Below, one piece after another: positions 1-64,000 of a stretch of 64,000 nucleotides of DNA. The notes under the pieces were generated by a model that was not told where the DNA came from, made no database searches, and was given only the letters and a program-made list of their open reading frames with translations. This DNA is from Mucilaginibacter paludis DSM 18603 (GTDB taxonomy: Bacteria > Bacteroidota > Bacteroidia > Sphingobacteriales > Sphingobacteriaceae). Position 1 is the stretch's first letter, and each line of letters opens with the position of its first letter. The stretch covers positions 1,054,001-1,118,000 of the forward strand of contig NZ_CM001403.1 of the NCBI RefSeq assembly GCF_000166195.2, given 5' to 3'. The position numbers and the translations under genes were made by a program.

Positions 1-948
1 TATCTCCATCCGCTTAATTTTCAGGAATACCTGGAAGCCACCGGAAAGCAGGCGTTGCTGCAACAATTACGACAGGTCCCGGTGAAAGCTTTTGCCCATC
101 AAACGTTAATGGATGCCTTTCATCGCTATGCGATTATCGGAGGTATGCCCGAAGTAATCAAAACAGACGTTGAGAAACATAGCCTTTCAGATTTACGGAT
201 TATCTATGAAAGCATTTGGGGTACTTACAAAAATGATGTAGAAAAATACACATCCAACGAGACTGAAAGGAAAATCATTAAACATTTAATGGATACTGCA
301 CCGCTGTACTTGGACGAACGTGTAAAATTTCAAGGCTTCGGAAATTCCAATTATAGGTCACGAGAAGTAGGAGAAGCGTTCAGAACCCTGGACGAGGCAA
401 AGATCGTGCGTTTGATCTACCCAACTACAGACCTGCACCCGCCATTGAAGGCTGATTTGAAGAAAGCGCCGCGTTTACAATTCTTAGATACTGGCCTGGT
501 CAATTATTCTTTAGGCATTCAAGCCGAAATGCTGGCAATGGATGATTTAAACAGTGCTTATAAGGGGGCTGTGATACCCCATTTGGTAACGCAGGAACTG
601 ATCTCCATCCAAAGTATTTCAGCTCAAACACCGAATTTTTGGGTAAGAGAAAAAGCGCAGTCAAACGCTGAAGTTGATTTATTGTGCGCTTACGGCAAGT
701 TGGTTATTCCCATAGAAATAAAATCGGGCAGTACAGGTAGTTTAAAATCACTCCATCAGTTCATTGAAGCCTCTGATCACCCATATGCTATTCGGATGTA
801 CGCAGGAGCGTTCAAAGTAGAGCAAGCTATTACGCCTAATAAAAAACCTTATTTGTTGATGAATCTTCCTTACTATGCCGGCACTGCACTACTCCAATAT
901 ATTGAATGGTTTTTACAACAGAGACTTGAGACAGACATTTCAGAGTAA
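1..948 (+). CDS. AAA ATPase of the DUF4143 type, C-terminal part (5' partial)
   Basis: The frame is open from base 1 (it reads YLHPLNFQEYLEATG before the first Met), so the gene starts outside the window and the ATP-binding half is missing. What remains is the part after the AAA domain. It has a wHTH-like region followed by a DUF4143-like C-terminal domain with the PD-(D/E)XK-like pattern seen in this family (NAEVDLLCAYG then VIPIEIKSG, near the end). Proteins of this family are common single-gene accessory ATPases in Bacteroidota; their cellular role is poorly defined. The gene ends with TAA just before a toxin-antitoxin remnant. Family call from motifs; no N-terminal Walker motifs can be seen because of truncation by the window. 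Confidence 0.8.
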   Translation, partial: YLHPLNFQEYLEATGKQALLQQLRQVPVKAFAHQTLMDAFHRYAIIGGMPEVIKTDVEKHSLSDLRIIYESIWGTYKNDVEKYTSNETERKIIKHLMDTAPLYLDERVKFQGFGNSNYRSREVGEAFRTLDEAKIVRLIYPTTDLHPPLKADLKKAPRLQFLDTGLVNYSLGIQAEMLAMDDLNSAYKGAVIPHLVTQELISIQSISAQTPNFWVREKAQSNAEVDLLCAYGKLVIPIEIKSGSTGSLKSLHQFIEASDHPYAIRMYAGAFKVEQAITPNKKPYLLMNLPYYAGTALLQYIEWFLQQRLETDISE

Positions 949-981
949 TCTATAGGCACTTGCCCTCATAGATTTGGTAAT

Positions 982-1037
982 TTACCGGCTCTGTAAACTC
1001 AGAAGATCGATTCCTTTGAGGTGCTTATCTTTAGTGT
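982..1037 (-). pseudogene. vapC 3' remnant (last ~18 codons)
   Basis: The minus strand reads TKDKHLKGIDLLSLQSR and a stop. This matches the last residues of the intact VapC at 5304-5696 (TKDKHFKEIDLLNLQSW). The flanking bases after the stop are also similar, so about 60 bp is shared with the 5.3 kb locus. It is a scar of a second, lost PIN-domain toxin gene or of a duplication. No upstream coding part remains. Confidence 0.6.
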
Positions 1038-1090
1038 TTGGTATTACTCAATAGTCCCAATTCATGAAAATTGTTTTTCTCGTTTAAGCA

Positions 1091-1270
1091 CTAATCATTT
1101 TCCACGGGGTCTATTTTTACCACCTGAGTTTCTTTCTTGTTGGAAATGCTACCGTTTTTATTGATTTTGTTAGTCCTTCTTAATGTTAATCTCGCAATAT
1201 CATATACAGGCACCTCTTTGGGGATAAGATCAATGATATCACACTCAAATACCTTCGATAAAAGTTTCAT
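1091..1270 (-). pseudogene. Possible XRE-type regulator C-terminal remnant
   Basis: On the minus strand a 59-codon frame from an ATG at 1270 contains the phrase LLSKVFECDIIDLIPKE, which is typical of the end of XRE-family helix-turn-helix domains (a 'cDi.DLip' ending). The frame stays open upstream of the Met for about 23 more codons to a stop near 1340. The first helices of the domain are absent, so this is probably the 3' part of a broken regulator gene. The 189 bp after it, up to 1530, hold no recognisable gene. Confidence 0.35.
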
Positions 1271-1530
1271 AAAGGGGCTCTTTACTGCGAACGATAAGAC
1301 CTTTCTTTTTTTCGAGCCAGTAAGAATATCTGGTTCTTAAAAAAACCGACCAATGAGGGACGGTTGAGAATCAGTCCTTTAGGGTGTGTTCGGTTTTTTG
1401 CATACCAAAATAGTATCTCGCTCCACTTCGTCACTCATGCTCCTCGTGCTACCCAGCTGTTTAGCTGCTGATAATATATGCTGTTCAATTGTCTGGTTGT
1501 GTTGCTATAGGCAAAGCCCGCAGCACTGTT

Positions 1531-1842
1531 TCAATTAATTTTTTCAAGATTATCCGGCCAATAAATAAGGCTCCCTTTTGCCGGGTGAAAAGATGGTTGA
1601 TAACGGATATATCCATACTCATCCAGCTCCCTAATACACTTATGATAAGTCGCAATGGATACGATTTTGGCATAAGCCATCACCGTTTTACGGGTGATGG
1701 CAAAAGGACTGGCGAAGCCGCTCCGCTGCCAAAAAATAAATAAGCCCGTGAATAAGCTGACATGAGTCGCCAGTACCCGTTTATCGCTTCCCATGCGTTT
1801 GATCAGGTCGTTATAGCTTGCTAATTTTTTTGAGATAATCAT
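1531..1842 (-). CDS. Small protein of mobilizable elements (paralogue of the 18.1 kb gene)
   Basis: 103 aa. It is clearly homologous over its whole length to the protein at 18118-18429 (shared LATHVSLF.GLF, IASIATYHKCIRELDEFGYIRYQPSFHP-like core, ending in a YWP motif). The pattern resembles a winged-helix DNA-binding domain. It overlaps the end of the upstream HTH gene by 4 bp, the same coupled arrangement as in the intact 18 kb locus. It is therefore the second gene of a broken mobilizable-element cassette. Function unknown; a role in element replication or excision control is inference from context. Confidence 0.6.
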   Translation of the reverse strand: MIISKKLASYNDLIKRMGSDKRVLATHVSLFTGLFIFWQRSGFASPFAITRKTVMAYAKIVSIATYHKCIRELDEYGYIRYQPSFHPAKGSLIYWPDNLEKIN

Positions 1843-1992
1843 TTTCCGTTACCCTCCAAAACCTTGTTAATGTCTTCCAACTTGTAATACATGATGCTGC
1901 CAATCTTGGTAAAGCGTAGAGTACCGTTGATGCGCAGGTTCTGTAAGGTGCCGGGTGATATATTCAGCATCTTTCTGACTTCGCAGCTTTTT
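1839..1992 (-). pseudogene. HTH (excisionase-like) protein, 5' end replaced by inserted repeat
   Basis: The frame encodes a short helix-turn-helix protein (CEVRKMLNISPGTLQNLRI... through YYKLEDINKVLEG). It matches residues from about 44 on of the 89-aa protein at 17852-18121. The first part of the family protein is missing. Upstream of codon KSCEVRK the sequence is the 165-bp repeat at 1993-2157, and the frame continues into it for 18 foreign codons to an ATG at 2045. The insertion therefore removed the native start. The downstream partner gene is intact but has lost its native promoter. Confidence 0.65.
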
Positions 1993-2157
1993 TGGAGATT
2001 CTGGAGTGCTTGACCAGGCCATTCCGCAGGCTTTAGAGCACCCATTTGTGTAATCGTTTTTTATAAAATACGTTTATAATCAATGATCTGATATGAGTGT
2101 CGCGGAATCAGCTTTCTACTTTTCCGGAACGAGGTGTCAATGGATCCGGAATATCCA
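1993..2157. repeat. 165-bp MITE-like element, copy 1
   Basis: Near-identical to 43572-43741 and 47025-47194. The ends are imperfect inverted repeats: it starts TGGAGATTCTGGA, then TTGAC at base 18, and ends GTCAATGGATCCGGAATATCCA, whose complement begins TGGATATTCCGGA with TTGAC at the same offset. This copy lacks 5 bp that copies 2 and 3 carry near the middle. 5'-TG...CA-3' ends with repeated ATTCCG/TTGAC blocks recall IS21-family ends; that is inference. No target duplication is visible because both flanks are rearranged. Confidence 0.65.
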
Positions 2158-2302
2158 CTATCGGGACCTGATACTCACGGTGGAAAGCCATGAACAGCAG
2201 CGGCGTGAAATTGGCTACGATGGCCTGCGTGACAAAGCCGAGGTAACAGGACCGCTTGATGATGCTGTAGTCTTGGGAAGGTCTCATTATCGCTTCAGCC
2301 AA
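2158..2302 (-). pseudogene. MFS transporter N-terminal fragment, copy 1
   Basis: The minus strand from the ATG at 2302 reads MAEAIMRPSQDYSIIKRSCY and on for about 48 codons before running into the 165-bp repeat. The same start is longer at 43848-44295, where it continues as a hydrophobic major-facilitator segment. The start codon lies inside the end of the acyltransferase gene (16-bp overlap), so the original operon order was LuxR, acyltransferase, MFS. Here only the first transmembrane region remains. Confidence 0.55.
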
Positions 2303-3441
2303 TGTTTCCCCAGCCAGTTGCGTACCGGCTCGTCATAGAGCTTCAAACATGCCCATGCTACGCCCAAGCACATAATGAAAGTGGTGATACCGACGAAAAC
2401 ATGGGTGCTGACAGGCGAATCCATGTGATTCTCGGCCCAGCTCATGTGCATGTACATAATGGGATAATGGGTGATGTAGAGGGGGAAGGAGAGCTGTCCG
2501 ACGACAGTGCAGATACGGGTGGCACGACGCCCCTGCAGGCGGCTGCCAGCGCCAATAGAGAGGATGAGGGGAAAGAGCAGCAGGATGGCACAGAGCTCGT
2601 AGATACCCTCGTAAAGTGGGCTGATGTCGGTGAGCATAGGAGTAGAAACCATGGTAATGATAAGGAGCGATGCGGCCCAGAAGCCACCTTTGATAGAGAT
2701 AAAACGATTGATGCGCGAGAGCAGCAGCCCCATGGTGAATGGGAACATAAGGCGCACCATGGCACGATAGACGTGCTCAGGATCGAAGATGAAGCCGCCA
2801 TTGATGGTGTATTGGTAACCTTTGTCCACCAGATTGCCCCACAGATTGAGTTGCAAGCACAGATCGGCCGATAGTAGGGCACAGAAGGCCACGATGATAC
2901 CCAGCTGCACCTTATTTACGCGACGCAAGAAGAAGGCATAGAGGACATTGGCTACATATTCGTAAATAAGGGTCCAAATAGGACCATTGATACTGGTGAG
3001 CTCGCCCCAACCACGGATGTCCATCGACTTGGGCAGCGGAATCATGCAGATGAGAAGCAATGCCTCGAGCATCAACATATACCAGGGGGCAGAATCAACT
3101 GCATTGAAGGTGGGACCACCCGAATAATAGAAGAAGCAGATGCCAATGAGCACACCCATGATGGCCATAGGCTGCAGACGGGTGAGGCGGCGCTTGAAGA
3201 AGCCCCAGGTGGTCATCTTGTCCCAACGGTCATCGTAGGCATAACCGAGCACAAGGCCACTGAGCGCAAAAAAGAAATCCACCGACATGAAGCCGTGGGG
3301 CATCACCCAACGAGAGATCTCAGAGGGATAACACTCCATCATGTGAAACATCACAACACCCAGAGCCGCAACGCCTCTGAGTCCGTCCAGAATCTCGTAA
3401 CGTGGTTTGGATTCCTGATAGGTATTGGTTTGCTGATACAT
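2287..3441 (-). CDS. Acyltransferase 3 (OafA/NodX-like) membrane protein, copy 1
   Basis: 384 aa. It begins with the family hallmark RYEILDGLRGVAALGVVMFH (residues about 14-33, including the conserved R and H) and VDFFFALSGLVLGY, followed by about ten hydrophobic segments spread to the C-terminus. Such proteins transfer acyl groups to sugars of surface polysaccharides at the inner membrane. The amino-acid sequence is the same as the copy at 44280-45434. It follows the LuxR-type gene by 91 bp on the same strand and overlaps an MFS gene start at its 3' end. Base composition is unlike the flanking island genes, suggesting transfer from another Bacteroidota lineage. The acceptor substrate cannot be predicted. 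Confidence 0.85.
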   Translation of the reverse strand: MYQQTNTYQESKPRYEILDGLRGVAALGVVMFHMMECYPSEISRWVMPHGFMSVDFFFALSGLVLGYAYDDRWDKMTTWGFFKRRLTRLQPMAIMGVLIGICFFYYSGGPTFNAVDSAPWYMLMLEALLLICMIPLPKSMDIRGWGELTSINGPIWTLIYEYVANVLYAFFLRRVNKVQLGIIVAFCALLSADLCLQLNLWGNLVDKGYQYTINGGFIFDPEHVYRAMVRLMFPFTMGLLLSRINRFISIKGGFWAASLLIITMVSTPMLTDISPLYEGIYELCAILLLFPLILSIGAGSRLQGRRATRICTVVGQLSFPLYITHYPIMYMHMSWAENHMDSPVSTHVFVGITTFIMCLGVAWACLKLYDEPVRNWLGKHWLKR

Positions 3442-3532
3442 TTTGTAGAAATAATTAAGAAAGATGATCGTACTTTTTTTGGGTGCAAAAAAATGACATC
3501 TTTCGTAATGGACAATAGTTATTTATAACCAT

Positions 3533-4288
3533 TCAGAGCAGCCCCATGGCTCGAGCCACACGACAAGCCTCGATGGCATGATCCACGTTGAGTTTCTCCA
3601 GTATGTTCTGGCGATGACGATTCACAGTGTTGATGCTGATGGACAAGAGGTCGGCAATCTCCTTCGAGAGCTTGCCCTGGTCGATGAGTCGGAGCACTTC
3701 GCACTCACGGGTAGAGAGCACATGAGCGTAATCCTGATTCGTCAGCACACGTCTCTCACCTGTGCGGGTATTGATTATTTTGGCCTGATGCTGCTCCTCT
3801 CGGGCCAAAGTATAGACACATGCCATGAGGCGGAAACTTCCGTTCGACGAGGCTTCCATCGGGAAAATACGGTGTTCGACGACACGGTAGTTGCCCTCCT
3901 TGTCACGCAGTCGCATATAGTCGCTGAGGTAGAAATCGCGACGACGGGCGATGGGTATTGGCTTGAGCAGATGGACAAAAGCGAGTTCGTCGGCATGACG
4001 CTGAACTAAATCGTCGGCATCAGCTCGATTGAAAATGAAGTCTTCGTAGAGCGAAGGAATTATATCCTGGCGCTCTTCGACGGTCAAACCGAGTTCGTCG
4101 GCCAGCCCACCGAAATAGCAGTAACTGCAATTGAGCTTGTTGTCACCCATCGAGACAATAGCATTCTCGGTGAACGCATACACGCGGGCCAGCGATCGGC
4201 ACTCGGCTATCTGGCTGGCTTCGCCCTCATCCTCAGCGAAGGGCTGAGACATATACATATTGTTGATCTTTTTGAAATCATTGTCCAT
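3533..4288 (-). CDS. LuxR-family transcriptional regulator, copy 1
   Basis: 251 aa. The C-terminal ~65 residues are a LuxR/FixJ HTH: LSTRECEVLRLIDQGKLSKEIADLLSISINTVNRHRQNILEKLNV. The middle (about residues 100-170, with FYLSDYMRLRDKEGNYRVVEHRIFP) looks PAS-like and may sense a ligand or redox state. Two Cys sit in NCSYCYFG near residue 55. No receiver domain is seen. It lies 91 bp upstream of the acyltransferase gene on the same strand and probably controls it. A TATCTTTG -7 element lies about 55 bp upstream of the ATG. The protein is identical to the copy at 45526-46281. Confidence 0.85.
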   Translation of the reverse strand: MDNDFKKINNMYMSQPFAEDEGEASQIAECRSLARVYAFTENAIVSMGDNKLNCSYCYFGGLADELGLTVEERQDIIPSLYEDFIFNRADADDLVQRHADELAFVHLLKPIPIARRRDFYLSDYMRLRDKEGNYRVVEHRIFPMEASSNGSFRLMACVYTLAREEQHQAKIINTRTGERRVLTNQDYAHVLSTRECEVLRLIDQGKLSKEIADLLSISINTVNRHRQNILEKLNVDHAIEACRVARAMGLL

Positions 4289-4340
4289 TATTCCTCCTTG
4301 GTCATGGGGATATTAGTATGAATCGTAATCTCTCATGCTG

Positions 4341-4348
4341 CAAAGATA
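4341..4348 (-). promoter_or_regulatory. Bacteroidota-type -7 element upstream of luxR-like gene
   Basis: The minus strand has TATCTTTG, matching the TAnnTTTG consensus of Bacteroidota sigma factors, 53 bp before the ATG. A TTG core lies 16 bp further upstream. The same site is present in the second copy at 46334-46341. Confidence 0.45.
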
Positions 4349-4374
4349 ACGTATTCAAGTCTCGCAAGTAAAAT

Positions 4375-4734
4375 TTAGGCCGCCTTTGCTAATACTAGTC
4401 TATCAAAGTTGATATAATGTTTGAACGTCTCGCTTTTGTTAATCAATGCATCAAGAACGTGTTCGTCGTCTGTATCAAAAGCCACACTTAGGGTATTTGG
4501 CAAACAATTGTTTAGGTTGGCGTTGATTTTTACTGTCGTTCCCAATTTTTGCTGTAAACCATGTAGGAGTTTATCACGAAGGGTTGAAAGGTGAATGCTG
4601 TTCGCTGAAAGGTTTTGCTGTGCTAATTCACACGCTTTTCCAAGCCCAACAATGTAGGGAACATTTTCTGTTCCCGGACGAATTCCCTTTTCCTGACTTG
4701 CTCCATGTATTAAATTTTCAATTTTTGTACCCTG
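4375..4734 (-). pseudogene. Cysteine desulfurase (NifS/IscS-like) fragment, copy 1
   Basis: The frame matches the larger fragment at 46368-47024. It covers the region after the PLP-lysine, with GIRPGTENVPYIVGLGKACE and LNNCFPNTLSV, and then an unrelated tail. Compared with copy 2 it is cut earlier, at about 4734, where it joins an antitoxin gene. No active enzyme can be made from it. Confidence 0.65.
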
Positions 4735-5046
4735 CGTGTGTACGAACTAATGCAAACTGATATACAGGAAGGGTCAACTGCCTCCGACGACTTAGAGGTG
4801 ATTAGTATTCTTATTAAAGAATATGAGTTAGTGTATCATCCCATACCGTCTCCAAATCCGTTAGAGGCCATTAAATTCAGACTGGATCAAATGGGGATTT
4901 CTGAAAAAGAGTTGGGCGATATTTTGGGGTACCGCTCCCGCAAATCTGAGATTCTTTCCGGAAAGAGAAAATTGAGCTTAGCCATGATTAGAAAATTGAA
5001 CGAAGTTTTACATATCTCTGCACTGGTTTTAATACAAGCTTACTAA
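4735..5046 (+). pseudogene. HigA-type XRE antitoxin, N-terminus removed by insertion
   Basis: The frame reads YELMQTDIQEGSTASDDLEV, IKEYELVYHPIPSPNPLEAI and a C-terminal XRE domain (ISEKELGDILGYRSRKSEIL, SGKRKLSLAMIRKLNEVL). This is the layout of HigA antitoxins that follow a HigB toxin gene. About 15-20 native N-terminal residues and the upstream toxin gene are absent, because the foreign segment ends at about 4734. A Met codon at 4753 (or the GTG at 4738) might still start translation of a shortened DNA-binding protein. Its toxin partner is not present, so it is an orphan. Confidence 0.65.
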
Positions 5047-5143
5047 TACTAACGAAGCAAATTTCCGGAAGGTTAGCAGACAACTAAGGAAAAGCTTGAA
5101 ACAAACTGCGAAAGAAATAAAACATACACCCCTAATAAATTGA

Positions 5144-5170
5144 AAAGCCAGGCCTTGCTTGGTTTTTTTT
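5144..5170 (+). terminator. Rho-independent terminator after the antitoxin remnant
   Basis: CCAGGC, loop CTT, GCTTGG, followed by a run of ten T. It lies about 100 bp after the antitoxin stop codon. Confidence 0.6.
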
Positions 5171-5303
5171 TGTGGGCCACTCCTGTCTGCTATAGCTTAC
5201 AAACCTTTCACCGTAAACAACAAAACACCGGAACAGCGAGGGAATGTGCGCCGGGGTTCGGTAGGGCACAAATGCGGGCGGGGCAATAGACTGGTTTGGT
5301 AAT
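5171..5303. other. Short gap with no gene
   Basis: Nothing coding seen. The last ~20 bp share sequence with 970-1000, the region just beyond the vapC 3' end at both loci. Confidence 0.4.
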
Positions 5304-5696
5304 TTACCAGCTCTGTAAGTTCAGAAGATCGATTTCTTTGAAGTGCTTATCCTTTGTGTGCAGTTTAAGATCGTATTGTTGGGCAACTGCCGCTATCCAT
5401 ATATCGTTTTCAGGTATCGGTTTGCCTTTTTGCAACAAGGCTGTTTTGATCTGTGCATAATGATTGGCAGTTTCTTTGTCGGCGATCAATACATTGCATC
5501 TTTTGAGAAAAGCATTGATCTGTTTGATGTGTTTGTTTGGGTTGGCAGATCGGTAGGCACCCAGGTAGAGTTCTCCTAATACAGCAAAGGGAATATTTAT
5601 ATCGTCTTCCAGGCTTTCAAGAAACGCTGTGATAGCAACATCGCCTTTAAATAATTCGATAACGATATTAGTGTCCAGCAGATTATTTCCAGTCAT
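5304..5696 (-). CDS. vapC: VapC-type PIN-domain toxin RNase
   Basis: 130 aa from the ATG at 5696. It has the PIN-domain pattern: LLDTNIVIELFKG near the start (first acidic residue D), an E in AVLGELYLGAYR, and ENDIWIAAVAQQ with the third and fourth acidic residues, then a C-terminal TKDKHFKEI. Members are Mg-dependent RNases neutralised by a small partner. A longer frame exists to 5714, but the ATG at 5696 fits the family and overlaps the stop of the upstream antitoxin gene (GATGACTGGAAATAA), showing coupling. The last ~18 codons recur as a remnant at 982-1037. Confidence 0.85.
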   Translation of the reverse strand: MTGNNLLDTNIVIELFKGDVAITAFLESLEDDINIPFAVLGELYLGAYRSANPNKHIKQINAFLKRCNVLIADKETANHYAQIKTALLQKGKPIPENDIWIAAVAQQYDLKLHTKDKHFKEIDLLNLQSW

Positions 5697-5916
5697 CGGG
5701 ATGGATTGTTTCACAGGACTCAGCTATGATACGCTCTATTTCTTCCGCTTCGTCCTTAGACCATATTCCCGAAAACTCTTTTAGATTTGGAGTGTTTTTT
5801 GTGCCTGTATCTTTCGCTGATCTCTTTAACAAGTTCTCCAAAGCCGATAAAGTAGCCTCACTTTTTACTTTGAGCATTTCTTCAATCAAATGTAATTTAC
5901 GTGTTTCTATCTGCAT
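5683..5916 (-). CDS. vapB: Antitoxin of the VapBC-type pair
   Basis: 77 aa, charged, starting MQIETRKLHLIEEMLKVKSE, with a helical first half and a C-terminal acidic tail (SKDEAEEIERIIAES...). It lies directly upstream of the PIN toxin gene and overlaps its start by 14 bp. This position and size are those of the antitoxin. The sequence resembles short DUF-type antitoxins found with PIN toxins in Bacteroidota rather than classical AbrB VapB; the symbol rests on context. Confidence 0.7.
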   Translation of the reverse strand: MQIETRKLHLIEEMLKVKSEATLSALENLLKRSAKDTGTKNTPNLKEFSGIWSKDEAEEIERIIAESCETIHPDDWK

Positions 5917-6015
5917 GGATGTAGAAATTAGTGTTCATACAAATTTAAAGAATATTTTATCAATAACCATAAAGCAAAAAGAAGGACTGTTTTTTTTGTA
6001 AGTGCGAGCTGCCAT

Positions 6016-6330
6016 TTATTTGCTTTTTTTGATTTGTTGCTTCGCTAACTTTTTATCCTCTAACTCCTTTTTTGCTTTGTTTTCCAAATATATCTCGATA
6101 GGTGATGGATTATCATCCCATTCGGTCGGCTCTAATAATGCACGAATGTCTATATGGCCCAATTCAGCAATTTTTGATAGGCTTTTTAGGGAGGGTTGAG
6201 TAGCGTTTCTACACCAACGTGAAACGGTGTCGTTTGTGACTTTTAAAAGTTTAGCTAATTCTAATTGATCAAGGCCCACCTCATCTAAAAATATACTTAT
6301 TCGATTAATCCTGTTTTTCCTCTTTTTCAT
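6016..6330 (-). CDS. XRE-family helix-turn-helix regulator
   Basis: 104 aa from the ATG at 6330 (MKKRKNRINRISIFL). A TTG at 6342 would add four residues but is less likely. Residues about 12-68 form an XRE domain: LDQLELAKLLKVTNDTVSRW then PSLKSLSKIAELGHIDIRAL. The tail is lysine-rich (KKELEDKKLAKQQIKKSK). A TATATTTG -7-like element and a long palindrome (6381-6418) lie just upstream, suggesting autoregulation. No toxin partner is adjacent. Confidence 0.8.
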   Translation of the reverse strand: MKKRKNRINRISIFLDEVGLDQLELAKLLKVTNDTVSRWCRNATQPSLKSLSKIAELGHIDIRALLEPTEWDDNPSPIEIYLENKAKKELEDKKLAKQQIKKSK

Positions 6331-6380
6331 TGCTGACAGCAAATATACTGAAGTATAAATAATTGAAAATCAGTAATTTA

Positions 6381-6418
6381 TATACATATTAAATCTTAAA
6401 TTAGATTTAATATGTATA
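6381..6418. promoter_or_regulatory. 16-bp perfect palindrome, likely operator
   Basis: TATACATATTAAATCT and its exact complement AGATTTAATATGTATA are separated by six bases (TAAATT). It sits 50 bp upstream of the XRE gene start. Symmetry suits binding of a dimeric HTH protein. An AT-rich cruciform is the alternative. Confidence 0.5.
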
Positions 6419-6615
6419 ATTATTTGCTTTTAAAATCTAATTTTAATAAATTTGAATAGATGTAAAAAATCTATTAATTTAATTTAAAAGACTGTTATTA
6501 TATAAATAAGGTATATTTTAATTATTACGAGCCTCGCGGTCGAAAACTGGTAATTATCGTGCGATGGTAAGTATTGCGCCAAAGATCTATCTTTGCAGTC
6601 CCTTTCCTTTTGGGA

Positions 6616-6754
6616 GGGGGGCTGGCGCTTGCTTATTTTATTGTACGATAGTCGTTCCGAAAGGGATGATGAAGCTGAAACTTTAAATTTATTAAAGTGT
6701 AGGCGGGTTCAACCAGTACCCCGACTGCAATAAGATGCAAGTGTCCAGCCCCCC
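6616..6754 (+). other. Large imperfect inverted repeat ending in a T-run (structured RNA or attenuator)
   Basis: A left arm at 6616-6643 (GGGGGGCTGG, CTTGC, TATTG) pairs with a right arm at 6728-6754 (CAATA, GCAAG, CCAGCCCCCC), enclosing about 85 bases. Five T follow immediately. This could be a leader RNA with a terminator-like 3' end upstream of the 6810 gene. No coding frame crosses it. The 200 bp before it, from 6419, is AT-rich and featureless. Confidence 0.45.
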
Positions 6755-6809
6755 TTTTTAAGGTTGGATGCTTATTTCTTAGTAGGGCTCATTATTTGTA
6801 CAGGTAATA

Positions 6810-7091
6810 ATGAGCGGAAAACAACAAATAGACAGTCCGGTTGATATGGAATCCCTGAGGGGATTAATTGGTGAATTTTTCCCTGAATTAAACGGTTCGG
6901 CATCGGATGACATCCTTTGGCCTTGGTTTGTTTTTGCCATTGCTGGTAACGGCCAACCCATTAAGAACCTTCAGGTGGACGAACTCGCCAAATTTTCCGA
7001 TCAGTTAACAAAGTTAGTAGCCGCAGTCCACCAGTGGGGCCGCATGCAGCAACTGGCAGCAAACAGCCAGGAGGAAAATCGCCATGCATAG
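6810..7091 (+). CDS. Hypothetical acidic protein
   Basis: 93 aa, not recognised. It contains MESLRGLIGEFFPELNGSAS near the start and a WPWFVFAIAGNG segment, then a charged helical C-terminus. It is preceded by a large inverted repeat and followed by a hairpin with a T-run at 7159-7195, so it is likely a real single-gene unit. No motif gives a function. Confidence 0.5.
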   Translation: MSGKQQIDSPVDMESLRGLIGEFFPELNGSASDDILWPWFVFAIAGNGQPIKNLQVDELAKFSDQLTKLVAAVHQWGRMQQLAANSQEENRHA

Positions 7092-7158
7092 CCACGCGGT
7101 ACAAACCTGGCTGCTACTTATCTGCCCGCCCGAGTGAAAGCGTTTTGATTTCCCCCGA

Positions 7159-7195
7159 CAGTCGCCGTCCTAAAAAGCGGCGCTGTTTTTTGCGT
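7159..7195 (+). terminator. Rho-independent terminator
   Basis: CAGTCGCCG pairs with CGGCGCTG across a 10-base loop, then TTTTTT. It closes the 6810-7091 unit before the TlpA-like gene. Confidence 0.65.
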
Positions 7196-7227
7196 CATTA
7201 AATCATTATAACTAACGCCCTCATTTC

Positions 7228-8562
7228 ATGAAAAAAATAACGATTTACATCGTCTTGGCCGCGCTTTGTTTAAATTTTAACGTACTGGCCCAAGACAAAA
7301 CACCCAATATAGCCGCCTTAAAAATAGGCGACAAAGTACCTGATATTACCATTAACAATATTATCAACTACAAAGACAACGGAGGCAAATCTACTACTAC
7401 CGCCAAAATATCTGATTTCAAAGGCAAACTACTCATACTCGACTTTTGGGCTACATGGTGCAGTTCCTGCATTGTAAACTTCCCTAAAATTGAAGACCTG
7501 GAAAAGGAGTTTGGGTCGAAACTGCAAATCCTTGCAGTAACCAATCAGAATAGAAATACTATCAATAAGTTCTTTGCATCAGAAGCAGGGCATAAATATC
7601 ATATTACTTCTGCTGTCAACGATACTTTGTTGGCTAAGCTTTTTCCGCACCGTCTTATTCCTCATTGTGTCTGGATCAGTCAAGACGGCCATGTTATTGC
7701 AATTACTTCTGCCGAGGATGTAAATAAGGTAAATCTTACTAAAGCGATTTCAAATATAGAAAGCCATCTTACCGTTAAGAAGGACTTAGAGGAAAGCCGT
7801 CCCTTATTCCTATCAGAAAACTATCCGTTCGATAGCAAATTAATTTACTATTCCATATTCTCCAAAGGTGCCTACAGCGGCTTGGGAAGTGGAACACAAT
7901 TTCGGAAAAGCAATGGTATTGTATACGGAAGAGCATTTACCAATGAGGTTTTGATCAATATTTATCTGGCTGCAGCCAGGGGATTATTTGAACAGCTAAA
8001 GGATAGCTATAATAGTAAGCGGTTACTATTAAATGTTGCTGATACCACTAAGGTTTTATTGACAAAAGGTGAGTATGGTATATTCAAAACAGATAACCAA
8101 TATAATTTCGACCTGATCGTCCCCATTGCACAGACAGACTCATTATATACCCGAATGTTGCGTGACCTGAATCGCTATACTGATTACTTTGGGCGCATAG
8201 AGAAGAGGGATGTACAATGTCTGGTACTCAAAAGAACCAGTGGTGTTGATAAACTAAAATCGAAAGGCGGTAAAAATGAAAATACCTTATTTTTCAAAAA
8301 ACCTGCTCATCTAACCAATTTTCCGATTAACTACCTTATAAAAAGGCTCAACGCTGAAACCAGCATATCGATGCCGGTTATTGATGAAACCAATTATCAT
8401 CAGATGATAGATATTCAACTATCAGGTTCGCTTGATCTGGATAGCTTGAGAGCAGATTTGAAAAGGTATGATCTCGATTTAGTTAAAGAACGACGCTCCT
8501 TAAACATGTTCATCCTTAGTGATAAGCCCTCGTTATCGGCAGATATCAAAGCACGGCCATAA
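7228..8562 (+). CDS. TlpA-like periplasmic thioredoxin-fold protein with long C-terminal extension
   Basis: 444 aa. Residues 1-22 form a signal peptide ending in VLAQ. A thioredoxin/AhpC-like domain follows (about 30-180) with the active-site motif FWATWCSSC (Cys78 and Cys81) and a cis-proline-type RLIPHCVW. The C-terminal ~250 residues match no domain I know. Such proteins in Bacteroidota accompany SusC/SusD pairs and are thought to act in thiol-disulfide exchange in the periplasm. The SusC gene begins 30 bp downstream on the same strand, so the three genes are probably one operon. The extension may bind the substrate of the transporter; this is inference. Confidence 0.85.
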   Translation: MKKITIYIVLAALCLNFNVLAQDKTPNIAALKIGDKVPDITINNIINYKDNGGKSTTTAKISDFKGKLLILDFWATWCSSCIVNFPKIEDLEKEFGSKLQILAVTNQNRNTINKFFASEAGHKYHITSAVNDTLLAKLFPHRLIPHCVWISQDGHVIAITSAEDVNKVNLTKAISNIESHLTVKKDLEESRPLFLSENYPFDSKLIYYSIFSKGAYSGLGSGTQFRKSNGIVYGRAFTNEVLINIYLAAARGLFEQLKDSYNSKRLLLNVADTTKVLLTKGEYGIFKTDNQYNFDLIVPIAQTDSLYTRMLRDLNRYTDYFGRIEKRDVQCLVLKRTSGVDKLKSKGGKNENTLFFKKPAHLTNFPINYLIKRLNAETSISMPVIDETNYHQMIDIQLSGSLDLDSLRADLKRYDLDLVKERRSLNMFILSDKPSLSADIKARP

Positions 8563-8591
8563 CCAATTAATCTACCTTCAATTGCTCTAAA

Positions 8592-11500
8592 ATGAAACAA
8601 CTGTTACTCACTATACTTATTGGGTTCGCTTTTTATATTTCTTATGCGCAGCAACATGCCCTCAAAGGGACGGTAATTTCCGCTGCGGATAAGCAACCGC
8701 TTTCTGGTGCTACTTTAACAATTCAGGAAAGTCGACAAATAGCAACTACAGATAAAAATGGCAATTTTACTATCGCTACGTTACTTCCAAACCTGACGCT
8801 TTCGATAAGCTATATTGGTTTTCAAAGTCAGGAAATTAAAGTAAGCCTGCCTGTTACATCCGCTATAATGATTACTTTATTGCCAAAAACAAGCCAGCTA
8901 TCAGAGGTTACAGTCAGCACCGGCTATCAGACACTTCCTAAAGAACGGGCAACAGGCTCATTTGAACAACTCGATAAAAGAATACTTAGTCAACAAGTAA
9001 GCCCCGACATATTAAGCCGTTTACCCGCCATTGCGAATAGCGTTATTGCTGATCGGACTACAGGAGGTTCTAATGGCAGATTAATGATCCGTGGTCTAAG
9101 CACCATTCAGGGGCCAAAAGACCCGCTCGTAATCGTGGATAATTTCCCATATGACGGCAATATCAGCAATATCAATCCAAACGATGTAGAAAGTGTCACT
9201 ATCCTGAAAGACGCAGCAGCAGCTTCAATTTGGGGAGCACAGGCCGGAAATGGTGTAGTTGTTATCACAACGAAAAAAGGCCGCTTTAACCAACCCTTAA
9301 CCGTAACTTTAAACAGTAACCTGTCCATCAGCAGAAAACCCGATCTGTCTTATATCCCCCAAATATCCTCGTCGGACTTTATTGATGTGGAAGAAATGCT
9401 ATTTGGCAAAGGCTATTATAAAAGTCAGATCAATTCTTCAAGTCATCCGGCACTTTCCCCTGTAATTGAATTGCTGAACAAAGAAACTAATGGTACGTTA
9501 TCGGCGGCAGCTGCAAATTCACAGATCAACGCCCTGCGCAATGTGGATGTTCGGAATGATTTTAGTAAATACTTTTACCAGCCTGCGGTAAACCAGCAGT
9601 ATGCACTGAGCCTGGAGGGAGGAACGAAACAAATGGCATGGACAGCAACGGGTGGCTACGATAAAGACATCAGTAATCTGGACGCAAGATATGACCGTCT
9701 AAACCTGCGCTTTCAAAATAAATACCAGGTTTATAAAGATTTACAGATTACGTCCGGGATTTGGTTCACACAGAGCAATACGATAAGCGGAAAACCTGGA
9801 TACGGTGATATTATCCCCAAAAGCGGCTATTATCTTTATCCTTACGCACAACTGGCCGATGCTAACGGCAATCCAATAGCCCTGACTAAGGACTATGAAC
9901 AGACCTATTTGTCAACAGCAGGAAACGGTAAATTACTGGACTGGAATTACTATCCGTTAACAGACTATCAGCACGCCACTACTACTACTGGCATTGCAGA
10001 TGTGGTAGCTAATGCAGGTGTGAACTGCCGTATCTGGAAAGGGTTGAATGCCGATGTGAAATACCAGTTCGAGCGGCAGCAAACAACCACCAAAAGTCTT
10101 TGGGATCAGAACAGTTATTTTGCCCGTGATCTGGTCAACCGGTTTACACAGATCAATTCCGCAGGGGTAGTCACCAATAATATTCCGGCAGGCGGAATAA
10201 CGGATTTAAGTGATGCCACACTGAAAGCGCATGACCTGAGAGGCCAGCTGAATTTTACTCATACCTGGGGTGTAAATGATATTTCCGCGCTTGCGGGTGG
10301 TGAATTACGTTCTGCTCATACCATAAGCGACCGGAACCGCTTTTACGGATACAACGATGATCTCCTGACGTATGGCAATGTGAACTATACTACGCAATAC
10401 CCTAATTTTATCACAGGCAGCAACGCACTGATACCGGATAACCGTGATATCAGTGACCAGATCACAAACTATGTATCGTATTTTGCCAATGCTGCCTATA
10501 CTTATCGATCCAAATATATTATTTCTGTAAGTGGGCGGCGGGATGCATCTAATTTATTTGGCTTAAATACAAATGACCAGTGGAACCCATTCTGGTCGGC
10601 AGGAGCCAGCTGGAACCTTTCGGACGAAAGCTTTTACCATAGCGAATTACTTCCTTATTTGAGATTAAGGGCAACCTATGGCTATAGCGGGAACATTAAC
10701 CCGGCACTGGTGGCTGCAAATACCATCGCTTATTATTCCGGCACAAGTCCGTATACCTCGAGGCCTTACGCCCGTTTCAGTAACTATTATAATCCTGATC
10801 TGAAATGGGAAAACTCCCGGATGATCAATATAGCGGCTGATTTTCATACAAAAGGGAACCGGATCAGTGGTAGCCTGGAGGTTTATCAAAAAAAGGGAAC
10901 TGATTTATTTGGAACCGCCATTTTGGATTATACTGCTGGTATCGGTACGCAGATCGTAAAAAATGTAGCCAGTATGAAAGGAAAGGGGATTGACCTGCAA
11001 TTAAAAACAATCAATCTTGAGCAGAAGATCAAATGGTACACTACACTTAACTTTAGTTATTACAAAGATCAGGTCGTTGATTATTATTTGAAATCTTTGC
11101 AGGGCAGTAATTTTATTTCTTACAATAACAATGTGACCGTTTCAGGTTTAAAAGGCTATCCGGTTTATGGTGTATTCGCCTATAAATCGGCCGGTCTTGA
11201 CCCACAGACAGGAGATCCGCGAGGCTACCTGAACGGGCAGGTAAGCAAAGATTATACAGCGATTACAGGCAGCGGTACTCAGGTCGGCGATCTTCAATAT
11301 TTTGGTTCGGCGATTCCTACAGGATTCGGTTCTGTAATTAACACCTTTTCTTATGGGCACCTGACTCTGGATTTCGACATTGTTTATAAGCTCGGTTATT
11401 ATTTCAGGAAAACATCTATTAATTATTCTTCCCTATACTCCACCTGGCTTGGAAATTCGGATTATGCCAACCGTTGGCAAAAGCCCGGCGACGAGCGGAC

Positions 11501-11804
11501 GACCAATGTGCCGTCCATGGTCTATCCGGCAAGTTCAGCACGGGATAATTTCTATGCCGGTTCGGCATCATTGGTGGAGAAAGGTGATCATATCCGCTTA
11601 CAGTACATTAACCTGGGTTATGAACTGAATAAGGAAGCCTGGCATCAATTGCCATTTAAATCCGTGCAGGTATATCTCAATATTAGTAACCTCGGTATCA
11701 TCTGGAGGGCCAATAAGTCAGGTATAGACCCGGATTACTACAATAGTACTTATCCTTTGAATAACCCGGTAACCTTTGCTTTTGGCCTTAAAACAACCTT
11801 TTAA
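8592..11804 (+). CDS. SusC/RagA-family TonB-dependent outer-membrane transporter
   Basis: 1070 aa. Residues 1-19 are a signal peptide. A carboxypeptidase-regulatory-like (CNA-B-like) domain follows (LKGTVISAADKQPLSGATL, to about residue 100). The plug domain holds the SusC hallmark DPLVIVDNFPYDGNISNI and VESVTILKDAAAASIWGAQA. The rest is a 22-strand type beta-barrel ending in a terminal Phe (FGLKTTF). It imports large nutrients across the outer membrane using TonB energy, with its SusD partner 12 bp downstream. No carbohydrate-active enzyme is nearby, so the substrate may be peptide or another polymer. Confidence 0.95.
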   Translation: MKQLLLTILIGFAFYISYAQQHALKGTVISAADKQPLSGATLTIQESRQIATTDKNGNFTIATLLPNLTLSISYIGFQSQEIKVSLPVTSAIMITLLPKTSQLSEVTVSTGYQTLPKERATGSFEQLDKRILSQQVSPDILSRLPAIANSVIADRTTGGSNGRLMIRGLSTIQGPKDPLVIVDNFPYDGNISNINPNDVESVTILKDAAAASIWGAQAGNGVVVITTKKGRFNQPLTVTLNSNLSISRKPDLSYIPQISSSDFIDVEEMLFGKGYYKSQINSSSHPALSPVIELLNKETNGTLSAAAANSQINALRNVDVRNDFSKYFYQPAVNQQYALSLEGGTKQMAWTATGGYDKDISNLDARYDRLNLRFQNKYQVYKDLQITSGIWFTQSNTISGKPGYGDIIPKSGYYLYPYAQLADANGNPIALTKDYEQTYLSTAGNGKLLDWNYYPLTDYQHATTTTGIADVVANAGVNCRIWKGLNADVKYQFERQQTTTKSLWDQNSYFARDLVNRFTQINSAGVVTNNIPAGGITDLSDATLKAHDLRGQLNFTHTWGVNDISALAGGELRSAHTISDRNRFYGYNDDLLTYGNVNYTTQYPNFITGSNALIPDNRDISDQITNYVSYFANAAYTYRSKYIISVSGRRDASNLFGLNTNDQWNPFWSAGASWNLSDESFYHSELLPYLRLRATYGYSGNINPALVAANTIAYYSGTSPYTSRPYARFSNYYNPDLKWENSRMINIAADFHTKGNRISGSLEVYQKKGTDLFGTAILDYTAGIGTQIVKNVASMKGKGIDLQLKTINLEQKIKWYTTLNFSYYKDQVVDYYLKSLQGSNFISYNNNVTVSGLKGYPVYGVFAYKSAGLDPQTGDPRGYLNGQVSKDYTAITGSGTQVGDLQYFGSAIPTGFGSVINTFSYGHLTLDFDIVYKLGYYFRKTSINYSSLYSTWLGNSDYANRWQKPGDERTTNVPSMVYPASSARDNFYAGSASLVEKGDHIRLQYINLGYELNKEAWHQLPFKSVQVYLNISNLGIIWRANKSGIDPDYYNSTYPLNNPVTFAFGLKTTF

Positions 11805-11815
11805 TTCAGCGCATC

Positions 11816-13192
11816 ATGAAAAAAACATTTATACATAGATCATTTATTGTTTTGTCCATCGTGTTAGCCTGGTTTATGGCGGGATGCAAAAAGTACCTTG
11901 ACGAGAAGTCAAGTAAGAAACTGGTGATCCCAAGCAATTTGACGGACTTACAGGCATTATTGGACAATTATTCAACGATGAATTACTCCGGAGCCAATTC
12001 CCATGAAGAAAGTACGAACGACTATTATTTAACCGATGCGGATTACACTGCGCTCTATTCGATATTTGATCAGTCCATGTACACCTGGCAAAAGGAACAT
12101 CTTTTTGATATAGGCGCAAATGGCAATGACTGGTCATATACTTACCGTGCTGTTTATTTCTCCAATTCTGTACTGGATGAACTTAACCAAATTGCACGTA
12201 CATCTGCAAATCAAACCAATTGGGATAATATCAAAGGCCAGGCACTGGTTTTCAGGGCTAACCGGTTTCTGGATGCCTTGTCGATATGGTCACTGGCATA
12301 CGACCAGACTACCGCGGCTACAGACCTTGGTATTCCCCTACGGCTTGACCCGGATTTCAATGAGAAAACAGTCAGGGCATCTGTTCAGCAAAGTTATCAG
12401 CAGGTGATTTCCGATATAAGAACTGCGATACCAATTTTGCCAGTTACTCCTGCAAGTGTTTTGCGTCCGTCAAAACCGGCGGCTTACGCCTTGCTTGCCC
12501 GCACCTATCTATGGATGCGTGATTATACCCGTGCCGGACTGTATGCAGACTCTTCGCTTCAATTGTACAATAAACTGTTAGACTATAACACCTTAATCCC
12601 CACAGACGGATATCCCGTAAAAGACCTGAATGCTGAAACCTTATTTGAACGGGCTTCAGCGCTTTCTGACCCCTTAAATAATAGCGTTGCCAAAATTGAT
12701 CCTTTACTTTATCAATCCTATGCTTCGAATGACTTAAGAAAAATGATTTTCTTTAAGGCAAATACGGATGGATCGGTTGGGTTCAAAGGGTGCTATGTCG
12801 GTAATGCGACGTTATTTACCGGAATAGCGACAGATGAAGTTTATTTGACCAGGGCTGAATATTATGCAAGGCAGAATAATGTAACTGCGGCAATGGCTGA
12901 TTTAAATACTCTGCTGAGCAAACGCTGGAAAACAGGTAAATTCATCGCTTTAACAGCTGCTACACCGGCAGATGCCCTCACACTGATATTACAGGAGCGT
13001 CGAAAGGAATTACTGATGCGGGGATTAAGGTGGATGGATATTAAAAGGTTGAATAAGGAAGGTGCAAGTATCAGCCTGCAAAGAACAGTTAACGGGCAGG
13101 CCTATAACTTACCTGCGGGAGATTTTCGTTTTGCTTTGCCTATACCCGATGATATTATATCGTTGGCAGGAATAACGCAAAATTATAGGTGA
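11816..13192 (+). CDS. SusD/RagB-family nutrient-binding lipoprotein
   Basis: 458 aa. The N-terminus is a lipoprotein signal (hydrophobic segment then MAGCKKYLDEKSS, lipid-modified Cys near residue 24). TPR-like helices and the SusD C-terminal signature LQERRKELLMRGLRWMDIKR are clear. It caps the SusC barrel on the cell surface. Length is slightly below the usual 480-600 aa. It directly follows susC and ends the operon; no strong terminator is seen in the 130 bp after it. Confidence 0.93.
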   Translation: MKKTFIHRSFIVLSIVLAWFMAGCKKYLDEKSSKKLVIPSNLTDLQALLDNYSTMNYSGANSHEESTNDYYLTDADYTALYSIFDQSMYTWQKEHLFDIGANGNDWSYTYRAVYFSNSVLDELNQIARTSANQTNWDNIKGQALVFRANRFLDALSIWSLAYDQTTAATDLGIPLRLDPDFNEKTVRASVQQSYQQVISDIRTAIPILPVTPASVLRPSKPAAYALLARTYLWMRDYTRAGLYADSSLQLYNKLLDYNTLIPTDGYPVKDLNAETLFERASALSDPLNNSVAKIDPLLYQSYASNDLRKMIFFKANTDGSVGFKGCYVGNATLFTGIATDEVYLTRAEYYARQNNVTAAMADLNTLLSKRWKTGKFIALTAATPADALTLILQERRKELLMRGLRWMDIKRLNKEGASISLQRTVNGQAYNLPAGDFRFALPIPDDIISLAGITQNYR

Positions 13193-13322
13193 GATGATAA
13201 ATTTGTATGACAGAATACATGAATTAGTCAATCTATAAGCATACCATGCAATAAATAATCGCATGATATGCTGTGTATTATCCTAAATATTTGGATAATT
13301 TAAAAAACTGATATTTATTTAA

Positions 13323-13679
13323 TCAGGGTCTTTGCTGAGGTGCCAGGGCCATTACATCATCTTTGGTTTCACCATTCAGGAAAGTCTGAAGCTCTGCCTG
13401 ATCACTCGCGGCAACGGAAATGGAACAGGGACGGTTACCCCCAGACTGACAATCTGTAGGCACTGTATTAGTTGACCAGTTGCTGGAGGTGAGAATAGCA
13501 GAGGCGCTGCTGCTTGAACCATTATAATACCAGGTTGTGTTATCCTGCTTCTTAATAGCTTTTGCTTCACCGGGCGCTTTCATCGCCATCATGGTGCCAG
13601 TACCTAAGACAACGAAAAATAGCAATGCAATAGTTGCTGCTATTTTGTTTTTGATTGGGTTGAACAGTTTGCTGTTCAT
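13323..13679 (-). CDS. Small exported protein (DUF6520-like)
   Basis: 118 aa. It has a positively charged N-terminus, a hydrophobic segment (IAATIALLFFVVLGTGTMMA), and a short mature part with WYYNGSSSSASAILTSSNW and a C-rich DCQSGGNRPC. Small exported proteins of this size near SusC/TlpA-like genes are often assigned to DUF6520; this match is from memory of the pattern and not certain. It is transcribed toward the SusD gene. Two Cys could form a disulfide in the periplasm. Confidence 0.6.
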   Translation of the reverse strand: MNSKLFNPIKNKIAATIALLFFVVLGTGTMMAMKAPGEAKAIKKQDNTTWYYNGSSSSASAILTSSNWSTNTVPTDCQSGGNRPCSISVAASDQAELQTFLNGETKDDVMALAPQQRP

Positions 13680-14422
13680 AACATGGTCTTTTTTTGCTAA
13701 AAAAGATTACCTTAAAAAATGTCTGATTTGGTATATTTATATCGCGTTTTGTCTTTAGGCAGACCTCACCGTAACTTTTTACATCCCTGATGTATCGGTT
13801 ACCTGATCCCGAATAGCCCGGCACGGCTATTCGGGTTTTTCGTGAACAGCGCAAACTTACGGTCGCGTGTAACTCTGTTGACAACTCTCTTTCGGGCGTA
13901 AGTACAGGTCAAAAGTGGTTTTACTGATATGGTTTGACACCACACCGATGCAGCCATGTACGCCCTGATGAAACGGATGCATAGCACTACCATAGCGGCC
14001 AACATGGTCTTTGCAGCAATTGCCGCTGCCATATCCTTGATCTTTGCTGCATCTACGTTTTTCATCTTCTTTACATTTTGCTCTTTATTGAACTTACATT
14101 TCACCGGCGCAGCCCAGGCACCGCCTGCCCTCAACTTCGGCACTTTATCGATGTTGCCTTCGTCCCTTACATGAGTTCCCAGTCCAATCTTGCCAGTAAC
14201 CACCGGTTTATACATGGAATGGTTTGCGCCACTGCTACCATGAATTTTGTGTGTGATTTACTACCGTGTTCATAAGCCTTTTTATTAAATTGGATTTAAA
14301 ACTTGTTAACTGTAGTAAATTTCGGGAATGGGTGCGTAACCCCGAAGCAGAAAACACACCACTTTCAGCTAATTTCAGGCCTGATTGGTCTTAAAAATGT
14401 GTGTTTTTTGCCGGTGGCTTTT
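13680..14422. other. Region without a confident gene
   Basis: Frames exist on both strands (for example 13956-14174 plus and 13799-14215 minus), but none shows a domain or convincing codon use. A strong terminator hairpin sits at 13808-13840. AAAACACAC at about 14350 can pair with GTGTGTTTTTT at about 14400, a second possible terminator near the AraC gene end. Confidence 0.4.
13808..13840 (+). terminator. Strong Rho-independent terminator hairpin
   Basis: CCCGAATAGCC, loop CGGCAC, GGCTATTCGGG, then TTTTT on the plus strand. The only plus-strand transcription unit upstream is the SusC/SusD operon, about 600 bp before, so it may stop read-through from it. Confidence 0.65.
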
Positions 14423-15409
14423 TTAGAAAGCCCAGAAAAATGGCAGAAAACGCCCTTTAAAGTAATTTGAAGGCGGATTTTTAAAGTATTTGGTGAATTG
14501 TACACTGAAACTATGCAAATCCTTATAGCCGACGTGGATGTACACTTCGTTTACCTGCATTTTTTCTTTGGACAGCAGCCGTTTGGCATGTTCCATCCGG
14601 ACCTGGATCAGGAAATTATGGGGTGTCGTCTCAAACTCCTCTTTAAAGTCTGTAATCAGCGTTTTTTCACTGATGTGAAATTGGTTTGCGATAGAAGCGT
14701 TATCCAGCGTGGAATCGGCATAGTTTTCTTCCAGAAAGTCCTTGATGCGATAGGGACGCTGGGTGAATTTGGCATCCAGCAGCCGCTGGTAATCGGCTAT
14801 CACTATTTTAGTCTGCTTGGACAAGGTGGCTTCCAGGTCTTCACCCAATACCTCTTCTTCTCTAAATAGTTGCTCCATGCTTTGTTTCATGTCGTTGTCC
14901 ATCTGGCAGGCAGGCATATGTCCGAACAGTTCATCGCTATGTTCCATGCTTTCTATGAACGGCTTCAGGCGTGGGTAACGCTTTAAATGCCTGATGATCC
15001 AGTTCGCCCTTGGGCATAGGTAGCATAAACGATAGCTGCCCGCTGGCAGACGGTACTTATATTCACCTTTTTTATTATAGGTGACATAGCACGTGTTACC
15101 TGGTGCCTCGGCGATCAGCTTTCCGTCTGGGGTGTGAAAAGTAATCATGCCTTCCAACATCAGAAACAGGAACAGACTTGGGCTTTCAACCAGATAGGTC
15201 GCTTCAAGGTCTTGATGCAATTTAAATTCCACCACTTCCATAAAAAAGAGAATATGGCTGTGAAACTGGCAGACAATCGTCCCTTCTTCAATGGTAATCT
15301 GCTCGGTTTCAGCGTAGGGTATCCTGTATTTACACCATTCGGGAATCTTGCCGGTGATTGTAGTTATAATGGATTGGGAATTAAATCCCAGTTTGATTGG
15401 CCTTTCCAT
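14423..15409 (-). CDS. AraC-family transcriptional regulator
   Basis: 328 aa. The C-terminal ~100 residues form an AraC double HTH (LDNASIANQFHISEKTLITD, TTPHNFLIQVRMEHAKRLLS, VGYKDLHSFSVQFTKYFKNP). The N-terminal ~200 residues look like a cupin-type effector domain. It is transcribed toward, but lies beyond, the SusC/SusD cluster. It could regulate that operon or the small exported protein; neither is shown. Confidence 0.9.
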   Translation of the reverse strand: MERPIKLGFNSQSIITTITGKIPEWCKYRIPYAETEQITIEEGTIVCQFHSHILFFMEVVEFKLHQDLEATYLVESPSLFLFLMLEGMITFHTPDGKLIAEAPGNTCYVTYNKKGEYKYRLPAGSYRLCYLCPRANWIIRHLKRYPRLKPFIESMEHSDELFGHMPACQMDNDMKQSMEQLFREEEVLGEDLEATLSKQTKIVIADYQRLLDAKFTQRPYRIKDFLEENYADSTLDNASIANQFHISEKTLITDFKEEFETTPHNFLIQVRMEHAKRLLSKEKMQVNEVYIHVGYKDLHSFSVQFTKYFKNPPSNYFKGRFLPFFWAF

Positions 15410-15422
15410 AATAATTCATGCT

Positions 15423-15680
15423 TTATGATTTATAATCAAGTGGTTTTAAAAAGCAAGAATATTCCGGTACAGGGACATTTGAAAATAGTTTCAACAAATG
15501 CTGTATTTGGTGGAATGAATGGCTTGTTTCGGGGAATGAACGATGCACAGGCAAGCCTGAAGTTACCGTTTGTGCGAAGTGGTCAAAAACACCCTCGGAC
15601 GTATTTCGGCAGAGGATCGTATTTTTCAGGTTGATGTGTTCTTCCTGTAAATAGGTGGTTTTCGTATAAGACATAGACAT
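15423..15680 (-). CDS. Small hypothetical protein upstream of the AraC gene
   Basis: 85 aa, 13 bp before the AraC gene on the same strand. No domain is recognised and composition is unremarkable (His- and Ser-rich middle). It might instead be the leader region of the AraC transcript. Weak call. Confidence 0.3.
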   Translation of the reverse strand: MSMSYTKTTYLQEEHINLKNTILCRNTSEGVFDHFAQTVTSGLPVHRSFPETSHSFHQIQHLLKLFSNVPVPEYSCFLKPLDYKS

Positions 15681-16829
15681 TCGTATTGAGATCAGGTATC
15701 AGCATAGTATCATTGTTATTTATCAATAGTTAAACAGGTATCTACTAAATTAATATTATTGTATTTTCATTCAAAATACCTGGGCATATCTGAAACCGAA
15801 AATTTGGATTTTCTATGTTTTCGCGCAGAAATATGCGCGAAAAGGCATATTTCTACACGGATATTATTAAAAAGTCTACTGCGGATAAGCTTGGCGAAGA
15901 AGGATTATTGTAATTTTAAGGGTAACCGGTTAAAGGCCTGGATCTGGGAACTAACATATTTTATTCCTAACTATGTTAGTTATATAACCTGAACAACCCG
16001 TACCACCTGATCTGCACTTTCCCCGAAGTTCCGCCGATACAAATCTGAAATGGGGCGGATACCACACGGCTTTCATATTAAACCTCTACTTTTCTTGTCA
16101 CCGCTCAAAAGGCATTATACTATGGTTGCTTTCAAAATTGGTGCCGATGATGTTACTATTTCTATAGGAATAATAACGGTATGTCAGGACAGTCACGGCA
16201 TCCGGTTCCGGCAAGCGATTGCAGGCCACCCGCGATAGAGCGGGTTACCTGCCACCGCCTGCCTCACCGCCCACAGCAAAACAGCCATCCGCTACGCTTC
16301 CGGCTGATTTGCTTTTCCCGTTGCTCCTGAAAAGAAACAGCCAATTACGCCACAATCGCAAAGATAGCCCTCGCCGGGATAAACGTAAAGGGTATATAAA
16401 CAGGCGGTTTTGTTTGTTTTTTTTATTGGTCCGCCTGCCCTTGACATTTACCCCGGCTCCGCGCTGTTGTTGCTTAAGTGGTGAAAATGGGCGGGTGTGC
16501 GTAATGACTTGCAGGGCGCAAATGTCCGCTTTTATAGCTGTTTCGGTAGAATAGATTAGAAATGTCCTGGAACCGTTTTGAGATTAGTGTATTCACGGTA
16601 ACTTGTCTGACAAGAGGCTGTAGACCAGTAGCTCAACCCGGCTATTGCCATGCCTTGTAAAATAAGTCCAGTCAACGCGCCCGCGTTTAGCAAAGATGTA
16701 CGTTTGTCCACAAAAACGGTCTTTGCCGCCTGCCGCATAGGCTTACCCGGGGGGCGGAACTTCCCCGTTGAAAGCGTGTCAAATAGGCAAAGAAATAATT
16801 ATCGCCAATAGTTTTACGCCGCCTATGGA
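15681..16829. other. 1.15-kb stretch with no convincing gene
   Basis: Several short frames on both strands lack domains and start signals. A perfect 10-bp hairpin lies at 15827-15854 (AGAAATATGC ... GCATATTTCT). A 60-codon minus frame at 16556-16738 has a hydrophobic segment (LTGLILQGMAIAGLSYW) but no recognisable family. This is probably the decayed left flank of the mobilizable element that follows. Confidence 0.4.
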
Positions 16830-17531
16830 TCACGCCCATTTAGAATACGGCAAGGCATTCACTTCTTTGACCAATGCCAACCCATCTGCCTTAGGGTAAA
16901 TTCGTTCCAGGTAGGTTTTAAAAGCCAGGGTAACCTCGGTGCTTTGCCATTCCATCATGGTCAGGCAAAGCTCCGGCCAGCGCTTCCTCTCCGACATGAA
17001 ACCGTATAAAGGCAGGTAGGGCGGCGCGGAATCAAAGGCGTTTCTGACGAGCTTATCATACCGCGTTTTTTCGAAATTCCGTTTAAAGTCCCGCACCAGG
17101 TCATAAGCTACCACATGCTTGCCGCCGTGCCTGACCAGGTCGCCCAGGAAGGGCGAACCATCATCCCAAAAGAAATTAAACAGGTAATCCCGGAAACCCT
17201 TTTCTGACAAGTCGCATAAATCAACGCTGTAATAGGCGTAAGCTGCTTTAAACGTTTCCATAGAAAAGTCATCCCGGTGCTTTTCGATGATAAAGCTGAT
17301 GACTTCCTTTTCTTTTTTGATAGCCAATTCAATATCCGGCCCTTTGCTTCCTGCTCCCGGCACATCGAGAAAAAAGCGCGGTTTGGAAAACAATCCGAAA
17401 TAATAGCTTTTAAAATAAATGGTCTGCCGTTCATAGGTCACCATGACATATAAGGGATGAGTAGCTACCCCGTGAAAATCTACCTGTTTCAGGCGGTCAT
17501 TGAAGTAGGTTTTATAACTGATCTTATTCAT
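16830..17531 (-). CDS. Hypothetical protein of the mobilizable element
   Basis: 233 aa, mixed alpha/beta, soluble, with many aromatics (YVMVTYERQTIYFKSYYFGL near the start). No signal peptide and no known domain. It is divergent from the HTH gene at 17852, with a 320-bp region between them that contains an AGTTATGA/TCATAACA inverted repeat. Its location within a Btg-type mobilizable element suggests a cargo or element-maintenance role; function unknown. Confidence 0.65.
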   Translation of the reverse strand: MNKISYKTYFNDRLKQVDFHGVATHPLYVMVTYERQTIYFKSYYFGLFSKPRFFLDVPGAGSKGPDIELAIKKEKEVISFIIEKHRDDFSMETFKAAYAYYSVDLCDLSEKGFRDYLFNFFWDDGSPFLGDLVRHGGKHVVAYDLVRDFKRNFEKTRYDKLVRNAFDSAPPYLPLYGFMSERKRWPELCLTMMEWQSTEVTLAFKTYLERIYPKADGLALVKEVNALPYSKWA

Positions 17532-17684
17532 CGGAAAAGAATTAGAAAAAAAATAAAATATTTTCTGACGGCTTTTGATGCGTTTTGATGCAGGTCAAGT
17601 TTCTAAAAATTGAAGATCCGCAGCAAAGTCTGTCAAAAACCAGCGGAAACGCGGTATTTCCTGTTAAAAGCAAAGCTACCCATA

Positions 17685-17714
17685 AGTTATGATATATTTT
17701 AATTTGTCATAACA
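17685..17714. promoter_or_regulatory. Inverted repeat in the divergent promoter region
   Basis: GTTATGA and TCATAAC are separated by about 12 AT-rich bases, between the divergent genes at 16830-17531 and 17852. A possible operator for the HTH protein. Confidence 0.3.
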
Positions 17715-17851
17715 TTTCTATACATTCGTATTGATTTCTATAAAGCAGTAACTCCTGCAGTATTCCCCGGATTGGGTAATATCAACGTAACCAGCGAAAA
17801 TCGACTGGGCCGAAACAAAAATTTTAATGGTTTTACTAATACGAATATACA

Positions 17852-18121
17852 ATGACAGCTATTGATTTAATTACTAAAGAAGACCTGAAACAGTTAGAGA
17901 ACAAACTGTTAAACGCGATTGAGGCGATCAGGCATCCCGCAGGCGGAGGCCAAAGCAAGCAATGGCTGAAAAGCCAGGAAGTGCGGAAGCTGCTGAACAT
18001 TTCGCCGGGCGCGCTACAAAACCTGCGGATTAACGGCACGCTTCGTTATACCAAGATCGGCGGCATCCTTTATTATAAACTGGAAGACATCAACAAATTA
18101 CTGGAAGGAGGTTTGCAATGA
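17852..18121 (+). CDS. Helix-turn-helix (excisionase/MerR-like) protein of the mobilizable element
   Basis: 89 aa. A coiled-coil-like N-terminus (ITKEDLKQLENKLLNAIEAI) precedes a small winged HTH (WLKSQEVRKLLNISPGALQN, LRINGTLRYTKIGGILYYKL) ending in EDINKLLEG. This is the HTH_17-type fold common in excisionases and element regulators of Bacteroidota. Its stop overlaps the next start (ATGA). A 5'-truncated homologue lies at 1839-1992. Confidence 0.85.
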   Translation: MTAIDLITKEDLKQLENKLLNAIEAIRHPAGGGQSKQWLKSQEVRKLLNISPGALQNLRINGTLRYTKIGGILYYKLEDINKLLEGGLQ

Positions 18122-18429
18122 TTGCTAAGGTTATCCGGCAGGAAGCTGCCGTCTACAGTAAATGGATCAGGTGCATGTCGCAGGACAACCGGTTGCTGGC
18201 TACCCATGTCAGCCTGTTCTCCGGCCTGTTTGCCTGCTACCAGCGGAGCGGGTTTGTCAATCCGTTTCCTGTGAACCGGAAAACGCTGATGGCCTACGGC
18301 AAGATCGCTTCAATAGCCACTTACCACAAGTGTATCCGGGAGCTGGATGAGTTTGGTTATATCCGTTACCAGCCGTCCTTTCACCCAACCAAGGGCAGCC
18401 TCGTTTACTGGCCGGAATGGTCGGGATGA
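18118..18429 (+). CDS. Small partner protein of the HTH gene
   Basis: 103 aa, coupled to the HTH gene by a 4-bp overlap. It is homologous along its length to 1531-1842. The core LMAYGKIASIATYHKCIREL and FGYIRYQPSFHPTKGS looks like a winged-helix DNA-binding domain. Two coupled copies in one window show that the pair is a conserved cassette. It lies directly upstream of the hairpin array, so it may bind that DNA; this is inference. Confidence 0.7.
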   Translation: MIAKVIRQEAAVYSKWIRCMSQDNRLLATHVSLFSGLFACYQRSGFVNPFPVNRKTLMAYGKIASIATYHKCIRELDEFGYIRYQPSFHPTKGSLVYWPEWSG

Positions 18430-18468
18430 CCGGGAGCTACTTTATATCCCGATATGGCGATATAACAT

Positions 18469-19056
18469 AGCTGTATAGCTAGTATCTGGCTATACAGCTA
18501 TAAAATCTCCAAGTACAAAATAGCTGAATATCTATGCATCTGGATATACAGCTATATAGATATTAAATCTCCCGGTACCTCGTACCGGGAGATTAAGTAA
18601 CCAGCAACTTAGTAACTTGATACGACATGACCAGCGATTTAGTAACCCGTTATCAGATAACGGGAGATGGTATAACCCGTCACAATAGAACCAGCGATTT
18701 AATCGCCAGATACAAAGGAGCCGGTTACGGCGTAACTAACAGCCGTATACCAGCCTTCGTATTGGCGCTGACAGCGCCAATACGAAGGCCAATACCTAAA
18801 AAGCATCGTTTTTGTAACACAAAAACAGTTAAGGCCATGCCTAAACCACGGCAAACGGCTCAGGGGCCGGTAAAAACTGCGTTTTTACCAAAAGCGCGTG
18901 TCCAAACGAAAAATCGTTTGGAGCAAGCGGGAATTGGGCATAGCCCTATTCTGCTTGCCATTTGCGCTGCAAATGGGGTTTTGAGTATCCTCCGGGGATA
19001 CTCAGCCGCTTTTTTACCGGCAAAAAGAAAGAAAACAGGATACCCACGGGTATCCT
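18469..19056. repeat. Array of at least twelve consecutive hairpins with different sequences
   Basis: Perfect or near-perfect inverted repeats follow one another: 18469-18499 (11-bp stem), 18520-18555 (12 of 13), 18568-18592 (11), 18646-18664 (8), 18754-18788 (16), 18808-18826 (8), 18869-18889 (9), 18901-18922 (9), 18923-18958 (imperfect), 18958-18976 (8), 18982-19004 (9) and 19037-19056 (9). Smaller ones sit at 18694, 18724 and 18831. Most loops are 2-5 bases. Stems are unrelated in sequence, so this is not an iteron array. Short direct repeats of ACCAGC(GA)TTTA also occur at 18600-18700. It lies just upstream of the mobilization genes and might be an origin of transfer or replication. Confidence 0.7.
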
Positions 19057-19138
19057 CCATAGCTGTATATACGCTTAACGCGCTGTATCGCCCCACACCA
19101 GGCGGTTGGTACAGCCTATTACCAATAACAAAGAATAT

Positions 19139-19690
19139 ATGGACGATATTAATGTTAAGTCAGTAAGATACCCCGAAGCGGTTGACCATAAGTTTGAAAA
19201 GATAGCCCTTAAACTGGGCCGCACCAAACGCCAGGTCTTTATTCAGATGGTGGACTATTTTTATAAAAGCAAGAAAGACCCTGCAGACCTGAATGATGAA
19301 CTGTTAAAAAATTCACTGATGAAGAACCATCAGCAATATATCGGTTTTATCAGGACACAGGAGGACATGCTGCTCATCCCGATTAAAACAGAGATGGACA
19401 GGGTTTCCGAATCACAGGGCGAGATCATCCAGCGGTTTAATACCGAAGTCCTGGAGCACAATGTAAAAGTGCTGAACAATCAAACCGCCCATTCCAAAGC
19501 GTTCGGCGAATTAGGCCGTGTGCTGGACATCATCCTGAAAGCCATGCAAATCAAAGAGAACCTGAAAAGACAGTTTGTGCTGATCCTTGATGGCTATATC
19601 CGGTCGCGGGAGGCATTTGGCATGATGACATCCGGAAGAGAAAAGGAAGAACTGGTTGCTGCCACTAAAGAGCAGGTGAGGTTACTATAA
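19139..19690 (+). CDS. BtgA/BfmA-type mobilization protein
   Basis: 183 aa from the ATG at 19139 (MDDINVKSVRYPEAVDHKFE); an upstream ATG at 19106 would add 11 residues without family support. The motif LGRTKRQVFIQMVDYFYKSK followed by DPADLNDELLKN matches the BfmA/BtgA mobilization family of Bacteroides elements, which bind the transfer origin. A C-terminal helical part follows. Its relaxase-type partner (21262) would be 1.57 kb away only because an IS4 element has inserted between them. Confidence 0.8.
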   Translation: MDDINVKSVRYPEAVDHKFEKIALKLGRTKRQVFIQMVDYFYKSKKDPADLNDELLKNSLMKNHQQYIGFIRTQEDMLLIPIKTEMDRVSESQGEIIQRFNTEVLEHNVKVLNNQTAHSKAFGELGRVLDIILKAMQIKENLKRQFVLILDGYIRSREAFGMMTSGREKEELVAATKEQVRLL

Positions 19691-19778
19691 TAATTTAATT
19701 CCCCCTTTAGGGCATAGCCGTCAACTTTAGAAAAAAAAGGGATAAAATTTTTTTAGAGCAAGAATCGGAACTGCAAAA

Positions 19779-21038
19779 TTGCAGTCATTATTCGAGCGAA
19801 TGAGTTCGGAACTATTTGAACCAACGGTGTTAGATGGCCTGGCCCGTAAAACAGAGGCGATACAACGCAAACGAAAAGTGGGAGGCAAGGAACTATTGGA
19901 TATGGCGTTATTTGATGGAGATCAATCGTTTAACGGCATGAGTATGCAGTTAATGCGGAGGGATGGGCTTGATATTTCGAAGCAGGCATTGCATCAAAGA
20001 CATCACAGCAATATGACAAAGTTTGTACAAGCCGTTTTTGAGCAATTAATAGCAGTTGAGTTACCGCAAGAGCAAACACAGGGCTTGGAGATCCGTATCA
20101 AAGATTCTACCCGTTTCGCGTTGCCGGAAGTTATTGCAGAGACATTCCCCGGAACAAAAGGAAGTGGGATGAAAGCGGGAGCATCTGTACAATTTGAATT
20201 TGAAATCAAAAGTGGTAAAAGCGATATCAAAGTAACTCCGGCCAACGCAAATGACCAGGGTGAGAGTCATCTGGACAAGGCATCAATTCAGCCGGGGGTA
20301 TTATATATGAGAGATCTGGGTTACACTCACTTGAGTTATATGAACAATATTAACAAAGTCAAAGCTTTCTTTATTAATAAATTATGTCCGAAAACAACGA
20401 TTTATCTATTAAAGGACGACCAATACCAAAAGTTAGAGTTGTCGAAACTACAAGGCATAACCGGCGTATTTGATCAACAGGTATATATCGGAGCTGATAA
20501 GATGCCGGTAAGGATAATAATAGAACCGGTAAGTGAAGAGCTCAAGGCAAGGCGGATAGCCAATACTGAAAAGTACAATAAAAAGAAAGGCAGTACCACC
20601 AGTAAGGGATTCAAAGAGCGGGCAGGGTTTAACTTTATTGTTACCAACCTGGTGAGCGAAAAATATAGCGCTGAATTGATCCAAAAGTTATATCACCTGC
20701 GATGGCAGATAGAATTGGTTTTTAAAGCATGGAAGTCGTTTTTAAAGATACACACGTTCCCCAAAGGAAGTTCGGATCGTATAACCAGTATATTATACAG
20801 TAAGTTGATCTGGGCAGTTTTGAGTTGGAAAATATGCATGGCTATCGGTAAGATAGGTCAAATTAGTGTTTTAAAGGTGCATCGACTAATCGCTTCTACG
20901 AAAGAAGAATTGCGAGCGCAGCTTTTAGGGATATGCTCAAAGTGGTTAGCTCTGTTGGAGAAATTAAACTTAAAGCACCTTTCAAAAGAGCACAGAAAAC
21001 ATAGGTTAAAAATAGAAGAAATTGTAATAAGTATTTGA
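19779..21038 (+). CDS. IS4-family transposase
   Basis: 419 aa DDE transposase. First D in RIKDSTRFALP, second D in YMRDLGYTHLSYM, and the IS4 YREK signature YHLRWQIELVFKAWK (Y-2-R-3-E-6-K) carrying the catalytic Glu. Full length and undamaged, so the element may be active. The Met at 19779 is 69 bp inside the left end. Confidence 0.92.
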   Translation: MQSLFERMSSELFEPTVLDGLARKTEAIQRKRKVGGKELLDMALFDGDQSFNGMSMQLMRRDGLDISKQALHQRHHSNMTKFVQAVFEQLIAVELPQEQTQGLEIRIKDSTRFALPEVIAETFPGTKGSGMKAGASVQFEFEIKSGKSDIKVTPANANDQGESHLDKASIQPGVLYMRDLGYTHLSYMNNINKVKAFFINKLCPKTTIYLLKDDQYQKLELSKLQGITGVFDQQVYIGADKMPVRIIIEPVSEELKARRIANTEKYNKKKGSTTSKGFKERAGFNFIVTNLVSEKYSAELIQKLYHLRWQIELVFKAWKSFLKIHTFPKGSSDRITSILYSKLIWAVLSWKICMAIGKIGQISVLKVHRLIASTKEELRAQLLGICSKWLALLEKLNLKHLSKEHRKHRLKIEEIVISI

Positions 21039-21086
21039 TTATTAGATATTTAAATACTATATTTAGATAGTTAAACAAAAATAAGA

Positions 21087-21171
21087 AAGGCGGGGTCATC
21101 TAAACCTCCCCGCCTTAAAAAACGAAAAATATGAGAGTAAAAATACATAGGTTTGCCCATGCGGGCAAACC
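21087..21171. other. Two hairpins in the IS4 3' region
   Basis: AAGGCGGGG ... CCCCGCCTT (21087-21116) and GGTTTGCCC, loop ATGC, GGGCAAACC (21150-21171). They lie between the transposase stop and the right end. The first has a T-rich side on the minus strand, so it may stop transcription entering the IS from outside. Confidence 0.45.
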
Positions 21172-21261
21172 GCGCCTAAAAATTAAATAACTGAAAATCA
21201 ATTATGTATGAGTACAGTCGCTTAAATTGACGGCTATGCCCTTTAGGGGGTTAGGGGGCGT

Positions 21262-22224
21262 ATGTTTATCAATATTTCAGACAGCAGGGAAGCGGAAAAC
21301 AAAGGGAGCAGCAGCAAGCTGGTGCATTACCTCGAAAAAGAGAACCGGACCGATAACAGGCAAAAACCGGAATACTGGTTCAACGGGCAACAGGTGAGTA
21401 TTCAGCCTTATGAGGTCATGCGGAAAATAGACGGGAATGTTGCCAAGCTTGGTAAGGACGATGCCAAATTCTTTTTGGTCAATATCAGCCCGAGCCAAAA
21501 GGAGATCGCTTTTCTAAAGGAGCAATACGGCGAAGATGGTGCCAGAGACCAAATGAAAGGATTTGCGGTCAGGGTAATGGATGCCTACGCGCAGAATTTC
21601 AAACGAGAGAGCATCAACGGACATGAAGACCTGATATGGTTTGCCAAGCTGGAAAACTACCGCTATTACAGCCACAACGACCCGGAGGTTAAACAAGGGC
21701 TCAAAAAGCGGGGCGACCGCAAGGATGGCGAACAGCTGCATGTTCAGGTCATTGTCAGCCGTAAAGACGCGACCAATACCATTAAACTTAGCCCCATGAA
21801 CAATTCGCGCGGAAAAAATGCGGCGCATTCCAAAAAGATGGGCCAGTTTGACCGTTTGGCATTTAAAAAATGCGGTGAAAGTCTCTTCGACAGCCTGTTT
21901 GAATTTGACAGGCAGCTTAAAGATACACTGGCGTATGCCAATACCAAAAAGAACGGTAGCCTGACCGAAAGGGCGACAATGGAAAAACTGGAACAGGAAA
22001 CATGCGCTAAAATGCGAGAGGCAGAGATTGGTACAGACCTTTCCCCGGAACAGGTAGATTTAGAATTGGCACCAGACACACAAGAACAGACAGCGGAAAT
22101 AGGCTATTCGCATGAAAGTTGGGCTGCACCTTTCCGAATAGACATCGCAGACGATATTGATGACGAGGCCATTCACGGCAGGAACCGACACCGCAAAAGG
22201 AAAGCCAGAACCAATACCCGGTAG
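21262..22224 (+). CDS. BtgB/DUF5712-type mobilization protein (putative relaxase partner)
   Basis: 320 aa. The N-terminal half carries SSKLVHYLEKENRTDN, AKFFLVNISPSQKE and DGEQLHVQVIVSRKDATNTI (a HxQ-type strand like the histidine motif of relaxases) and MNNSRGKNA. This is the pattern of DUF5712/BtgB proteins paired with BtgA. The C-terminus is charged and ends in an Arg/Lys-rich tail. Before the IS4 insertion its start would have been about 40 bp after the btgA stop. Relaxase activity is inferred from family and position. Confidence 0.75.
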   Translation: MFINISDSREAENKGSSSKLVHYLEKENRTDNRQKPEYWFNGQQVSIQPYEVMRKIDGNVAKLGKDDAKFFLVNISPSQKEIAFLKEQYGEDGARDQMKGFAVRVMDAYAQNFKRESINGHEDLIWFAKLENYRYYSHNDPEVKQGLKKRGDRKDGEQLHVQVIVSRKDATNTIKLSPMNNSRGKNAAHSKKMGQFDRLAFKKCGESLFDSLFEFDRQLKDTLAYANTKKNGSLTERATMEKLEQETCAKMREAEIGTDLSPEQVDLELAPDTQEQTAEIGYSHESWAAPFRIDIADDIDDEAIHGRNRHRKRKARTNTR

Positions 22225-22267
22225 GCGTTGACTCTTTATTTAGGGGAATATTTTTACAGAATGATAG

Positions 22268-22414
22268 CTACAGTTGTATCCATGCATCTTCATCGCTTAA
22301 TGAAGCTAGTATGCCTAATCGGACAAAACTTAATTTTTCAATCTTGTCCAATCCAGTAGCCCATACTGAACAATTCTCGAATTGTATTGTGAAAGATCTG
22401 CGTAAAATGGCGTT
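22268..22414 (-). pseudogene. Unidentified coding remnant
   Basis: The minus strand reads about 48 codons without an ATG (ILRRSFTIQFENCSVWATGL ... LSDEDAWIQL, stop). Codon use looks coding, and a stop lies just upstream, so it may be the tail of a lost gene on the CHAT-gene strand. Around it (22225-22650) nothing else is recognised, except a 9-bp inverted repeat AAGGTGTTT ... AAACACCTT near 22456-22511. Confidence 0.25.
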
Positions 22415-22650
22415 TTAGATTGTGTGGTTCGTTCCTCTAACTACAAATAGTAAACAAGGTGTTTAACAATTATCAAATTATAAGTTTGCTTTCTGTTTGC
22501 AAACACCTTAATGATAATAAATAGTTATCTGCTGTTGAATCTTAACAAACCCACTGCATTTAGATAGCAGACAAATTTTTGTTCCTATTTCTTTATAGCA
22601 ATGTCCTATACGACGAAACCAAGCAATTAGAAAATCATTGGCTGGTTTCG

Positions 22651-24849
22651 TTAATTGGTATGACCTTTTATATTATTTAACTCGTTAAAACGCTCCATAT
22701 ATATATCAAAATGGATCAGATCACTGCGGCCGAGGTTGCTGTAAAAAAGATATTCTGGAATTACTTGTTGTTCATTTGGCTGTTTGTAAGTCTGTTCGGA
22801 ATAAACTTTACGTCGTTGGTGAAACAGCATACTTCTGTTATATGCATTGGCCTGTTCTTGCATATTACGTCTGTAAATGCCACCACCCGTTTTAAGGTCG
22901 AGTGATTGCCGGAATGTTTCAGAGATATAAGACGTCCTGATCATATGTGATAAAAAGCTGAGCCAGTTCGGATGTATTGGCTCCGTCGCTGCAAGTCTGA
23001 GATTATTTAATAACCGAAGATAAAGAGTACTGCTGGAATCAATAGCAATAGGCAGGTAAGTTGTAGTGACAGATAAGCAATGGTTCTCGAAAAACGCGTT
23101 GGCAATCGTATTAATAGTGCCATAAGTAGGTGCAGTGTTGCAGGCGCATAAGAACACCAAAGGAGCACTGATGTTGTGAAGGACAACAAGTGGGCCGGTA
23201 AGTTGCTCGTCACCCAGCATTAGAAATGATGTTTTGTTTTCAGAGTTATAACCTCCGTGGCAATCGAAAATAAGCAGATCCGGTTTATATTTTCTAAATG
23301 CTTTTACTGCTGCGGCCACGGACAGACATACTTCAGTAACAAATTCATGCGTTTTAGCTAACTCTTTGACTTGGTAACGCCATGGCAGTAACTCCATGTC
23401 ATTACTACCAAAAATAACAAGTGTCTTTTTCAGGATATCTTTGGGCACAGTGTAAATGAAATGCTCATTGGCAGCAAAGGAACTCATTAAACCGTGAAGT
23501 GCAGTTTCAGGAAGTCTGCAGATATCATGGGTGAAAGACAGCGGCACTCCGTCTGTTTCCAACCATTCTATAGGGAGGTCAGTAATGGCCACAATCTGAC
23601 GATTTTCCACAAGTAATTTAGCCTTTAATCCCGGAGATAATGTGCGTTCAGCTAGCTGACTTCCAAATTTAGAAATGGTGTCTTTGAGTATTTTACGCGT
23701 TTCATGATCAGCATATTGTTCGATCTGAGAGGCGTCGAAAGCTGATAAGGTTTGGTTCAGTGTTTTGCCTTGGAATGGCAGTCGGATAATTGGAGAATAG
23801 GCAAATGAGGCATGAAGCGCGCCTAATGAATCAAGATATTTAATTTTTTGAAGAGTCACCCGCATCACCATACGCATTGATGCTTCGGTCATTGGTGGAA
23901 GAGAGTTAATATAATTCTGCGTCTGTTCAAAATCTAAAGACGTAAGGAGATTAACCAACTCCTCATCAAATTCAGCTGAAGCCGAACTTCGGTCTAACTT
24001 CACGAGATCGGGATTTTGGTAAGGAGCGATGATCAGGAGGGGTGAATACATGGTTTCGATCGCATGGACTGGTTTGATAATGTTATGCTCACGCATTAAC
24101 TCAAAGAATTTATCAATCTTCCTCGTTGATCGGATCAACGTTTTAAGGCGCCCAAATGAGTAAGGGGCTTTTTGCGCTTCGATGAGCTCGCGCTCATGTT
24201 CCGCTTTAATTTCCTCTTTACTTTTCTCAATTGTTCCGGGGCCGTACTTAAAGTTTCCAATAATCGAATTGAGCAAATGATAATTATTTTGTGCAGGCAC
24301 AAATACGGGGAAATCATAAAAATCCCGGGAGTAGAGGTCCACATGTGGGTGAAAAGTAATATCGGGAGCCCCAATTAGTTTGAGGATATGCTGATGTTCT
24401 GCATAAAGCATCCGCAAAAATTCTCCTGGGTCACTTACTTCGTTGTCAAGGCCGAGTGGCTGATCATCTTTTTTATTAAAAAAAAAGTAATAGTTTAAGG
24501 GCTGATGGGCATCCATAAGCGTATTTAAAACGCTATCCAGTTCAGGAACATTTGTGTTGATCAGGTAAAGCCGGATAATATTCCTGCGACTATTTGCCAA
24601 GTAAGGAATGAGGCTTGACGGATAGAGTACATTTAAACGGTAAGGGTTGTCATTTCTCAGACGATAAGCATTTTCGAAGAAATTGACCGGGTTGTCTATT
24701 TGCAGGATATCCTTTGGCAAGCGTCGTACAAAGTCGAGTGCGGGCCCTTCGAGTTCCTCTGGAGGAATGAAAGGGATAAATAAATCATCTTTTTGGGTGA
24801 TGAGCAAGTAATGAATTTGCGTGATCTGGTTGGGTCTAAGTGATAACAT
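22651..24849 (-). CDS. CHAT-domain (caspase-like) protease, 732 aa
   Basis: The C-terminal third is a CHAT peptidase domain: His531 in LLIFDCHGGYN and Cys570 in LVFLCACNTAPTYG, with the expected strand order. The N-terminal ~480 residues match no domain I know and are mostly helical. There is no signal peptide, so it acts in the cytoplasm. It is divergent from the TPR-CHAT gene across a 77-bp region. CHAT proteases in bacteria often cut a partner protein when a sensor is triggered (for example the TPR-CHAT subunit of Craspase). The nearby subtilase and nuclease genes are possible targets; this is inference. Confidence 0.8.
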   Translation of the reverse strand: MLSLRPNQITQIHYLLITQKDDLFIPFIPPEELEGPALDFVRRLPKDILQIDNPVNFFENAYRLRNDNPYRLNVLYPSSLIPYLANSRRNIIRLYLINTNVPELDSVLNTLMDAHQPLNYYFFFNKKDDQPLGLDNEVSDPGEFLRMLYAEHQHILKLIGAPDITFHPHVDLYSRDFYDFPVFVPAQNNYHLLNSIIGNFKYGPGTIEKSKEEIKAEHERELIEAQKAPYSFGRLKTLIRSTRKIDKFFELMREHNIIKPVHAIETMYSPLLIIAPYQNPDLVKLDRSSASAEFDEELVNLLTSLDFEQTQNYINSLPPMTEASMRMVMRVTLQKIKYLDSLGALHASFAYSPIIRLPFQGKTLNQTLSAFDASQIEQYADHETRKILKDTISKFGSQLAERTLSPGLKAKLLVENRQIVAITDLPIEWLETDGVPLSFTHDICRLPETALHGLMSSFAANEHFIYTVPKDILKKTLVIFGSNDMELLPWRYQVKELAKTHEFVTEVCLSVAAAVKAFRKYKPDLLIFDCHGGYNSENKTSFLMLGDEQLTGPLVVLHNISAPLVFLCACNTAPTYGTINTIANAFFENHCLSVTTTYLPIAIDSSSTLYLRLLNNLRLAATEPIHPNWLSFLSHMIRTSYISETFRQSLDLKTGGGIYRRNMQEQANAYNRSMLFHQRRKVYSEQTYKQPNEQQVIPEYLFYSNLGRSDLIHFDIYMERFNELNNIKGHTN

Positions 24850-24903
24850 GCGAACTGATAGGGTTTAAAGTAGCAATTTAGAATATTCGCAGGAATTTAT
24901 CGG

Positions 24904-24911
24904 TAAATTTG
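24904..24911 (+). promoter_or_regulatory. -7 element upstream of the TPR-CHAT gene
   Basis: TAAATTTG fits the TAnnTTTG consensus, 15 bp before the ATG at 24927, in the shared region with the divergent CHAT gene. Confidence 0.4.
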
Positions 24912-24926
24912 ATCTAAACGAATACG

Positions 24927-26402
24927 ATGCATCCAGTGAACTTCAAGCTGCCTGACCTTGCCATTTTGCTTAAACGAAAACAATACAAGCTTATTATAGA
25001 GATCACTTCGGGCCTAGCAATAGACAATCATCAATATTTTCATTCTCATCTCTATCATTTCCGTGCATTGGCAGAATTGGGAAAATTTGCTAGTGCCAGT
25101 AGGCATTGTAAGAAGTTAATTGCTGTGATGCCTTCTAATCATGACTTCTACCCTCTATTCCAGGCATGGAATATTTTTCTTGAACTTTTTGTTACAGAAA
25201 AGAATAATTTCCAAGAGGTATTTGAAAAACTCGGCGAAAGTGGATGTACAGAAGATCAGACTTTGAAAGCTTTAATATGCTATTTGCAAAGTCGCGTCAT
25301 ATCATTTGGGATGGCCGTTGGTAGTTGGCCACAAAACGCGGTAAATCATGCTATAACACTCATGCAAGATGCAGCAGATACTTATTTAAGAAGTGATAAT
25401 CTAATAGAATACGGTTCAGCAATAAAAGCCATAGCGCTTCTTTACAGTAGCTATAATAACGGCGATATCCCGAAGGCAATTCTGTGTTTGCAACAGTTGT
25501 TACCTTTCAGCACCCATCCTGATAATTTATACTTTACGACAACGGTTCGACTATCACTTTTAATTCTTGAAAACCAGGCTGCTTTTGATACAGGTTGTTT
25601 TCTGGATCAGAACAAAAATGAACAACGAATTAATGAACTTATCTGTCAATTCCTACTAGCGGGTCATCCGTTGGGGGAAGCTGATGTCAAATTTGAATGG
25701 GGAATGCTTTTATTAGAATACGGTTACGAAAAAGGCATGCCATTTTTGTTCAATGCGATCAAATTATATGATAAATATGGGGAGTTCAGTAACCGCCAGT
25801 CGGCTTGGAAAAAAATAGCAGACTGGCATGAGCGGAGGGGCCAGGCAGAAGAAGCCGACAATGCCTATCGGGAAAGCGCGAAAGTGGATACCCATATCGA
25901 ACTGGAAATGACCGGAGCAATACAGGCTATCTTGGAGATTCACCATGCATTCATGGCTAAGCCGGAACGGGAAGCTGTGCGACTCGGCAGATTTTATTTA
26001 AATAAATACAAAGAAAGCCGCATGGCTCCGCAACTCAGGGCGCTGCTGGCGAATGCACTTAGTCAGGGCACGGGAAAGACGGAGGCCCTGGAGCACTTTG
26101 AAGCCATTGTTGACTATTATCAAGGTTCATCACCAAGTAGTTTTTTGAGCGACGCCTTATTCAACTACAGCAACGCGCTTTTCTCAGTTGACCCTATCGC
26201 TGCAAAGAATGCTGCTTTGAAGGCGATCGACATTGCACTCGAATTAAAAGACTACATTTCATTAGGGAAATATTTTCGCGAGTTGGCGCTGCACCTTTCC
26301 CAGCAAAAAAAAATAGCTCCCCTTTTAGTTGCAGGGCTGTTGCATTTAAAAGAAGAAGGATTTAAATTTGCAGAAAAAAGAGTATGGACAAGGGCATCAT
26401 AA
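24927..26402 (+). pseudogene. TPR-CHAT protease, 5' part (interrupted by ISAs1)
   Basis: Encodes the helical-repeat N-terminal portion; native codons run to 26331, after which the frame continues ~23 codons into the IS. TPR-like helix pairs are visible (for example LDLLIEITSG-type starts, YHFRALAELGKFASASRHCK, NAYRESAKVDTH). The native gene resumes at 27503. Joining 24927-26331 to 27503-29232 gives an uninterrupted 1,044-aa TPR-CHAT protein (KKIAPLLV then GANEIEDTFRKAHD), with one copy of the 10-bp target duplication. A truncated TPR-only protein may still be made. Convergent with the subtilase gene at its far end. Confidence 0.8.
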
Positions 26403-27492
26403 CCTATTTGCAGAAGTTGCCAGACGTGCGTAGAAAGGCTGGTCAGCGGCATGACCAAACGTTTATTTTGTTATTATTTGTGATGGGGACGATGAGTGGT
26501 TATTACGGCTATCGTGCTCTGGGTGATTTTATAAAGCGTAATCAAAAAGATCTTTTGACTTATTTCACTCCGAAAAAATCCCGTTTGCCTACGTTTTATA
26601 CCGTGAGGCGTGTACTGCAGAATTTAGATTTTGAAAGTTTAAGCGAAGTTTTTTATCAATGGGCCAGTCAGTATACAGAAATCAATAAAAATGAATGGAT
26701 GAATATAGATGGCAAAGCGATCAAAGGGACAATGAGTGATTATGCGCTTGAAAAACAGCGATTTGTAAATTTGGTGAGTATCTATAATGGGAGCCGTGGT
26801 CAAGTATTAGCCCAGGGTCTTGTAGACAATTCAAAGGAAAGTGAAATTCCGGTGGTACGCAAGCTTATTGCTGAACTGGGATTGGAAGGGGTAACGTTTA
26901 CGCTTGACGCCTTACATTGCCAAAAAAAACAGTTGAGCTGATAATAGGTACGAATAATGATTATATGATAGGCGTAAAAAAGAATCAAAAGGGCCTTTAT
27001 GAAAAAATAGCGGCGCTGACATCGGATACAGCAAAGGTTTGCAGCAAGTTCGTTGAATTGGAGAAAAATAAAGGACGTACAGAGCGCAGATCGGTATGTA
27101 TATGCCCGGCGCCAGAAGAAATCAGTAAAGCCTGGATAGGCGCCAGTCAGGTAATCAAGGTAGAGCGTTGGGTAAAAGACAAAAATAAGATCAGTGAGGA
27201 TTGCGCATTCTATATCAGCAGTGTGAGGGAAAATGCACAATTGTTATGCTATGGAATCAGAAGTCATTGGGGGATAGAGAATAAGCTACATTGGGTAAAG
27301 GATGTCACGTTTAAAGAGGATGCCTCCCGCATTAGAACTTCTCATGCACCAGAAAATATATCGGTGTTTAGAAACATCGCTATTAACGTTTTCAGAGCTC
27401 ATGGCTTTCAAAATATAGCACAAGCACAAAGACTCGTTTGCAATGACATCGGCAGATTGAAACAATTACTCACTTAGAATGCAACAGCCCTG
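26332..27492. mobile_element. ISAs1-family insertion sequence
   Basis: 1,161 bp. The terminal inverted repeats are 15 bp perfect (CAGGGCTGTTGCATT at the left, complement AATGCAACAGCCCTG at the right). The target duplication is 10 bp, CTTTTAGTTG, at 26322-26331 and 27493-27502. Inserted inside the TPR-CHAT gene. The exact duplication suggests a simple, fairly recent insertion. Confidence 0.93.
26384..27477 (+). CDS. ISAs1-family transposase, two frames joined at an A8 tract
   Basis: The first frame (26384-26941) carries the N-terminal region, [13 protein letters not shown] (first D) and [11 protein letters not shown] (second D). The second (in frame to 27477) continues [20 protein letters not shown] and ends with the E-region ([20 protein letters not shown]). 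The break is at CCAAAAAAAAC (26930-26940). A -1 slip there restores QKKTVEL, the usual family sequence. Either an A was lost and the gene is broken, or the protein is made by programmed frameshifting. ISAs1 transposases are usually a single frame of about 370 aa. Confidence 0.8.
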
Positions 27493-27502
27493 CTTTTAGT
27501 TG

Positions 27503-29232
27503 GGGCTAATGAGATCGAAGATACTTTCCGGAAAGCCCATGATTCATTTGCTCACGTGCAAACGCTAAAAGCGCACATTGAAAAGTTCAATGCGATACAG
27601 CAACTGGGCAACTATTATTTTAATGAAAGGCAATTTGATAAAGCCCTAAACTGCCTGGATCAGGCGCATAAATTTTATCATTCCAATAACCTCAGGATCA
27701 ATTCTGCATTCGTGTTATCGCATATCGGACTTCTCAAATTTGAAGTGGCGAGGACTAACCGTATTTCGTCCTTACTATTGGAGGCCGCTACCGATTTTGC
27801 AAAATCCGCGCAGGACTTCATTCAGATAAATGGGCATCGCTTTTCATGGAGAAGTACACTGTTGGAGGCGCAGTCTATCGCAGAATATGCATCGTTGTAT
27901 ACTGTGGGAGAACTAGCAGAGCTTAGTTTTGAAAGAGCACAGACTTGTTTTTTACGTGCCGCTAATGTTGTCGATTATCTAAAAGGGCTTCAGCAGGTCG
28001 TCCTGTCAAAATACGATGAACAGTTTACACATGTTAATGGATTTTCGGGCCATCCCACAGATTTCAATAAAGTATTTACAGGGGCTTTTAAGGCTGCTTT
28101 CTTCGGCAGAAAGCGCGCAGATCTTGCTCTTGAGTGGGTGGAGCGAAATAAAAGCAGACGGCTGCAAACAGAACTTTGGAGAACCAGTAACATATTTGCG
28201 CCTGAGGATATGGCTTACGTGCCGGGATTTGAAGAATTGAGAGAGATGCTGATGGCATATCAGTTAGATTTCTCTACTGAAAAGATGATGTTTTGCGAAT
28301 TCTTTATCCTTGATCAAACCATTATTCTTTTTCTGATAAGGCCGGAGTGGAGCGGTCCTAAATATTTTACATTAGCTGTTCAATCTGATGAAATCCGCCG
28401 TGAAGTAAACACTTTGATAAATGATCCGATAGCCAACGGAAATATGACAACTGCTTTACCATTAATTCAACATATCCTCAATCATAGCGACCGTGATGAT
28501 CTGCTATATATAATTCCGCATGGTTTTTTGCATCAATTACCATTCCATATGATCGATGTTGGTCAGGGCGAATACTTGATCCAACGTAACCCCGTAGCTT
28601 ATTTGCCGGCCTTATCTATTTTATATCATCTTCAAAATAAATCGAAGGCGAAAGAAGGAAAGGTAGCTGTAAAATTCGCAGTCTTTGGAAATTCGCGGGA
28701 GGACCTGCAGTTTTCTGAAGATGAGGCTATTTATGTGAGCACTTTACTTGACAGTGACTGTTATCTTCGTAACAGTGCAGATAAGGACACATTTATCAAC
28801 GCATTGTCTCACTCCTCTGTGCTACATTTCGCCGGTCATGCGGAATCCGAGCCCGTTAAGGGCCTGGACCAGATCCTTCTCTTAGCAAGACAGGAAAGTA
28901 TTTCGGCCAGAGAGCTCATGCTGATCAGAAACAATCTCGAATTGCTCGTGTTAAGTGGCTGTCAGACAGGCATAAATGCTATTGAGGCAGACACAGACGA
29001 AATAATCGGATTTCCCGCAGCCGCGCTGACAGCCGGGGCGTCTGCCGTAATTACAACATTATGGAAAGTGGAAGATAAATCGACAAGACAATTTTTTAAA
29101 TATTTTTACGAATCGTTTCGAAACAGGAAGTTGTCTAAAATTCGTTCACTTCAGTATGCCATGAAAGCCCTGATTAAAAACCCCGATTACGAACCATTCA
29201 ACTGGGCGCCATTTATATTTACGGGCAGGTAG
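27503..29232 (+). pseudogene. TPR-CHAT protease, 3' part with the CHAT domain
   Basis: Codons from 27503 are in frame with the 5' part when the IS is removed. A GTG at 27556 could start a separate 558-aa product. It has a TPR unit (QLGNYYFNERQFDKALNCLD) and then the CHAT domain: His at LHFAGHAESEP (residue 914 of the restored protein) and Cys at VLSGCQTGINA (residue 955), plus the closing FNWAPFIFTG strand. Catalytic residues are intact, so an N-terminally truncated protease without most sensor repeats may be produced. Its stop is 8 bp from the end of the convergent subtilase gene. Confidence 0.85.
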
Positions 29233-29240
29233 CTGTCAAA

Positions 29241-30446
29241 TTAATTTACAGGCGCTTTAATCATCCCGCTTCCGTAATCTTCAGACATTTCTCCGCTTAA
29301 AAGCTCGTCGTCACAGGATACCATCAAATTTGAATGAAGCATATTAGTATGGAATTGGTTCTTCTTCATTAATTTTTCTGCCCACATTGCAGCAATCCCG
29401 GCGACGTGTGGGGTAGCCATGCTGGTACCGTTTAGAGAGATGAGTCCGGTTGAGTTAGCTTCCGCTGAAAGAATATCCATTCCCGGACCAGATAACATCA
29501 CCCCCGTATTTGAAAATGGTGCAACATATAAACCTTTGCCATTCCATCCGAGCGCCCCCACGGAGATAATCTGTCGGGAAACAGCCGGTGGGCTAACAGC
29601 AATTTTATAGTCGGGGCGTGCGCTCTCATTGCCAGCCGCGGCGATAATCGTAACCGGCTGTGATGCCTCTGCATGCGCCTGTGTGGTTACAAGATCAGCC
29701 AGGCTTTCAAACAGTAGTACGTTTTTGCGGTAGCCTTCCAATGCGAAGGAAATCGCCGCCTCTTTATGCATACCTGCGAGCTCAAGCTCTTCGACAAAAC
29801 CTGGGAAGTCCATACCTAAGGACATAGAAATAATATTTGCACCTTCTTTCACCGCCCATTGGACGGCATTGACCAGCATGTCACTTCCGCCCGCGTTTTT
29901 GCCGAGTACTTTTCCGATCAATACATTATCCGCTTCCCTTGCTACTCCTATACGATACCCGGAAACATCTCGTCCAAAAGCTACCCCTGCACAATGCGTT
30001 CCATGGCCTTCCGTATCGCCGTTACCTTCTCCTGTAAAATCTTTTTCCGTTATACGAATACCCGCAAAAGCAGGATGACTTCTGTCAATTCCGGTATCTA
30101 AGATACATATCCTTACGCCTGCGCCTTGATATGGGCTGGTATCTGCGCCAATAGCTTTGATATTCCATAGCGGCTGACTTTCGGGCCTTGTACTTTCAGT
30201 TCCACGAAATGGTTTTATCAATTTAAGTGGCATCGCAGGAGCTATGGCCAGTACTTCCCTATTCCTATCCTGAATTCGTCTGACCTGGTCGCCTTCCAAT
30301 TGTTCTACTGCGACTTTTATCTCAGGGGCGACAACGAACTTGTCCATTTTTTTGCTGAGTTTTGACAGGCTCGGTCCGGAAGTGCGACCGCGAAAGCCGC
30401 CTGTTGTTGATTTGTCGGTATAAAGTATTATGTGATTTATTTTCAT
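29241..30446 (-). CDS. Cytoplasmic subtilisin-like serine protease (S8 family)
   Basis: 401 aa. The catalytic triad is complete: Asp117 (ICILDTGIDRSHP), His148 (GHGTHCAGVAFG) and Ser342 (LNGTSMATPHVAG), with the oxyanion Asn in AAAGNESARP. No signal peptide is present. The first ~95 residues could be a propeptide (EIKVAVEQLEGDQVRRIQDR...). It is the last gene of the operon small protein / nuclease / protease on the minus strand, 46 bp after the nuclease gene. It may be activated by, or act downstream of, the CHAT proteases that flank it; that chain is inferred. Confidence 0.93.
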   Translation of the reverse strand: MKINHIILYTDKSTTGGFRGRTSGPSLSKLSKKMDKFVVAPEIKVAVEQLEGDQVRRIQDRNREVLAIAPAMPLKLIKPFRGTESTRPESQPLWNIKAIGADTSPYQGAGVRICILDTGIDRSHPAFAGIRITEKDFTGEGNGDTEGHGTHCAGVAFGRDVSGYRIGVAREADNVLIGKVLGKNAGGSDMLVNAVQWAVKEGANIISMSLGMDFPGFVEELELAGMHKEAAISFALEGYRKNVLLFESLADLVTTQAHAEASQPVTIIAAAGNESARPDYKIAVSPPAVSRQIISVGALGWNGKGLYVAPFSNTGVMLSGPGMDILSAEANSTGLISLNGTSMATPHVAGIAAMWAEKLMKKNQFHTNMLHSNLMVSCDDELLSGEMSEDYGSGMIKAPVN

Positions 30447-30492
30447 GGTTGTCCTTTAAATTAAAGTTTACATATAGGGTCGATTTGCATGA

Positions 30493-31536
30493 TCAAAGTC
30501 CTCGAAGAAATGTGCCCCATTCGAAGGTATCCATCTGTTGACGAAATTCTTCAAACTTCATGACTCGATTCAACGGCTTGTTGATTGTGCGTGCGGCATA
30601 TTGGCTTTTTCCCTTATAATCATCGGCATCGTTCAATCCAAAACGAAGCCCCGTTTTTTCCTCGATCAGACTTATTTTGATCTGCGCCGCCAAAAGCTCT
30701 TTTTTTTGAAATAGCCGCTCAATAGCTGCTCTTGTAAGTGTTGGTTTTACCGTTTTAAGTATTTCCAGTAAAGGCCCTTTTTGAGTTTTAAGCTTATCCA
30801 GATATGGCTCCTGGCTCATAAGGAAACCAAGTGCTTTCAGATTTCCTGCATTTTCAAAAACGAGGATTTTCCAAAAATTCATCGGCACCAACAATCCATT
30901 GATGTATTGTGCTTTATTGAATATAGGGCCGGAAAACAGGGTAATCTTATTATCCTGAAAAATATTTCTCGCGGCACAATAGTCCTCTAAATAATTCCAA
31001 ACTACACCATTGAAATACGGGATTTGCGGACAGCAATTCGTATAGTGGAAAGTATCTCCTATGGCAATTTTCTGCTCTTTGGCAGTCCCCCAGGCCGGAT
31101 CGTAATAACGTACCAAATGTCCTTTGGCCAAGCCTGAATGCAGGTAATCTGCATTTCCATACTGCAACGTGTTTTCACCGGTGATGATGCGTTCGTCGGC
31201 ATACCAAGAATCGCTACCGCGTTCATCGTGCACCATGCCTAAAAGGTTGGTTTTGCCATACATATTGACGGCGCTGAAAAACGGCAGGCGTGCATCTTTA
31301 TTAAATGATACACTGAAATGGGTATAATCCAACACTTTGTCACCATTCGGGCCGGCATTTTTCAACACGCTTGCAACTTTATCCATGTCAGTTGAGGCTA
31401 TCAATGGCAATGGCAGCCGGACACTTAGAAAACCTGGATCATATCCTTTTCGATTATTCAATTGATCTGTATGTACAGCCTGCTCAAATTTGGGGACGTT
31501 TAAAGAATGTCTTAGAGCTAATTTGAAAAGTTTCAT
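30493..31536 (-). CDS. DNA/RNA non-specific endonuclease (NucA/EndoG-like)
   Basis: 347 aa. The family core is clear: LDYTHFSVSFNKDARLPFFS, AKGHLVRYYDPAWG (the catalytic His140 of the usual DRGHL motif, here with AK in place of DR), and TFHYTNCCPQIPYFN with the metal-binding Asn. It cuts DNA and RNA without sequence specificity using Mg. Loss of the Asp-Arg before the Gly-His is seen in some family members and does not remove the catalytic His. No signal peptide. It sits between a small protein and the subtilase in one operon, so it is a plausible toxic effector held inactive until cleavage. Confidence 0.85.
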   Translation of the reverse strand: MKLFKLALRHSLNVPKFEQAVHTDQLNNRKGYDPGFLSVRLPLPLIASTDMDKVASVLKNAGPNGDKVLDYTHFSVSFNKDARLPFFSAVNMYGKTNLLGMVHDERGSDSWYADERIITGENTLQYGNADYLHSGLAKGHLVRYYDPAWGTAKEQKIAIGDTFHYTNCCPQIPYFNGVVWNYLEDYCAARNIFQDNKITLFSGPIFNKAQYINGLLVPMNFWKILVFENAGNLKALGFLMSQEPYLDKLKTQKGPLLEILKTVKPTLTRAAIERLFQKKELLAAQIKISLIEEKTGLRFGLNDADDYKGKSQYAARTINKPLNRVMKFEEFRQQMDTFEWGTFLRGL

Positions 31537-31550
31537 GATAAGTATTTAAA

Positions 31551-31781
31551 TCAGGAAAAATTCAAATTAGAAAGAAATGAAGAGACCTCTTGATTGCTTT
31601 TTGATTGACCGAGATCATTATTGCAAACAACCTCGCTAATCTCAGCGCCGTTGCTTTTATAGTAAATGTCGCCAGCACCAAAACTTGTTTCATACAGATG
31701 AAATCCGTCTGGTAATTTCGGGATAACGCCGTTTATGGAAGATATACTATTTTTTTGGATGGTGTAATGAAAATAAGGCAT
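31551..31781 (-). CDS. Small protein, first gene of the nuclease/protease operon
   Basis: 76 aa, starting MPYFHYTIQKNSISSINGVI and ending in a hydrophilic Ser/Asn-rich tail. Its stop lies 14 bp before the nuclease start. No family is recognised. By position it could be an inhibitor of the nuclease or a protease substrate; both are inference. The 248 bp on its other side (31782-32029) holds the operon promoter and no gene. Confidence 0.6.
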   Translation of the reverse strand: MPYFHYTIQKNSISSINGVIPKLPDGFHLYETSFGAGDIYYKSNGAEISEVVCNNDLGQSKSNQEVSSFLSNLNFS

Positions 31782-32029
31782 AGGATTAAAGATTTATGGC
31801 AAATTACTGATTTTTTGCTATTAATTAAAAGTGATTCACCATTACAGCAAAGATTAATGGTGTTTGATATTTTAATCAATTTTAAGTAAGAAGAGTGGAA
31901 AAAAATGCAGCAAAATATGGGAATGTCGATTTGGTATGCTGATATTCAGGAAATCAATGTGCTAATGGGTTTACCGGACGCTTTAGGTAATGTTTTAAAA
32001 GGTTCGATTTGTCCCTGGAAGAGCTCATA

Positions 32030-33904
32030 TTACGCAGATTGATCAGTTACTCTATGGACATGATTTATAGCGGCCCTCAATTCAAAAAAACTGTACTTGT
32101 TCCCAGCCTTAATTTTCAGTTCGTTAATGTCAACGTTTCCATGTGGTATCAGTGTTAGCAGGTTAATGATCTTTTCTGGTGGTAAAATCTCCTCCAATTT
32201 TATCATTCCTGTTTTGATCAGTTCAGTAATGTGGTTTTCAACAACATGTAGTGCCAACTGCCGTTTTTCGGCAATTTCTTGAAGCGACGCGCCTGTGCGG
32301 AAATATTCATAGGTTTTTTGCTGTGTCGCTTGTTTGTTGTTTGGCCTGTTCCGGGTATTTGAAACGGTGGCTGTTGGCATGCTGTTCAACGGTTTTTTTA
32401 ACTGATTATAATTAAAAAACAGATCCTCCGGGCTCAATCCATTCATCATGCCAGAGGCAAGACTTTGAGCTATTTCCAGGTCCATTTGCTTATGTTTAAG
32501 TAGGTCCATTATTTTTATATTGGCTTCCTGGAACTCTTTTTGGTCTTTATCTTCAACAGCTGTTGAAAAAATGGAATGTGCCAAAGGTGTCAGATCTTTT
32601 TCAATGATACCGTCGAAATACACACGGGCAGCCATTACTCTTTCCGTAATATATTTAAAATCAACCGTCGATTTTGAAACCTGCTCTGTTAAAAGGCGGA
32701 CAAGTTTTAAAGAAGTTTGCTGTTGTTGTTCAACTATCCCGCATAACTCTTCTATCTTTAAAAGCTTGTCGAATTTTGCCGTTATTCGCCAGGAATCAAT
32801 TTGCTTGGCTGTATTATGAAGATAAGCGGAAAGGGAATTCCAGCTGAAAGCGCTGATCAGTAGATTGAATACGTAGTTCCGGCTTTCCTGGTCCAACGAT
32901 GATTCCGGACTGGCTTCTGCCTGGCATTGCATCACAAAGTTGAGGACAATTTCGCTTTGTTTAAGGGTTTCCGCTGAAATGGGCGAGGATAAAAACAATC
33001 CTTCGAAATTTGTCAAGCGGCTTAAGGCGACATAAACCTGTCCCTCTGAAAACGATTCGGCGGCATCGATGACGGCCTCATCAAATGATAAGCCCTGGCT
33101 TTTATGAATAGTTACCGCCCAGGCCAGCCGGAGCGGAAACTGTTTCAATTCGCCCAGAGTGCTGACAATTGTTTTTTCATCAACATAACCATATGATAAG
33201 TTTTTCCAAGACTCTTTCTGGATCAAAACCGGCTCGTCAAATTCATTGAAAACTACTGCTATAGCGTTATCTGAAATCTGATAAACATTGCCAATCTTTC
33301 CATTGTAGAACCTTTGCCTACCGTCTGTATCGTTTTTGGTTACCATCACCCGCGCACCGACCTTTATTTTTAGTTCGGCCTCGCCCGGAAAGTTTTTGCT
33401 GTCAAATTTACCGATGACCTGCGCAGGGTAAGTAAACATCTCGCCCGGTAATTCCGCCAAGTTTCTTGCATTAATTTCCTCCACTTTGCGAACGTGGGAA
33501 GTCAGCGTAATCATTTGATTTTGCCGGATGCTGTTAGGGTCAATAACTTTTCTATTCAGTTCATCGAGATTTTGTTGTTCGATTTCATTATGTCTTATTT
33601 TATTAAGCAGTCCGATAAAATAAGGGTCTTTTTGACGATAGATGGTTGACAGTTCGATATAAATCACCTTAGACTGTCGAATGACATGTGCATCAAAAAA
33701 ATAGCGAGAGGAATAACACGCTGAGAAAGCCGCCTCTTCGTCGCCGGTCAACACCGGGGAAAGCTGAAACAAATCACCGATAAATAACACTTGAACGCCT
33801 CCGAATGCACGTTCCGGGACATTTCGGATCTGTTTAAGTAATAGATCGATCATGTCCAGAAGATCCGCCCTTACGACCGAAACCTCATCGATAACCAATA
33901 GTTC
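32030..33904 (-). pseudogene. Pif1-like helicase, C-terminal part (interrupted by IS630)
   Basis: Starts in native codons LELLVIDEVSVVRADLLD (Walker B DE; an ATG at 33898 gives 622 aa). It contains the helicase motifs GDLFQLSPV, TIHKSQGLSFDEAVID and YVALSRL typical of the Pif1/RecD group, and a C-terminal region resembling an HTH (ASLQEIAEKRQLALHVVENH). The Walker A half is at 35107-35445. Removing the IS and one TA restores a 737-aa protein in frame (KNL then ELLVIDEVS). As it stands neither half can be an active helicase. Confidence 0.85.
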
Positions 33905-33906
33905 TA

Positions 33907-35106
33907 GTGTTAAGTTAAATATAATATGACGTATAAAAGCGTATATTTGTAAAACAAATTACAGATGGTACGTTATACGATAAAACTTACAAAAGAGGAG
34001 GTTGGAGAGTTATACTCGATAATCAACAAGGGCTCCCATAGTTCTCAAACATTCCGGACAGCCTATATACTATTGAATTGTGATGAAGGGGAATATGCGG
34101 AGAAAATAACAAATGAACAGATCAGCAAAGTCCTGAAAGTAGGGATGCGAACGATAGACCGGGTGAAGAAAAAGTTTATTGAAGAGGGTTTTGAAGGTGT
34201 TTTAGATCGTCGCCCCACCAGCCGTGTTTATGAAACAAAATCAGATGGCGATGTAGAAGCGAAGCTGGTTGCCTTGTGTTGCAGCGAGCCGCCTGAGGGG
34301 TTTGCTAAATGGTCATTAAGGCTACTCGCCGATAAAATGGTAGAGTTGGAATATGTAGAAAGTATTTCGCATGTAACAGTAAGAAGTGTGCTTAAAAAAA
34401 CGAACTTAAGCCTTGGAAAGTAAAGGGCTGGGTAATACCACCGGAAAAAAGCAGCGAATTTGTAGCCAATATGGAACGCGTATTGGATGTATACAAAAAA
34501 CCTTATGATGAGGAATTTCCGGTTGTATGTATGGATGAGTCGCCAAAACAATTGATAGAAGAAGGGCAGCCCTCTCAAGCCATGAAGCCTGGCCAAGGAG
34601 GCAAGAGTAGATTACGAGTACATAAGGCATGGGGTAGTCAATATATTTATGGCCAACGAGCCTTTGAGGGGCAAGCGCTTTGTAGAAATTACGGCGTTTA
34701 AAACCAAAAAGGACTGGGCTTTATTCGTAAAAAGAATAGCAGATGAATGGTACCCGACAGCGAAAAAAATAACTTTAGTAATGGACAATTTTAAAACCCA
34801 TTCGGCCTCTGCATTTTACGAGACATTTGAACCAGCCGAAGCCAAAAGGCTATGGGATAGGTTTGAGTTTGTTTATACGCCCAAGCATGGAAGCTGGCTC
34901 AATATGGCCGAGATAGAATTGCATGTATTGAATGGGCAATGCCTAAACAGGCATATTTCAACAATGCTGAAGATCAATGAAGAGGTAGCGGCATGGCAAC
35001 ACAACAGAAATAATAAGAACAGCAAAATTAACTGGCAGTTCGAAAATAAAGATGCGCGAATAAAACTGAAAAGACTTTATCCGTCATTACACGATTAACA
35101 TAACAC
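33907..35106. mobile_element. IS630-family insertion sequence, copy 1
   Basis: 1,200 bp. The ends are GTGTTAAGTTAA (plus strand, left) and its near complement TTAACATAACAC (right), flanked by a duplicated TA (33905-33906 and 35107-35108) within CTAG. This is the standard IS630 target. It is inserted in the Pif1-like gene. A second, diverged member of the same group, also 1,200 bp and also in CTAG, is at 41503-42702. Confidence 0.9.
33965..35098 (+). pseudogene. IS630-family transposase, broken copy
   Basis: The N-terminal HTH frame (33965-34423) and the DDE part are joined by a -1 shift at the A7 tract at 34394-34400 (LKKNELKPWKVKGW after the shift), as in copy 2. The DDE part has VVCMDESPK (D), LVMDNFKTH (D) and GSWLNMAEIE (E). 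Within it there is an extra G near 34597 that moves the reading frame again (normal would read KPGQEAR...). That second break is absent from copy 2, so this copy is likely inactive. Confidence 0.8.
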
Positions 35107-35445
35107 TAGGTTCTTCAGCAACTCGAGTTTGGAGGTGTTGTAATTTGTGTTTTTTAGGATATGTGTTTGTAAGGCAACATTCGCCTGTAACGCGTGAATA
35201 TCCTCTCCCGGTAAAAAAATGGCGTTAGGCAGATTGAAAAGAGAATTAAGGGTAACCCCGCCCGCGTTGAGTGCGGCTATACCGGTATACGCTGTAATAA
35301 GGAACTTTTTCTTCGTAATCGTTTGAAGGTTGCGTAAAAAAGTAGTTTTTCCCGTTCCGGCTTTCCCTGTTAAAAAAATATTTCGGCCGGTTTGGTTGAT
35401 ATATTTTCCGGCCAGTACTAATTCTTTATTTTTTGCTTCATCCAT
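35107..35445 (-). pseudogene. Pif1-like helicase, N-terminal part with Walker A
   Basis: 113 native codons: MDEAKNKELVLAGKYINQTG, then the P-loop FLTGKAGTGKTTFLR, ITAYTGIAALNAGGVT and up to SKLELLKNL, where the IS630 element starts. It forms the ATP-binding half of the helicase continued at 32030-33904. The gene is divergent from the sigma-factor/Argonaute operon, with 139 bp between the starts, so the two may share regulation. Confidence 0.85.
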
Positions 35446-35584
35446 AACAAGGTTTAAAGATAGGGCTTATTCGTGTTTTACTGCTCAAAACAACCTAAAG
35501 AAACCATTTAACGGGTTGAAATTGTATCTTTATTTGATCAGCTACCTTTTCGGTAACCTGATTGCATATATATAAGTAAGAGCT

Positions 35585-36178
35585 ATGATAGACTACAAAG
35601 ACATAATGCAATTGATCATCAATCAAGACCCCAAAGGACTTGAGGAATTGTATGATACATATGGTAAAAAATTCTATACCTATTGTGTCCATAATTGGCA
35701 TTTATCTGAAGATGAGTCCTGGGAAGTTATTTATAAGACGTTGGAAACACTGATCCTTAAACTGGCTCATTATGAGTTTGAATCTAAGCAGCATTTTGAC
35801 AACTTTCTATATAAGGTTCTGACTAATTTTCTTCGGCAATATTTCAGGAAAAACCGCTGCAACAGTGAGCATGAATTAGCGTATGTCGATTTGACGGGTG
35901 AGGAAGCAGATTCCAGTGAAATTAACAAGCATATTAATCAGCTTTCATTTACTGATTATTATAAATCAGAGTTTATTGACAGCCCGGAATTGCTCCATTT
36001 GAATGAGGCATTGGAAACATTAGACCCGCTGGACAAGGATATTTTGCTTTTACGTGCGCAAAATTACAGTTACGACGAAATATCCGCTTTCCTTGGGGTT
36101 GAGAATAAGCAACTTAAAGTGACTCATCACCGTGCTAAGAAGAAACTGATTGATAAATTAATTGAAAAACAACTATAA
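35585..36178 (+). CDS. ECF-like RNA polymerase sigma factor
   Basis: 197 aa. Region 2 is seen in the first 100 residues (DPKGLEELYDTYGKKFYTYC ... FDNFLYKVLTNFLRQYFRKN) and region 4 at the end (LDPLDKDILLLRAQNYSYDE, ISAFLGVENKQLKVTHHRAK). It begins the Argonaute operon; the next gene starts 3 bp after its stop. A dedicated sigma factor here suggests that the operon is switched on by a signal rather than being always expressed. It could also act on other promoters. Confidence 0.8.
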   Translation: MIDYKDIMQLIINQDPKGLEELYDTYGKKFYTYCVHNWHLSEDESWEVIYKTLETLILKLAHYEFESKQHFDNFLYKVLTNFLRQYFRKNRCNSEHELAYVDLTGEEADSSEINKHINQLSFTDYYKSEFIDSPELLHLNEALETLDPLDKDILLLRAQNYSYDEISAFLGVENKQLKVTHHRAKKKLIDKLIEKQL

Positions 36179-36181
36179 GCC

Positions 36182-36775
36182 ATGAACAACCGCATTGATA
36201 TTACGGATGAAGCCTTGAGGATATACTATCTGGAGAGTGCAAAGGAGGCTGATGATCATATTGCTGAACGAGAGATCAGCTACGTACTTACGTTATCGCC
36301 TGACGACGAGATTGATCAGGGACGCGAAACTCAACTTATGAAAAAATTGCGGGATGTCCTGCTCAATATGTCGCTGGGCCAATTGATCCAGGAGCGGATG
36401 GTGCAGTCTTCAATTTCTGAAGACTTGCTTGCGGAATCCTCTTCTTTGCCTGTAGAAATGATCCGGGAAATAGTTGAGGATAAAATATATGCGAACAACA
36501 TTCCAGTTGTGATTCTGAAAGACCTGTTAAAGGGCTTGAAGATCTCGTTTGAAAAAGCAGAACGTGCCATTCATAAGACCTTCGAGATATTACAGCATCA
36601 GAATCTGGGGAAAAGCAATTTTTCAGCTTTTAACCCTTCATTTCGTAAAAGTGTTTATATCTCCAAGGATATGATCTCTGATATCGTTCCGAAGACAGAT
36701 GGCAAAGAATTGTTTGAAAACAAGCTGGCGATGGAAAAATACCTTACCCGTTTAAATGAACTTTTAAGCGAATAA
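36182..36775 (+). CDS. Unrecognised protein, possible HTH-like or anti-sigma partner
   Basis: 197 aa, acidic and helical. The middle resembles a degenerate XRE domain (LIQERMVQSSISEDLLAESS, SLPVEMIREIVEDKIYANNI, VVILKDLLKGLKISFEKAER). It follows the sigma gene by 3 bp and precedes the nuclease gene by 3 bp. A role in controlling the sigma factor is the simplest idea from position. No catalytic motif is visible. Confidence 0.55.
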   Translation: MNNRIDITDEALRIYYLESAKEADDHIAEREISYVLTLSPDDEIDQGRETQLMKKLRDVLLNMSLGQLIQERMVQSSISEDLLAESSSLPVEMIREIVEDKIYANNIPVVILKDLLKGLKISFEKAERAIHKTFEILQHQNLGKSNFSAFNPSFRKSVYISKDMISDIVPKTDGKELFENKLAMEKYLTRLNELLSE

Positions 36776-36778
36776 GTC

Positions 36779-37774
36779 ATGAATGTGAAATGGGCCTATA
36801 CGACTGTTAATACCTGGAGGGAATGTAATCGCAAATATTACTTCGCTTCTGTTTTAGCTAACCATAACCGCAAAAATTTGGTCAGACGGAAAGCCTATGA
36901 ACTTCGTGCCATGCAGAATTTAACAATGTGGAAGGGAAGTGTGGTCGATAAGTTTTTAGAAGTGGTGATCATACCAATGATTACAGCGCAAAAAGAATTG
37001 GATTTTCAGAGCCTTTCCGAGCAAGCTGTAGCATTCGCCCGGAAACAATTCCGTTTTTCCGAAAACAAGCTTTACGATAATCCAGAATTGAAAAAAGGGG
37101 ATATTGAAAGTGAATATTGTATTCTTGACATCCATGAAACCGGTCAACCATACACAGAGCAGGAGTTGGTAGCATGTTATGATGATATACGGAAAGCCAT
37201 ATTAAATATTCCGTTAGTCGTTTTACCGGACGGTCGCCATTTGATGAATTTGCTTAAAGAGGCAAACTGGCTGAAGCCAAATGTGGAGGACAGATTAGTT
37301 TACGTGGGTAACGCGATTGTCAAACCCCAAATGGACTTACTGGTCTCCGATAACTGGAAGCCGGTCATCATAGATTGGAAATTGTCCGACAGCATGGTTT
37401 CCGACTACGCTCGCCAGCTACAGATAAGCGGTCTGACCATTTATAAAAAAAGACTGGATACACCGGGTAAGCCGCCTTATCTATTTGAAGATATCGGGCT
37501 TTTAGAGGTTAATCTGTTAAAGGGCATTGCCAAACATCACGACTTTAATCAGGAGATATATAACAATATGATCGATTATATCTCCCTGACAAGCCGTGAT
37601 ATCGCGCTTATGACGGGCGAGGATATTGATATTGAAGATTTTGAGCTTACAAACAACCAGGTTTCCTGCAAAAACTGCAATTTCAGATTGCTATGCGGGT
37701 ATTTAATAAAAAATAACAATATATACGATGAAGGATCATATCTTAAATCTGTACCGGATAGACAACTTGTCTGA
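36779..37774 (+). CDS. Cas4/RecB-like PD-(D/E)XK nuclease with four-Cys cluster
   Basis: 331 aa. Nuclease motif: Asp186 in KPQMDLLVSD and Asp199-Trp-Lys201 in PVIIDWKLSD, followed by a QLQISGLTIY helix (the Q-x3-Y type). Four cysteines fit an iron-sulfur cluster: Cys16 (TWRECNRKYYF) near the start, and Cys297, Cys300 and Cys306 (CKNCNFRLLC) near the end, as in Cas4 and AddB. It overlaps the Argonaute gene by 47 bp, so the two are co-translated. Cas4-like nucleases are known neighbours of prokaryotic Argonautes and might produce guides or ends for loading. Confidence 0.85.
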   Translation: MNVKWAYTTVNTWRECNRKYYFASVLANHNRKNLVRRKAYELRAMQNLTMWKGSVVDKFLEVVIIPMITAQKELDFQSLSEQAVAFARKQFRFSENKLYDNPELKKGDIESEYCILDIHETGQPYTEQELVACYDDIRKAILNIPLVVLPDGRHLMNLLKEANWLKPNVEDRLVYVGNAIVKPQMDLLVSDNWKPVIIDWKLSDSMVSDYARQLQISGLTIYKKRLDTPGKPPYLFEDIGLLEVNLLKGIAKHHDFNQEIYNNMIDYISLTSRDIALMTGEDIDIEDFELTNNQVSCKNCNFRLLCGYLIKNNNIYDEGSYLKSVPDRQLV

Positions 37775-40115
37775 ACTAGACTTCTCTTATAAACTGATCG
37801 ATTTCGACCTGTCGTTTATTGCAGGCAAGGAAGAATTGCTCAACAAGCAACTGCAAAAAATTGCGGAAGAGGTTTCTTCAGTTACTAAGGGTCCAACTGC
37901 TGTTTTGAAAAGGAACCAACGGTTTTTTGTAGCTGTTCCGGCTGATAAGCAGATGGAGGACCGAAGCATAGATGGCATACCTTTCAGTATCCCAATCAAA
38001 CTTCTCCCGGAGGTATACCGGATCGATTCAAAAGATATACAAGGTCATCAGCTTGACGTAGTCTATAAATTCCTTGATTATGAAATCAGGCGGCAGTTGG
38101 GGCAGCATCGTGATCTTTGGAAATTGAATACCCATCAGTTTTTTCTCCGGGAGCCGATGAAGGGCATCCAGGGATCGATAAACGTTTTTGAGGGCTTTAC
38201 TTACAAGTTGGCACGGTTAGCTGATGGGCATTTCTATGTCACCTTGGATCTTTCTACTAAGTATATTGATAAATATTGTCTTTCTCATTATATCAATGAA
38301 GGAAATGTGCGGACTTTTGAAAATAACTACAAAGGCAGGCGTTTCCTCTATTTGAACGGCGATAATTGGTATACCATTGAACTACTGGGATTTGGAAAAT
38401 CCGTCAAAGAACAGGATTTTATCAGAGAAGGTACGACTTATAATGTATTGAATTATATTACTGAAAAGATAGAACATAGCCGTACCGATCTGAAGAGGTA
38501 TGTCAAGCCGAATGACCTTTCCATGTCCTACACTTATCCCGGGAGAACCATGGATCCTCATAGCGGTGCCACTTCCCTGGCTAGAATGCTTTACAATACC
38601 AAGGATGAAAGGGTGAAGTCGCTGCATTACCTGTCGATCAAAGGCCCATCGAAGCGATTTGAAGCAATCAATAATTATATCAGTTCCTATTTCAAGAACC
38701 TGAAATTTAATGCCGGTAAGTTACTTATCAGCAATGAGCCACTAGTGGAAAAGATTAAAAATTTCTGGATACCTGAACTGTTGTTCAATAACAATCGGCG
38801 CTTGAAAATCACCGGTTTTAATTCCGGGATGCGGGATTTTGCTTACCAACGGAAACAACTTATCAAGAATAACGGGGTTCTTAACCGCACTTCTTTTGAT
38901 GTGCAGTATCTTCTTGTTCCGGATGAACAGTATATGGACGCCAATCTTGTGGAGGGGTTCAAAAATAATGCTGAGTTCCTGATCAAGAAATTAGCACCGG
39001 CTTTTGATAAATTCATAATTATCCGTTACCCTGTCAAAAGCTGTACCTCTGCATCTGTGCAGATTCAGGAGATCGAAAAGGTGCTTCACCGCAGGAATGC
39101 GTTACATGGTTTTGCGCTGGTGGTACTCCCTGACTTGGATGCTTTCTCACCGGCCTTTCTAAAAACGTTTCACGAACTGCTTAAAAGCAAGTTCTATCCT
39201 GACCTAAAAGTGCAATGTGCATCGGCGCATAACATCAGCTCATTCTTCAAACCGTTTTCTACTGCTGGCAACAATGGCATAGTTGAATACCGTGTAGTAG
39301 AAGCCTTAAAGGGGCGCTTCAGTTCTTACCTTTTTTATCTGGTGCTTGAACACCTGATCGTAAATAGAAAATGGCCGTATGCTTTGGCCAAAAACTTGTT
39401 TTATGATATCTATATCGGGATCGATGTGCATGACCGCCATGCGGGTTTTACATTTTTCTTTAAAAACGGTGAGCAAATTATCTTTCACCCGGAAGAAGTA
39501 CCGCAGAAAACAAACTCCCAGCGCGTGGAGAAAGTCAGGGCAAAGACGTTGAATAAGGTGATCTACGAAAAGCTGAAATTGTATATCCCGCTTTTCGCGC
39601 CTAATCCTAACGGAATCGTAATTGTAAGGGACGGCAGAAGCTTTGGAGTAGAATATAAAGCGTTGCAGGCCGCCATTAACACCCTCGCCGCTGAGGGAAT
39701 TGTCAATAAAGATACAGTGAAATATGGCGTTGTGGATCTACATAAACAGAGTTCCGTTCCGATCAGGATCGCGGCAAAAACAAACAGCTATGACCAACTG
39801 GAAAACCCGGTAGCAGGCTCTTATAAACTGGTATCACCGAAGGAAGGATTTATTTTTAGTACCGGTTATCCGTTCGATATTAAAGGAACTTCAAGGCCCC
39901 TAAACCTATCCATGAAAGAAGGCGATCTCGATTTTATGAAGGTCATGGAGGACGTTTTCTGTCAAATCATGCTGGCTTTTTCAGCGCCTGACAAAAGTAA
40001 CTTCCTCCCGGTTATCATTAAACTCATCGATACCCTGCTCGAGCCGTTGACCGCTACCCGAGAGACTGCGGATGAGGCTGAAGAGGATGAAGAAGAAATG
40101 ATGGACATCAATTAA
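37728..40115 (+). CDS. Prokaryotic Argonaute (long, catalytically complete)
   Basis: 795 aa. The PIWI domain is at about residues 540-785 with a DEDX tetrad at family spacing: Asp566 (DIYIGIDVHDRHAGF), Glu601 (SQRVEKVRAKT), Asp635 (IVIVRDGRSF) and Asp768 in LPVIIKLIDTLL, which aligns with the YADKLA-type site. Gaps of 35 and 34 residues between the first three match active Argonautes. A MID-like region is around 455-510 (FALVVLPDLDAF ... KVQCASAHNISSFFK). The N-terminal half would hold N and PAZ-like domains but is too divergent to mark. The tail is acidic. It probably cuts nucleic acid under guide control; guide and target types cannot be told. Long active Argonautes are known from Mucilaginibacter, but I did not compare sequences. 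Confidence 0.85.
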   Translation: MKDHILNLYRIDNLSELDFSYKLIDFDLSFIAGKEELLNKQLQKIAEEVSSVTKGPTAVLKRNQRFFVAVPADKQMEDRSIDGIPFSIPIKLLPEVYRIDSKDIQGHQLDVVYKFLDYEIRRQLGQHRDLWKLNTHQFFLREPMKGIQGSINVFEGFTYKLARLADGHFYVTLDLSTKYIDKYCLSHYINEGNVRTFENNYKGRRFLYLNGDNWYTIELLGFGKSVKEQDFIREGTTYNVLNYITEKIEHSRTDLKRYVKPNDLSMSYTYPGRTMDPHSGATSLARMLYNTKDERVKSLHYLSIKGPSKRFEAINNYISSYFKNLKFNAGKLLISNEPLVEKIKNFWIPELLFNNNRRLKITGFNSGMRDFAYQRKQLIKNNGVLNRTSFDVQYLLVPDEQYMDANLVEGFKNNAEFLIKKLAPAFDKFIIIRYPVKSCTSASVQIQEIEKVLHRRNALHGFALVVLPDLDAFSPAFLKTFHELLKSKFYPDLKVQCASAHNISSFFKPFSTAGNNGIVEYRVVEALKGRFSSYLFYLVLEHLIVNRKWPYALAKNLFYDIYIGIDVHDRHAGFTFFFKNGEQIIFHPEEVPQKTNSQRVEKVRAKTLNKVIYEKLKLYIPLFAPNPNGIVIVRDGRSFGVEYKALQAAINTLAAEGIVNKDTVKYGVVDLHKQSSVPIRIAAKTNSYDQLENPVAGSYKLVSPKEGFIFSTGYPFDIKGTSRPLNLSMKEGDLDFMKVMEDVFCQIMLAFSAPDKSNFLPVIIKLIDTLLEPLTATRETADEAEEDEEEMMDIN

Positions 40116-40126
40116 ATTTAAATATC

Positions 40127-40570
40127 ATGAGTGATGTAAGCATATTGTCCAACCAGTACAATCAATTGGTTGCGACCTCGGATAAAGTAAATAACTCGGT
40201 TATTACTTTTAAAAAAGAATACCTCTTGACCGATAAGAGCAACAAGGATAAATATCCGAAGTTAGCGGTGTCCGCAGAAGAACATGCGGAAGCTAAAAAG
40301 ACCCTCACAGCTTTTTTGGATAATATTAAAAAGATCATGGATGACAATGAGTTAAAGTCGGATTTCATACCATCGCTGATCATTCTTGATTATAAAAACC
40401 GATTGTCCCAGCACCATGACCTGGAAAATGGTTTAAAAACTTTGATCGATCGGGTGGCGAATGATCAGCCTATTGAATATAAAGAACTGCTGGTACTTGA
40501 CGATCTATTAACGGTACTTGACAGCGAGCGGAGCACATTGTTCAGGAAGCTAAGAAAAGGGCGCGGATGA
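40127..40570 (+). CDS. Helical protein of the Argonaute operon
   Basis: 147 aa, predicted nearly all helix with heptad-like stretches (LSNQYNQLVATSDKVNNSVI, EEHAEAKKTLTAFLDNIKKI). No known domain. It lies 11 bp after the Argonaute stop and overlaps the peptidase start by 4 bp (ATGA), so it is firmly in the operon. It could be an Argonaute accessory or the peptidase's partner. Confidence 0.65.
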   Translation: MSDVSILSNQYNQLVATSDKVNNSVITFKKEYLLTDKSNKDKYPKLAVSAEEHAEAKKTLTAFLDNIKKIMDDNELKSDFIPSLIILDYKNRLSQHHDLENGLKTLIDRVANDQPIEYKELLVLDDLLTVLDSERSTLFRKLRKGRG

Positions 40571-41532
40571 TTTTTTTTCTGAAAGGGTTATTCTTTGACC
40601 AAGCATCCAAAATCTCCAAAATGATGGAGGAATTGAATGCCTCAACAATTTCGCCGGAGATTGACAGCGCCTTTTTGCAAAAAACGAAGGACCTTTTGCA
40701 TGAACTTTATCAGGAAACTCAATTGTTAATCGGTTCTGGCGACTTGGACATCGAATCGTTAGCGTCCAATAATATCATTCGCTATAATACGATTCACGAG
40801 AAGATTCTAAATATCGAGCTATTCCGGTTTTTAGTAATAATCAACTATGACGATGCAGAGATTTATTTCAAAAAAAAGATTACTAAAATTTATGAGGAGA
40901 TTAATTGCTTTTTTCAAAATCCGCCGATCATTACGACAATCAGTAATTCCGATGATTATTTTTGGGCGTTTCCCGGCTATGATATCATTGCCGTACCCAA
41001 TGGAGAACAGCGGAACTTGTTGAATTTGCCCGATCTATATCACGAAATGGGGCACCTATTTTTCAGCCAATATGAAAAATTCCTGATTGGCAAGATCAAT
41101 AAATCTATTGAGGTATTTTACAACAAAGAAATCATTCGGGTAGACAGCGAGCAACGCGCGCAGACACTAAAAGGTTTTTACAGAGAAAAACTTGTCAGAT
41201 GGGCCAACGCGTGGGTCATGGAGTTTTCTTGTGACCTGATTGCTACCTACCTTGTCGGCCCAGCATATGCCTGGACTAATCTTAAGATATGTACATTAAG
41301 CAGCGGGCACTCCAACATATACAACGATTCGGCCAAGCACCCTTCGGACGAAGCACGGATGAGGGCGATTTGTTACCTGCTGTCCAAAATGGGACATTCG
41401 GCAGAAGTTTCTGAAATTGACGCGGCTTGGGATAAATTTCTGAAAGCTACTAATAACCCCGTTCCGGCTAATTACGGCGATGTATTTCCGAAAGAATTAC
41501 TAGTGTCACGTCAAGTTAAAATTGTCGGGTAA
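40567..41532 (+). pseudogene. Zinc peptidase (HEMGH) of the Argonaute operon, 5' part, interrupted by IS630
   Basis: 312 native codons end at 41502 (VFPKELL), then about 10 codons read into the IS. The motif LYHEMGHLFF is an HExxH zinc site, and WVMEFSCDLIATYLVG, about 55 residues later, offers a third ligand. HPSDEARMRAICYLL follows. No signal peptide, so a cytoplasmic peptidase. The last 63 residues are at 42705-42896; deletion of the IS and one TA restores 375 aa in frame. The zinc site is complete in the 5' part, so a shortened active form is possible. Confidence 0.8.
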
Positions 41533-42702
41533 AGGCGTTTGAGTTTAATCCTTGCATCGTCATTTGTAAATTGCCAGTTAATGGTAGCTTCTTTATTGTT
41601 TCGGTGGGTTTGCCAGGCCAACACTTCTTTTTGCATCTTTTTGATATTGTCAATCCTTCGGTTTAGACATTGTCCCATCAAAACATTTAACTCTATTTCT
41701 GCCATGTTCAACCAACTGCCATGCTTTGGGGTGTAAACAAATTCAAACCTGTCCCTTAGTCGTTTGGCTTCTTTCGGCTCAAAGGCCTCGTACAACGCTG
41801 CTGGTTTATGTGTGCCAAGGTTATCCATTACCAAGGTTATTTTAGTGACTTTCGGGTACCAATCGTCGGCTATTTGTTTGATGAATTTTGCCCAGTCTGT
41901 TTTTGTTTTCCGTTCTGTCACCTCCACATATCTTTTCCCGTTCAATGGCTCTGATGCCAAGAATATATTGGCTACCCCGCAACGCGCATATTCAAAATCT
42001 TCCCGAGCATCTTGTCCGGGTTTCATTGGGATGGGCAACCGTGTTTCTGTAATCAGCTGTTTTGGGGACTCATCCATACAAACGACCGGAAACTCTTGGC
42101 TATAAGGTCGTTTATATACATCCAGCAAATGCTCCATATTAGCAACAAAATCACTGCTTTGGTGCGGTGGTATTACCCAGCCTTTTACTTTCCAGGGTTT
42201 TAACTCGTTTTTTTTAACGTCTTTCTTATCGTTTCATAGGAAATATCTTCTACATATTTCAACTCAACCATTTTATCAGCCAATAAACGTAGCGACCATT
42301 TTGAAAAGCCTTCGGGTGCTTTGCCACAACTTAATGCTATTAAATGCGCCTCGGCTTCCCCGTCTATTTTTTTTGCTTTTGTCTTGATTATAGGCTTACG
42401 GTCCAGGCACGCTTCAAAACCGTCTTCAACAAAACGCTGTTTGACCCGGTCAATCATTCGCATGCTTACTTTTAAAACACGGCTGACTTCTTCGTTGATG
42501 ATCTTTTCCCCAAGTCCACTTTCATCGCAATTCAATAAAATATAAGCATTGCGATACTGTTGGGCACTGTGAGAACCCTTGCTGATTATTGCACTTAGCC
42601 GCCCCCGCTCTTCTTCTGTTAACGTTACTCTATACTTTATCATATCCGTTTTGGATGATAAAGGTATAATAAATATACGACAATATCAAATTGACGCGAC
42701 AC
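41503..42702. mobile_element. IS630-family insertion sequence, copy 2
   Basis: 1,200 bp, transposase on the minus strand. The ends are GTGTCACGTCAA (left) and the near complement TTGACGCGACAC (right). TA is duplicated at 41501-41502 and 42703-42704, within CTAG. Same length and group as copy 1 (33907-35106) but clearly diverged, so they are separate arrivals and not a local duplication. Confidence 0.9.
41511..42643 (-). CDS. IS630-family transposase in two frames with a -1 shift
   Basis: The first frame (42643 to 42200) gives the HTH part (IINEEVSRVLKVSMRMIDRV) and ends LKKTS-stop. The second continues after a -1 slip on the A8 tract at 42208-42215 as KNELKPWKVKGW and on through VVCMDESPK (D), LVMDNLGTH (D) and GSWLNMAEIE (E), ending at 41511. 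Total about 377 aa. The same slip position is kept in copy 1, so the frameshift appears to be the normal way of making the protein. No other break is seen, so this copy may be active. Confidence 0.85.
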
Positions 42703-42704
42703 TA

Positions 42705-42896
42705 GAGGAACTTGCTGATAATGTCTACGAAGGATGCAAAAAAATAGACCTGAGGGTTTACGCGCATCAACTCTCCAAATATGGTCAGCCGATATCCAAA
42801 ATACTAAATGATGCTTGGGCAGAGCTTTTTGAAAACCCGGAAAATTTTGCCGACTGGGAAAAGCAAAGAATTGTGGAGATCAATGCCTCGCTGTGA
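42705..42896 (+). pseudogene. Zinc peptidase of the Argonaute operon, 3' part
   Basis: 64 codons, beginning EELADNVYEGCKKIDLRVYA and ending IVEINASL-stop, in frame with the 5' part once the IS630 is removed. Helical C-terminus; no catalytic residues. A start inside the IS (42579) gives a chimeric frame that is probably not used. Confidence 0.75.
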
Positions 42897-43053
42897 GCTC
42901 AGAAAAATAATGCACTTATCGTAACTTAATTTGCGTGATTTTAAAAAGATTAATCCAGAGAAAATTATGATAAATAATATATTGTGCTAATGCCCAGAAC
43001 TAACAGATCATAATTGAAATATAATTGTTAATCGCCCTAATGTCAATTATAGC

Positions 43054-43245
43054 GATGGACAGTTATTTGTATTTCCTTATTTTGACTTTATTGTCTTTGT
43101 ATTTGATGCAAATACCTAAGAACTTACACAGTTCTTGGTTGCGGAGAAATTACATAATTTTTATAAGGCGAATTACTTCAGCTATACAAAACGATTCGAT
43201 ATTCTTGAATTATTGAACTCACAGTTCTCCATCGATAAACGATAA
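43054..43245 (+). pseudogene. Serine-hydrolase (beta-lactamase family) C-terminal remnant
   Basis: The plus strand reads DGQLFVFPYFDFIVFVFDAN, then a stop, then ELTQFLVAEKLHNFYKANYF to a second stop. The phrase recalls the 'GGQ.i.v.P.lD.vvVftggNY' strand and the following tail of class C beta-lactamase-like proteins. It is degenerate, and the rest of the gene is absent. The surrounding 42897-43570 has no other coding signal. Confidence 0.3.
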
Positions 43246-43489
43246 CTGAACATTATCGATGAAAATACCATCAGTGTAGGGCTTCTGGAAGAAAAGTATA
43301 AATTTAGGCCTTCTGGAAAATAGCATCAACCTCAAAACAAACAACCTGCCTATTCGAAGTCCTTCGGTGTTACTACAAGGGTAGGCAGAACGAAAACAGA
43401 TAAAAATGCTGTCGAAAAGAGTGAAATAATTACCCATCAAAGTCTTTGGCTTAAGCGACGTAATTGTCAAAATAATTCAAAGTCAGTTA

Positions 43490-43567
43490 ACAGGTTATGA
43501 TGAAATTATTATCAATTGCCCTAATTCTGTGACAAAATATACCATAATTTACCCTAATTCTGTGACA
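43490..43567. repeat. Repeated TGTCACAGAATTAGGG blocks (possible IS end)
   Basis: CCCTAATTCTGTGACA occurs at 43519-43534 and 43552-43567, 33 bp apart. Read on the minus strand it starts TGTCACAGAATTAGGG. Multiple short repeats starting with TG at an end are typical of IS21-family elements. No transposase is present. It abuts copy 2 of the 165-170 bp element. Confidence 0.4.
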
Positions 43568-43571
43568 TGTT

Positions 43572-43741
43572 TGGAGATTCTGGAGTGCTTGACCAGGCCA
43601 TTCCGCAGGCTTTAGAGCACCCATTTGTGTAATCGTTTTTTATAAAATACGTTTATAATCAATGATCTGATATGGTCAAAGTGTCGCGGAATCTGCTTTC
43701 TACTTTTCCGGAACGAGGTGTCAATGGATCCGGAATATCCA
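43572..43741. repeat. 170-bp MITE-like element, copy 2
   Basis: Same sequence as 47025-47194 apart from very few bases, and as 1993-2157 plus 5 bp. Imperfect inverted ends as described for copy 1. It is joined on the left to the IS-like end and on the right to a DNA methylase fragment. Confidence 0.65.
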
Positions 43742-43847
43742 GCCTGTTAATCTTTGCAGCACTCAATATCATTCTACCACTACCACAAGCACAGTCTGCA
43801 ATTGTTTGTCCATCGGTAGGATTGCCAACGCTTATAGTTGCCATCAT
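43742..43847 (-). pseudogene. N-6 DNA methylase motif I fragment
   Basis: About 35 codons on the minus strand include DGQTIADCACGSGRMILSAA, the SAM-binding motif I of type I-like N-6 DNA methylases. Both sides are missing: on one side the frame enters the 170-bp element, on the other it joins the MFS fragment. Not functional. Confidence 0.55.
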
Positions 43848-44295
43848 GGAGCAGACTCATCATGCTCTCCTTGTTGGGGAAAGGACACGCCTCGATGATG
43901 GGGCTACAAAGCACCTCGATCAGGCCACTGCCGACGGCATAAATGCTGACGCATAGGAGTATGCCCACCAACGGATTGGGGAAGAGCGCAGGAACAATGG
44001 CCAAGCCTGCGAGACCCAGAGCCGAGGTGACCTCAGAGATGATGATGATGATGATGATGATGCGATAGTTGATGTTCTTGAACTTGGCACACAGGAACTC
44101 TGTAACGAGTTGGACAATGTAGAAAACAGCTGGAATCAGGGCTAAACTGGCTATCGGGACCTGATACTCACGGTGGAAAGCCATGAACAGCAGCGGCGTG
44201 AAATTGGCTACGATGGCCTGCGTGACAAAGCCGAGGTAACAGGACCGCTTGATGATGCTGTAGTCTTGGGAAGGTCTCATTATCGCTTCAGCCAA
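43848..44295 (-). pseudogene. MFS transporter N-terminal fragment, copy 2
   Basis: From the ATG at 44295: MAEAIMRPSQDYSIIKRSCY, several hydrophobic helices (including an unusual run of Ile encoded by repeated ATG/ATC-like triplets near 44040-44065) and GLIEVLCSPIIEACPF, ending at MSLLH, a point in the middle of the usual MFS motif. The frame then enters the methylase fragment out of register. About 149 codons of a ~400-aa transporter remain. Start overlaps the acyltransferase stop. Confidence 0.65.
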
Positions 44296-45434
44296 TGTTT
44301 CCCCAGCCAGTTGCGTACCGGCTCGTCATAGAGCTTCAAACATGCCCATGCTACGCCCAAGCACATAATGAAAGTGGTGATACCGACGAAAACATGGGTG
44401 CTGACAGGCGAATCCATGTGATTCTCGGCCCAGCTCATGTGCATGTACATAATGGGATAATGGGTGATGTAGAGGGGGAAGGAGAGCTGTCCGACGACAG
44501 TGCAGATACGGGTGGCACGACGCCCCTGCAGGCGGCTGCCAGCGCCAATAGAGAGGATGAGGGGAAAGAGCAGCAGGATGGCACAGAGCTCGTAGATACC
44601 CTCGTAAAGTGGGCTGATGTCGGTGAGCATAGGAGTAGAAACCATGGTAATGATAAGGAGCGATGCGGCCCAGAAGCCACCTTTGATAGAGATAAAACGA
44701 TTGATGCGCGAGAGCAGCAGCCCCATGGTGAATGGGAACATAAGGCGCACCATGGCACGATAGACGTGCTCAGGATCGAAGATGAAGCCGCCATTGATGG
44801 TGTATTGGTAACCTTTGTCCACCAGATTGCCCCACAGATTGAGTTGCAAGCACAGATCGGCCGATAGTAGGGCACAGAAGGCCACGATGATACCCAGCTG
44901 CACCTTATTTACGCGACGCAAGAAGAAGGCATAGAGGACATTGGCTACATATTCGTAAATAAGGGTCCAAATAGGACCATTGATACTGGTGAGCTCGCCC
45001 CAACCACGGATGTCCATCGACTTGGGCAGCGGAATCATGCAGATGAGAAGCAATGCCTCGAGCATCAACATATACCAGGGGGCAGAATCAACTGCATTGA
45101 AGGTGGGACCACCCGAATAATAGAAGAAGCAGATGCCAATGAGCACACCCATGATGGCCATAGGCTGCAGACGGGTGAGGCGGCGCTTGAAGAAGCCCCA
45201 GGTGGTCATCTTGTCCCAACGGTCATCGTAGGCATAACCGAGCACAAGGCCACTGAGCGCAAAAAAGAAATCCACCGACATGAAGCCGTGGGGCATCACC
45301 CAACGAGAGATCTCAGAGGGATAACACTCCATCATGTGAAACATCACAACACCCAGAGCCGCAACGCCTCTGAGTCCGTCCAGAATCTCGTAACGTGGTT
45401 TGGATTCCTGATAGGTATTGGTTTGCTGATACAT
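44280..45434 (-). CDS. Acyltransferase 3 (OafA/NodX-like) membrane protein, copy 2
   Basis: 384 aa, same protein as 2287-3441: N-terminal RYEILDGLRGVAALG, VDFFFALSGLVLGYAYDDRW and about ten hydrophobic segments to the C-terminus. Expected to O-acylate surface glycan at the inner membrane. Downstream of the LuxR-type gene; its end overlaps the MFS fragment start by 16 bp. Base composition suggests foreign origin. Confidence 0.85.
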   Translation of the reverse strand: MYQQTNTYQESKPRYEILDGLRGVAALGVVMFHMMECYPSEISRWVMPHGFMSVDFFFALSGLVLGYAYDDRWDKMTTWGFFKRRLTRLQPMAIMGVLIGICFFYYSGGPTFNAVDSAPWYMLMLEALLLICMIPLPKSMDIRGWGELTSINGPIWTLIYEYVANVLYAFFLRRVNKVQLGIIVAFCALLSADLCLQLNLWGNLVDKGYQYTINGGFIFDPEHVYRAMVRLMFPFTMGLLLSRINRFISIKGGFWAASLLIITMVSTPMLTDISPLYEGIYELCAILLLFPLILSIGAGSRLQGRRATRICTVVGQLSFPLYITHYPIMYMHMSWAENHMDSPVSTHVFVGITTFIMCLGVAWACLKLYDEPVRNWLGKHWLKR

Positions 45435-45525
45435 TTTGTAGAAATAATTAAGAAAGATGATCGTACTTTTTTTGGGTGCAAAAAAATGACATCTTTCGTA
45501 ATGGACAATAGTTATTTATAACCAT

Positions 45526-46281
45526 TCAGAGCAGCCCCATGGCTCGAGCCACACGACAAGCCTCGATGGCATGATCCACGTTGAGTTTCTCCAGTATGTT
45601 CTGGCGATGACGATTCACAGTGTTGATGCTGATGGACAAGAGGTCGGCAATCTCCTTCGAGAGCTTGCCCTGGTCGATGAGTCGGAGCACTTCGCACTCA
45701 CGGGTAGAGAGCACATGAGCGTAATCCTGATTCGTCAGCACACGTCTCTCACCTGTGCGGGTATTGATTATTTTGGCCTGATGCTGTTCCTCTCGGGCCA
45801 AAGTATAGACACATGCCATGAGGCGGAAACTTCCGTTCGACGAGGCTTCCATAGGGAAAATACGGTGTTCGACGACACGGTAGTTGCCCTCCTTGTCACG
45901 CAGTCGCATATAGTCGCTGAGGTAGAAATCGCGACGACGGGCGATGGGTATTGGCTTGAGCAGATGGACAAAAGCGAGTTCGTCGGCATGACGCTGAACT
46001 AAATCGTCGGCATCAGCTCGATTGAAAATGAAGTCTTCGTAGAGCGAAGGAATTATATCCTGGCGCTCTTCGACGGTCAAACCGAGTTCGTCGGCCAGCC
46101 CACCGAAATAGCAGTAACTGCAATTGAGCTTGTTGTCACCCATCGAGACAATAGCATTCTCGGTGAACGCATACACGCGGGCCAGCGATCGGCACTCGGC
46201 TATCTGGCTGGCTTCGCCCTCATCCTCAGCGAAGGGCTGAGACATATACATATTGTTGATCTTTTTGAAATCATTGTCCAT
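45526..46281 (-). CDS. LuxR-family transcriptional regulator, copy 2
   Basis: 251 aa, same protein as 3533-4288, with a C-terminal LuxR HTH (STRECEVLRLIDQGKLSKEI) and a PAS-like middle. The differences between the copies here are synonymous, so both remain functional in principle. The -7 element TATCTTTG is at 46334-46341. Confidence 0.85.
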   Translation of the reverse strand: MDNDFKKINNMYMSQPFAEDEGEASQIAECRSLARVYAFTENAIVSMGDNKLNCSYCYFGGLADELGLTVEERQDIIPSLYEDFIFNRADADDLVQRHADELAFVHLLKPIPIARRRDFYLSDYMRLRDKEGNYRVVEHRIFPMEASSNGSFRLMACVYTLAREEQHQAKIINTRTGERRVLTNQDYAHVLSTRECEVLRLIDQGKLSKEIADLLSISINTVNRHRQNILEKLNVDHAIEACRVARAMGLL

Positions 46282-46367
46282 TATTCCTCCTTGGTCATGG
46301 GGATATTAGTATGAATCGTAATCTCTCATGCTGCAAAGATAACGTATTCAAGTCTCGCAAGTAAAAT

Positions 46368-47024
46368 TTAGGCCGCCTTTGCTAATACTAGTCTATCAAA
46401 GTTGATATAATGTTTGAACGTCTCGCTTTTGTTAATCAATGCATCAAGAACGTGTTCGTCGTCCGTATCAAAAGCCACACTTAGGGTATTTGGAAAACAA
46501 TTGTTTAGGTTGGCGTTGATTTTTACTGTCGTTCCCAATTTTTGCTGTAAACCATGTAGGAGTTTATCACGAAGGGTTGAAAGGTGAATGCTGTTCGCTG
46601 AAAGGTTTTGCTGTGCTAATTCACACGCTTTTCCAAGCCCAACAATGTAGGGAACATTTTCTGTTCCCGGACGAATTCCCTTTTCCTGACTTGCTCCATG
46701 TATTAAATTTTCAATTTTTGTACCCCGCCTGATGTACAATGCCCCAATCCCTTTGGGTGCATACAATTTATGTCCGGCTATAGTGAGTAAGTCAACGTTT
46801 AGTTTTTGTACATCGACTTCAATTTTACCCAGCGATTGTGCAGCATCGGTGTGGAAAGCTATCTGGCTTTTTCTGGCAATTGTGGCTATTTCGCTAATGG
46901 GTTGAATGGTTCCCACCTCGTTGTTAGCGTGCATGATGGTAATTAATGCAGTGTCGGGGCGAATCGACTTTTCAACATCGGCAGGTTCAACCCTGCCAAA
47001 AGTATCTGCCGAAAGGTAGGTGAT
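46368..47024 (-). pseudogene. Cysteine desulfurase (NifS/IscS-like) internal fragment, copy 2
   Basis: The minus strand reads ITYLSADTFGRVEPADVEKS, ITIMHANNEVGTIQPISEIA, FHTDAAQSLGKIEVDVQKLN and AGHKLYAPKGIGALYIRRG, which includes the PLP-Lys (GHK). After LSVAFDTDDEHVLDALINKS the usual C-terminus, including the active-site Cys loop, is replaced by an unrelated tail. The 5' end is cut by the 170-bp element, which supplies an ATG at 47054. Not a working enzyme. Probably from a Bacteroidota host. Confidence 0.75.
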
Positions 47025-47194
47025 TGGAGATTCTGGAGTGCTTGACCAGGCCATTCCGCAGGCTTTAGAGCACCCATTTGTGTAATCGTTTTTTATAAAA
47101 TACGTTTATAATCAATGATCTGATATGGTCAAATTGTCGCGGAATCTGCTTTCTACTTTTCCGGAACGAGGTGTCAATGGATCCGGAATATCCA
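47025..47194. repeat. 170-bp MITE-like element, copy 3
   Basis: Joins the cysteine desulfurase fragment (left) to the dnaE2 remnant (right). Matches copy 2 along its length. Same inverted ends. It is the third seam occupied by this element. Confidence 0.65.
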
Positions 47195-47938
47195 CGTAAG
47201 GATGGCTATACGCATATTAACCAATTACGCTCAGCCGGTGTTCCCGAAGCTGCTTTAGAAAAATTGGCCGATGCCGATGCGTTCCGTTCGATGGGCACCG
47301 ATCGCCGGATGGCACTTTGGGAAATATCGGCTTTGGCTGACCGGCCCGTTGGTTTATTTGACGGGCAGGTTTCAGAAACGGTGTTAGAAGATGCTGTACC
47401 GCTACCACTGATGACCCGTGGCGAGCATGTGGTGCAGGATTATATTTCAACCGGGCTGTCGCTTAAAGACCACCCGGTTGGGCTGGTTCGCACGCAGCTC
47501 AATCGCCTGTACAATGTGAGGATTAGCGACCTGGCCAAATATAAAGACGGGGATTCTATTTGTTTAGCGGGATTAATCACGGTGCGCCAACGTCCGGGTA
47601 CCGCCAAAGGTGTACTCTTTATGACGCTGGAAGACGAAACAGGTTCGGCAAACGTAGTGGTCTGGCAACAACTATTCGATACTTACCGTAAAGAGATCGT
47701 GCAATCCAAATTACTGATGGTAGCAGGTAAATTACAAATAGCCAATGGCGTTACACACCTCGTCGCCCGCAAATGCTTTAACCTGAGCGCATTGCTCCGC
47801 AGTCTCACCGAAACCAATTTGCCGCAAACCCTGATGCGCGGTGACGAAACCACCCAACCGGTTAATTATGATGGGCGGTCTGCTGCCCCGGCAGTGTCCA
47901 CAGAAGGCGCTTTTCATAAGGGGCGCAACTTTCATTAA
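47195..47938 (+). pseudogene. dnaE2: Error-prone DNA polymerase DnaE2, C-terminal remnant
   Basis: About 247 codons. It starts within the helix-hairpin-helix region (GYTHINQLRSAGVPEAALEK, DADAFRSMGTDRRMALWEIS) and contains the OB-fold domain (GDSICLAGLITVRQRPGTAK, LMVAGKLQIANGVTHLVARK). The N-terminal ~800 residues with the polymerase active site are missing; the frame is opened by an ATG at 47171 inside the 170-bp element. Codon use resembles the host core genes, so the fragment is probably native chromosomal DNA captured at the seam. Confidence 0.8.
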
Positions 47939-48088
47939 TAACCCTCGGATTTAAACTCTAATTCAATTATTATATTAGCCACATGAACTGTAAATTAAAC
48001 TATTTATAGTCACTTACTTATTACCATATCTGTTAAATTTAATTTCGTTCTGCGTATTTTTAAATTTAATGTTTTCAAAGCCTGAACG

Positions 48089-51000
48089 ATGCTGACTATT
48101 GAACTAATCGAAACCAAATTAAAGATCATGAACCCGGACGGGTTTCACCGTTTATGTGATGCCTACTTATTTTTTGAAGGTGAAGATGAATTCGATAGTA
48201 TAGCTCCGGTTGGCCAAGTGGAGGGCAAACAAAAAGCAAGAAAAGGAACCCCGGACACAAGGATAAGGCGTACAGATGGTAGCTATATTTTTATTCAATA
48301 CACCACACAGGAGGACTATCCGAAAACTGCCCTGCTTTATAAAAAGCTGGAAGAAGATTTAAATAACTGTTTTAATCCCCGTAAAACGAAAGTAAGTCTG
48401 ACTCACCTGGAATTAGTAATTCTTTGTTTTAACAGCAATATCGGGAATGCCGAGGAACAAAAGCTCAGGGATATAGCCTGGGCTAAAGGAAAAAGGCTAC
48501 AATTGATCAACCTATCTACGCTGGCACATAAAATAGTTAAGGATTATCCATTTTTAGCTAAAGAGCATCTTGGAATTGAAATAGAAAGTTTTCAGTTATT
48601 ACCGATTAAAAAATTTATTGAAGAATATGAACGAGGGGGGATCGCAACGCCTTTATCCAACACGTTTCTTTATCGTGAAAAGGAAATGGCTGGTATTGAA
48701 AATTCAATACTAGCCAATTTGATCACCGTTATTTCAGGAAAAGCTGGAGTTGGTAAAACGAAACTTGTTGTTGAAAACTTAAAGGCGTTTACTAAGACCC
48801 ATCGAAATTTCCAAGCTTTTTGCATTCGTAACAAAGATCAGCCCTTATTAATGGACCTCAGGCGTCATCTGTCAGGGAAGAAAAAAAAATACCTCATTTT
48901 CATTGATGATGCTAACAAAAGCATTGCGCAGCTAAGAGATGTTCTTATGTTTTACCAGGAAAATCAAGCTGATTTCCGGCTAATTTTAACAGTTCGCGAT
49001 TATGTACTAAAAGATATCGAGCCATTTATCAAGGGGTATCGAAATGCCATCATCAACGTTAAAAATTTTGATAGTCAGCAGATAAAAGCAATTGTAAAAG
49101 CCAAACCATTTTCAATTCGGCACCCCTTATTCTTAGAGCGCATCAGAGAGGTTGCCAGAGGTAATCCCCGTCTCGCAATTATGACTGCAATTGCGGCAAA
49201 AGACAGAACACTTGAGGAACTCAATAATGTTGCGGAGATCTACAAGCTGTATTTTGAACGCATCACAGGCGATAACCCATTATTAGCTTCAGAATATTAT
49301 TTACGCGTACTTGGCGTTTTAGCCTTCTTTCGATCCATAGATAAGGATGATCAACGTGTTTCAGGAAAGATCCTGCCCGCTTTTGGCCTTAATGAAAATG
49401 ATTTCTGGACGAAGCTTTACGAGTTGGAAAGAAATGAGATCGTAGATGTTTTTACAGATCGTTCTTCTGCCCGTTTCTCAGACCAGATCCTTGAAGGTTA
49501 TTTATTTTTCCGCGTATTCTTTGTCGACAAACTGCTTGATTACAGTGTTATACTTGAAAATTTTTATCCGGATTATGCCGGCAGAGTTAAGTACACGGCA
49601 ATTGATGCGAACAATACTTTCGGATTTGAAGATTTCGGCAATTTGATAAGGCCTTATATCTATCAAAAGTATCAGCATATAATTGATTCCGGATGCAATG
49701 CCAAAGATTTTCTTGGAATTTTCTGGTATCATTTACAGGATGAAACCCTGTTATACATCAAACAACAAATAACTGCATTGCCTGATGCTGAGAATTTCGT
49801 TCTCGAAAATAGAATAGCTACAGCCAGGTTTAATGAAAAGGTGTTTGGCGTTGCCGGAGATATTACCCCTAATAAGGACGCGAAGGATGATTTACTTGAG
49901 CTGCTTTCTCCATTCACATATAATCTGACTAACGATTTTGACCTTGCCGTACAGTTAACATTTGATTTACTTAAAAAGAAACCGTTGTTGGTAGAACGGG
50001 TAGCTAGGGAGGTCAAATCTTCTTTTAACTTTTCGGTAAAGGACGGTATTTATCATTACTACCGTGAGGAACGATTTGCGAACTTACTGATAGAAAAAAC
50101 TAAAACTAACAAACCGGTCTTTTTTTACCTGTTTCTTAAGTTGGTGCCTCATTTTCTGAAGACCAGGTTCGATACTTCTTTTTCAGAAGGACGAAACATC
50201 AATATAAGTTATATCGAACCATCAGCATCAGAAAAATACCTTCAGATCAGATCCCTATTCTGGAAAAGATTTAATGAAACATACGGACTGTTCCCGTTAC
50301 TTTCTATTTTCAGCTTTAAGGCCATTCTGGATTCTTTCGGCCCTGATTTTCAAAAGGAAGTGCGTACATCAGATTGGGCTTTTATTGAGGCAATATTTAA
50401 CCAGCACTTTAGCTTTGACCGTTTTCCGGATGTATATGCTATCAATGAGTTTATAAACCGTGGTGCACGGATGGGCCTTGACAAAAAGCTGTATTCGGAG
50501 ATTAAAAACAAAGCCCAAACGCCTGATTACAAGAGCTTTCTGGTTTTGGATTATAATCAACTACGCAACAAGGAACGCTTTCCACGCGAAGACCAGCAAT
50601 TTCATGACTGGCATAATTGGTTTCTTGAGGAAAAGAAGAAGGATATTTTAAAAACGTTCAATCACAAAAATATTGAAGGTTATAAGGATACGTTTAATTT
50701 CATCAATACCTGTATGGAATTACAGTTATGGGATTTTTATAACGTCAGCAATGCCGCGCAGATCCTATTTAACGCCGCTGTTGAAAAGGGAATATCTATC
50801 GGGGAATTCCTGGTCTATCTTATCCATTTACCGAAATTTAATCAGATTTTCAGTTTTGACCGGCTGTTTAATTATCTAAGGGATTTGGCTCCGCACTCAA
50901 TACCAGGCCTGGCGAGCATTTTAAACTCAGAAAATTATCCTAATAAATTTCATGTTTTATTAGCCTATTATAACAGCCTTGATGACCGATATATCAATAA

Positions 51001-51907
51001 AAACAGATCTCAAGCTTATCTGAATCTTTTAGAAGATTTTGAAGGCAGATTCTATCTATACTTCAGCAATGTGGCAAGTTACCTGAAAATCGATCGTTTA
51101 TTTCTAATCAAAGCCTTAAAGGTGCTTATAGCCAATGCTGAGTCTGGCAAAAGCGACTACATACTGAACGACGATTTTTTTGAAAACCATGAAGATGATG
51201 TCCGGGATACAGGGCTTATGGAAAAGGCCTACCTTCAAATGCTCAAAAAAGAGGATCATTACGATCTTGACGGCAGAGAATTAATGGTCATATTGAAACG
51301 TCGTTCATCATTTTTCCTCAAGGTTTTAGATCAATTATCAGACGAACGCTCAATTCATCGAAGTGATGAGAAGAAAATTGCAAAGGTTTGGGAACTATCA
51401 GATGCATTTAAAATCATTGAAAAAGCGACTAACTTTTTAGCATCTCACCAACGTTACTACTATCACGCAGAAGAATTACTGGCTGAGTTGTTTGAAAATA
51501 CGATCACAGTTCCTAATTACCGGGAAAACAGGCGTAAATTTTTGAAAGCATATATAGCAGCAAATGCCGAAAATATTAATCGAATGAAAGCTGTTTTTAA
51601 GGTAATTGGAGGTAAAGTACAGGAAGACTATGATGAATTATTAACGGTTTTCCTTGAATCAAATAAAAGCTTTGTCCAGTTTGAAAAGATTCGCTGGGAC
51701 GAAAGAACTATGCGGCTATTAAGTGGTGATGCGATATCCGGCGAGATTGACGAACGGGCATGGCAAAGAGTAAAGGCTGTACTGGAGAAAATGCAGCCCT
51801 CGGGAGATTACCTTGAACACCGTGTTTTTGTGGGCAAACAAATTGCCTATTGCCAGAGAAGCACGATTAGGGAAAGGAAACATAATTTTTTAAGAGATGA
51901 CTATTAA
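48089..51907 (+). CDS. Large STAND-like NTPase with N-terminal nuclease-like domain
   Basis: 1,272 aa. Residues about 1-170 look like a restriction-endonuclease-type fold (GTPDTRIRRTDGSYIFIQYT, giving a D ... Q-x-T pattern). A P-loop ISGKAGVGKTKLV (217-224) and Walker B KYLIFIDDANKS (Asp273-Asp274) mark a STAND/AAA NTPase at about 200-420. The remaining ~850 residues are helical with no clear repeats and probably sense a trigger. This layout (effector, NTPase, long sensor) is that of Avs-like and other bacterial NLR-type defence proteins. The next gene starts 51 bp later on the same strand. Confidence 0.75.
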   Translation: MLTIELIETKLKIMNPDGFHRLCDAYLFFEGEDEFDSIAPVGQVEGKQKARKGTPDTRIRRTDGSYIFIQYTTQEDYPKTALLYKKLEEDLNNCFNPRKTKVSLTHLELVILCFNSNIGNAEEQKLRDIAWAKGKRLQLINLSTLAHKIVKDYPFLAKEHLGIEIESFQLLPIKKFIEEYERGGIATPLSNTFLYREKEMAGIENSILANLITVISGKAGVGKTKLVVENLKAFTKTHRNFQAFCIRNKDQPLLMDLRRHLSGKKKKYLIFIDDANKSIAQLRDVLMFYQENQADFRLILTVRDYVLKDIEPFIKGYRNAIINVKNFDSQQIKAIVKAKPFSIRHPLFLERIREVARGNPRLAIMTAIAAKDRTLEELNNVAEIYKLYFERITGDNPLLASEYYLRVLGVLAFFRSIDKDDQRVSGKILPAFGLNENDFWTKLYELERNEIVDVFTDRSSARFSDQILEGYLFFRVFFVDKLLDYSVILENFYPDYAGRVKYTAIDANNTFGFEDFGNLIRPYIYQKYQHIIDSGCNAKDFLGIFWYHLQDETLLYIKQQITALPDAENFVLENRIATARFNEKVFGVAGDITPNKDAKDDLLELLSPFTYNLTNDFDLAVQLTFDLLKKKPLLVERVAREVKSSFNFSVKDGIYHYYREERFANLLIEKTKTNKPVFFYLFLKLVPHFLKTRFDTSFSEGRNINISYIEPSASEKYLQIRSLFWKRFNETYGLFPLLSIFSFKAILDSFGPDFQKEVRTSDWAFIEAIFNQHFSFDRFPDVYAINEFINRGARMGLDKKLYSEIKNKAQTPDYKSFLVLDYNQLRNKERFPREDQQFHDWHNWFLEEKKKDILKTFNHKNIEGYKDTFNFINTCMELQLWDFYNVSNAAQILFNAAVEKGISIGEFLVYLIHLPKFNQIFSFDRLFNYLRDLAPHSIPGLASILNSENYPNKFHVLLAYYNSLDDRYINKNRSQAYLNLLEDFEGRFYLYFSNVASYLKIDRLFLIKALKVLIANAESGKSDYILNDDFFENHEDDVRDTGLMEKAYLQMLKKEDHYDLDGRELMVILKRRSSFFLKVLDQLSDERSIHRSDEKKIAKVWELSDAFKIIEKATNFLASHQRYYYHAEELLAELFENTITVPNYRENRRKFLKAYIAANAENINRMKAVFKVIGGKVQEDYDELLTVFLESNKSFVQFEKIRWDERTMRLLSGDAISGEIDERAWQRVKAVLEKMQPSGDYLEHRVFVGKQIAYCQRSTIRERKHNFLRDDY

Positions 51908-51958
51908 GGGCGATGTTTGAGCCTGTAACTAAATCAAAAAGTAATTTCAACTGAACCA

Positions 51959-53401
51959 ATGGATAAAGTATTAACCGAGCAACTTGAAAGTATTGCCAGT
52001 ACAGATTGGGGAACTTATTACCTGAACAGGTATTATTTTTCTATTCAGACCAAATGGGTGAGAAGTGCAGCCGGATTTAACCCTGAACATCGCGCTTTGT
52101 CTAAAGAAGTTCAAAACAAATTGCAGCAGGAGAATTTACCGGCGATCTTTCATGAATTCTTTCATTACATACATGATGTAAGCACGATTTTAAGCAGTGC
52201 AATATTTCAGAACCGGATTGCCATGCTTTCCATTTTCACGGGTTACCTCGAGAAAAATCCTGCATCTGCTGTTTCTTTAGGTACGGATACCAATTTTGAC
52301 CTCGTCACAAAGTTTATCAATTGCTGGCAGTCCAATGAAGCGCTAACGGGTTCTACCGATTTAGAATTTCCTATGAGGAAAATTGAGCGTATTGCTCCTG
52401 GTAAAAAGGAAGTTCATTTCCCTTTAGCGCCCCAAGGCAAGCAGAACGGTGCAATTCCCTTTCCCGAAATCACTTATTCTGGTTATCTGAACGGGAAACC
52501 GGCAAAGACAATGATCACGTTGGGCAGATTTTACCTGTTTGAATTTTTAGCTTATGAAATGGATCAAATTCTTGATAAGCGCCAAAAAAAACTGGATAAA
52601 ATCGAAGACCCGTTGAGGTTTACTGAATACACGGTATGCAGAATGATTGCTCTAGAGATTTTTCCAGATGTGAAGCAGGAAATCGCTATGGCTGCTGGGC
52701 TACTGGCCCTTGAACATATAGATGGCGGCAATGCATTTATTTCCATATTACAACGGATCGGTAATGCTTTTTACAATGGAATAGGCCAGGAAGTGACACT
52801 CTCTGAGATTAAAAATGAGGTGAAGCAAGTATTGATTAAGCAGAGAGCCAATTTTTTCGCGCAGCAGGATGAGTATGTTAAAGCATTTGCCGGACGGCAT
52901 CAATTAGAAATTGCGTACACATACCTTGCTGATGTCAGCAAGACGCTATATGATAAACGCATTGATGATCTTTGCTTTGAATTGGATTGGCTATTAAAAG
53001 GGGAGTACGGCAAGATCTTGAAAACAGCGGCGATGTGCGATTACCTATACAAATTCCTTCCTGACACAGGTAGTGATGACCCTGAGTTTGACCGGGATTT
53101 CATGGCAACCATATTACCTGATCAAATTTCGGTTGCAATGAAAGCGCTTGTCGGCTTTGATCATTATTTTCTAAGTCATAGAGGTGGCATGTCCACCGCG
53201 CTTGTAGAAAGATTTCCACAAAAAAATCATTGCTGCCCATTCTATACATGTTGTGATCTTCAAGACAGAAAAGATAATCCAGAAATCTGCGAGAATAAAC
53301 CCTGGAGGATTTATGAAGTTCAATTCAATCGTGATAAAAAATATTGCTGGTATGCAACAGGGGTGTTAGAAGCTAAAGGCGAATCAATCCGTCGCAATTA
53401 G
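51959..53401 (+). CDS. Putative zinc peptidase (HEFFH), partner of the STAND protein
   Basis: 480 aa. LPAIFHEFFHYIHDVST is an HExxH motif followed by a further HD pair, typical of a metallopeptidase. The rest is not recognised. A Cys-rich patch near the end (NHCCPFYTCCDLQDRK, then C-x-N) may bind another zinc. No signal peptide. It is cotranscribed with the STAND gene and convergent with the GIY-YIG gene 20 bp away. A role as effector or regulator of the STAND protein is inferred from context. Confidence 0.65.
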   Translation: MDKVLTEQLESIASTDWGTYYLNRYYFSIQTKWVRSAAGFNPEHRALSKEVQNKLQQENLPAIFHEFFHYIHDVSTILSSAIFQNRIAMLSIFTGYLEKNPASAVSLGTDTNFDLVTKFINCWQSNEALTGSTDLEFPMRKIERIAPGKKEVHFPLAPQGKQNGAIPFPEITYSGYLNGKPAKTMITLGRFYLFEFLAYEMDQILDKRQKKLDKIEDPLRFTEYTVCRMIALEIFPDVKQEIAMAAGLLALEHIDGGNAFISILQRIGNAFYNGIGQEVTLSEIKNEVKQVLIKQRANFFAQQDEYVKAFAGRHQLEIAYTYLADVSKTLYDKRIDDLCFELDWLLKGEYGKILKTAAMCDYLYKFLPDTGSDDPEFDRDFMATILPDQISVAMKALVGFDHYFLSHRGGMSTALVERFPQKNHCCPFYTCCDLQDRKDNPEICENKPWRIYEVQFNRDKKYCWYATGVLEAKGESIRRN

Positions 53402-53420
53402 TTTGCGAATTCAAATCCTT

Positions 53421-54185
53421 TTATAGCGTTAATAATTTTTGCAGATAATTATCACTCATGATATGGCCGTAAGTGCCTACCGGATCTTTTGCATCAAGCA
53501 AATCAAAAGCGCGTTGCGCACCAATGAACGGGACAAACATTCTGACCGCATGCAGGTAATTTTCGTAACGTTCCAGTTTGGCGCTGGCAGCGATCTCTCT
53601 TAAGGTTGATTTCGCAGCCAAGTAATGTGCTTCATGGCTAGCAAGAATGCGGAGAACTGTTTTGTTGGAAGGTTTTACAGAACGGCGTCCCCTGACTGAA
53701 CCCCCAATCTTGTTCCAGGATGGAAGGACTTTGTTAATTTGGAGGAAGCTTTCGATTAAAAAGCCTTCCAATCGCTGAATTTCGTCAATACCACTTTGGC
53801 CTGTTTCACTCGCCAGTTCATTCTCTTCAAACAGTTCAGAAAACTGCTCCCGCACTTTGCGTATAGATGGCTGAGAGAGTGGAGATTGCACAACTATGGA
53901 AAAGCCAAGCTTTTCATTCTCGTTAAAATACTTTTTTACTTGTTCTACCTTACAGCCTCGCGGGTCTATGCTTGGGTAATAATCATTATGTTGTTTAAAG
54001 CGTTCAGTGAGATCAACTGCCAGGCCTACATAAAGTATTTCTTTCGTTTCGTAGTTCCAGTAACAATAAATACCTGCTGATGCCCATCCGTAGGTGTCAT
54101 TTGGATTGCAAAGAGTATCTAACGCAGCAACAATTTGATCCCGTTCATCCCATTTATATGCATCTGAAATAATAGTTCGCAACAT
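53421..54185 (-). CDS. GIY-YIG nuclease-domain protein
   Basis: 254 aa. The N-terminal domain has GIYCYWNYETKEILYVGLAV (GIY ... YVG) followed by DLTERFKQHN and, further on, an acidic helix (RLEGFLIESFLQ) with the catalytic Glu, and NKIGGS. The C-terminal ~90 residues are helical and unknown. It is the last gene of the ApeA operon on the minus strand, its ATG 2 bases after the stop of the 45-codon ORF, so translation is coupled. Confidence 0.8.
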   Translation of the reverse strand: MLRTIISDAYKWDERDQIVAALDTLCNPNDTYGWASAGIYCYWNYETKEILYVGLAVDLTERFKQHNDYYPSIDPRGCKVEQVKKYFNENEKLGFSIVVQSPLSQPSIRKVREQFSELFEENELASETGQSGIDEIQRLEGFLIESFLQINKVLPSWNKIGGSVRGRRSVKPSNKTVLRILASHEAHYLAAKSTLREIAASAKLERYENYLHAVRMFVPFIGAQRAFDLLDAKDPVGTYGHIMSDNYLQKLLTL

Positions 54186-54187
54186 AG

Positions 54188-54325
54188 TTAGGCTCTTTCA
54201 GGTTCGGCGTTGGCATCTCTAAGCAAAATCCAGTATTTTAAATCGAGATAAATTATTTTACGGTCTGCAATCGCTTCATGGATAGTGATACTTTTCTCCG
54301 CTATGTATTGATCTATATTAAGCAT
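54188..54325 (-). CDS. 45-codon ORF, probably the N-terminus of a truncated PIN-like protein
   Basis: MLNIDQYIAEKSITIHEAIA then KIIYLDLKYWILLRDANAEP and RA-stop. It starts 7 bp after the apeA stop and ends 2 bases before the GIY-YIG ATG. The phrase YLDLKYWI.LRD recalls the first strand of large bacterial proteins with a PIN-like start; here only that start remains. It may be a deleted gene or a small coupling peptide. Coding is supported by tight spacing on both sides. Confidence 0.45.
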   Translation of the reverse strand: MLNIDQYIAEKSITIHEAIADRKIIYLDLKYWILLRDANAEPERA

Positions 54326-54332
54326 CTTATGT

Positions 54333-55640
54333 TTAATTAACCCGATCTCGGTAAGCTATCAATATGGTAATAATATCACGCTGCGCAAATCCCGCCTGAC
54401 TAAGTACACAGCAAACCAGAATCACTTTAAGCTTTTGTGTAAGTTCATATAGTTCTATTCCGGCAGCTACATGTGCGCTCGCCATTTTGGGAAAGAAATG
54501 CGAATAGTAATGACGAGAATTGACCACTATATCCAGATCAAGTGGGGTGTTTTTAACCAACTGCACATATGAAAACTCGTCGCGCAAAAAGGTTAGCTGC
54601 TCTATCAATGTAGGAAACTTCTTTTTTGCCGGGATGTTCGGCCTGAACCTGGTTGCGTAGCCCTCCAAAGCCTGTACGACAATCAGGAAATCTCCGGTAT
54701 TGAATATGTTCTTTTCCTTAATGCTTTCAATAAGATGTTTTAAGATCGGCGCCATTAAATCATCAAACCCGTACCAATTCTTAATTACATCTTCAAAAGA
54801 GGCTTCGATATGGTCATAGGTAAACAAAAAGTCTTTGGTGTTTATGGTATCCGCATTTACCTTATCTAATTGATTATAATAGCAGCTGATAGGGTGATAA
54901 ATTCTCTCGCCATCTTTTAACTCCTGAAATTCATTGGGGGAGTATAGTTCGATGGATTGGTAGCCAATGCTGCATAGCGTACCGAGCGTGAGAAACGATT
55001 TGAATTTTGACACCTGTGATAGCAATTCACGAAAGGGCAGGTTACTTTTTGAAAGGATGTTTAATTGGTATGCCTGCCGGACGAGCAATTTTTCATCATG
55101 AGGTGTCGCGGGCGGCGAACAGGTAAATTCTAACTCCAAATCTAAATTATTGTCAAGTTGTACAGAAATAAGGTTGCTGTTATCACGATCAAAACTCAGG
55201 TTAAAACCATTCATGTTATCATTCTTAAATGGTATGGAGTATTTAACGCAATAGTGGTTTACCCATTTAGTCAGGCCGGGCATTTTAACCGTCACCTGAT
55301 TAAAGGCTGCATCTTGCAGGTTACTTAAATGTATCCCCATTAAACAGTATTGGACGCTGAACTTTTGCATCGGGAAAGAGCAGCTAAAATTCAGGGTGCC
55401 ATAAGACGAACAGTTGAGCAAAGTAATACTTTTGGCATCAGAACTTTCTCCCAGGATGATATCAGTGCGCTTTGAGTCATCCTGCGTTAAGGCAAACATA
55501 TAATCATGCGGGTCGTTGAAAGAACCGATTAATTCCAGCGTAATTTTTTGGTTAGGCAGGTAACTTAAAATTCCTGCAACCCTATTATCCGGATCATCAG
55601 GTAAAAACCAGTATCCTTTTACTTCAACAGCATCAATCAT
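54333..55640 (-). CDS. apeA: ApeA-like anti-phage HEPN protein
   Basis: 435 aa. The first half matches the ApeA N-terminal domain (VEVKGYWFLPDDPDNRVAGI, ITLELIGSFNDP). The C-terminal ~150 residues form an Apea-type HEPN domain with the RNase motif Arg376 ... His381 in NSRHYYSHF. ApeA is an abortive-infection RNase that acts on host RNA in phage-infected cells. It is usually described as a single gene; here it begins a three-gene operon with a mini-ORF and a GIY-YIG protein. Confidence 0.8.
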   Translation of the reverse strand: MIDAVEVKGYWFLPDDPDNRVAGILSYLPNQKITLELIGSFNDPHDYMFALTQDDSKRTDIILGESSDAKSITLLNCSSYGTLNFSCSFPMQKFSVQYCLMGIHLSNLQDAAFNQVTVKMPGLTKWVNHYCVKYSIPFKNDNMNGFNLSFDRDNSNLISVQLDNNLDLELEFTCSPPATPHDEKLLVRQAYQLNILSKSNLPFRELLSQVSKFKSFLTLGTLCSIGYQSIELYSPNEFQELKDGERIYHPISCYYNQLDKVNADTINTKDFLFTYDHIEASFEDVIKNWYGFDDLMAPILKHLIESIKEKNIFNTGDFLIVVQALEGYATRFRPNIPAKKKFPTLIEQLTFLRDEFSYVQLVKNTPLDLDIVVNSRHYYSHFFPKMASAHVAAGIELYELTQKLKVILVCCVLSQAGFAQRDIITILIAYRDRVN

Positions 55641-55741
55641 TTATTTATGTGATGCCGTTGATTAGGTTTATGGCTTTCCGGCAAAACGAAGCAAATTTAA
55701 GAAACGCTTTTAGATGATTAAAGTGGTGCTCATTCGTAAGT

Positions 55742-56372
55742 TCAAATATGTCCAATAAGAAAATCCAGCATTCTGACTTTGAAAGTTTTGTAAGGAGGCT
55801 TTAGCAGATAAGTAAAATCTAATTTGGATTGGATGAAAACAGACCTTGAATTTGAAAAGGAACAGAAACCTTCAAATCCACGGTAACTTCCCATTCCGCT
55901 TTTCCCAACTCCGCCAAATGGCGAGTCATCTTGCAAAAGATGTAAAAAAACGTCGTTGACGGTGATCCCACCCGATAACGTTTCTGATTTCAAACGGCTT
56001 AAATTTTCGTTGTTACTTCCGAAATAATACAACGCAAGAGGTTGCTTGTGCATTCCTACGGCTTTTATTACCTCGGCGAAATCTCTGTAAGGAATGATTG
56101 GAAGAACTGGCCCAAAAATCTCAAAGGACATAATCTCCATATCTTCGTTAAGGCACCGTTCTCGCGCCTTTTTTCTTGGCATCTGCTATCAGTTCAATGA
56201 TTCGTGCTTTTTCTTTTTCATTTATGATGCTGGTTAATAGTGTTATGCCTTTATATATTTTTTTATATTCTCCGCAAAAAGCTTCTATGTATTCTTCCAA
56301 TTGATTTTCGGGAACGAAGAGATAGTCAGGAGCAACGCAAATCTGCCCTCCGTTACATAGTTTTCCAAACAA
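55742..56372 (-). pseudogene. Aldehyde dehydrogenase (coniferyl aldehyde dehydrogenase-like) remnant
   Basis: Two frames. 56372 to 56148 has LCNGGQICVAPDYLFVPENQ with the catalytic Cys region. 56182 to 55742 has SFEIFGPVLPIIPYRDFAEV, SGGITVNDVFLHLLQDDSPF and FGGVGKSGMGSYRGFEGFCSF. About 40 residues between them are lost (after KKKGARTVP), with a frameshift, and the N-terminal half is missing. It is not functional. It lies between ApeA and the integrase. Confidence 0.8.
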
Positions 56373-56413
56373 TAGGCAAAAACCAGAATATTGATATTGA
56401 AAGTGAGCTCTTT

Positions 56414-56479
56414 ACGTGATTTTTCACGTTCCCTCCGGCTTTTTCCGTAAGCCTAAAGCTGCTTAGGTGTAGCTTTAGG
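56414..56479. other. Two small hairpins between the pseudogene and the integrase
   Basis: ACGTGA TTTT TCACGT (56414-56429) and CCTAAAGCT ... AGCTTTAGG (56452-56479). They lie just beyond the integrase stop codon and may end its transcript. Confidence 0.35.
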
Positions 56480-56524
56480 TTAGCATGCCAGCCCAGAATT
56501 AAATATTTCGAACACTAATATCAA

Positions 56525-57745
56525 TCAATTGGCCAATTTCAGCTTCAATAACTGCATATCTTCACTAACTTTAGAATCCAGTATTTTGGCGTAATGCTGC
56601 GTTGTCCTGATATTTTTATGACCGAGCATTTTACTTACGCTCTCAATAGATACGCCATTGGCTAAAGTTACGGAAGTGGCAAACGTATGCCTTGCAATAT
56701 GAAAAGTCAATTCTTTATTAATTCCACAAATATCCGCTATCTCTTTTAAATAACTGTTCATTTTTTGGTTCGATAATACAGGCAAAACTTTATCCATATC
56801 AGCACATTCAGGGTGATGCTTATATTTCTGAATGATTTCCGAGGCTTGCGTTAAAAGTGGTATTCGGGATGCTGTATTGGTTTTTTGCCTTGTGGTGAAA
56901 ATCCATTGCTGTCCGTCTATGCCTTTAATAATTTCAGAGCGTTTAAGTTGCTTAACATCTATATACGCAAGCCCGGTATAACAACAGAAAATAAATATAT
57001 CTTTCACCTGCTCAATCCGTGAACTGCTGTACGATTTGGTAGCCATTGTTTCTAATTCTTCTTTAGTCAGATATTCCCGCGCTACTACTTTTACTTTAGG
57101 CTTATACTTAATAAAAGGATCTTTGTCGAGCCATCCGTTGTCAATACACATCAGGATGATTTTTTTAAAGTTCTTCATGTACTTTACGGTGGAGTTATTG
57201 GCACACTTGCGCTCCGAACGTAAATAAAAATCGTAGGACATAATAAATTCATGGTCAATACCTTCGATATTTATATCATCTACTTTATACTTCCATTTCA
57301 AAAATGCCTGGGTATGCTTTAAACTGGTTTCGTAGCGGTCAGCCGTTCCTTGGGCATATTCAGTTCCGATAAGTGCGGCAACCTGCCTGTTATGCTCTTT
57401 AAAGATTGGTATCAGCATTTTACAGGTTGTCACTTCTTCTTTTTTTAGCAAGGCATTTTTTAGATTGACCGCCGTTAATGGTAGTTTCTTTTCCATTAGG
57501 TATCGGTGGATTTCGTAAACCTCATGTTCGAGGGTTTTTAGGTAGTTATTAAGCGAGCGTACTTCCTCACTGGTGCCATTTAGTTTCTGTCCGTTTGCAT
57601 TCCATTTGTCGGGATTGACATAGCGTTTAGAGGAAATCTCAATACGTTCTCCATCGACTGTAATCCGTAAATAAACAGGAGCAGTTCCGTTTCCGGTCAT
57701 TTTTGATCGCTTCACATAGAAGAGTAGTCCAAAAGTTTTGTTCAT
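56525..57745 (-). CDS. Tyrosine site-specific integrase
   Basis: 406 aa. An N-terminal arm-binding region (GLLFYVKRSKMTGNGTAPVY), a SAM-like core-binding domain, and a catalytic domain with YTGLAYIDVKQL, HIARHTFATSVTLANG (H-x-x-R) and LGHKNIRTTQHYAKI (H ... nucleophile Tyr). This is the Bacteroidota conjugative-transposon type. It ends the island next to the tmRNA gene, whose 3' end begins 250 bp away, so ssrA is its likely integration target. Confidence 0.93.
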   Translation of the reverse strand: MNKTFGLLFYVKRSKMTGNGTAPVYLRITVDGERIEISSKRYVNPDKWNANGQKLNGTSEEVRSLNNYLKTLEHEVYEIHRYLMEKKLPLTAVNLKNALLKKEEVTTCKMLIPIFKEHNRQVAALIGTEYAQGTADRYETSLKHTQAFLKWKYKVDDINIEGIDHEFIMSYDFYLRSERKCANNSTVKYMKNFKKIILMCIDNGWLDKDPFIKYKPKVKVVAREYLTKEELETMATKSYSSSRIEQVKDIFIFCCYTGLAYIDVKQLKRSEIIKGIDGQQWIFTTRQKTNTASRIPLLTQASEIIQKYKHHPECADMDKVLPVLSNQKMNSYLKEIADICGINKELTFHIARHTFATSVTLANGVSIESVSKMLGHKNIRTTQHYAKILDSKVSEDMQLLKLKLAN

Positions 57746-57842
57746 CGCTTTAAGCTTTAAAAGTTATAAAATTAGTTCCTTTTATGGCTGCTATCAAGAT
57801 GTTTAATGGCTGAACATGCTCAATAACAGCACCTTATAAGCT

Positions 57843-57897
57843 TTCTGGTGACCTATTGGGCTTTTAACCCCTACAGGTCACCAATAGGTCACCAGAA
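57843..57897. repeat. 17-bp inverted repeat with direct repeats, likely integrase/attachment arm sites
   Basis: TTCTGGTGACCTATTGG (57843-57859) and its exact complement CCAATAGGTCACCAGAA (57881-57897) are 21 bp apart. AGGTCACCA is also directly repeated at 57875 and 57886. It lies between the integrase start and the tmRNA 3' end, where arm-type or excisionase sites are expected. Confidence 0.5.
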
Positions 57898-57934
57898 GTA
57901 TGCGATTATTTGGTTTTATTTGAATAGGCTATAA

Positions 57935-57974
57935 ACAAAAAACGCCGTAAATGATTCATTTACAGCGTTTTTGA
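57935..57974. terminator. Bidirectional terminator, end of tmRNA
   Basis: AACGCCGTAAATG ... CATTTACAGCGTT, one mismatch in 13 pairs, with AAAAA before and TTTTT after. It serves the minus-strand tmRNA and may also work from the other side. Confidence 0.7.
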
Positions 57975-57995
57975 TGTTCTTTAAAACATGCTTAG

Positions 57996-58360
57996 TGGAG
58001 CCGGAGGGATTCGAACCCTCGTCCAAACATGGTATAAGGTAGGCTTTCTACATGCTTATCTGCTGTTAGGTTGTCGGGAAGTAGAAGGTCAGCCGCTCAC
58101 CTGTACTATCTTCCGTATGTGCTGTTTCTCGTTCGCTTATCGCACCTTTCGCAAACCAGTTTCATTTTTCGGTGCCCCTGTTGCCGGTTCAACGAAACAG
58201 AACACCGGCGGGACAAAAGCTAGTTAATTCTAAATTAAGCAGCTAAGGCAAATTGATTTTCGCCATTTGAAAGTTTGAGTGTTCAGATTAAAGCGCTAAT
58301 TCACCCAACGCGCTGCATGCTTACATACTTATCTCCATCCTGTCAATTCCGGTCGACCCC
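57996..58360 (-). ncRNA. ssrA: tmRNA (ssrA)
   Basis: 5' GGGGTCGACCGGAATTGACA (acceptor GGGGTCG) and 3' GGTTCGAATCCCTCCGGCTCCA; GGGGTCG pairs with CGGCTCC (including G-U pairs). The T-loop is intact. The tag frame ends N-G-E-N-Q-F-A-L-A-A-stop, at about 58240. CCA is not fully encoded. About 365 nt, a normal size. It frees stalled ribosomes and tags the products for proteolysis. It is also a common integration site, and the neighbouring integrase suggests it is used here. Confidence 0.9.
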
Positions 58361-58494
58361 ATTTTTAGTCTTGAGTCTTTAGCCCTGAGTCAAAAGTCAA
58401 AGATAAGGTTACAAAGATACTTAATTAACCTGAAAGCCGGAAGCGCAAAGCATCAAGCTTTTTTGCCCCCGGTTTATATTTACTAAGCTCCTGT

Positions 58495-59736
58495 TTATTG
58501 GCCCTGATTAAGCTTTGCACTTTCGGTTTCGGGTATCAGGGCCACCCTTCCCGGATATACCAGCAAAGCCTGTTCCAAACAGGTCATCGCCTTTTGCAAA
58601 TCGTCGGCATTTAAAACATAAGCCATTCTTACCTGGTTTGTGCCTGCGCCCGGGGTACTGTAGAAGCCGGTAGCAGGTGCCATCATTACGGTTTGGTTAT
58701 GGTATTCAAACTCCTCGAGTATCCACTGGCAAAACTTATCGGCATTATCAATGGGTAAAGTGGCAACCACGTAAAAGGCGCCGCCAGGGTTGGGGCAAAA
58801 TACGCCGTCCATTTTGTTAAGGGCCTGTACCAGTACATCGCGGCGATGGGTGTATTCTTTATTTACCTTTTCAAAGTATTCGTCGGGGGTATCAACGGCA
58901 GCTTCGCCGGCAATTTGCTCAACCATACCGGGGCTTAACCGGGCCTGAGCAAATTTAAGGGCCGATGCTATAATGGCTTTGTTTTTGGTGATCATGCAGC
59001 CCAGGCGTGCGCCGCAGGCACTGTAACGCTTGCTCACCGTATCCAGCACTACCACATGCTCGTCCAGGCCATCCAGGTGCATGGGCGATGTAAAGGTGCG
59101 GCCATCGTAGCAAAACTCGCGGTAGGCCTCGTCCGAAAACAGGTACAGATCGTATTTCAATGCCAGTTCTTTCAAGGCTTCGAGCTCTTCCGGCGAGTAT
59201 AAATATCCTGTTGGGTTGTTGGGGTTACAAATCATGATGCCTTTGGTTTTATCGGTGATCAGCTTTTCAAATTCGCTTATCGCCGGCAAGGCAAAACCAT
59301 TTTCAATATACGATAATATGGGTTTCACCACAACGTCGCTTTGGCAGGCAAAACCGTTATAGTTGGCATAAAAAGGTTCGGGGATAATCACCTCGTCGCC
59401 GGGGTTAAGGCAGGTAAGCATCGTGATGATGATAGCTTCAGACCCTCCGGTAGTTACGATGATATCATCTGGGGTGATGTTATAGCCCAATTTATTATAG
59501 TACGAAGTAAGTTTGGTGCGGTAAGATAAAGTACCCTCTGAAGCGGTATAGGCCCAAACCTTAAAATCGATATTTTTAATGGCATTGAGCATTACCTCGG
59601 GTGTTTCAATATCCGGCTGGCCGATATTAAGGTGATAAACCTTTTTACCCTGCTGTTTGGCTTTGTCGGCAAAGGGCGTTAACTTTCTGATGGGGGAAGC
59701 GGGCATCTCCAGGCCCTTTGTTGAAATACTTGGCAT
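58495..59736 (-). CDS. Aspartate/aromatic-type aminotransferase (class I/II, PLP-dependent)
   Basis: 413 aa. LNIGQPDIETPEVML, TTGGSEAIIITML, MICNPNNPTGYLYSPEE (Asn for PLP), SDEAYREF (Asp/Tyr), DTVSKRYSACGARLGCM with the PLP lysine, and NQVRMAYVLN with the carboxylate-binding Arg. Full length and intact. Chromosomal gene outside the island; the true substrate is not certain from motifs. Confidence 0.9.
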   Translation of the reverse strand: MPSISTKGLEMPASPIRKLTPFADKAKQQGKKVYHLNIGQPDIETPEVMLNAIKNIDFKVWAYTASEGTLSYRTKLTSYYNKLGYNITPDDIIVTTGGSEAIIITMLTCLNPGDEVIIPEPFYANYNGFACQSDVVVKPILSYIENGFALPAISEFEKLITDKTKGIMICNPNNPTGYLYSPEELEALKELALKYDLYLFSDEAYREFCYDGRTFTSPMHLDGLDEHVVVLDTVSKRYSACGARLGCMITKNKAIIASALKFAQARLSPGMVEQIAGEAAVDTPDEYFEKVNKEYTHRRDVLVQALNKMDGVFCPNPGGAFYVVATLPIDNADKFCQWILEEFEYHNQTVMMAPATGFYSTPGAGTNQVRMAYVLNADDLQKAMTCLEQALLVYPGRVALIPETESAKLNQGQ

Positions 59737-59959
59737 GGCGCAAAATTAATAAAAAACCGCAATGTTAGATATGGGGGTATATCGCCACAGTTAATAAACC
59801 GTTTGTTTATATTAAAAGCTATCATTCTGGCATTTAAAATGGCATTTGGCACCCTGATAAGCAAATATATTTACCTAACAGCAAGTACGAGGGGGGCTGA
59901 AACCAAAAAGGTCCCCGCCTAAATAGCAGGAACCTTCAAATTCTTATCGCCGTAATTGC

Positions 59960-60364
59960 TTACCGGCTTCCTGTAGTGGCTGGCGCCGTAACCACCTCGC
60001 CGGTAATAATTAAATATTTAGTAGGTGTTTTAGCGTTTGATGTTACTACAATGGTTTTATTAAAAACTGACGCAACCGCTGCATTGTAAGTAATTTTAAT
60101 GGTACCTTTTCCACCTTTTAATACAGGGGTTTTGGTAAAATCGGCAATGGTACACCCACATGTTGGCTTAACGTCGGTAATAATCAGGGGTTCCTGGCCA
60201 ACGTTAGTATAAGTAAAATCGCAGGTAACAGGTTTGCCTTGCGGAATTTTTCCAAAATCGTGTTTCTCTTCGGCAAATTTAAATTCGGCTTTGTTATCAG
60301 TTTGCGCCGAGGCTGTAACGGTAAACCCTAAAATTACAGCGCAGATCATCATTAATTTTTTCAT
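59960..60364 (-). CDS. DUF1573-domain exported protein
   Basis: 134 aa. Signal peptide (MKKLMMICAVILGFTVTASA). Then the DUF1573 pattern: EEKHDFGKIPQGKPVTCDFT, VGQEPLIITDVKPTCGCTIA and PVLKGGKGTIKITYNA. An Ig-like fold is expected. Such proteins are exported in Bacteroidota; function unknown. Single-gene unit. Confidence 0.9.
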   Translation of the reverse strand: MKKLMMICAVILGFTVTASAQTDNKAEFKFAEEKHDFGKIPQGKPVTCDFTYTNVGQEPLIITDVKPTCGCTIADFTKTPVLKGGKGTIKITYNAAVASVFNKTIVVTSNAKTPTKYLIITGEVVTAPATTGSR

Positions 60365-60691
60365 CAGATATATTGCTTTTTTTTATTTGTAACGAAGCTA
60401 TGCGGATTAAAAGTCCATAAATGCTTCGTTGCTTCTTTTTACGTTAATTTATACTATTTGTTTTAAATCAGCCTGGCTTTATACGATTGCGGCTGATATC
60501 AATTTGACTAAAGCAAATACCGATAGTTTTATCGGCTTGTTCTTTATTTACTAATTATTTGTTAATCAACCCCTATCCAAAAAAGCTTTCAGTTTTAACA
60601 ACGTTGAATAGCCCATTTCACAGATATTTATTATCATTGTACCACACGGCACTATCTATCCGTGCGTTCATATACAAATATAAGTAAATAT

Positions 60692-60772
60692 TCACTTACA
60701 AGAAACTATTGTAAAAACTATCAGTTTTGTAAGTGAGTTATAACGTAAGCAGAATAGAATTTTATATTTTTG
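60692..60772 (+). promoter_or_regulatory. Possible operator and -7 element of the dehydrogenase gene
   Basis: TCACTTACAA (60692-60701) and TTGTAAGTGA (60727-60736) form a 10-bp perfect inverted repeat, and TATTTTTG (60765-60772) fits the -7 consensus 20 bp before the ATG. The rest of 60365-60691 is AT-rich with no gene. Confidence 0.4.
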
Positions 60773-60792
60773 CTTAGTAAACCAAATTTTAT

Positions 60793-63222
60793 ATGCCTAC
60801 TACTGCGCTTGACACTTCAAACAAACCCGAAACCGCCCTTAGCTTTAACGATTTTAAAAACATCGTGATAACGGATTACCGTGTAGGCTTTGAAAGCAGA
60901 CAGGCCAGCCTGATTGGCCGCAGGGAGGTTTTGACGGGCAAGGCTAAATTCGGGATTTTTGGCGATGGCAAGGAAGTGGCCCAACTGGCTATGGCTAAAA
61001 GCTTTAGGCCTGGAGATTGGCGCGCAGGTTATTACCGTGACCAAACCTTTATGTTTGCCACGGGCATGAGCACCCTGAAGGAATTTTTTGCACAATTATA
61101 CGCTAACCCGGATGTGGAGAAGGACCCCGCATCTGCCGGAAGGCAAATGAACTGCCACTTCGCTACGCGTACCATTAACCAACAGGGCGAATGGAACAAC
61201 CTGACGGAGATGATGAACTGCGCGGCAGATATATCAACTACCGGCGGCCATATGCCCCGTTTACTGGGCCTGGCTTATGCGTCAAAGCTGTTTAGGCAAA
61301 ACAAGGAGCTGGAGCACCTTAGCAATTTTTCTATCAATGGTAACGAGGTTGCTTTTGGCACTATAGGTAATGCATCAACTTCCGAAGGCCTGTTTTTCGA
61401 GGCTTTTAACGCGGCCGGTGTATTGCAGGTGCCTATGGCTATTTCCATTTGGGATGATGCTTATGGTATTTCTGTTCCGGCTAAATATCAAACTACCAAA
61501 GAGGATATATCCGAAATACTCAAAGGCTTTCAGCGCGAAGAGGGCACCAACGGATACGAAATATTTAAGGTACGGGGCTGGGACTATGTAGCCTTGTGCG
61601 AAACTTACGAAAAGGCCATCAGCATTTGCCGCCAGGAGCATGTGCCGGTGATGATACACGTTACCGAAATGACGCAGCCGCAAGGCCACTCCACTTCCGG
61701 ATCGCATGAGCGTTACAAATCGAAAGAACGTTTGGCATGGGAAGATGAGCACGATTGTTTATTGCAGATGCGTAAATGGATGGTAGAATCGGCGATAGCC
61801 ACGTCTGAAGAATTGGATTTGCTGGAAGAAGAGGCAAAAAAATATGTCCGCAGCTGCCAGCGCGAGGCCTGGAACGATTTACAGAACGAAATTAAGGCCG
61901 GGCTTAACCACGCCAATACGCTTATTAATAACCTGGCTTCGGCGTCGGCAAAAAGCGACAGGTTGCAGGAAATAGCAAAAACGTTAGCCGAGTGTATCGA
62001 TCCGGCCCGCAGGGATGTGGTAGCCGCTGTGCGCCAGGCATTATTAGCCACCGTTAAAGAAAACAACGAGGCACGTGGTGTTCTTTTAAGCTGGATAAAA
62101 AACGAAACCGAAAAAAATAAAGATCGCTTTAACTCTAAATTATTTACTGATACGCCTTACAGTCCGCTTAAGGTGCCCGTTGTTGCAGCAGCATATGCCG
62201 ACGACGCCCGGACAGTTGATGGCCGCGAGGTTTTAAACGCCTGCTTTGATACCAACTTTACGCGCGACAAAACTATTGTTGCTTTTGGTGAAGATGTAGG
62301 CGCCATTGGCGATGTAAACCAAGGCTTTGCAGGCTTGCAAGCCAAATACAGCGATTTACGGATTGCTGATACCGGCATCCGCGAAGCTACCATTATTGGG
62401 CAGGGTATGGGCCTGGCCATGCGTGGCTTACGCCCCATTGCCGAGATACAGTACCTGGATTACCTGATGTATGCCATGAACGTTTTAAGCGACGATCTGG
62501 CCAGTTTAAGCTACCGTACCTTTGCCGGCCAAAAGGCCCCGCTTATTGTGCGCACGCGCGGCCACAGGCTCGAAGGGATATGGCACTCGGGTTCGCCGCT
62601 TGGTTTTATTTTAAATGCCTTACGTGGCATACACATTTGCGTACCCCGCAACATGACACAGGCCGCCGGTATGTACAACACCCTGCTGCGTGGCGATGAG
62701 CCCGCGCTGGTAATTGAATGCCTTAACGGCTACCGCCTGAAAGAAAAATTGCCAGCCAACGTGGGTGATTTTACCGTGCCACTGGGCAAAGCCGAAATTT
62801 TGCGCCAGGGCAGCGATATCACGGTGATATCCTACGGCTCAACATTACGCATGGTACAGGAAGCGGCAGCCGACCTGGAAGCGATAGGTATTAACATTGA
62901 AATTATTGACCCGCAAACGCTGTATCCTTTTGATCTGGACCACATCTGCGCCGAATCGTTAAAGAAAACTAACAAACTTTTAATTGTTGACGAGGATGTA
63001 CCCGGCGGAGCATCGGCCTACATACTGCAACATATTTTAGAAGTACAGAACGGCTACTACCATTTAGATGGCCAGCCCTGTACCCTGACAGCCAAACAGC
63101 ACCGCCCTCCCTACGGCTCCGATGGCGACTACTTTAGCAAACCATCGCACGAGGATATTGTTGAAACCATCTACAACATCATGGGCGAAACCAACCCTGA
63201 TCGATATCCGGCTATTTATTGA
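60793..63222 (+). CDS. 2-oxoacid dehydrogenase E1 component, alpha and beta fused
   Basis: 809 aa. The alpha part (about 1-440) has YYRDQTFMFATGMSTLKEFF, GGHMPRLLGLAYASK, TIGNASTSEGLFFEAFNAAG (TPP-binding) and TQPQGHSTSGSHERY. The beta part (about 460-809) has GEDVGAIGDVNQGFAGLQ, DTGIREATIIGQGMGLAMRG, LIVRTRGHRLEGIWHSGSPL and the C-terminal IIDPQTLYPFDLD domain. It decarboxylates branched-chain or other 2-oxoacids to feed acyl-CoA synthesis with E2 and E3 encoded elsewhere. The fused form is usual in Bacteroidota. Confidence 0.93.
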   Translation: MPTTALDTSNKPETALSFNDFKNIVITDYRVGFESRQASLIGRREVLTGKAKFGIFGDGKEVAQLAMAKSFRPGDWRAGYYRDQTFMFATGMSTLKEFFAQLYANPDVEKDPASAGRQMNCHFATRTINQQGEWNNLTEMMNCAADISTTGGHMPRLLGLAYASKLFRQNKELEHLSNFSINGNEVAFGTIGNASTSEGLFFEAFNAAGVLQVPMAISIWDDAYGISVPAKYQTTKEDISEILKGFQREEGTNGYEIFKVRGWDYVALCETYEKAISICRQEHVPVMIHVTEMTQPQGHSTSGSHERYKSKERLAWEDEHDCLLQMRKWMVESAIATSEELDLLEEEAKKYVRSCQREAWNDLQNEIKAGLNHANTLINNLASASAKSDRLQEIAKTLAECIDPARRDVVAAVRQALLATVKENNEARGVLLSWIKNETEKNKDRFNSKLFTDTPYSPLKVPVVAAAYADDARTVDGREVLNACFDTNFTRDKTIVAFGEDVGAIGDVNQGFAGLQAKYSDLRIADTGIREATIIGQGMGLAMRGLRPIAEIQYLDYLMYAMNVLSDDLASLSYRTFAGQKAPLIVRTRGHRLEGIWHSGSPLGFILNALRGIHICVPRNMTQAAGMYNTLLRGDEPALVIECLNGYRLKEKLPANVGDFTVPLGKAEILRQGSDITVISYGSTLRMVQEAAADLEAIGINIEIIDPQTLYPFDLDHICAESLKKTNKLLIVDEDVPGGASAYILQHILEVQNGYYHLDGQPCTLTAKQHRPPYGSDGDYFSKPSHEDIVETIYNIMGETNPDRYPAIY

Positions 63223-63390
63223 GTTACTGGTTGGTGAGTTATTGGTTATGGAGTTACTGAGTTATTGGGTTAATAGGTTATTAAGTTATTGGATGAATCA
63301 TTAATGGTTATTGAGCAATTAGATGATTGGTTATTGGGTTAATAGGTTACTGGATAATTGTTAATGATTTTTTATTGGTTATTGAATAAT
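63223..63390. repeat. Degenerate GTTATTGG repeat array, left arm
   Basis: About ten imperfect units of the type GTTATTGG(GTTA)ATAG or GAGTTACT. The complement is repeated at 63560-63705, so the two arrays can pair as a long imperfect stem. No coding frame. Confidence 0.55.
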
Positions 63391-63475
63391 GTGAGAGGAC
63401 CCAACCAAAAGCAAAACCAACATCCCAAAACAAAATTTAATTGAATTCGCCTTCCTTGCGAAAATAAATATACAC

Positions 63476-63506
63476 AACGGCTATTTTACGATAAAAAATA
63501 GCCGTT
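63476..63506. terminator. Rho-independent terminator hairpin
   Basis: AACGGCTATTTT and AAAATAGCCGTT, 12-bp perfect stem with a 7-base loop, in the centre between the two arrays. Likely ends the dehydrogenase transcript and/or the converging symporter transcript. Confidence 0.6.
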
Positions 63507-63559
63507 TCTGATTTCAAAACAGCGGTCTTTTAGTTTAGCCCCACCTAACCCCATGATGA

Positions 63560-63705
63560 AAAGTCAATAATGAAGTAACCAATAACTAAATAACCAATAA
63601 CCTATTAACTGAATAACCAATAACTAAATAACCAATAACCTAATAACAAATAACTGAATAACCAATAACCTAATAACTCAGTAACCCAATAACCAATAAC
63701 TACTC
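63560..63705. repeat. Degenerate CCAATAAC repeat array, right arm
   Basis: Units of AATAACCAATAACT(A/G)A repeated about eight times, inverse to the array at 63223-63390. It runs into the last codons of the symporter gene. Confidence 0.55.
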
Positions 63706-64000
63706 CTCCATCTCCCCTTCCCACTTGCTCACAACGGCGGTGGCCATGGCATTGCCTAATACGTTGGTTGCCGAGCGGCCCATGTCCAGCAGCGGGTCAA
63801 TCCCAATTAGCAGGGCCAGGCCGGCTTCGGGGATATTAAAGGCCGAAATGGTTCCGGCAATCACTACCAGCGATGCACGGGGCACACCAGCTATTCCTTT
63901 GCTGGTGAGCATCAGGATGAGCAGCATGGTAAATTGCTGGGCGGTAGAAAGGTGAATATTATACGCTTGCGCGATAAACAGGGAGGCAAACGTCATGTAC
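63700..64000 (-). CDS. Dicarboxylate/amino-acid:cation symporter, C-terminal part (3' end only)
   Basis: The gene enters from the right edge. Visible residues include FASLFIAQAYNIHLSTAQQF, SKGIAGVPRASLVVIAGTIS and IDPLLDMGRSATNVLGNAMA, the conserved C-terminal region of the DAACS/GltP family (the ion- and substrate-binding DMGRSATNVLGN). Inner-membrane transporter. The N-terminal ~300 residues are outside the window. Confidence 0.9.
   Translation of the reverse strand, partial: YMTFASLFIAQAYNIHLSTAQQFTMLLILMLTSKGIAGVPRASLVVIAGTISAFNIPEAGLALLIGIDPLLDMGRSATNVLGNAMATAVVSKWEGEMEE

Follow-up and report, generated by a model that had tools for sequence, protein, structure and literature searches.

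What is the string of DNA hairpins that stands between an HTH gene pair and the mobilization genes btgA and btgB in Mucilaginibacter paludis DSM 18603? The hairpins lie in a stretch of 64,000 nucleotides, hereafter the window, and were described in an original prediction as at least twelve perfect stems, unrelated in sequence, that might form a transfer origin of a new kind or be the product of a mechanism making inverted repeats. The predicted placement between the two sets of genes was confirmed. Upstream lie an HTH_17 gene (17852-18121, plus strand; Pfam PF12728, 35.6 bits), the first of the pair, and its partner orfB (18118-18429, plus strand), for which no Pfam or NCBIfam match was obtained; the same order is found in most relatives. 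Downstream, also on the plus strand, btgA (19139-19690) belongs to the BfmA/BtgA family (NF041200, 39.6 bits against a cut-off of 24) and btgB (21262-22224) encodes a MobB-family relaxase (NF041495, 256.8 bits against a cut-off of 200; DUF5712). The called open reading frame of btgA opens at a TTG at 19106, and relatives favour the ATG at 19139. In the window, an IS4-family insertion sequence (19710-21241, plus strand; NF033592), with 15-base terminal inverted repeats and TTTA on either side, stands between btgA and btgB, whereas the spacing of these genes in relatives is usually about 5-60 bases. This element may uncouple btgB from btgA transcription.

Extent and folding of the hairpin string

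Between orfB and btgA (18430-19105), ten non-overlapping perfect stems of at least 8 bp with loops of 2-10 bases were counted; 200 dinucleotide shuffles gave 0.10 on average and at most 2, and three or more such stems occur in no other 500-base bin of the 64-kb window. Folded as single-stranded DNA, positions 18400-19100 reach -161.5 kcal/mol compared with -84.0 for shuffles (z = -20.7). Both the strong single-strand folding announced in the original prediction and an abundance of stems beyond that of shuffled sequence are thus upheld, and several details of the description required revision. The number of at least twelve holds for all stems, about 14 once the imperfect ones are counted (18442-18465; 18467-18501, a 16-bp stem with one mismatch; 18527-18564; and hairpin B, 18923-18958), and not for the perfect ones. 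Perfect stems measure 8-17 bp, close to the predicted 8-16, the longest being that at 18753-18789, and instead of following each other almost without gaps some are separated by about 40-90 bases. Stems from 18566 on are indeed unlike each other, but the two leftmost large palindromes are diverged copies of one another (repeat families D2, D4 and D6) and the hairpins called D and E below have the arm sequence GTATCC/GGATAC in common, which changes in both together in several relatives.

Iteron, CRISPR and attC arrays were rejected, as had been anticipated, because a repeated unit of common sequence is missing and only short families of two or three copies are found. An open reading frame running across the hairpins (18627-19166) was taken as chance. 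The hairpin region consists of two parts, a conserved module on the right and a lineage-specific array on the left.

A conserved core upstream of btgA

The right-hand core (18901-19056) contains hairpins A (18901-18922, arms TCC...GGA), B (18923-18958, GCAAGC..GCTTGC with inner stems GAAT/ATTC and GGGC/GCCC), C (18958-18976, loop GCT), D (18982-19004, loop TCCGG) and E (19037-19056, with arms related to those of D). At 56 loci encoding BtgA relatives, the intervals preceding btgA were compared, and roughly the final 220 bases have hairpins A to E in common, in changed sequence. When all fetched loci were searched for hairpin B, the core was found at 99 places, 68 of them distinct. At one of the loci, L004 (reverse strand), nearly identical units of about 17 bases (GAACAAATTCCCGGC) follow one another upstream of the core.

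Covariation was examined in 38 aligned cores (alignment A1), the pairs of B, D and E being named by hand. Paired bases occupy 91.5% of the cells, and both sides have changed in 16 of the 30 pairs, a count that no shuffle reached; in hairpin D, this applies to seven of eight pairs. The covariation score of 0.214 compares with 0.101 in shuffles and was reached by none of 500, a control made lenient by the relatedness of the rows; it falls to 0.10 or less (at most 0.099) when the partners are slid by 1-3 columns, a control that keeps this relatedness and favours a structure chosen on these sequences. In hairpin A, 360 of 401 cells are Watson-Crick, with several pair types at most positions, and the hairpin is weak or missing at L026, L035-L040, L053, L058 and L060. 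About ten aligned rows leave the outer stem of B unpaired, a one-base shift in the alignment accounting for part of this. The test initially proposed, whether stem positions are kept while their sequence changes, thus comes out positive for the right-hand 160 bases and negative for the left two thirds.

The motif GAGCAAGCGG (18921-18930, plus strand) lies at the base of hairpin B and is invariant in nine of its ten columns, also in rows whose 3' partner has changed. This constancy fits sequence recognition by a protein, and the motif is a candidate relaxase recognition sequence. A covariance model of the core (R1; 24 pairs, weak structure) matched the window and missed the diverged versions found on plasmids. 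A second mob locus exists at 600-602 kb in the 8.4-Mb genome, whose nearest named matches are Mucilaginibacter; a 34-base core pattern with three mismatches allowed had no match in this genome, where both copies differ by more.

Linkage of the core to mobilization genes

A genus survey of 149 genomes yielded 67 copies of the core, 54 of which have a same-strand BtgB within 4 kb downstream (median 638 bases); some of the remaining 13 lie at contig ends or with a partial module. Partial modules are seen at L104 and L110, which retain btgA, and at L115, where btgA is present and BtgB gave no match. The position of the core is also informative. It is found upstream of btgA in one lineage and ahead of the whole HTH-orfB-btgA-btgB set in another (Parapedobacter, some Sphingobacterium and Pedobacter), in which the gap between orfB and btgA is just 40-50 bases or so and the core precedes the HTH gene, about 800 bases upstream of btgA. 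The core is therefore part of the mob block and not the leader of one gene.

The core was furthermore observed apart from mob genes. Next to tRNA-Ser genes with four different anticodons, L103, L106 (two cores), L109 and L114 have an integrase that shares about 60% identity with that of the window, and no match to BtgA or BtgB was obtained at these loci. The core starts some 255-275 bases past the integrase gene in L103, L106 and L114, and about 3.3 kb off in L109. Near the cores of L103, L105, L106, L109 and L112, the open reading frames encode, among other products, a phosphoesterase, a GIY-YIG protein, a UDG-like protein and a nuclease-family transposase, with no relaxase family among them. 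Cores devoid of mob genes are expected of a cis-acting oriT and are hard to square with a btgA leader RNA.

Could the hairpins nevertheless act through expression control, as the leader of the btgA mRNA or as a separate small RNA for mobilization? This is very unlikely: strong covariation is a mark of RNA too, the core is in sense orientation upstream of btgA and SGI1 mobilization is reported to need a self-encoded small RNA (PMC9299015), but cores exist without btgA or btgB, other genes separate core and btgA in the lineage just described, G-T pairs are rare, and the hairpins had no Rfam match at or above the gathering score, the tmRNA being the sole match within the window. Taken over the whole set of hairpins, G-T mismatches do not favour either strand (11 versus 9 A-C), and their excess in hairpin D of the core (16 versus 0) lies almost wholly at the two outermost pairs, in related rows. 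This pattern leans, as an indication rather than a proof, towards structure at the level of DNA rather than RNA.

The core as a probable transfer origin

The best reading of the core, on comparative grounds, is that of the oriT of a defence-carrying mobilizable island, and there is good reason to believe that 18901-19056 serves as oriT to a MOB_B (BtgA/BtgB) mobilization module. This assignment is proposed because of the covariation, the co-occurrence with btgA/btgB and the cores on integrase islands that lack a relaxase. The core also has two features expected of a MOB_B oriT, namely linkage to btgA/btgB and a conserved inverted repeat, hairpin B, combined with the conserved GAGCAAGCGG. The transfer origin of the original prediction can be retained for the right-hand 160 bases, on the strength of the same three observations, and not for the left two thirds. 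The qualification "of a new kind" was too strong, the candidate being of the known MOB_B type with a version of hairpin B on Bacteroides plasmids.

In the proposed scheme, the BtgB relaxase would recognise GAGCAAGCGG at the base of hairpin B and would nick near it, both the nick and the identity of the transferred strand being predictions of the scheme. BtgA, provisionally assigned to hairpins such as D and E, would bind the arm sequences repeated there, and a helper element would supply the secretion channel into which BtgB is led. A sequence search found no solved relatives of BtgA or BtgB. The AF2 model of BtgA (pLDDT 80.7, pTM 0.35) consists of a poorly modelled start, two short helices and then a helix of nearly 100 residues. 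A Foldseek search with this model placed the Arc repressor first and listed other ribbon-helix-helix proteins, every E-value being above 1, so that a ribbon-helix-helix fold for BtgA is put forward as a suggestion.

Together, GAGCAAGCGG and hairpins A to E would provide a covarying signature for recognising MOB_B oriTs in Sphingobacteriaceae, with a reduced form on gut Bacteroides plasmids. The relaxase-less islands at tRNA-Ser genes (L103, L106, L109 and L114) may be candidates for mobilization in trans, with BtgB as the protein that would move them.

A lineage-specific array to the left of the core

The left array (18435-18889) is made of the hairpins at 18442-18465, 18467-18501, 18527-18564, 18566-18594, 18646-18664, 18753-18789, 18808-18826 and 18869-18889, and folds strongly as a single strand (z -10.9). 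Its hairpins recur solely in the closest relative, L074/L111. Different palindromes occupy this position in L023, L024, L027, L029 and L042 (z -5 to -9), and in L010-L020 the interval has z values between -2.4 and +1.3. The left two thirds are therefore not kept among relatives as the original prediction required, one close relative having the same hairpins, a few having different ones and many none, and for this reason the array is not essential to the core. Over HTH-orfB, the window and L074/L111 are about 67-82% identical; the value rises to 82-99% between about 18430 and the final hundred bases of btgB, and is 75% thereafter. The steps at about 18430 and near the end of btgB imply that array, core and btgA/btgB have on at least one occasion moved as a single block.

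The relatives also differ in a characteristic manner. Several loops are exact reverse complements of each other between relatives: TGC/GCA at 18878-18880, GCCA/TGGC in hairpin E, AAA/TTT in a left hairpin of L027 and L102, and AGA/TCT in hairpin B of L114; no such inversion was seen in C or D. In addition, the stems at 18467, 18527, 18566 and 18753, taken together, contain eight fewer unpaired positions in the window than in L074; correction in the window and decay in L074 would both account for this difference. Loop inversion is a signature reported for template switching (PMC8794818; PMC8604942). The inverted loops and the unequally perfect stems suggest template switching at the hairpins, whose left-array stems would have been formed or repaired in this way on folded single strands, and the left array may be partly a mutational product. 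The mechanism making inverted repeats that was initially envisaged thus gains support.

Whether the array also has a role can be approached from the same observations. A reading that may be held tentatively, at somewhat under even chances, is that it has none: template switching at folded single strands would both create its palindromes and keep them perfect, and they would drift freely. The exactly inverted loops, the stems perfect in the window and imperfect in L074 and the variation of arrays from lineage to lineage all point this way. The close relative, where array and btgA/btgB were carried along together at 82-99% identity, speaks against it, as does a direction of stem changes not given by the data. 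It is doubtful that the left palindromes are double-stranded operators for the HTH, orfB or BtgA proteins, with folding as a side effect. The kinship of the first two palindromes, the recurrence of ATAGCTGTATA at 19059, right of the core, and the concerted change of the D and E arms, as for two sites of one protein, are consistent with operators, but the stems from 18566 on differ from each other, and stems of 13-18 bp with loops of 1-3 bases exceed operator needs.

Improbably, the array would serve the leading region as a single-strand initiation site or single-strand promoter at the entry of the transferred strand into the recipient. Its very strong folding agrees with such a site, as does its location across the core from the mob genes: in conjugation generally, the leading region would lie there if the minus strand is the one transferred. 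The same core is present, however, in many relatives that have no such array. Likewise improbable is a functional single-strand module selected for folding and not for sequence, serving for instance priming or expression on the entering strand and renewed by template switching during transfer, each lineage having its own array. If the array was shaped by template switching, the loop inversions would be a natural record of hairpin-driven template switching close to a probable transfer origin.

The surrounding island

The window looks like a mobilizable island with defence cargo. A tyrosine integrase gene (56525-57745, minus strand) lies beside the tmRNA gene (57993-58360) at the probable right end of the island; a second copy of the tmRNA 3' end, which could mark attL, was not found in the search for the left end, and that end was not located. 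The interval 36779-40115 is noted for a long-type prokaryotic Argonaute with a Cas4-like nuclease gene directly upstream, and further defence-like cargo at 22651-24849, 27556-29232, 29241-30446 and 54333-55640 comprises BovA-like CHAT proteins, a subtilase and an ApeA-type protein. Positions 2158-4743 and 44151-46737 hold two copies of a 2.6-kb segment, 99.7% identical, with an acyltransferase gene and a LuxR-type regulator gene, and a transposase-like gene at 26384-27477 is split across two overlapping frames (26384-26941 and 26917-27477).

Comparison with known systems

The closest known counterparts are the btgA/btgB (MOB_B) plasmids of Bacteroides, of the pBFTM10 type, among which pBuniCL06T03-1 was read. 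Binding of btgA to the pBFTM10 oriT goes back to a 1991 study, as cited in a paper on a B. fragilis element (PMC10865816). Thirteen plasmids that carry DUF5712 genes, several of which are nearly identical to one another, were read in the interval preceding btgA, and ten of the 13, gut Bacteroides plasmids included, have a diverged counterpart of hairpin B, opening with AGCAAG and closing with CTTGC. Of the other three, one from Bacteroides ovatus has the same hairpin with AGTAAG, one from Flagellimonas has a variant and one from Spirosoma has none. The Bacteroides plasmids agree with the window in the position upstream of btgA, in the families of btgA and DUF5712, and in a GCAAG...CTTGC hairpin, there followed by CCCTACG and a second hairpin; they differ in that hairpins A, D and E are not recognisable and the inner stem sequences are different.

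The islands of the L103 type (L103, L106, L109 and L114) resemble the iOriT/pOriT hitcher elements (PMC11389934) in combining an integrase and an oriT-like core with no relaxase, with the difference that both their mobilization and their helper are presumed. The template-switch footprints described earlier (PMC8794818, PMC8604942) likewise join loop inversion with correction of stem arms; those studies concern rRNA genes and yeast coding sequence, whereas the present footprints are in DNA beside a candidate transfer origin. Finally, the oriT of SGI1, with its self-encoded small RNA (PMC6414798, PMC9299015), is also a structured region by mobilization genes on an integrated island, but it belongs to another phylum with other mob proteins, and here a structure at the level of DNA is favoured over RNA.
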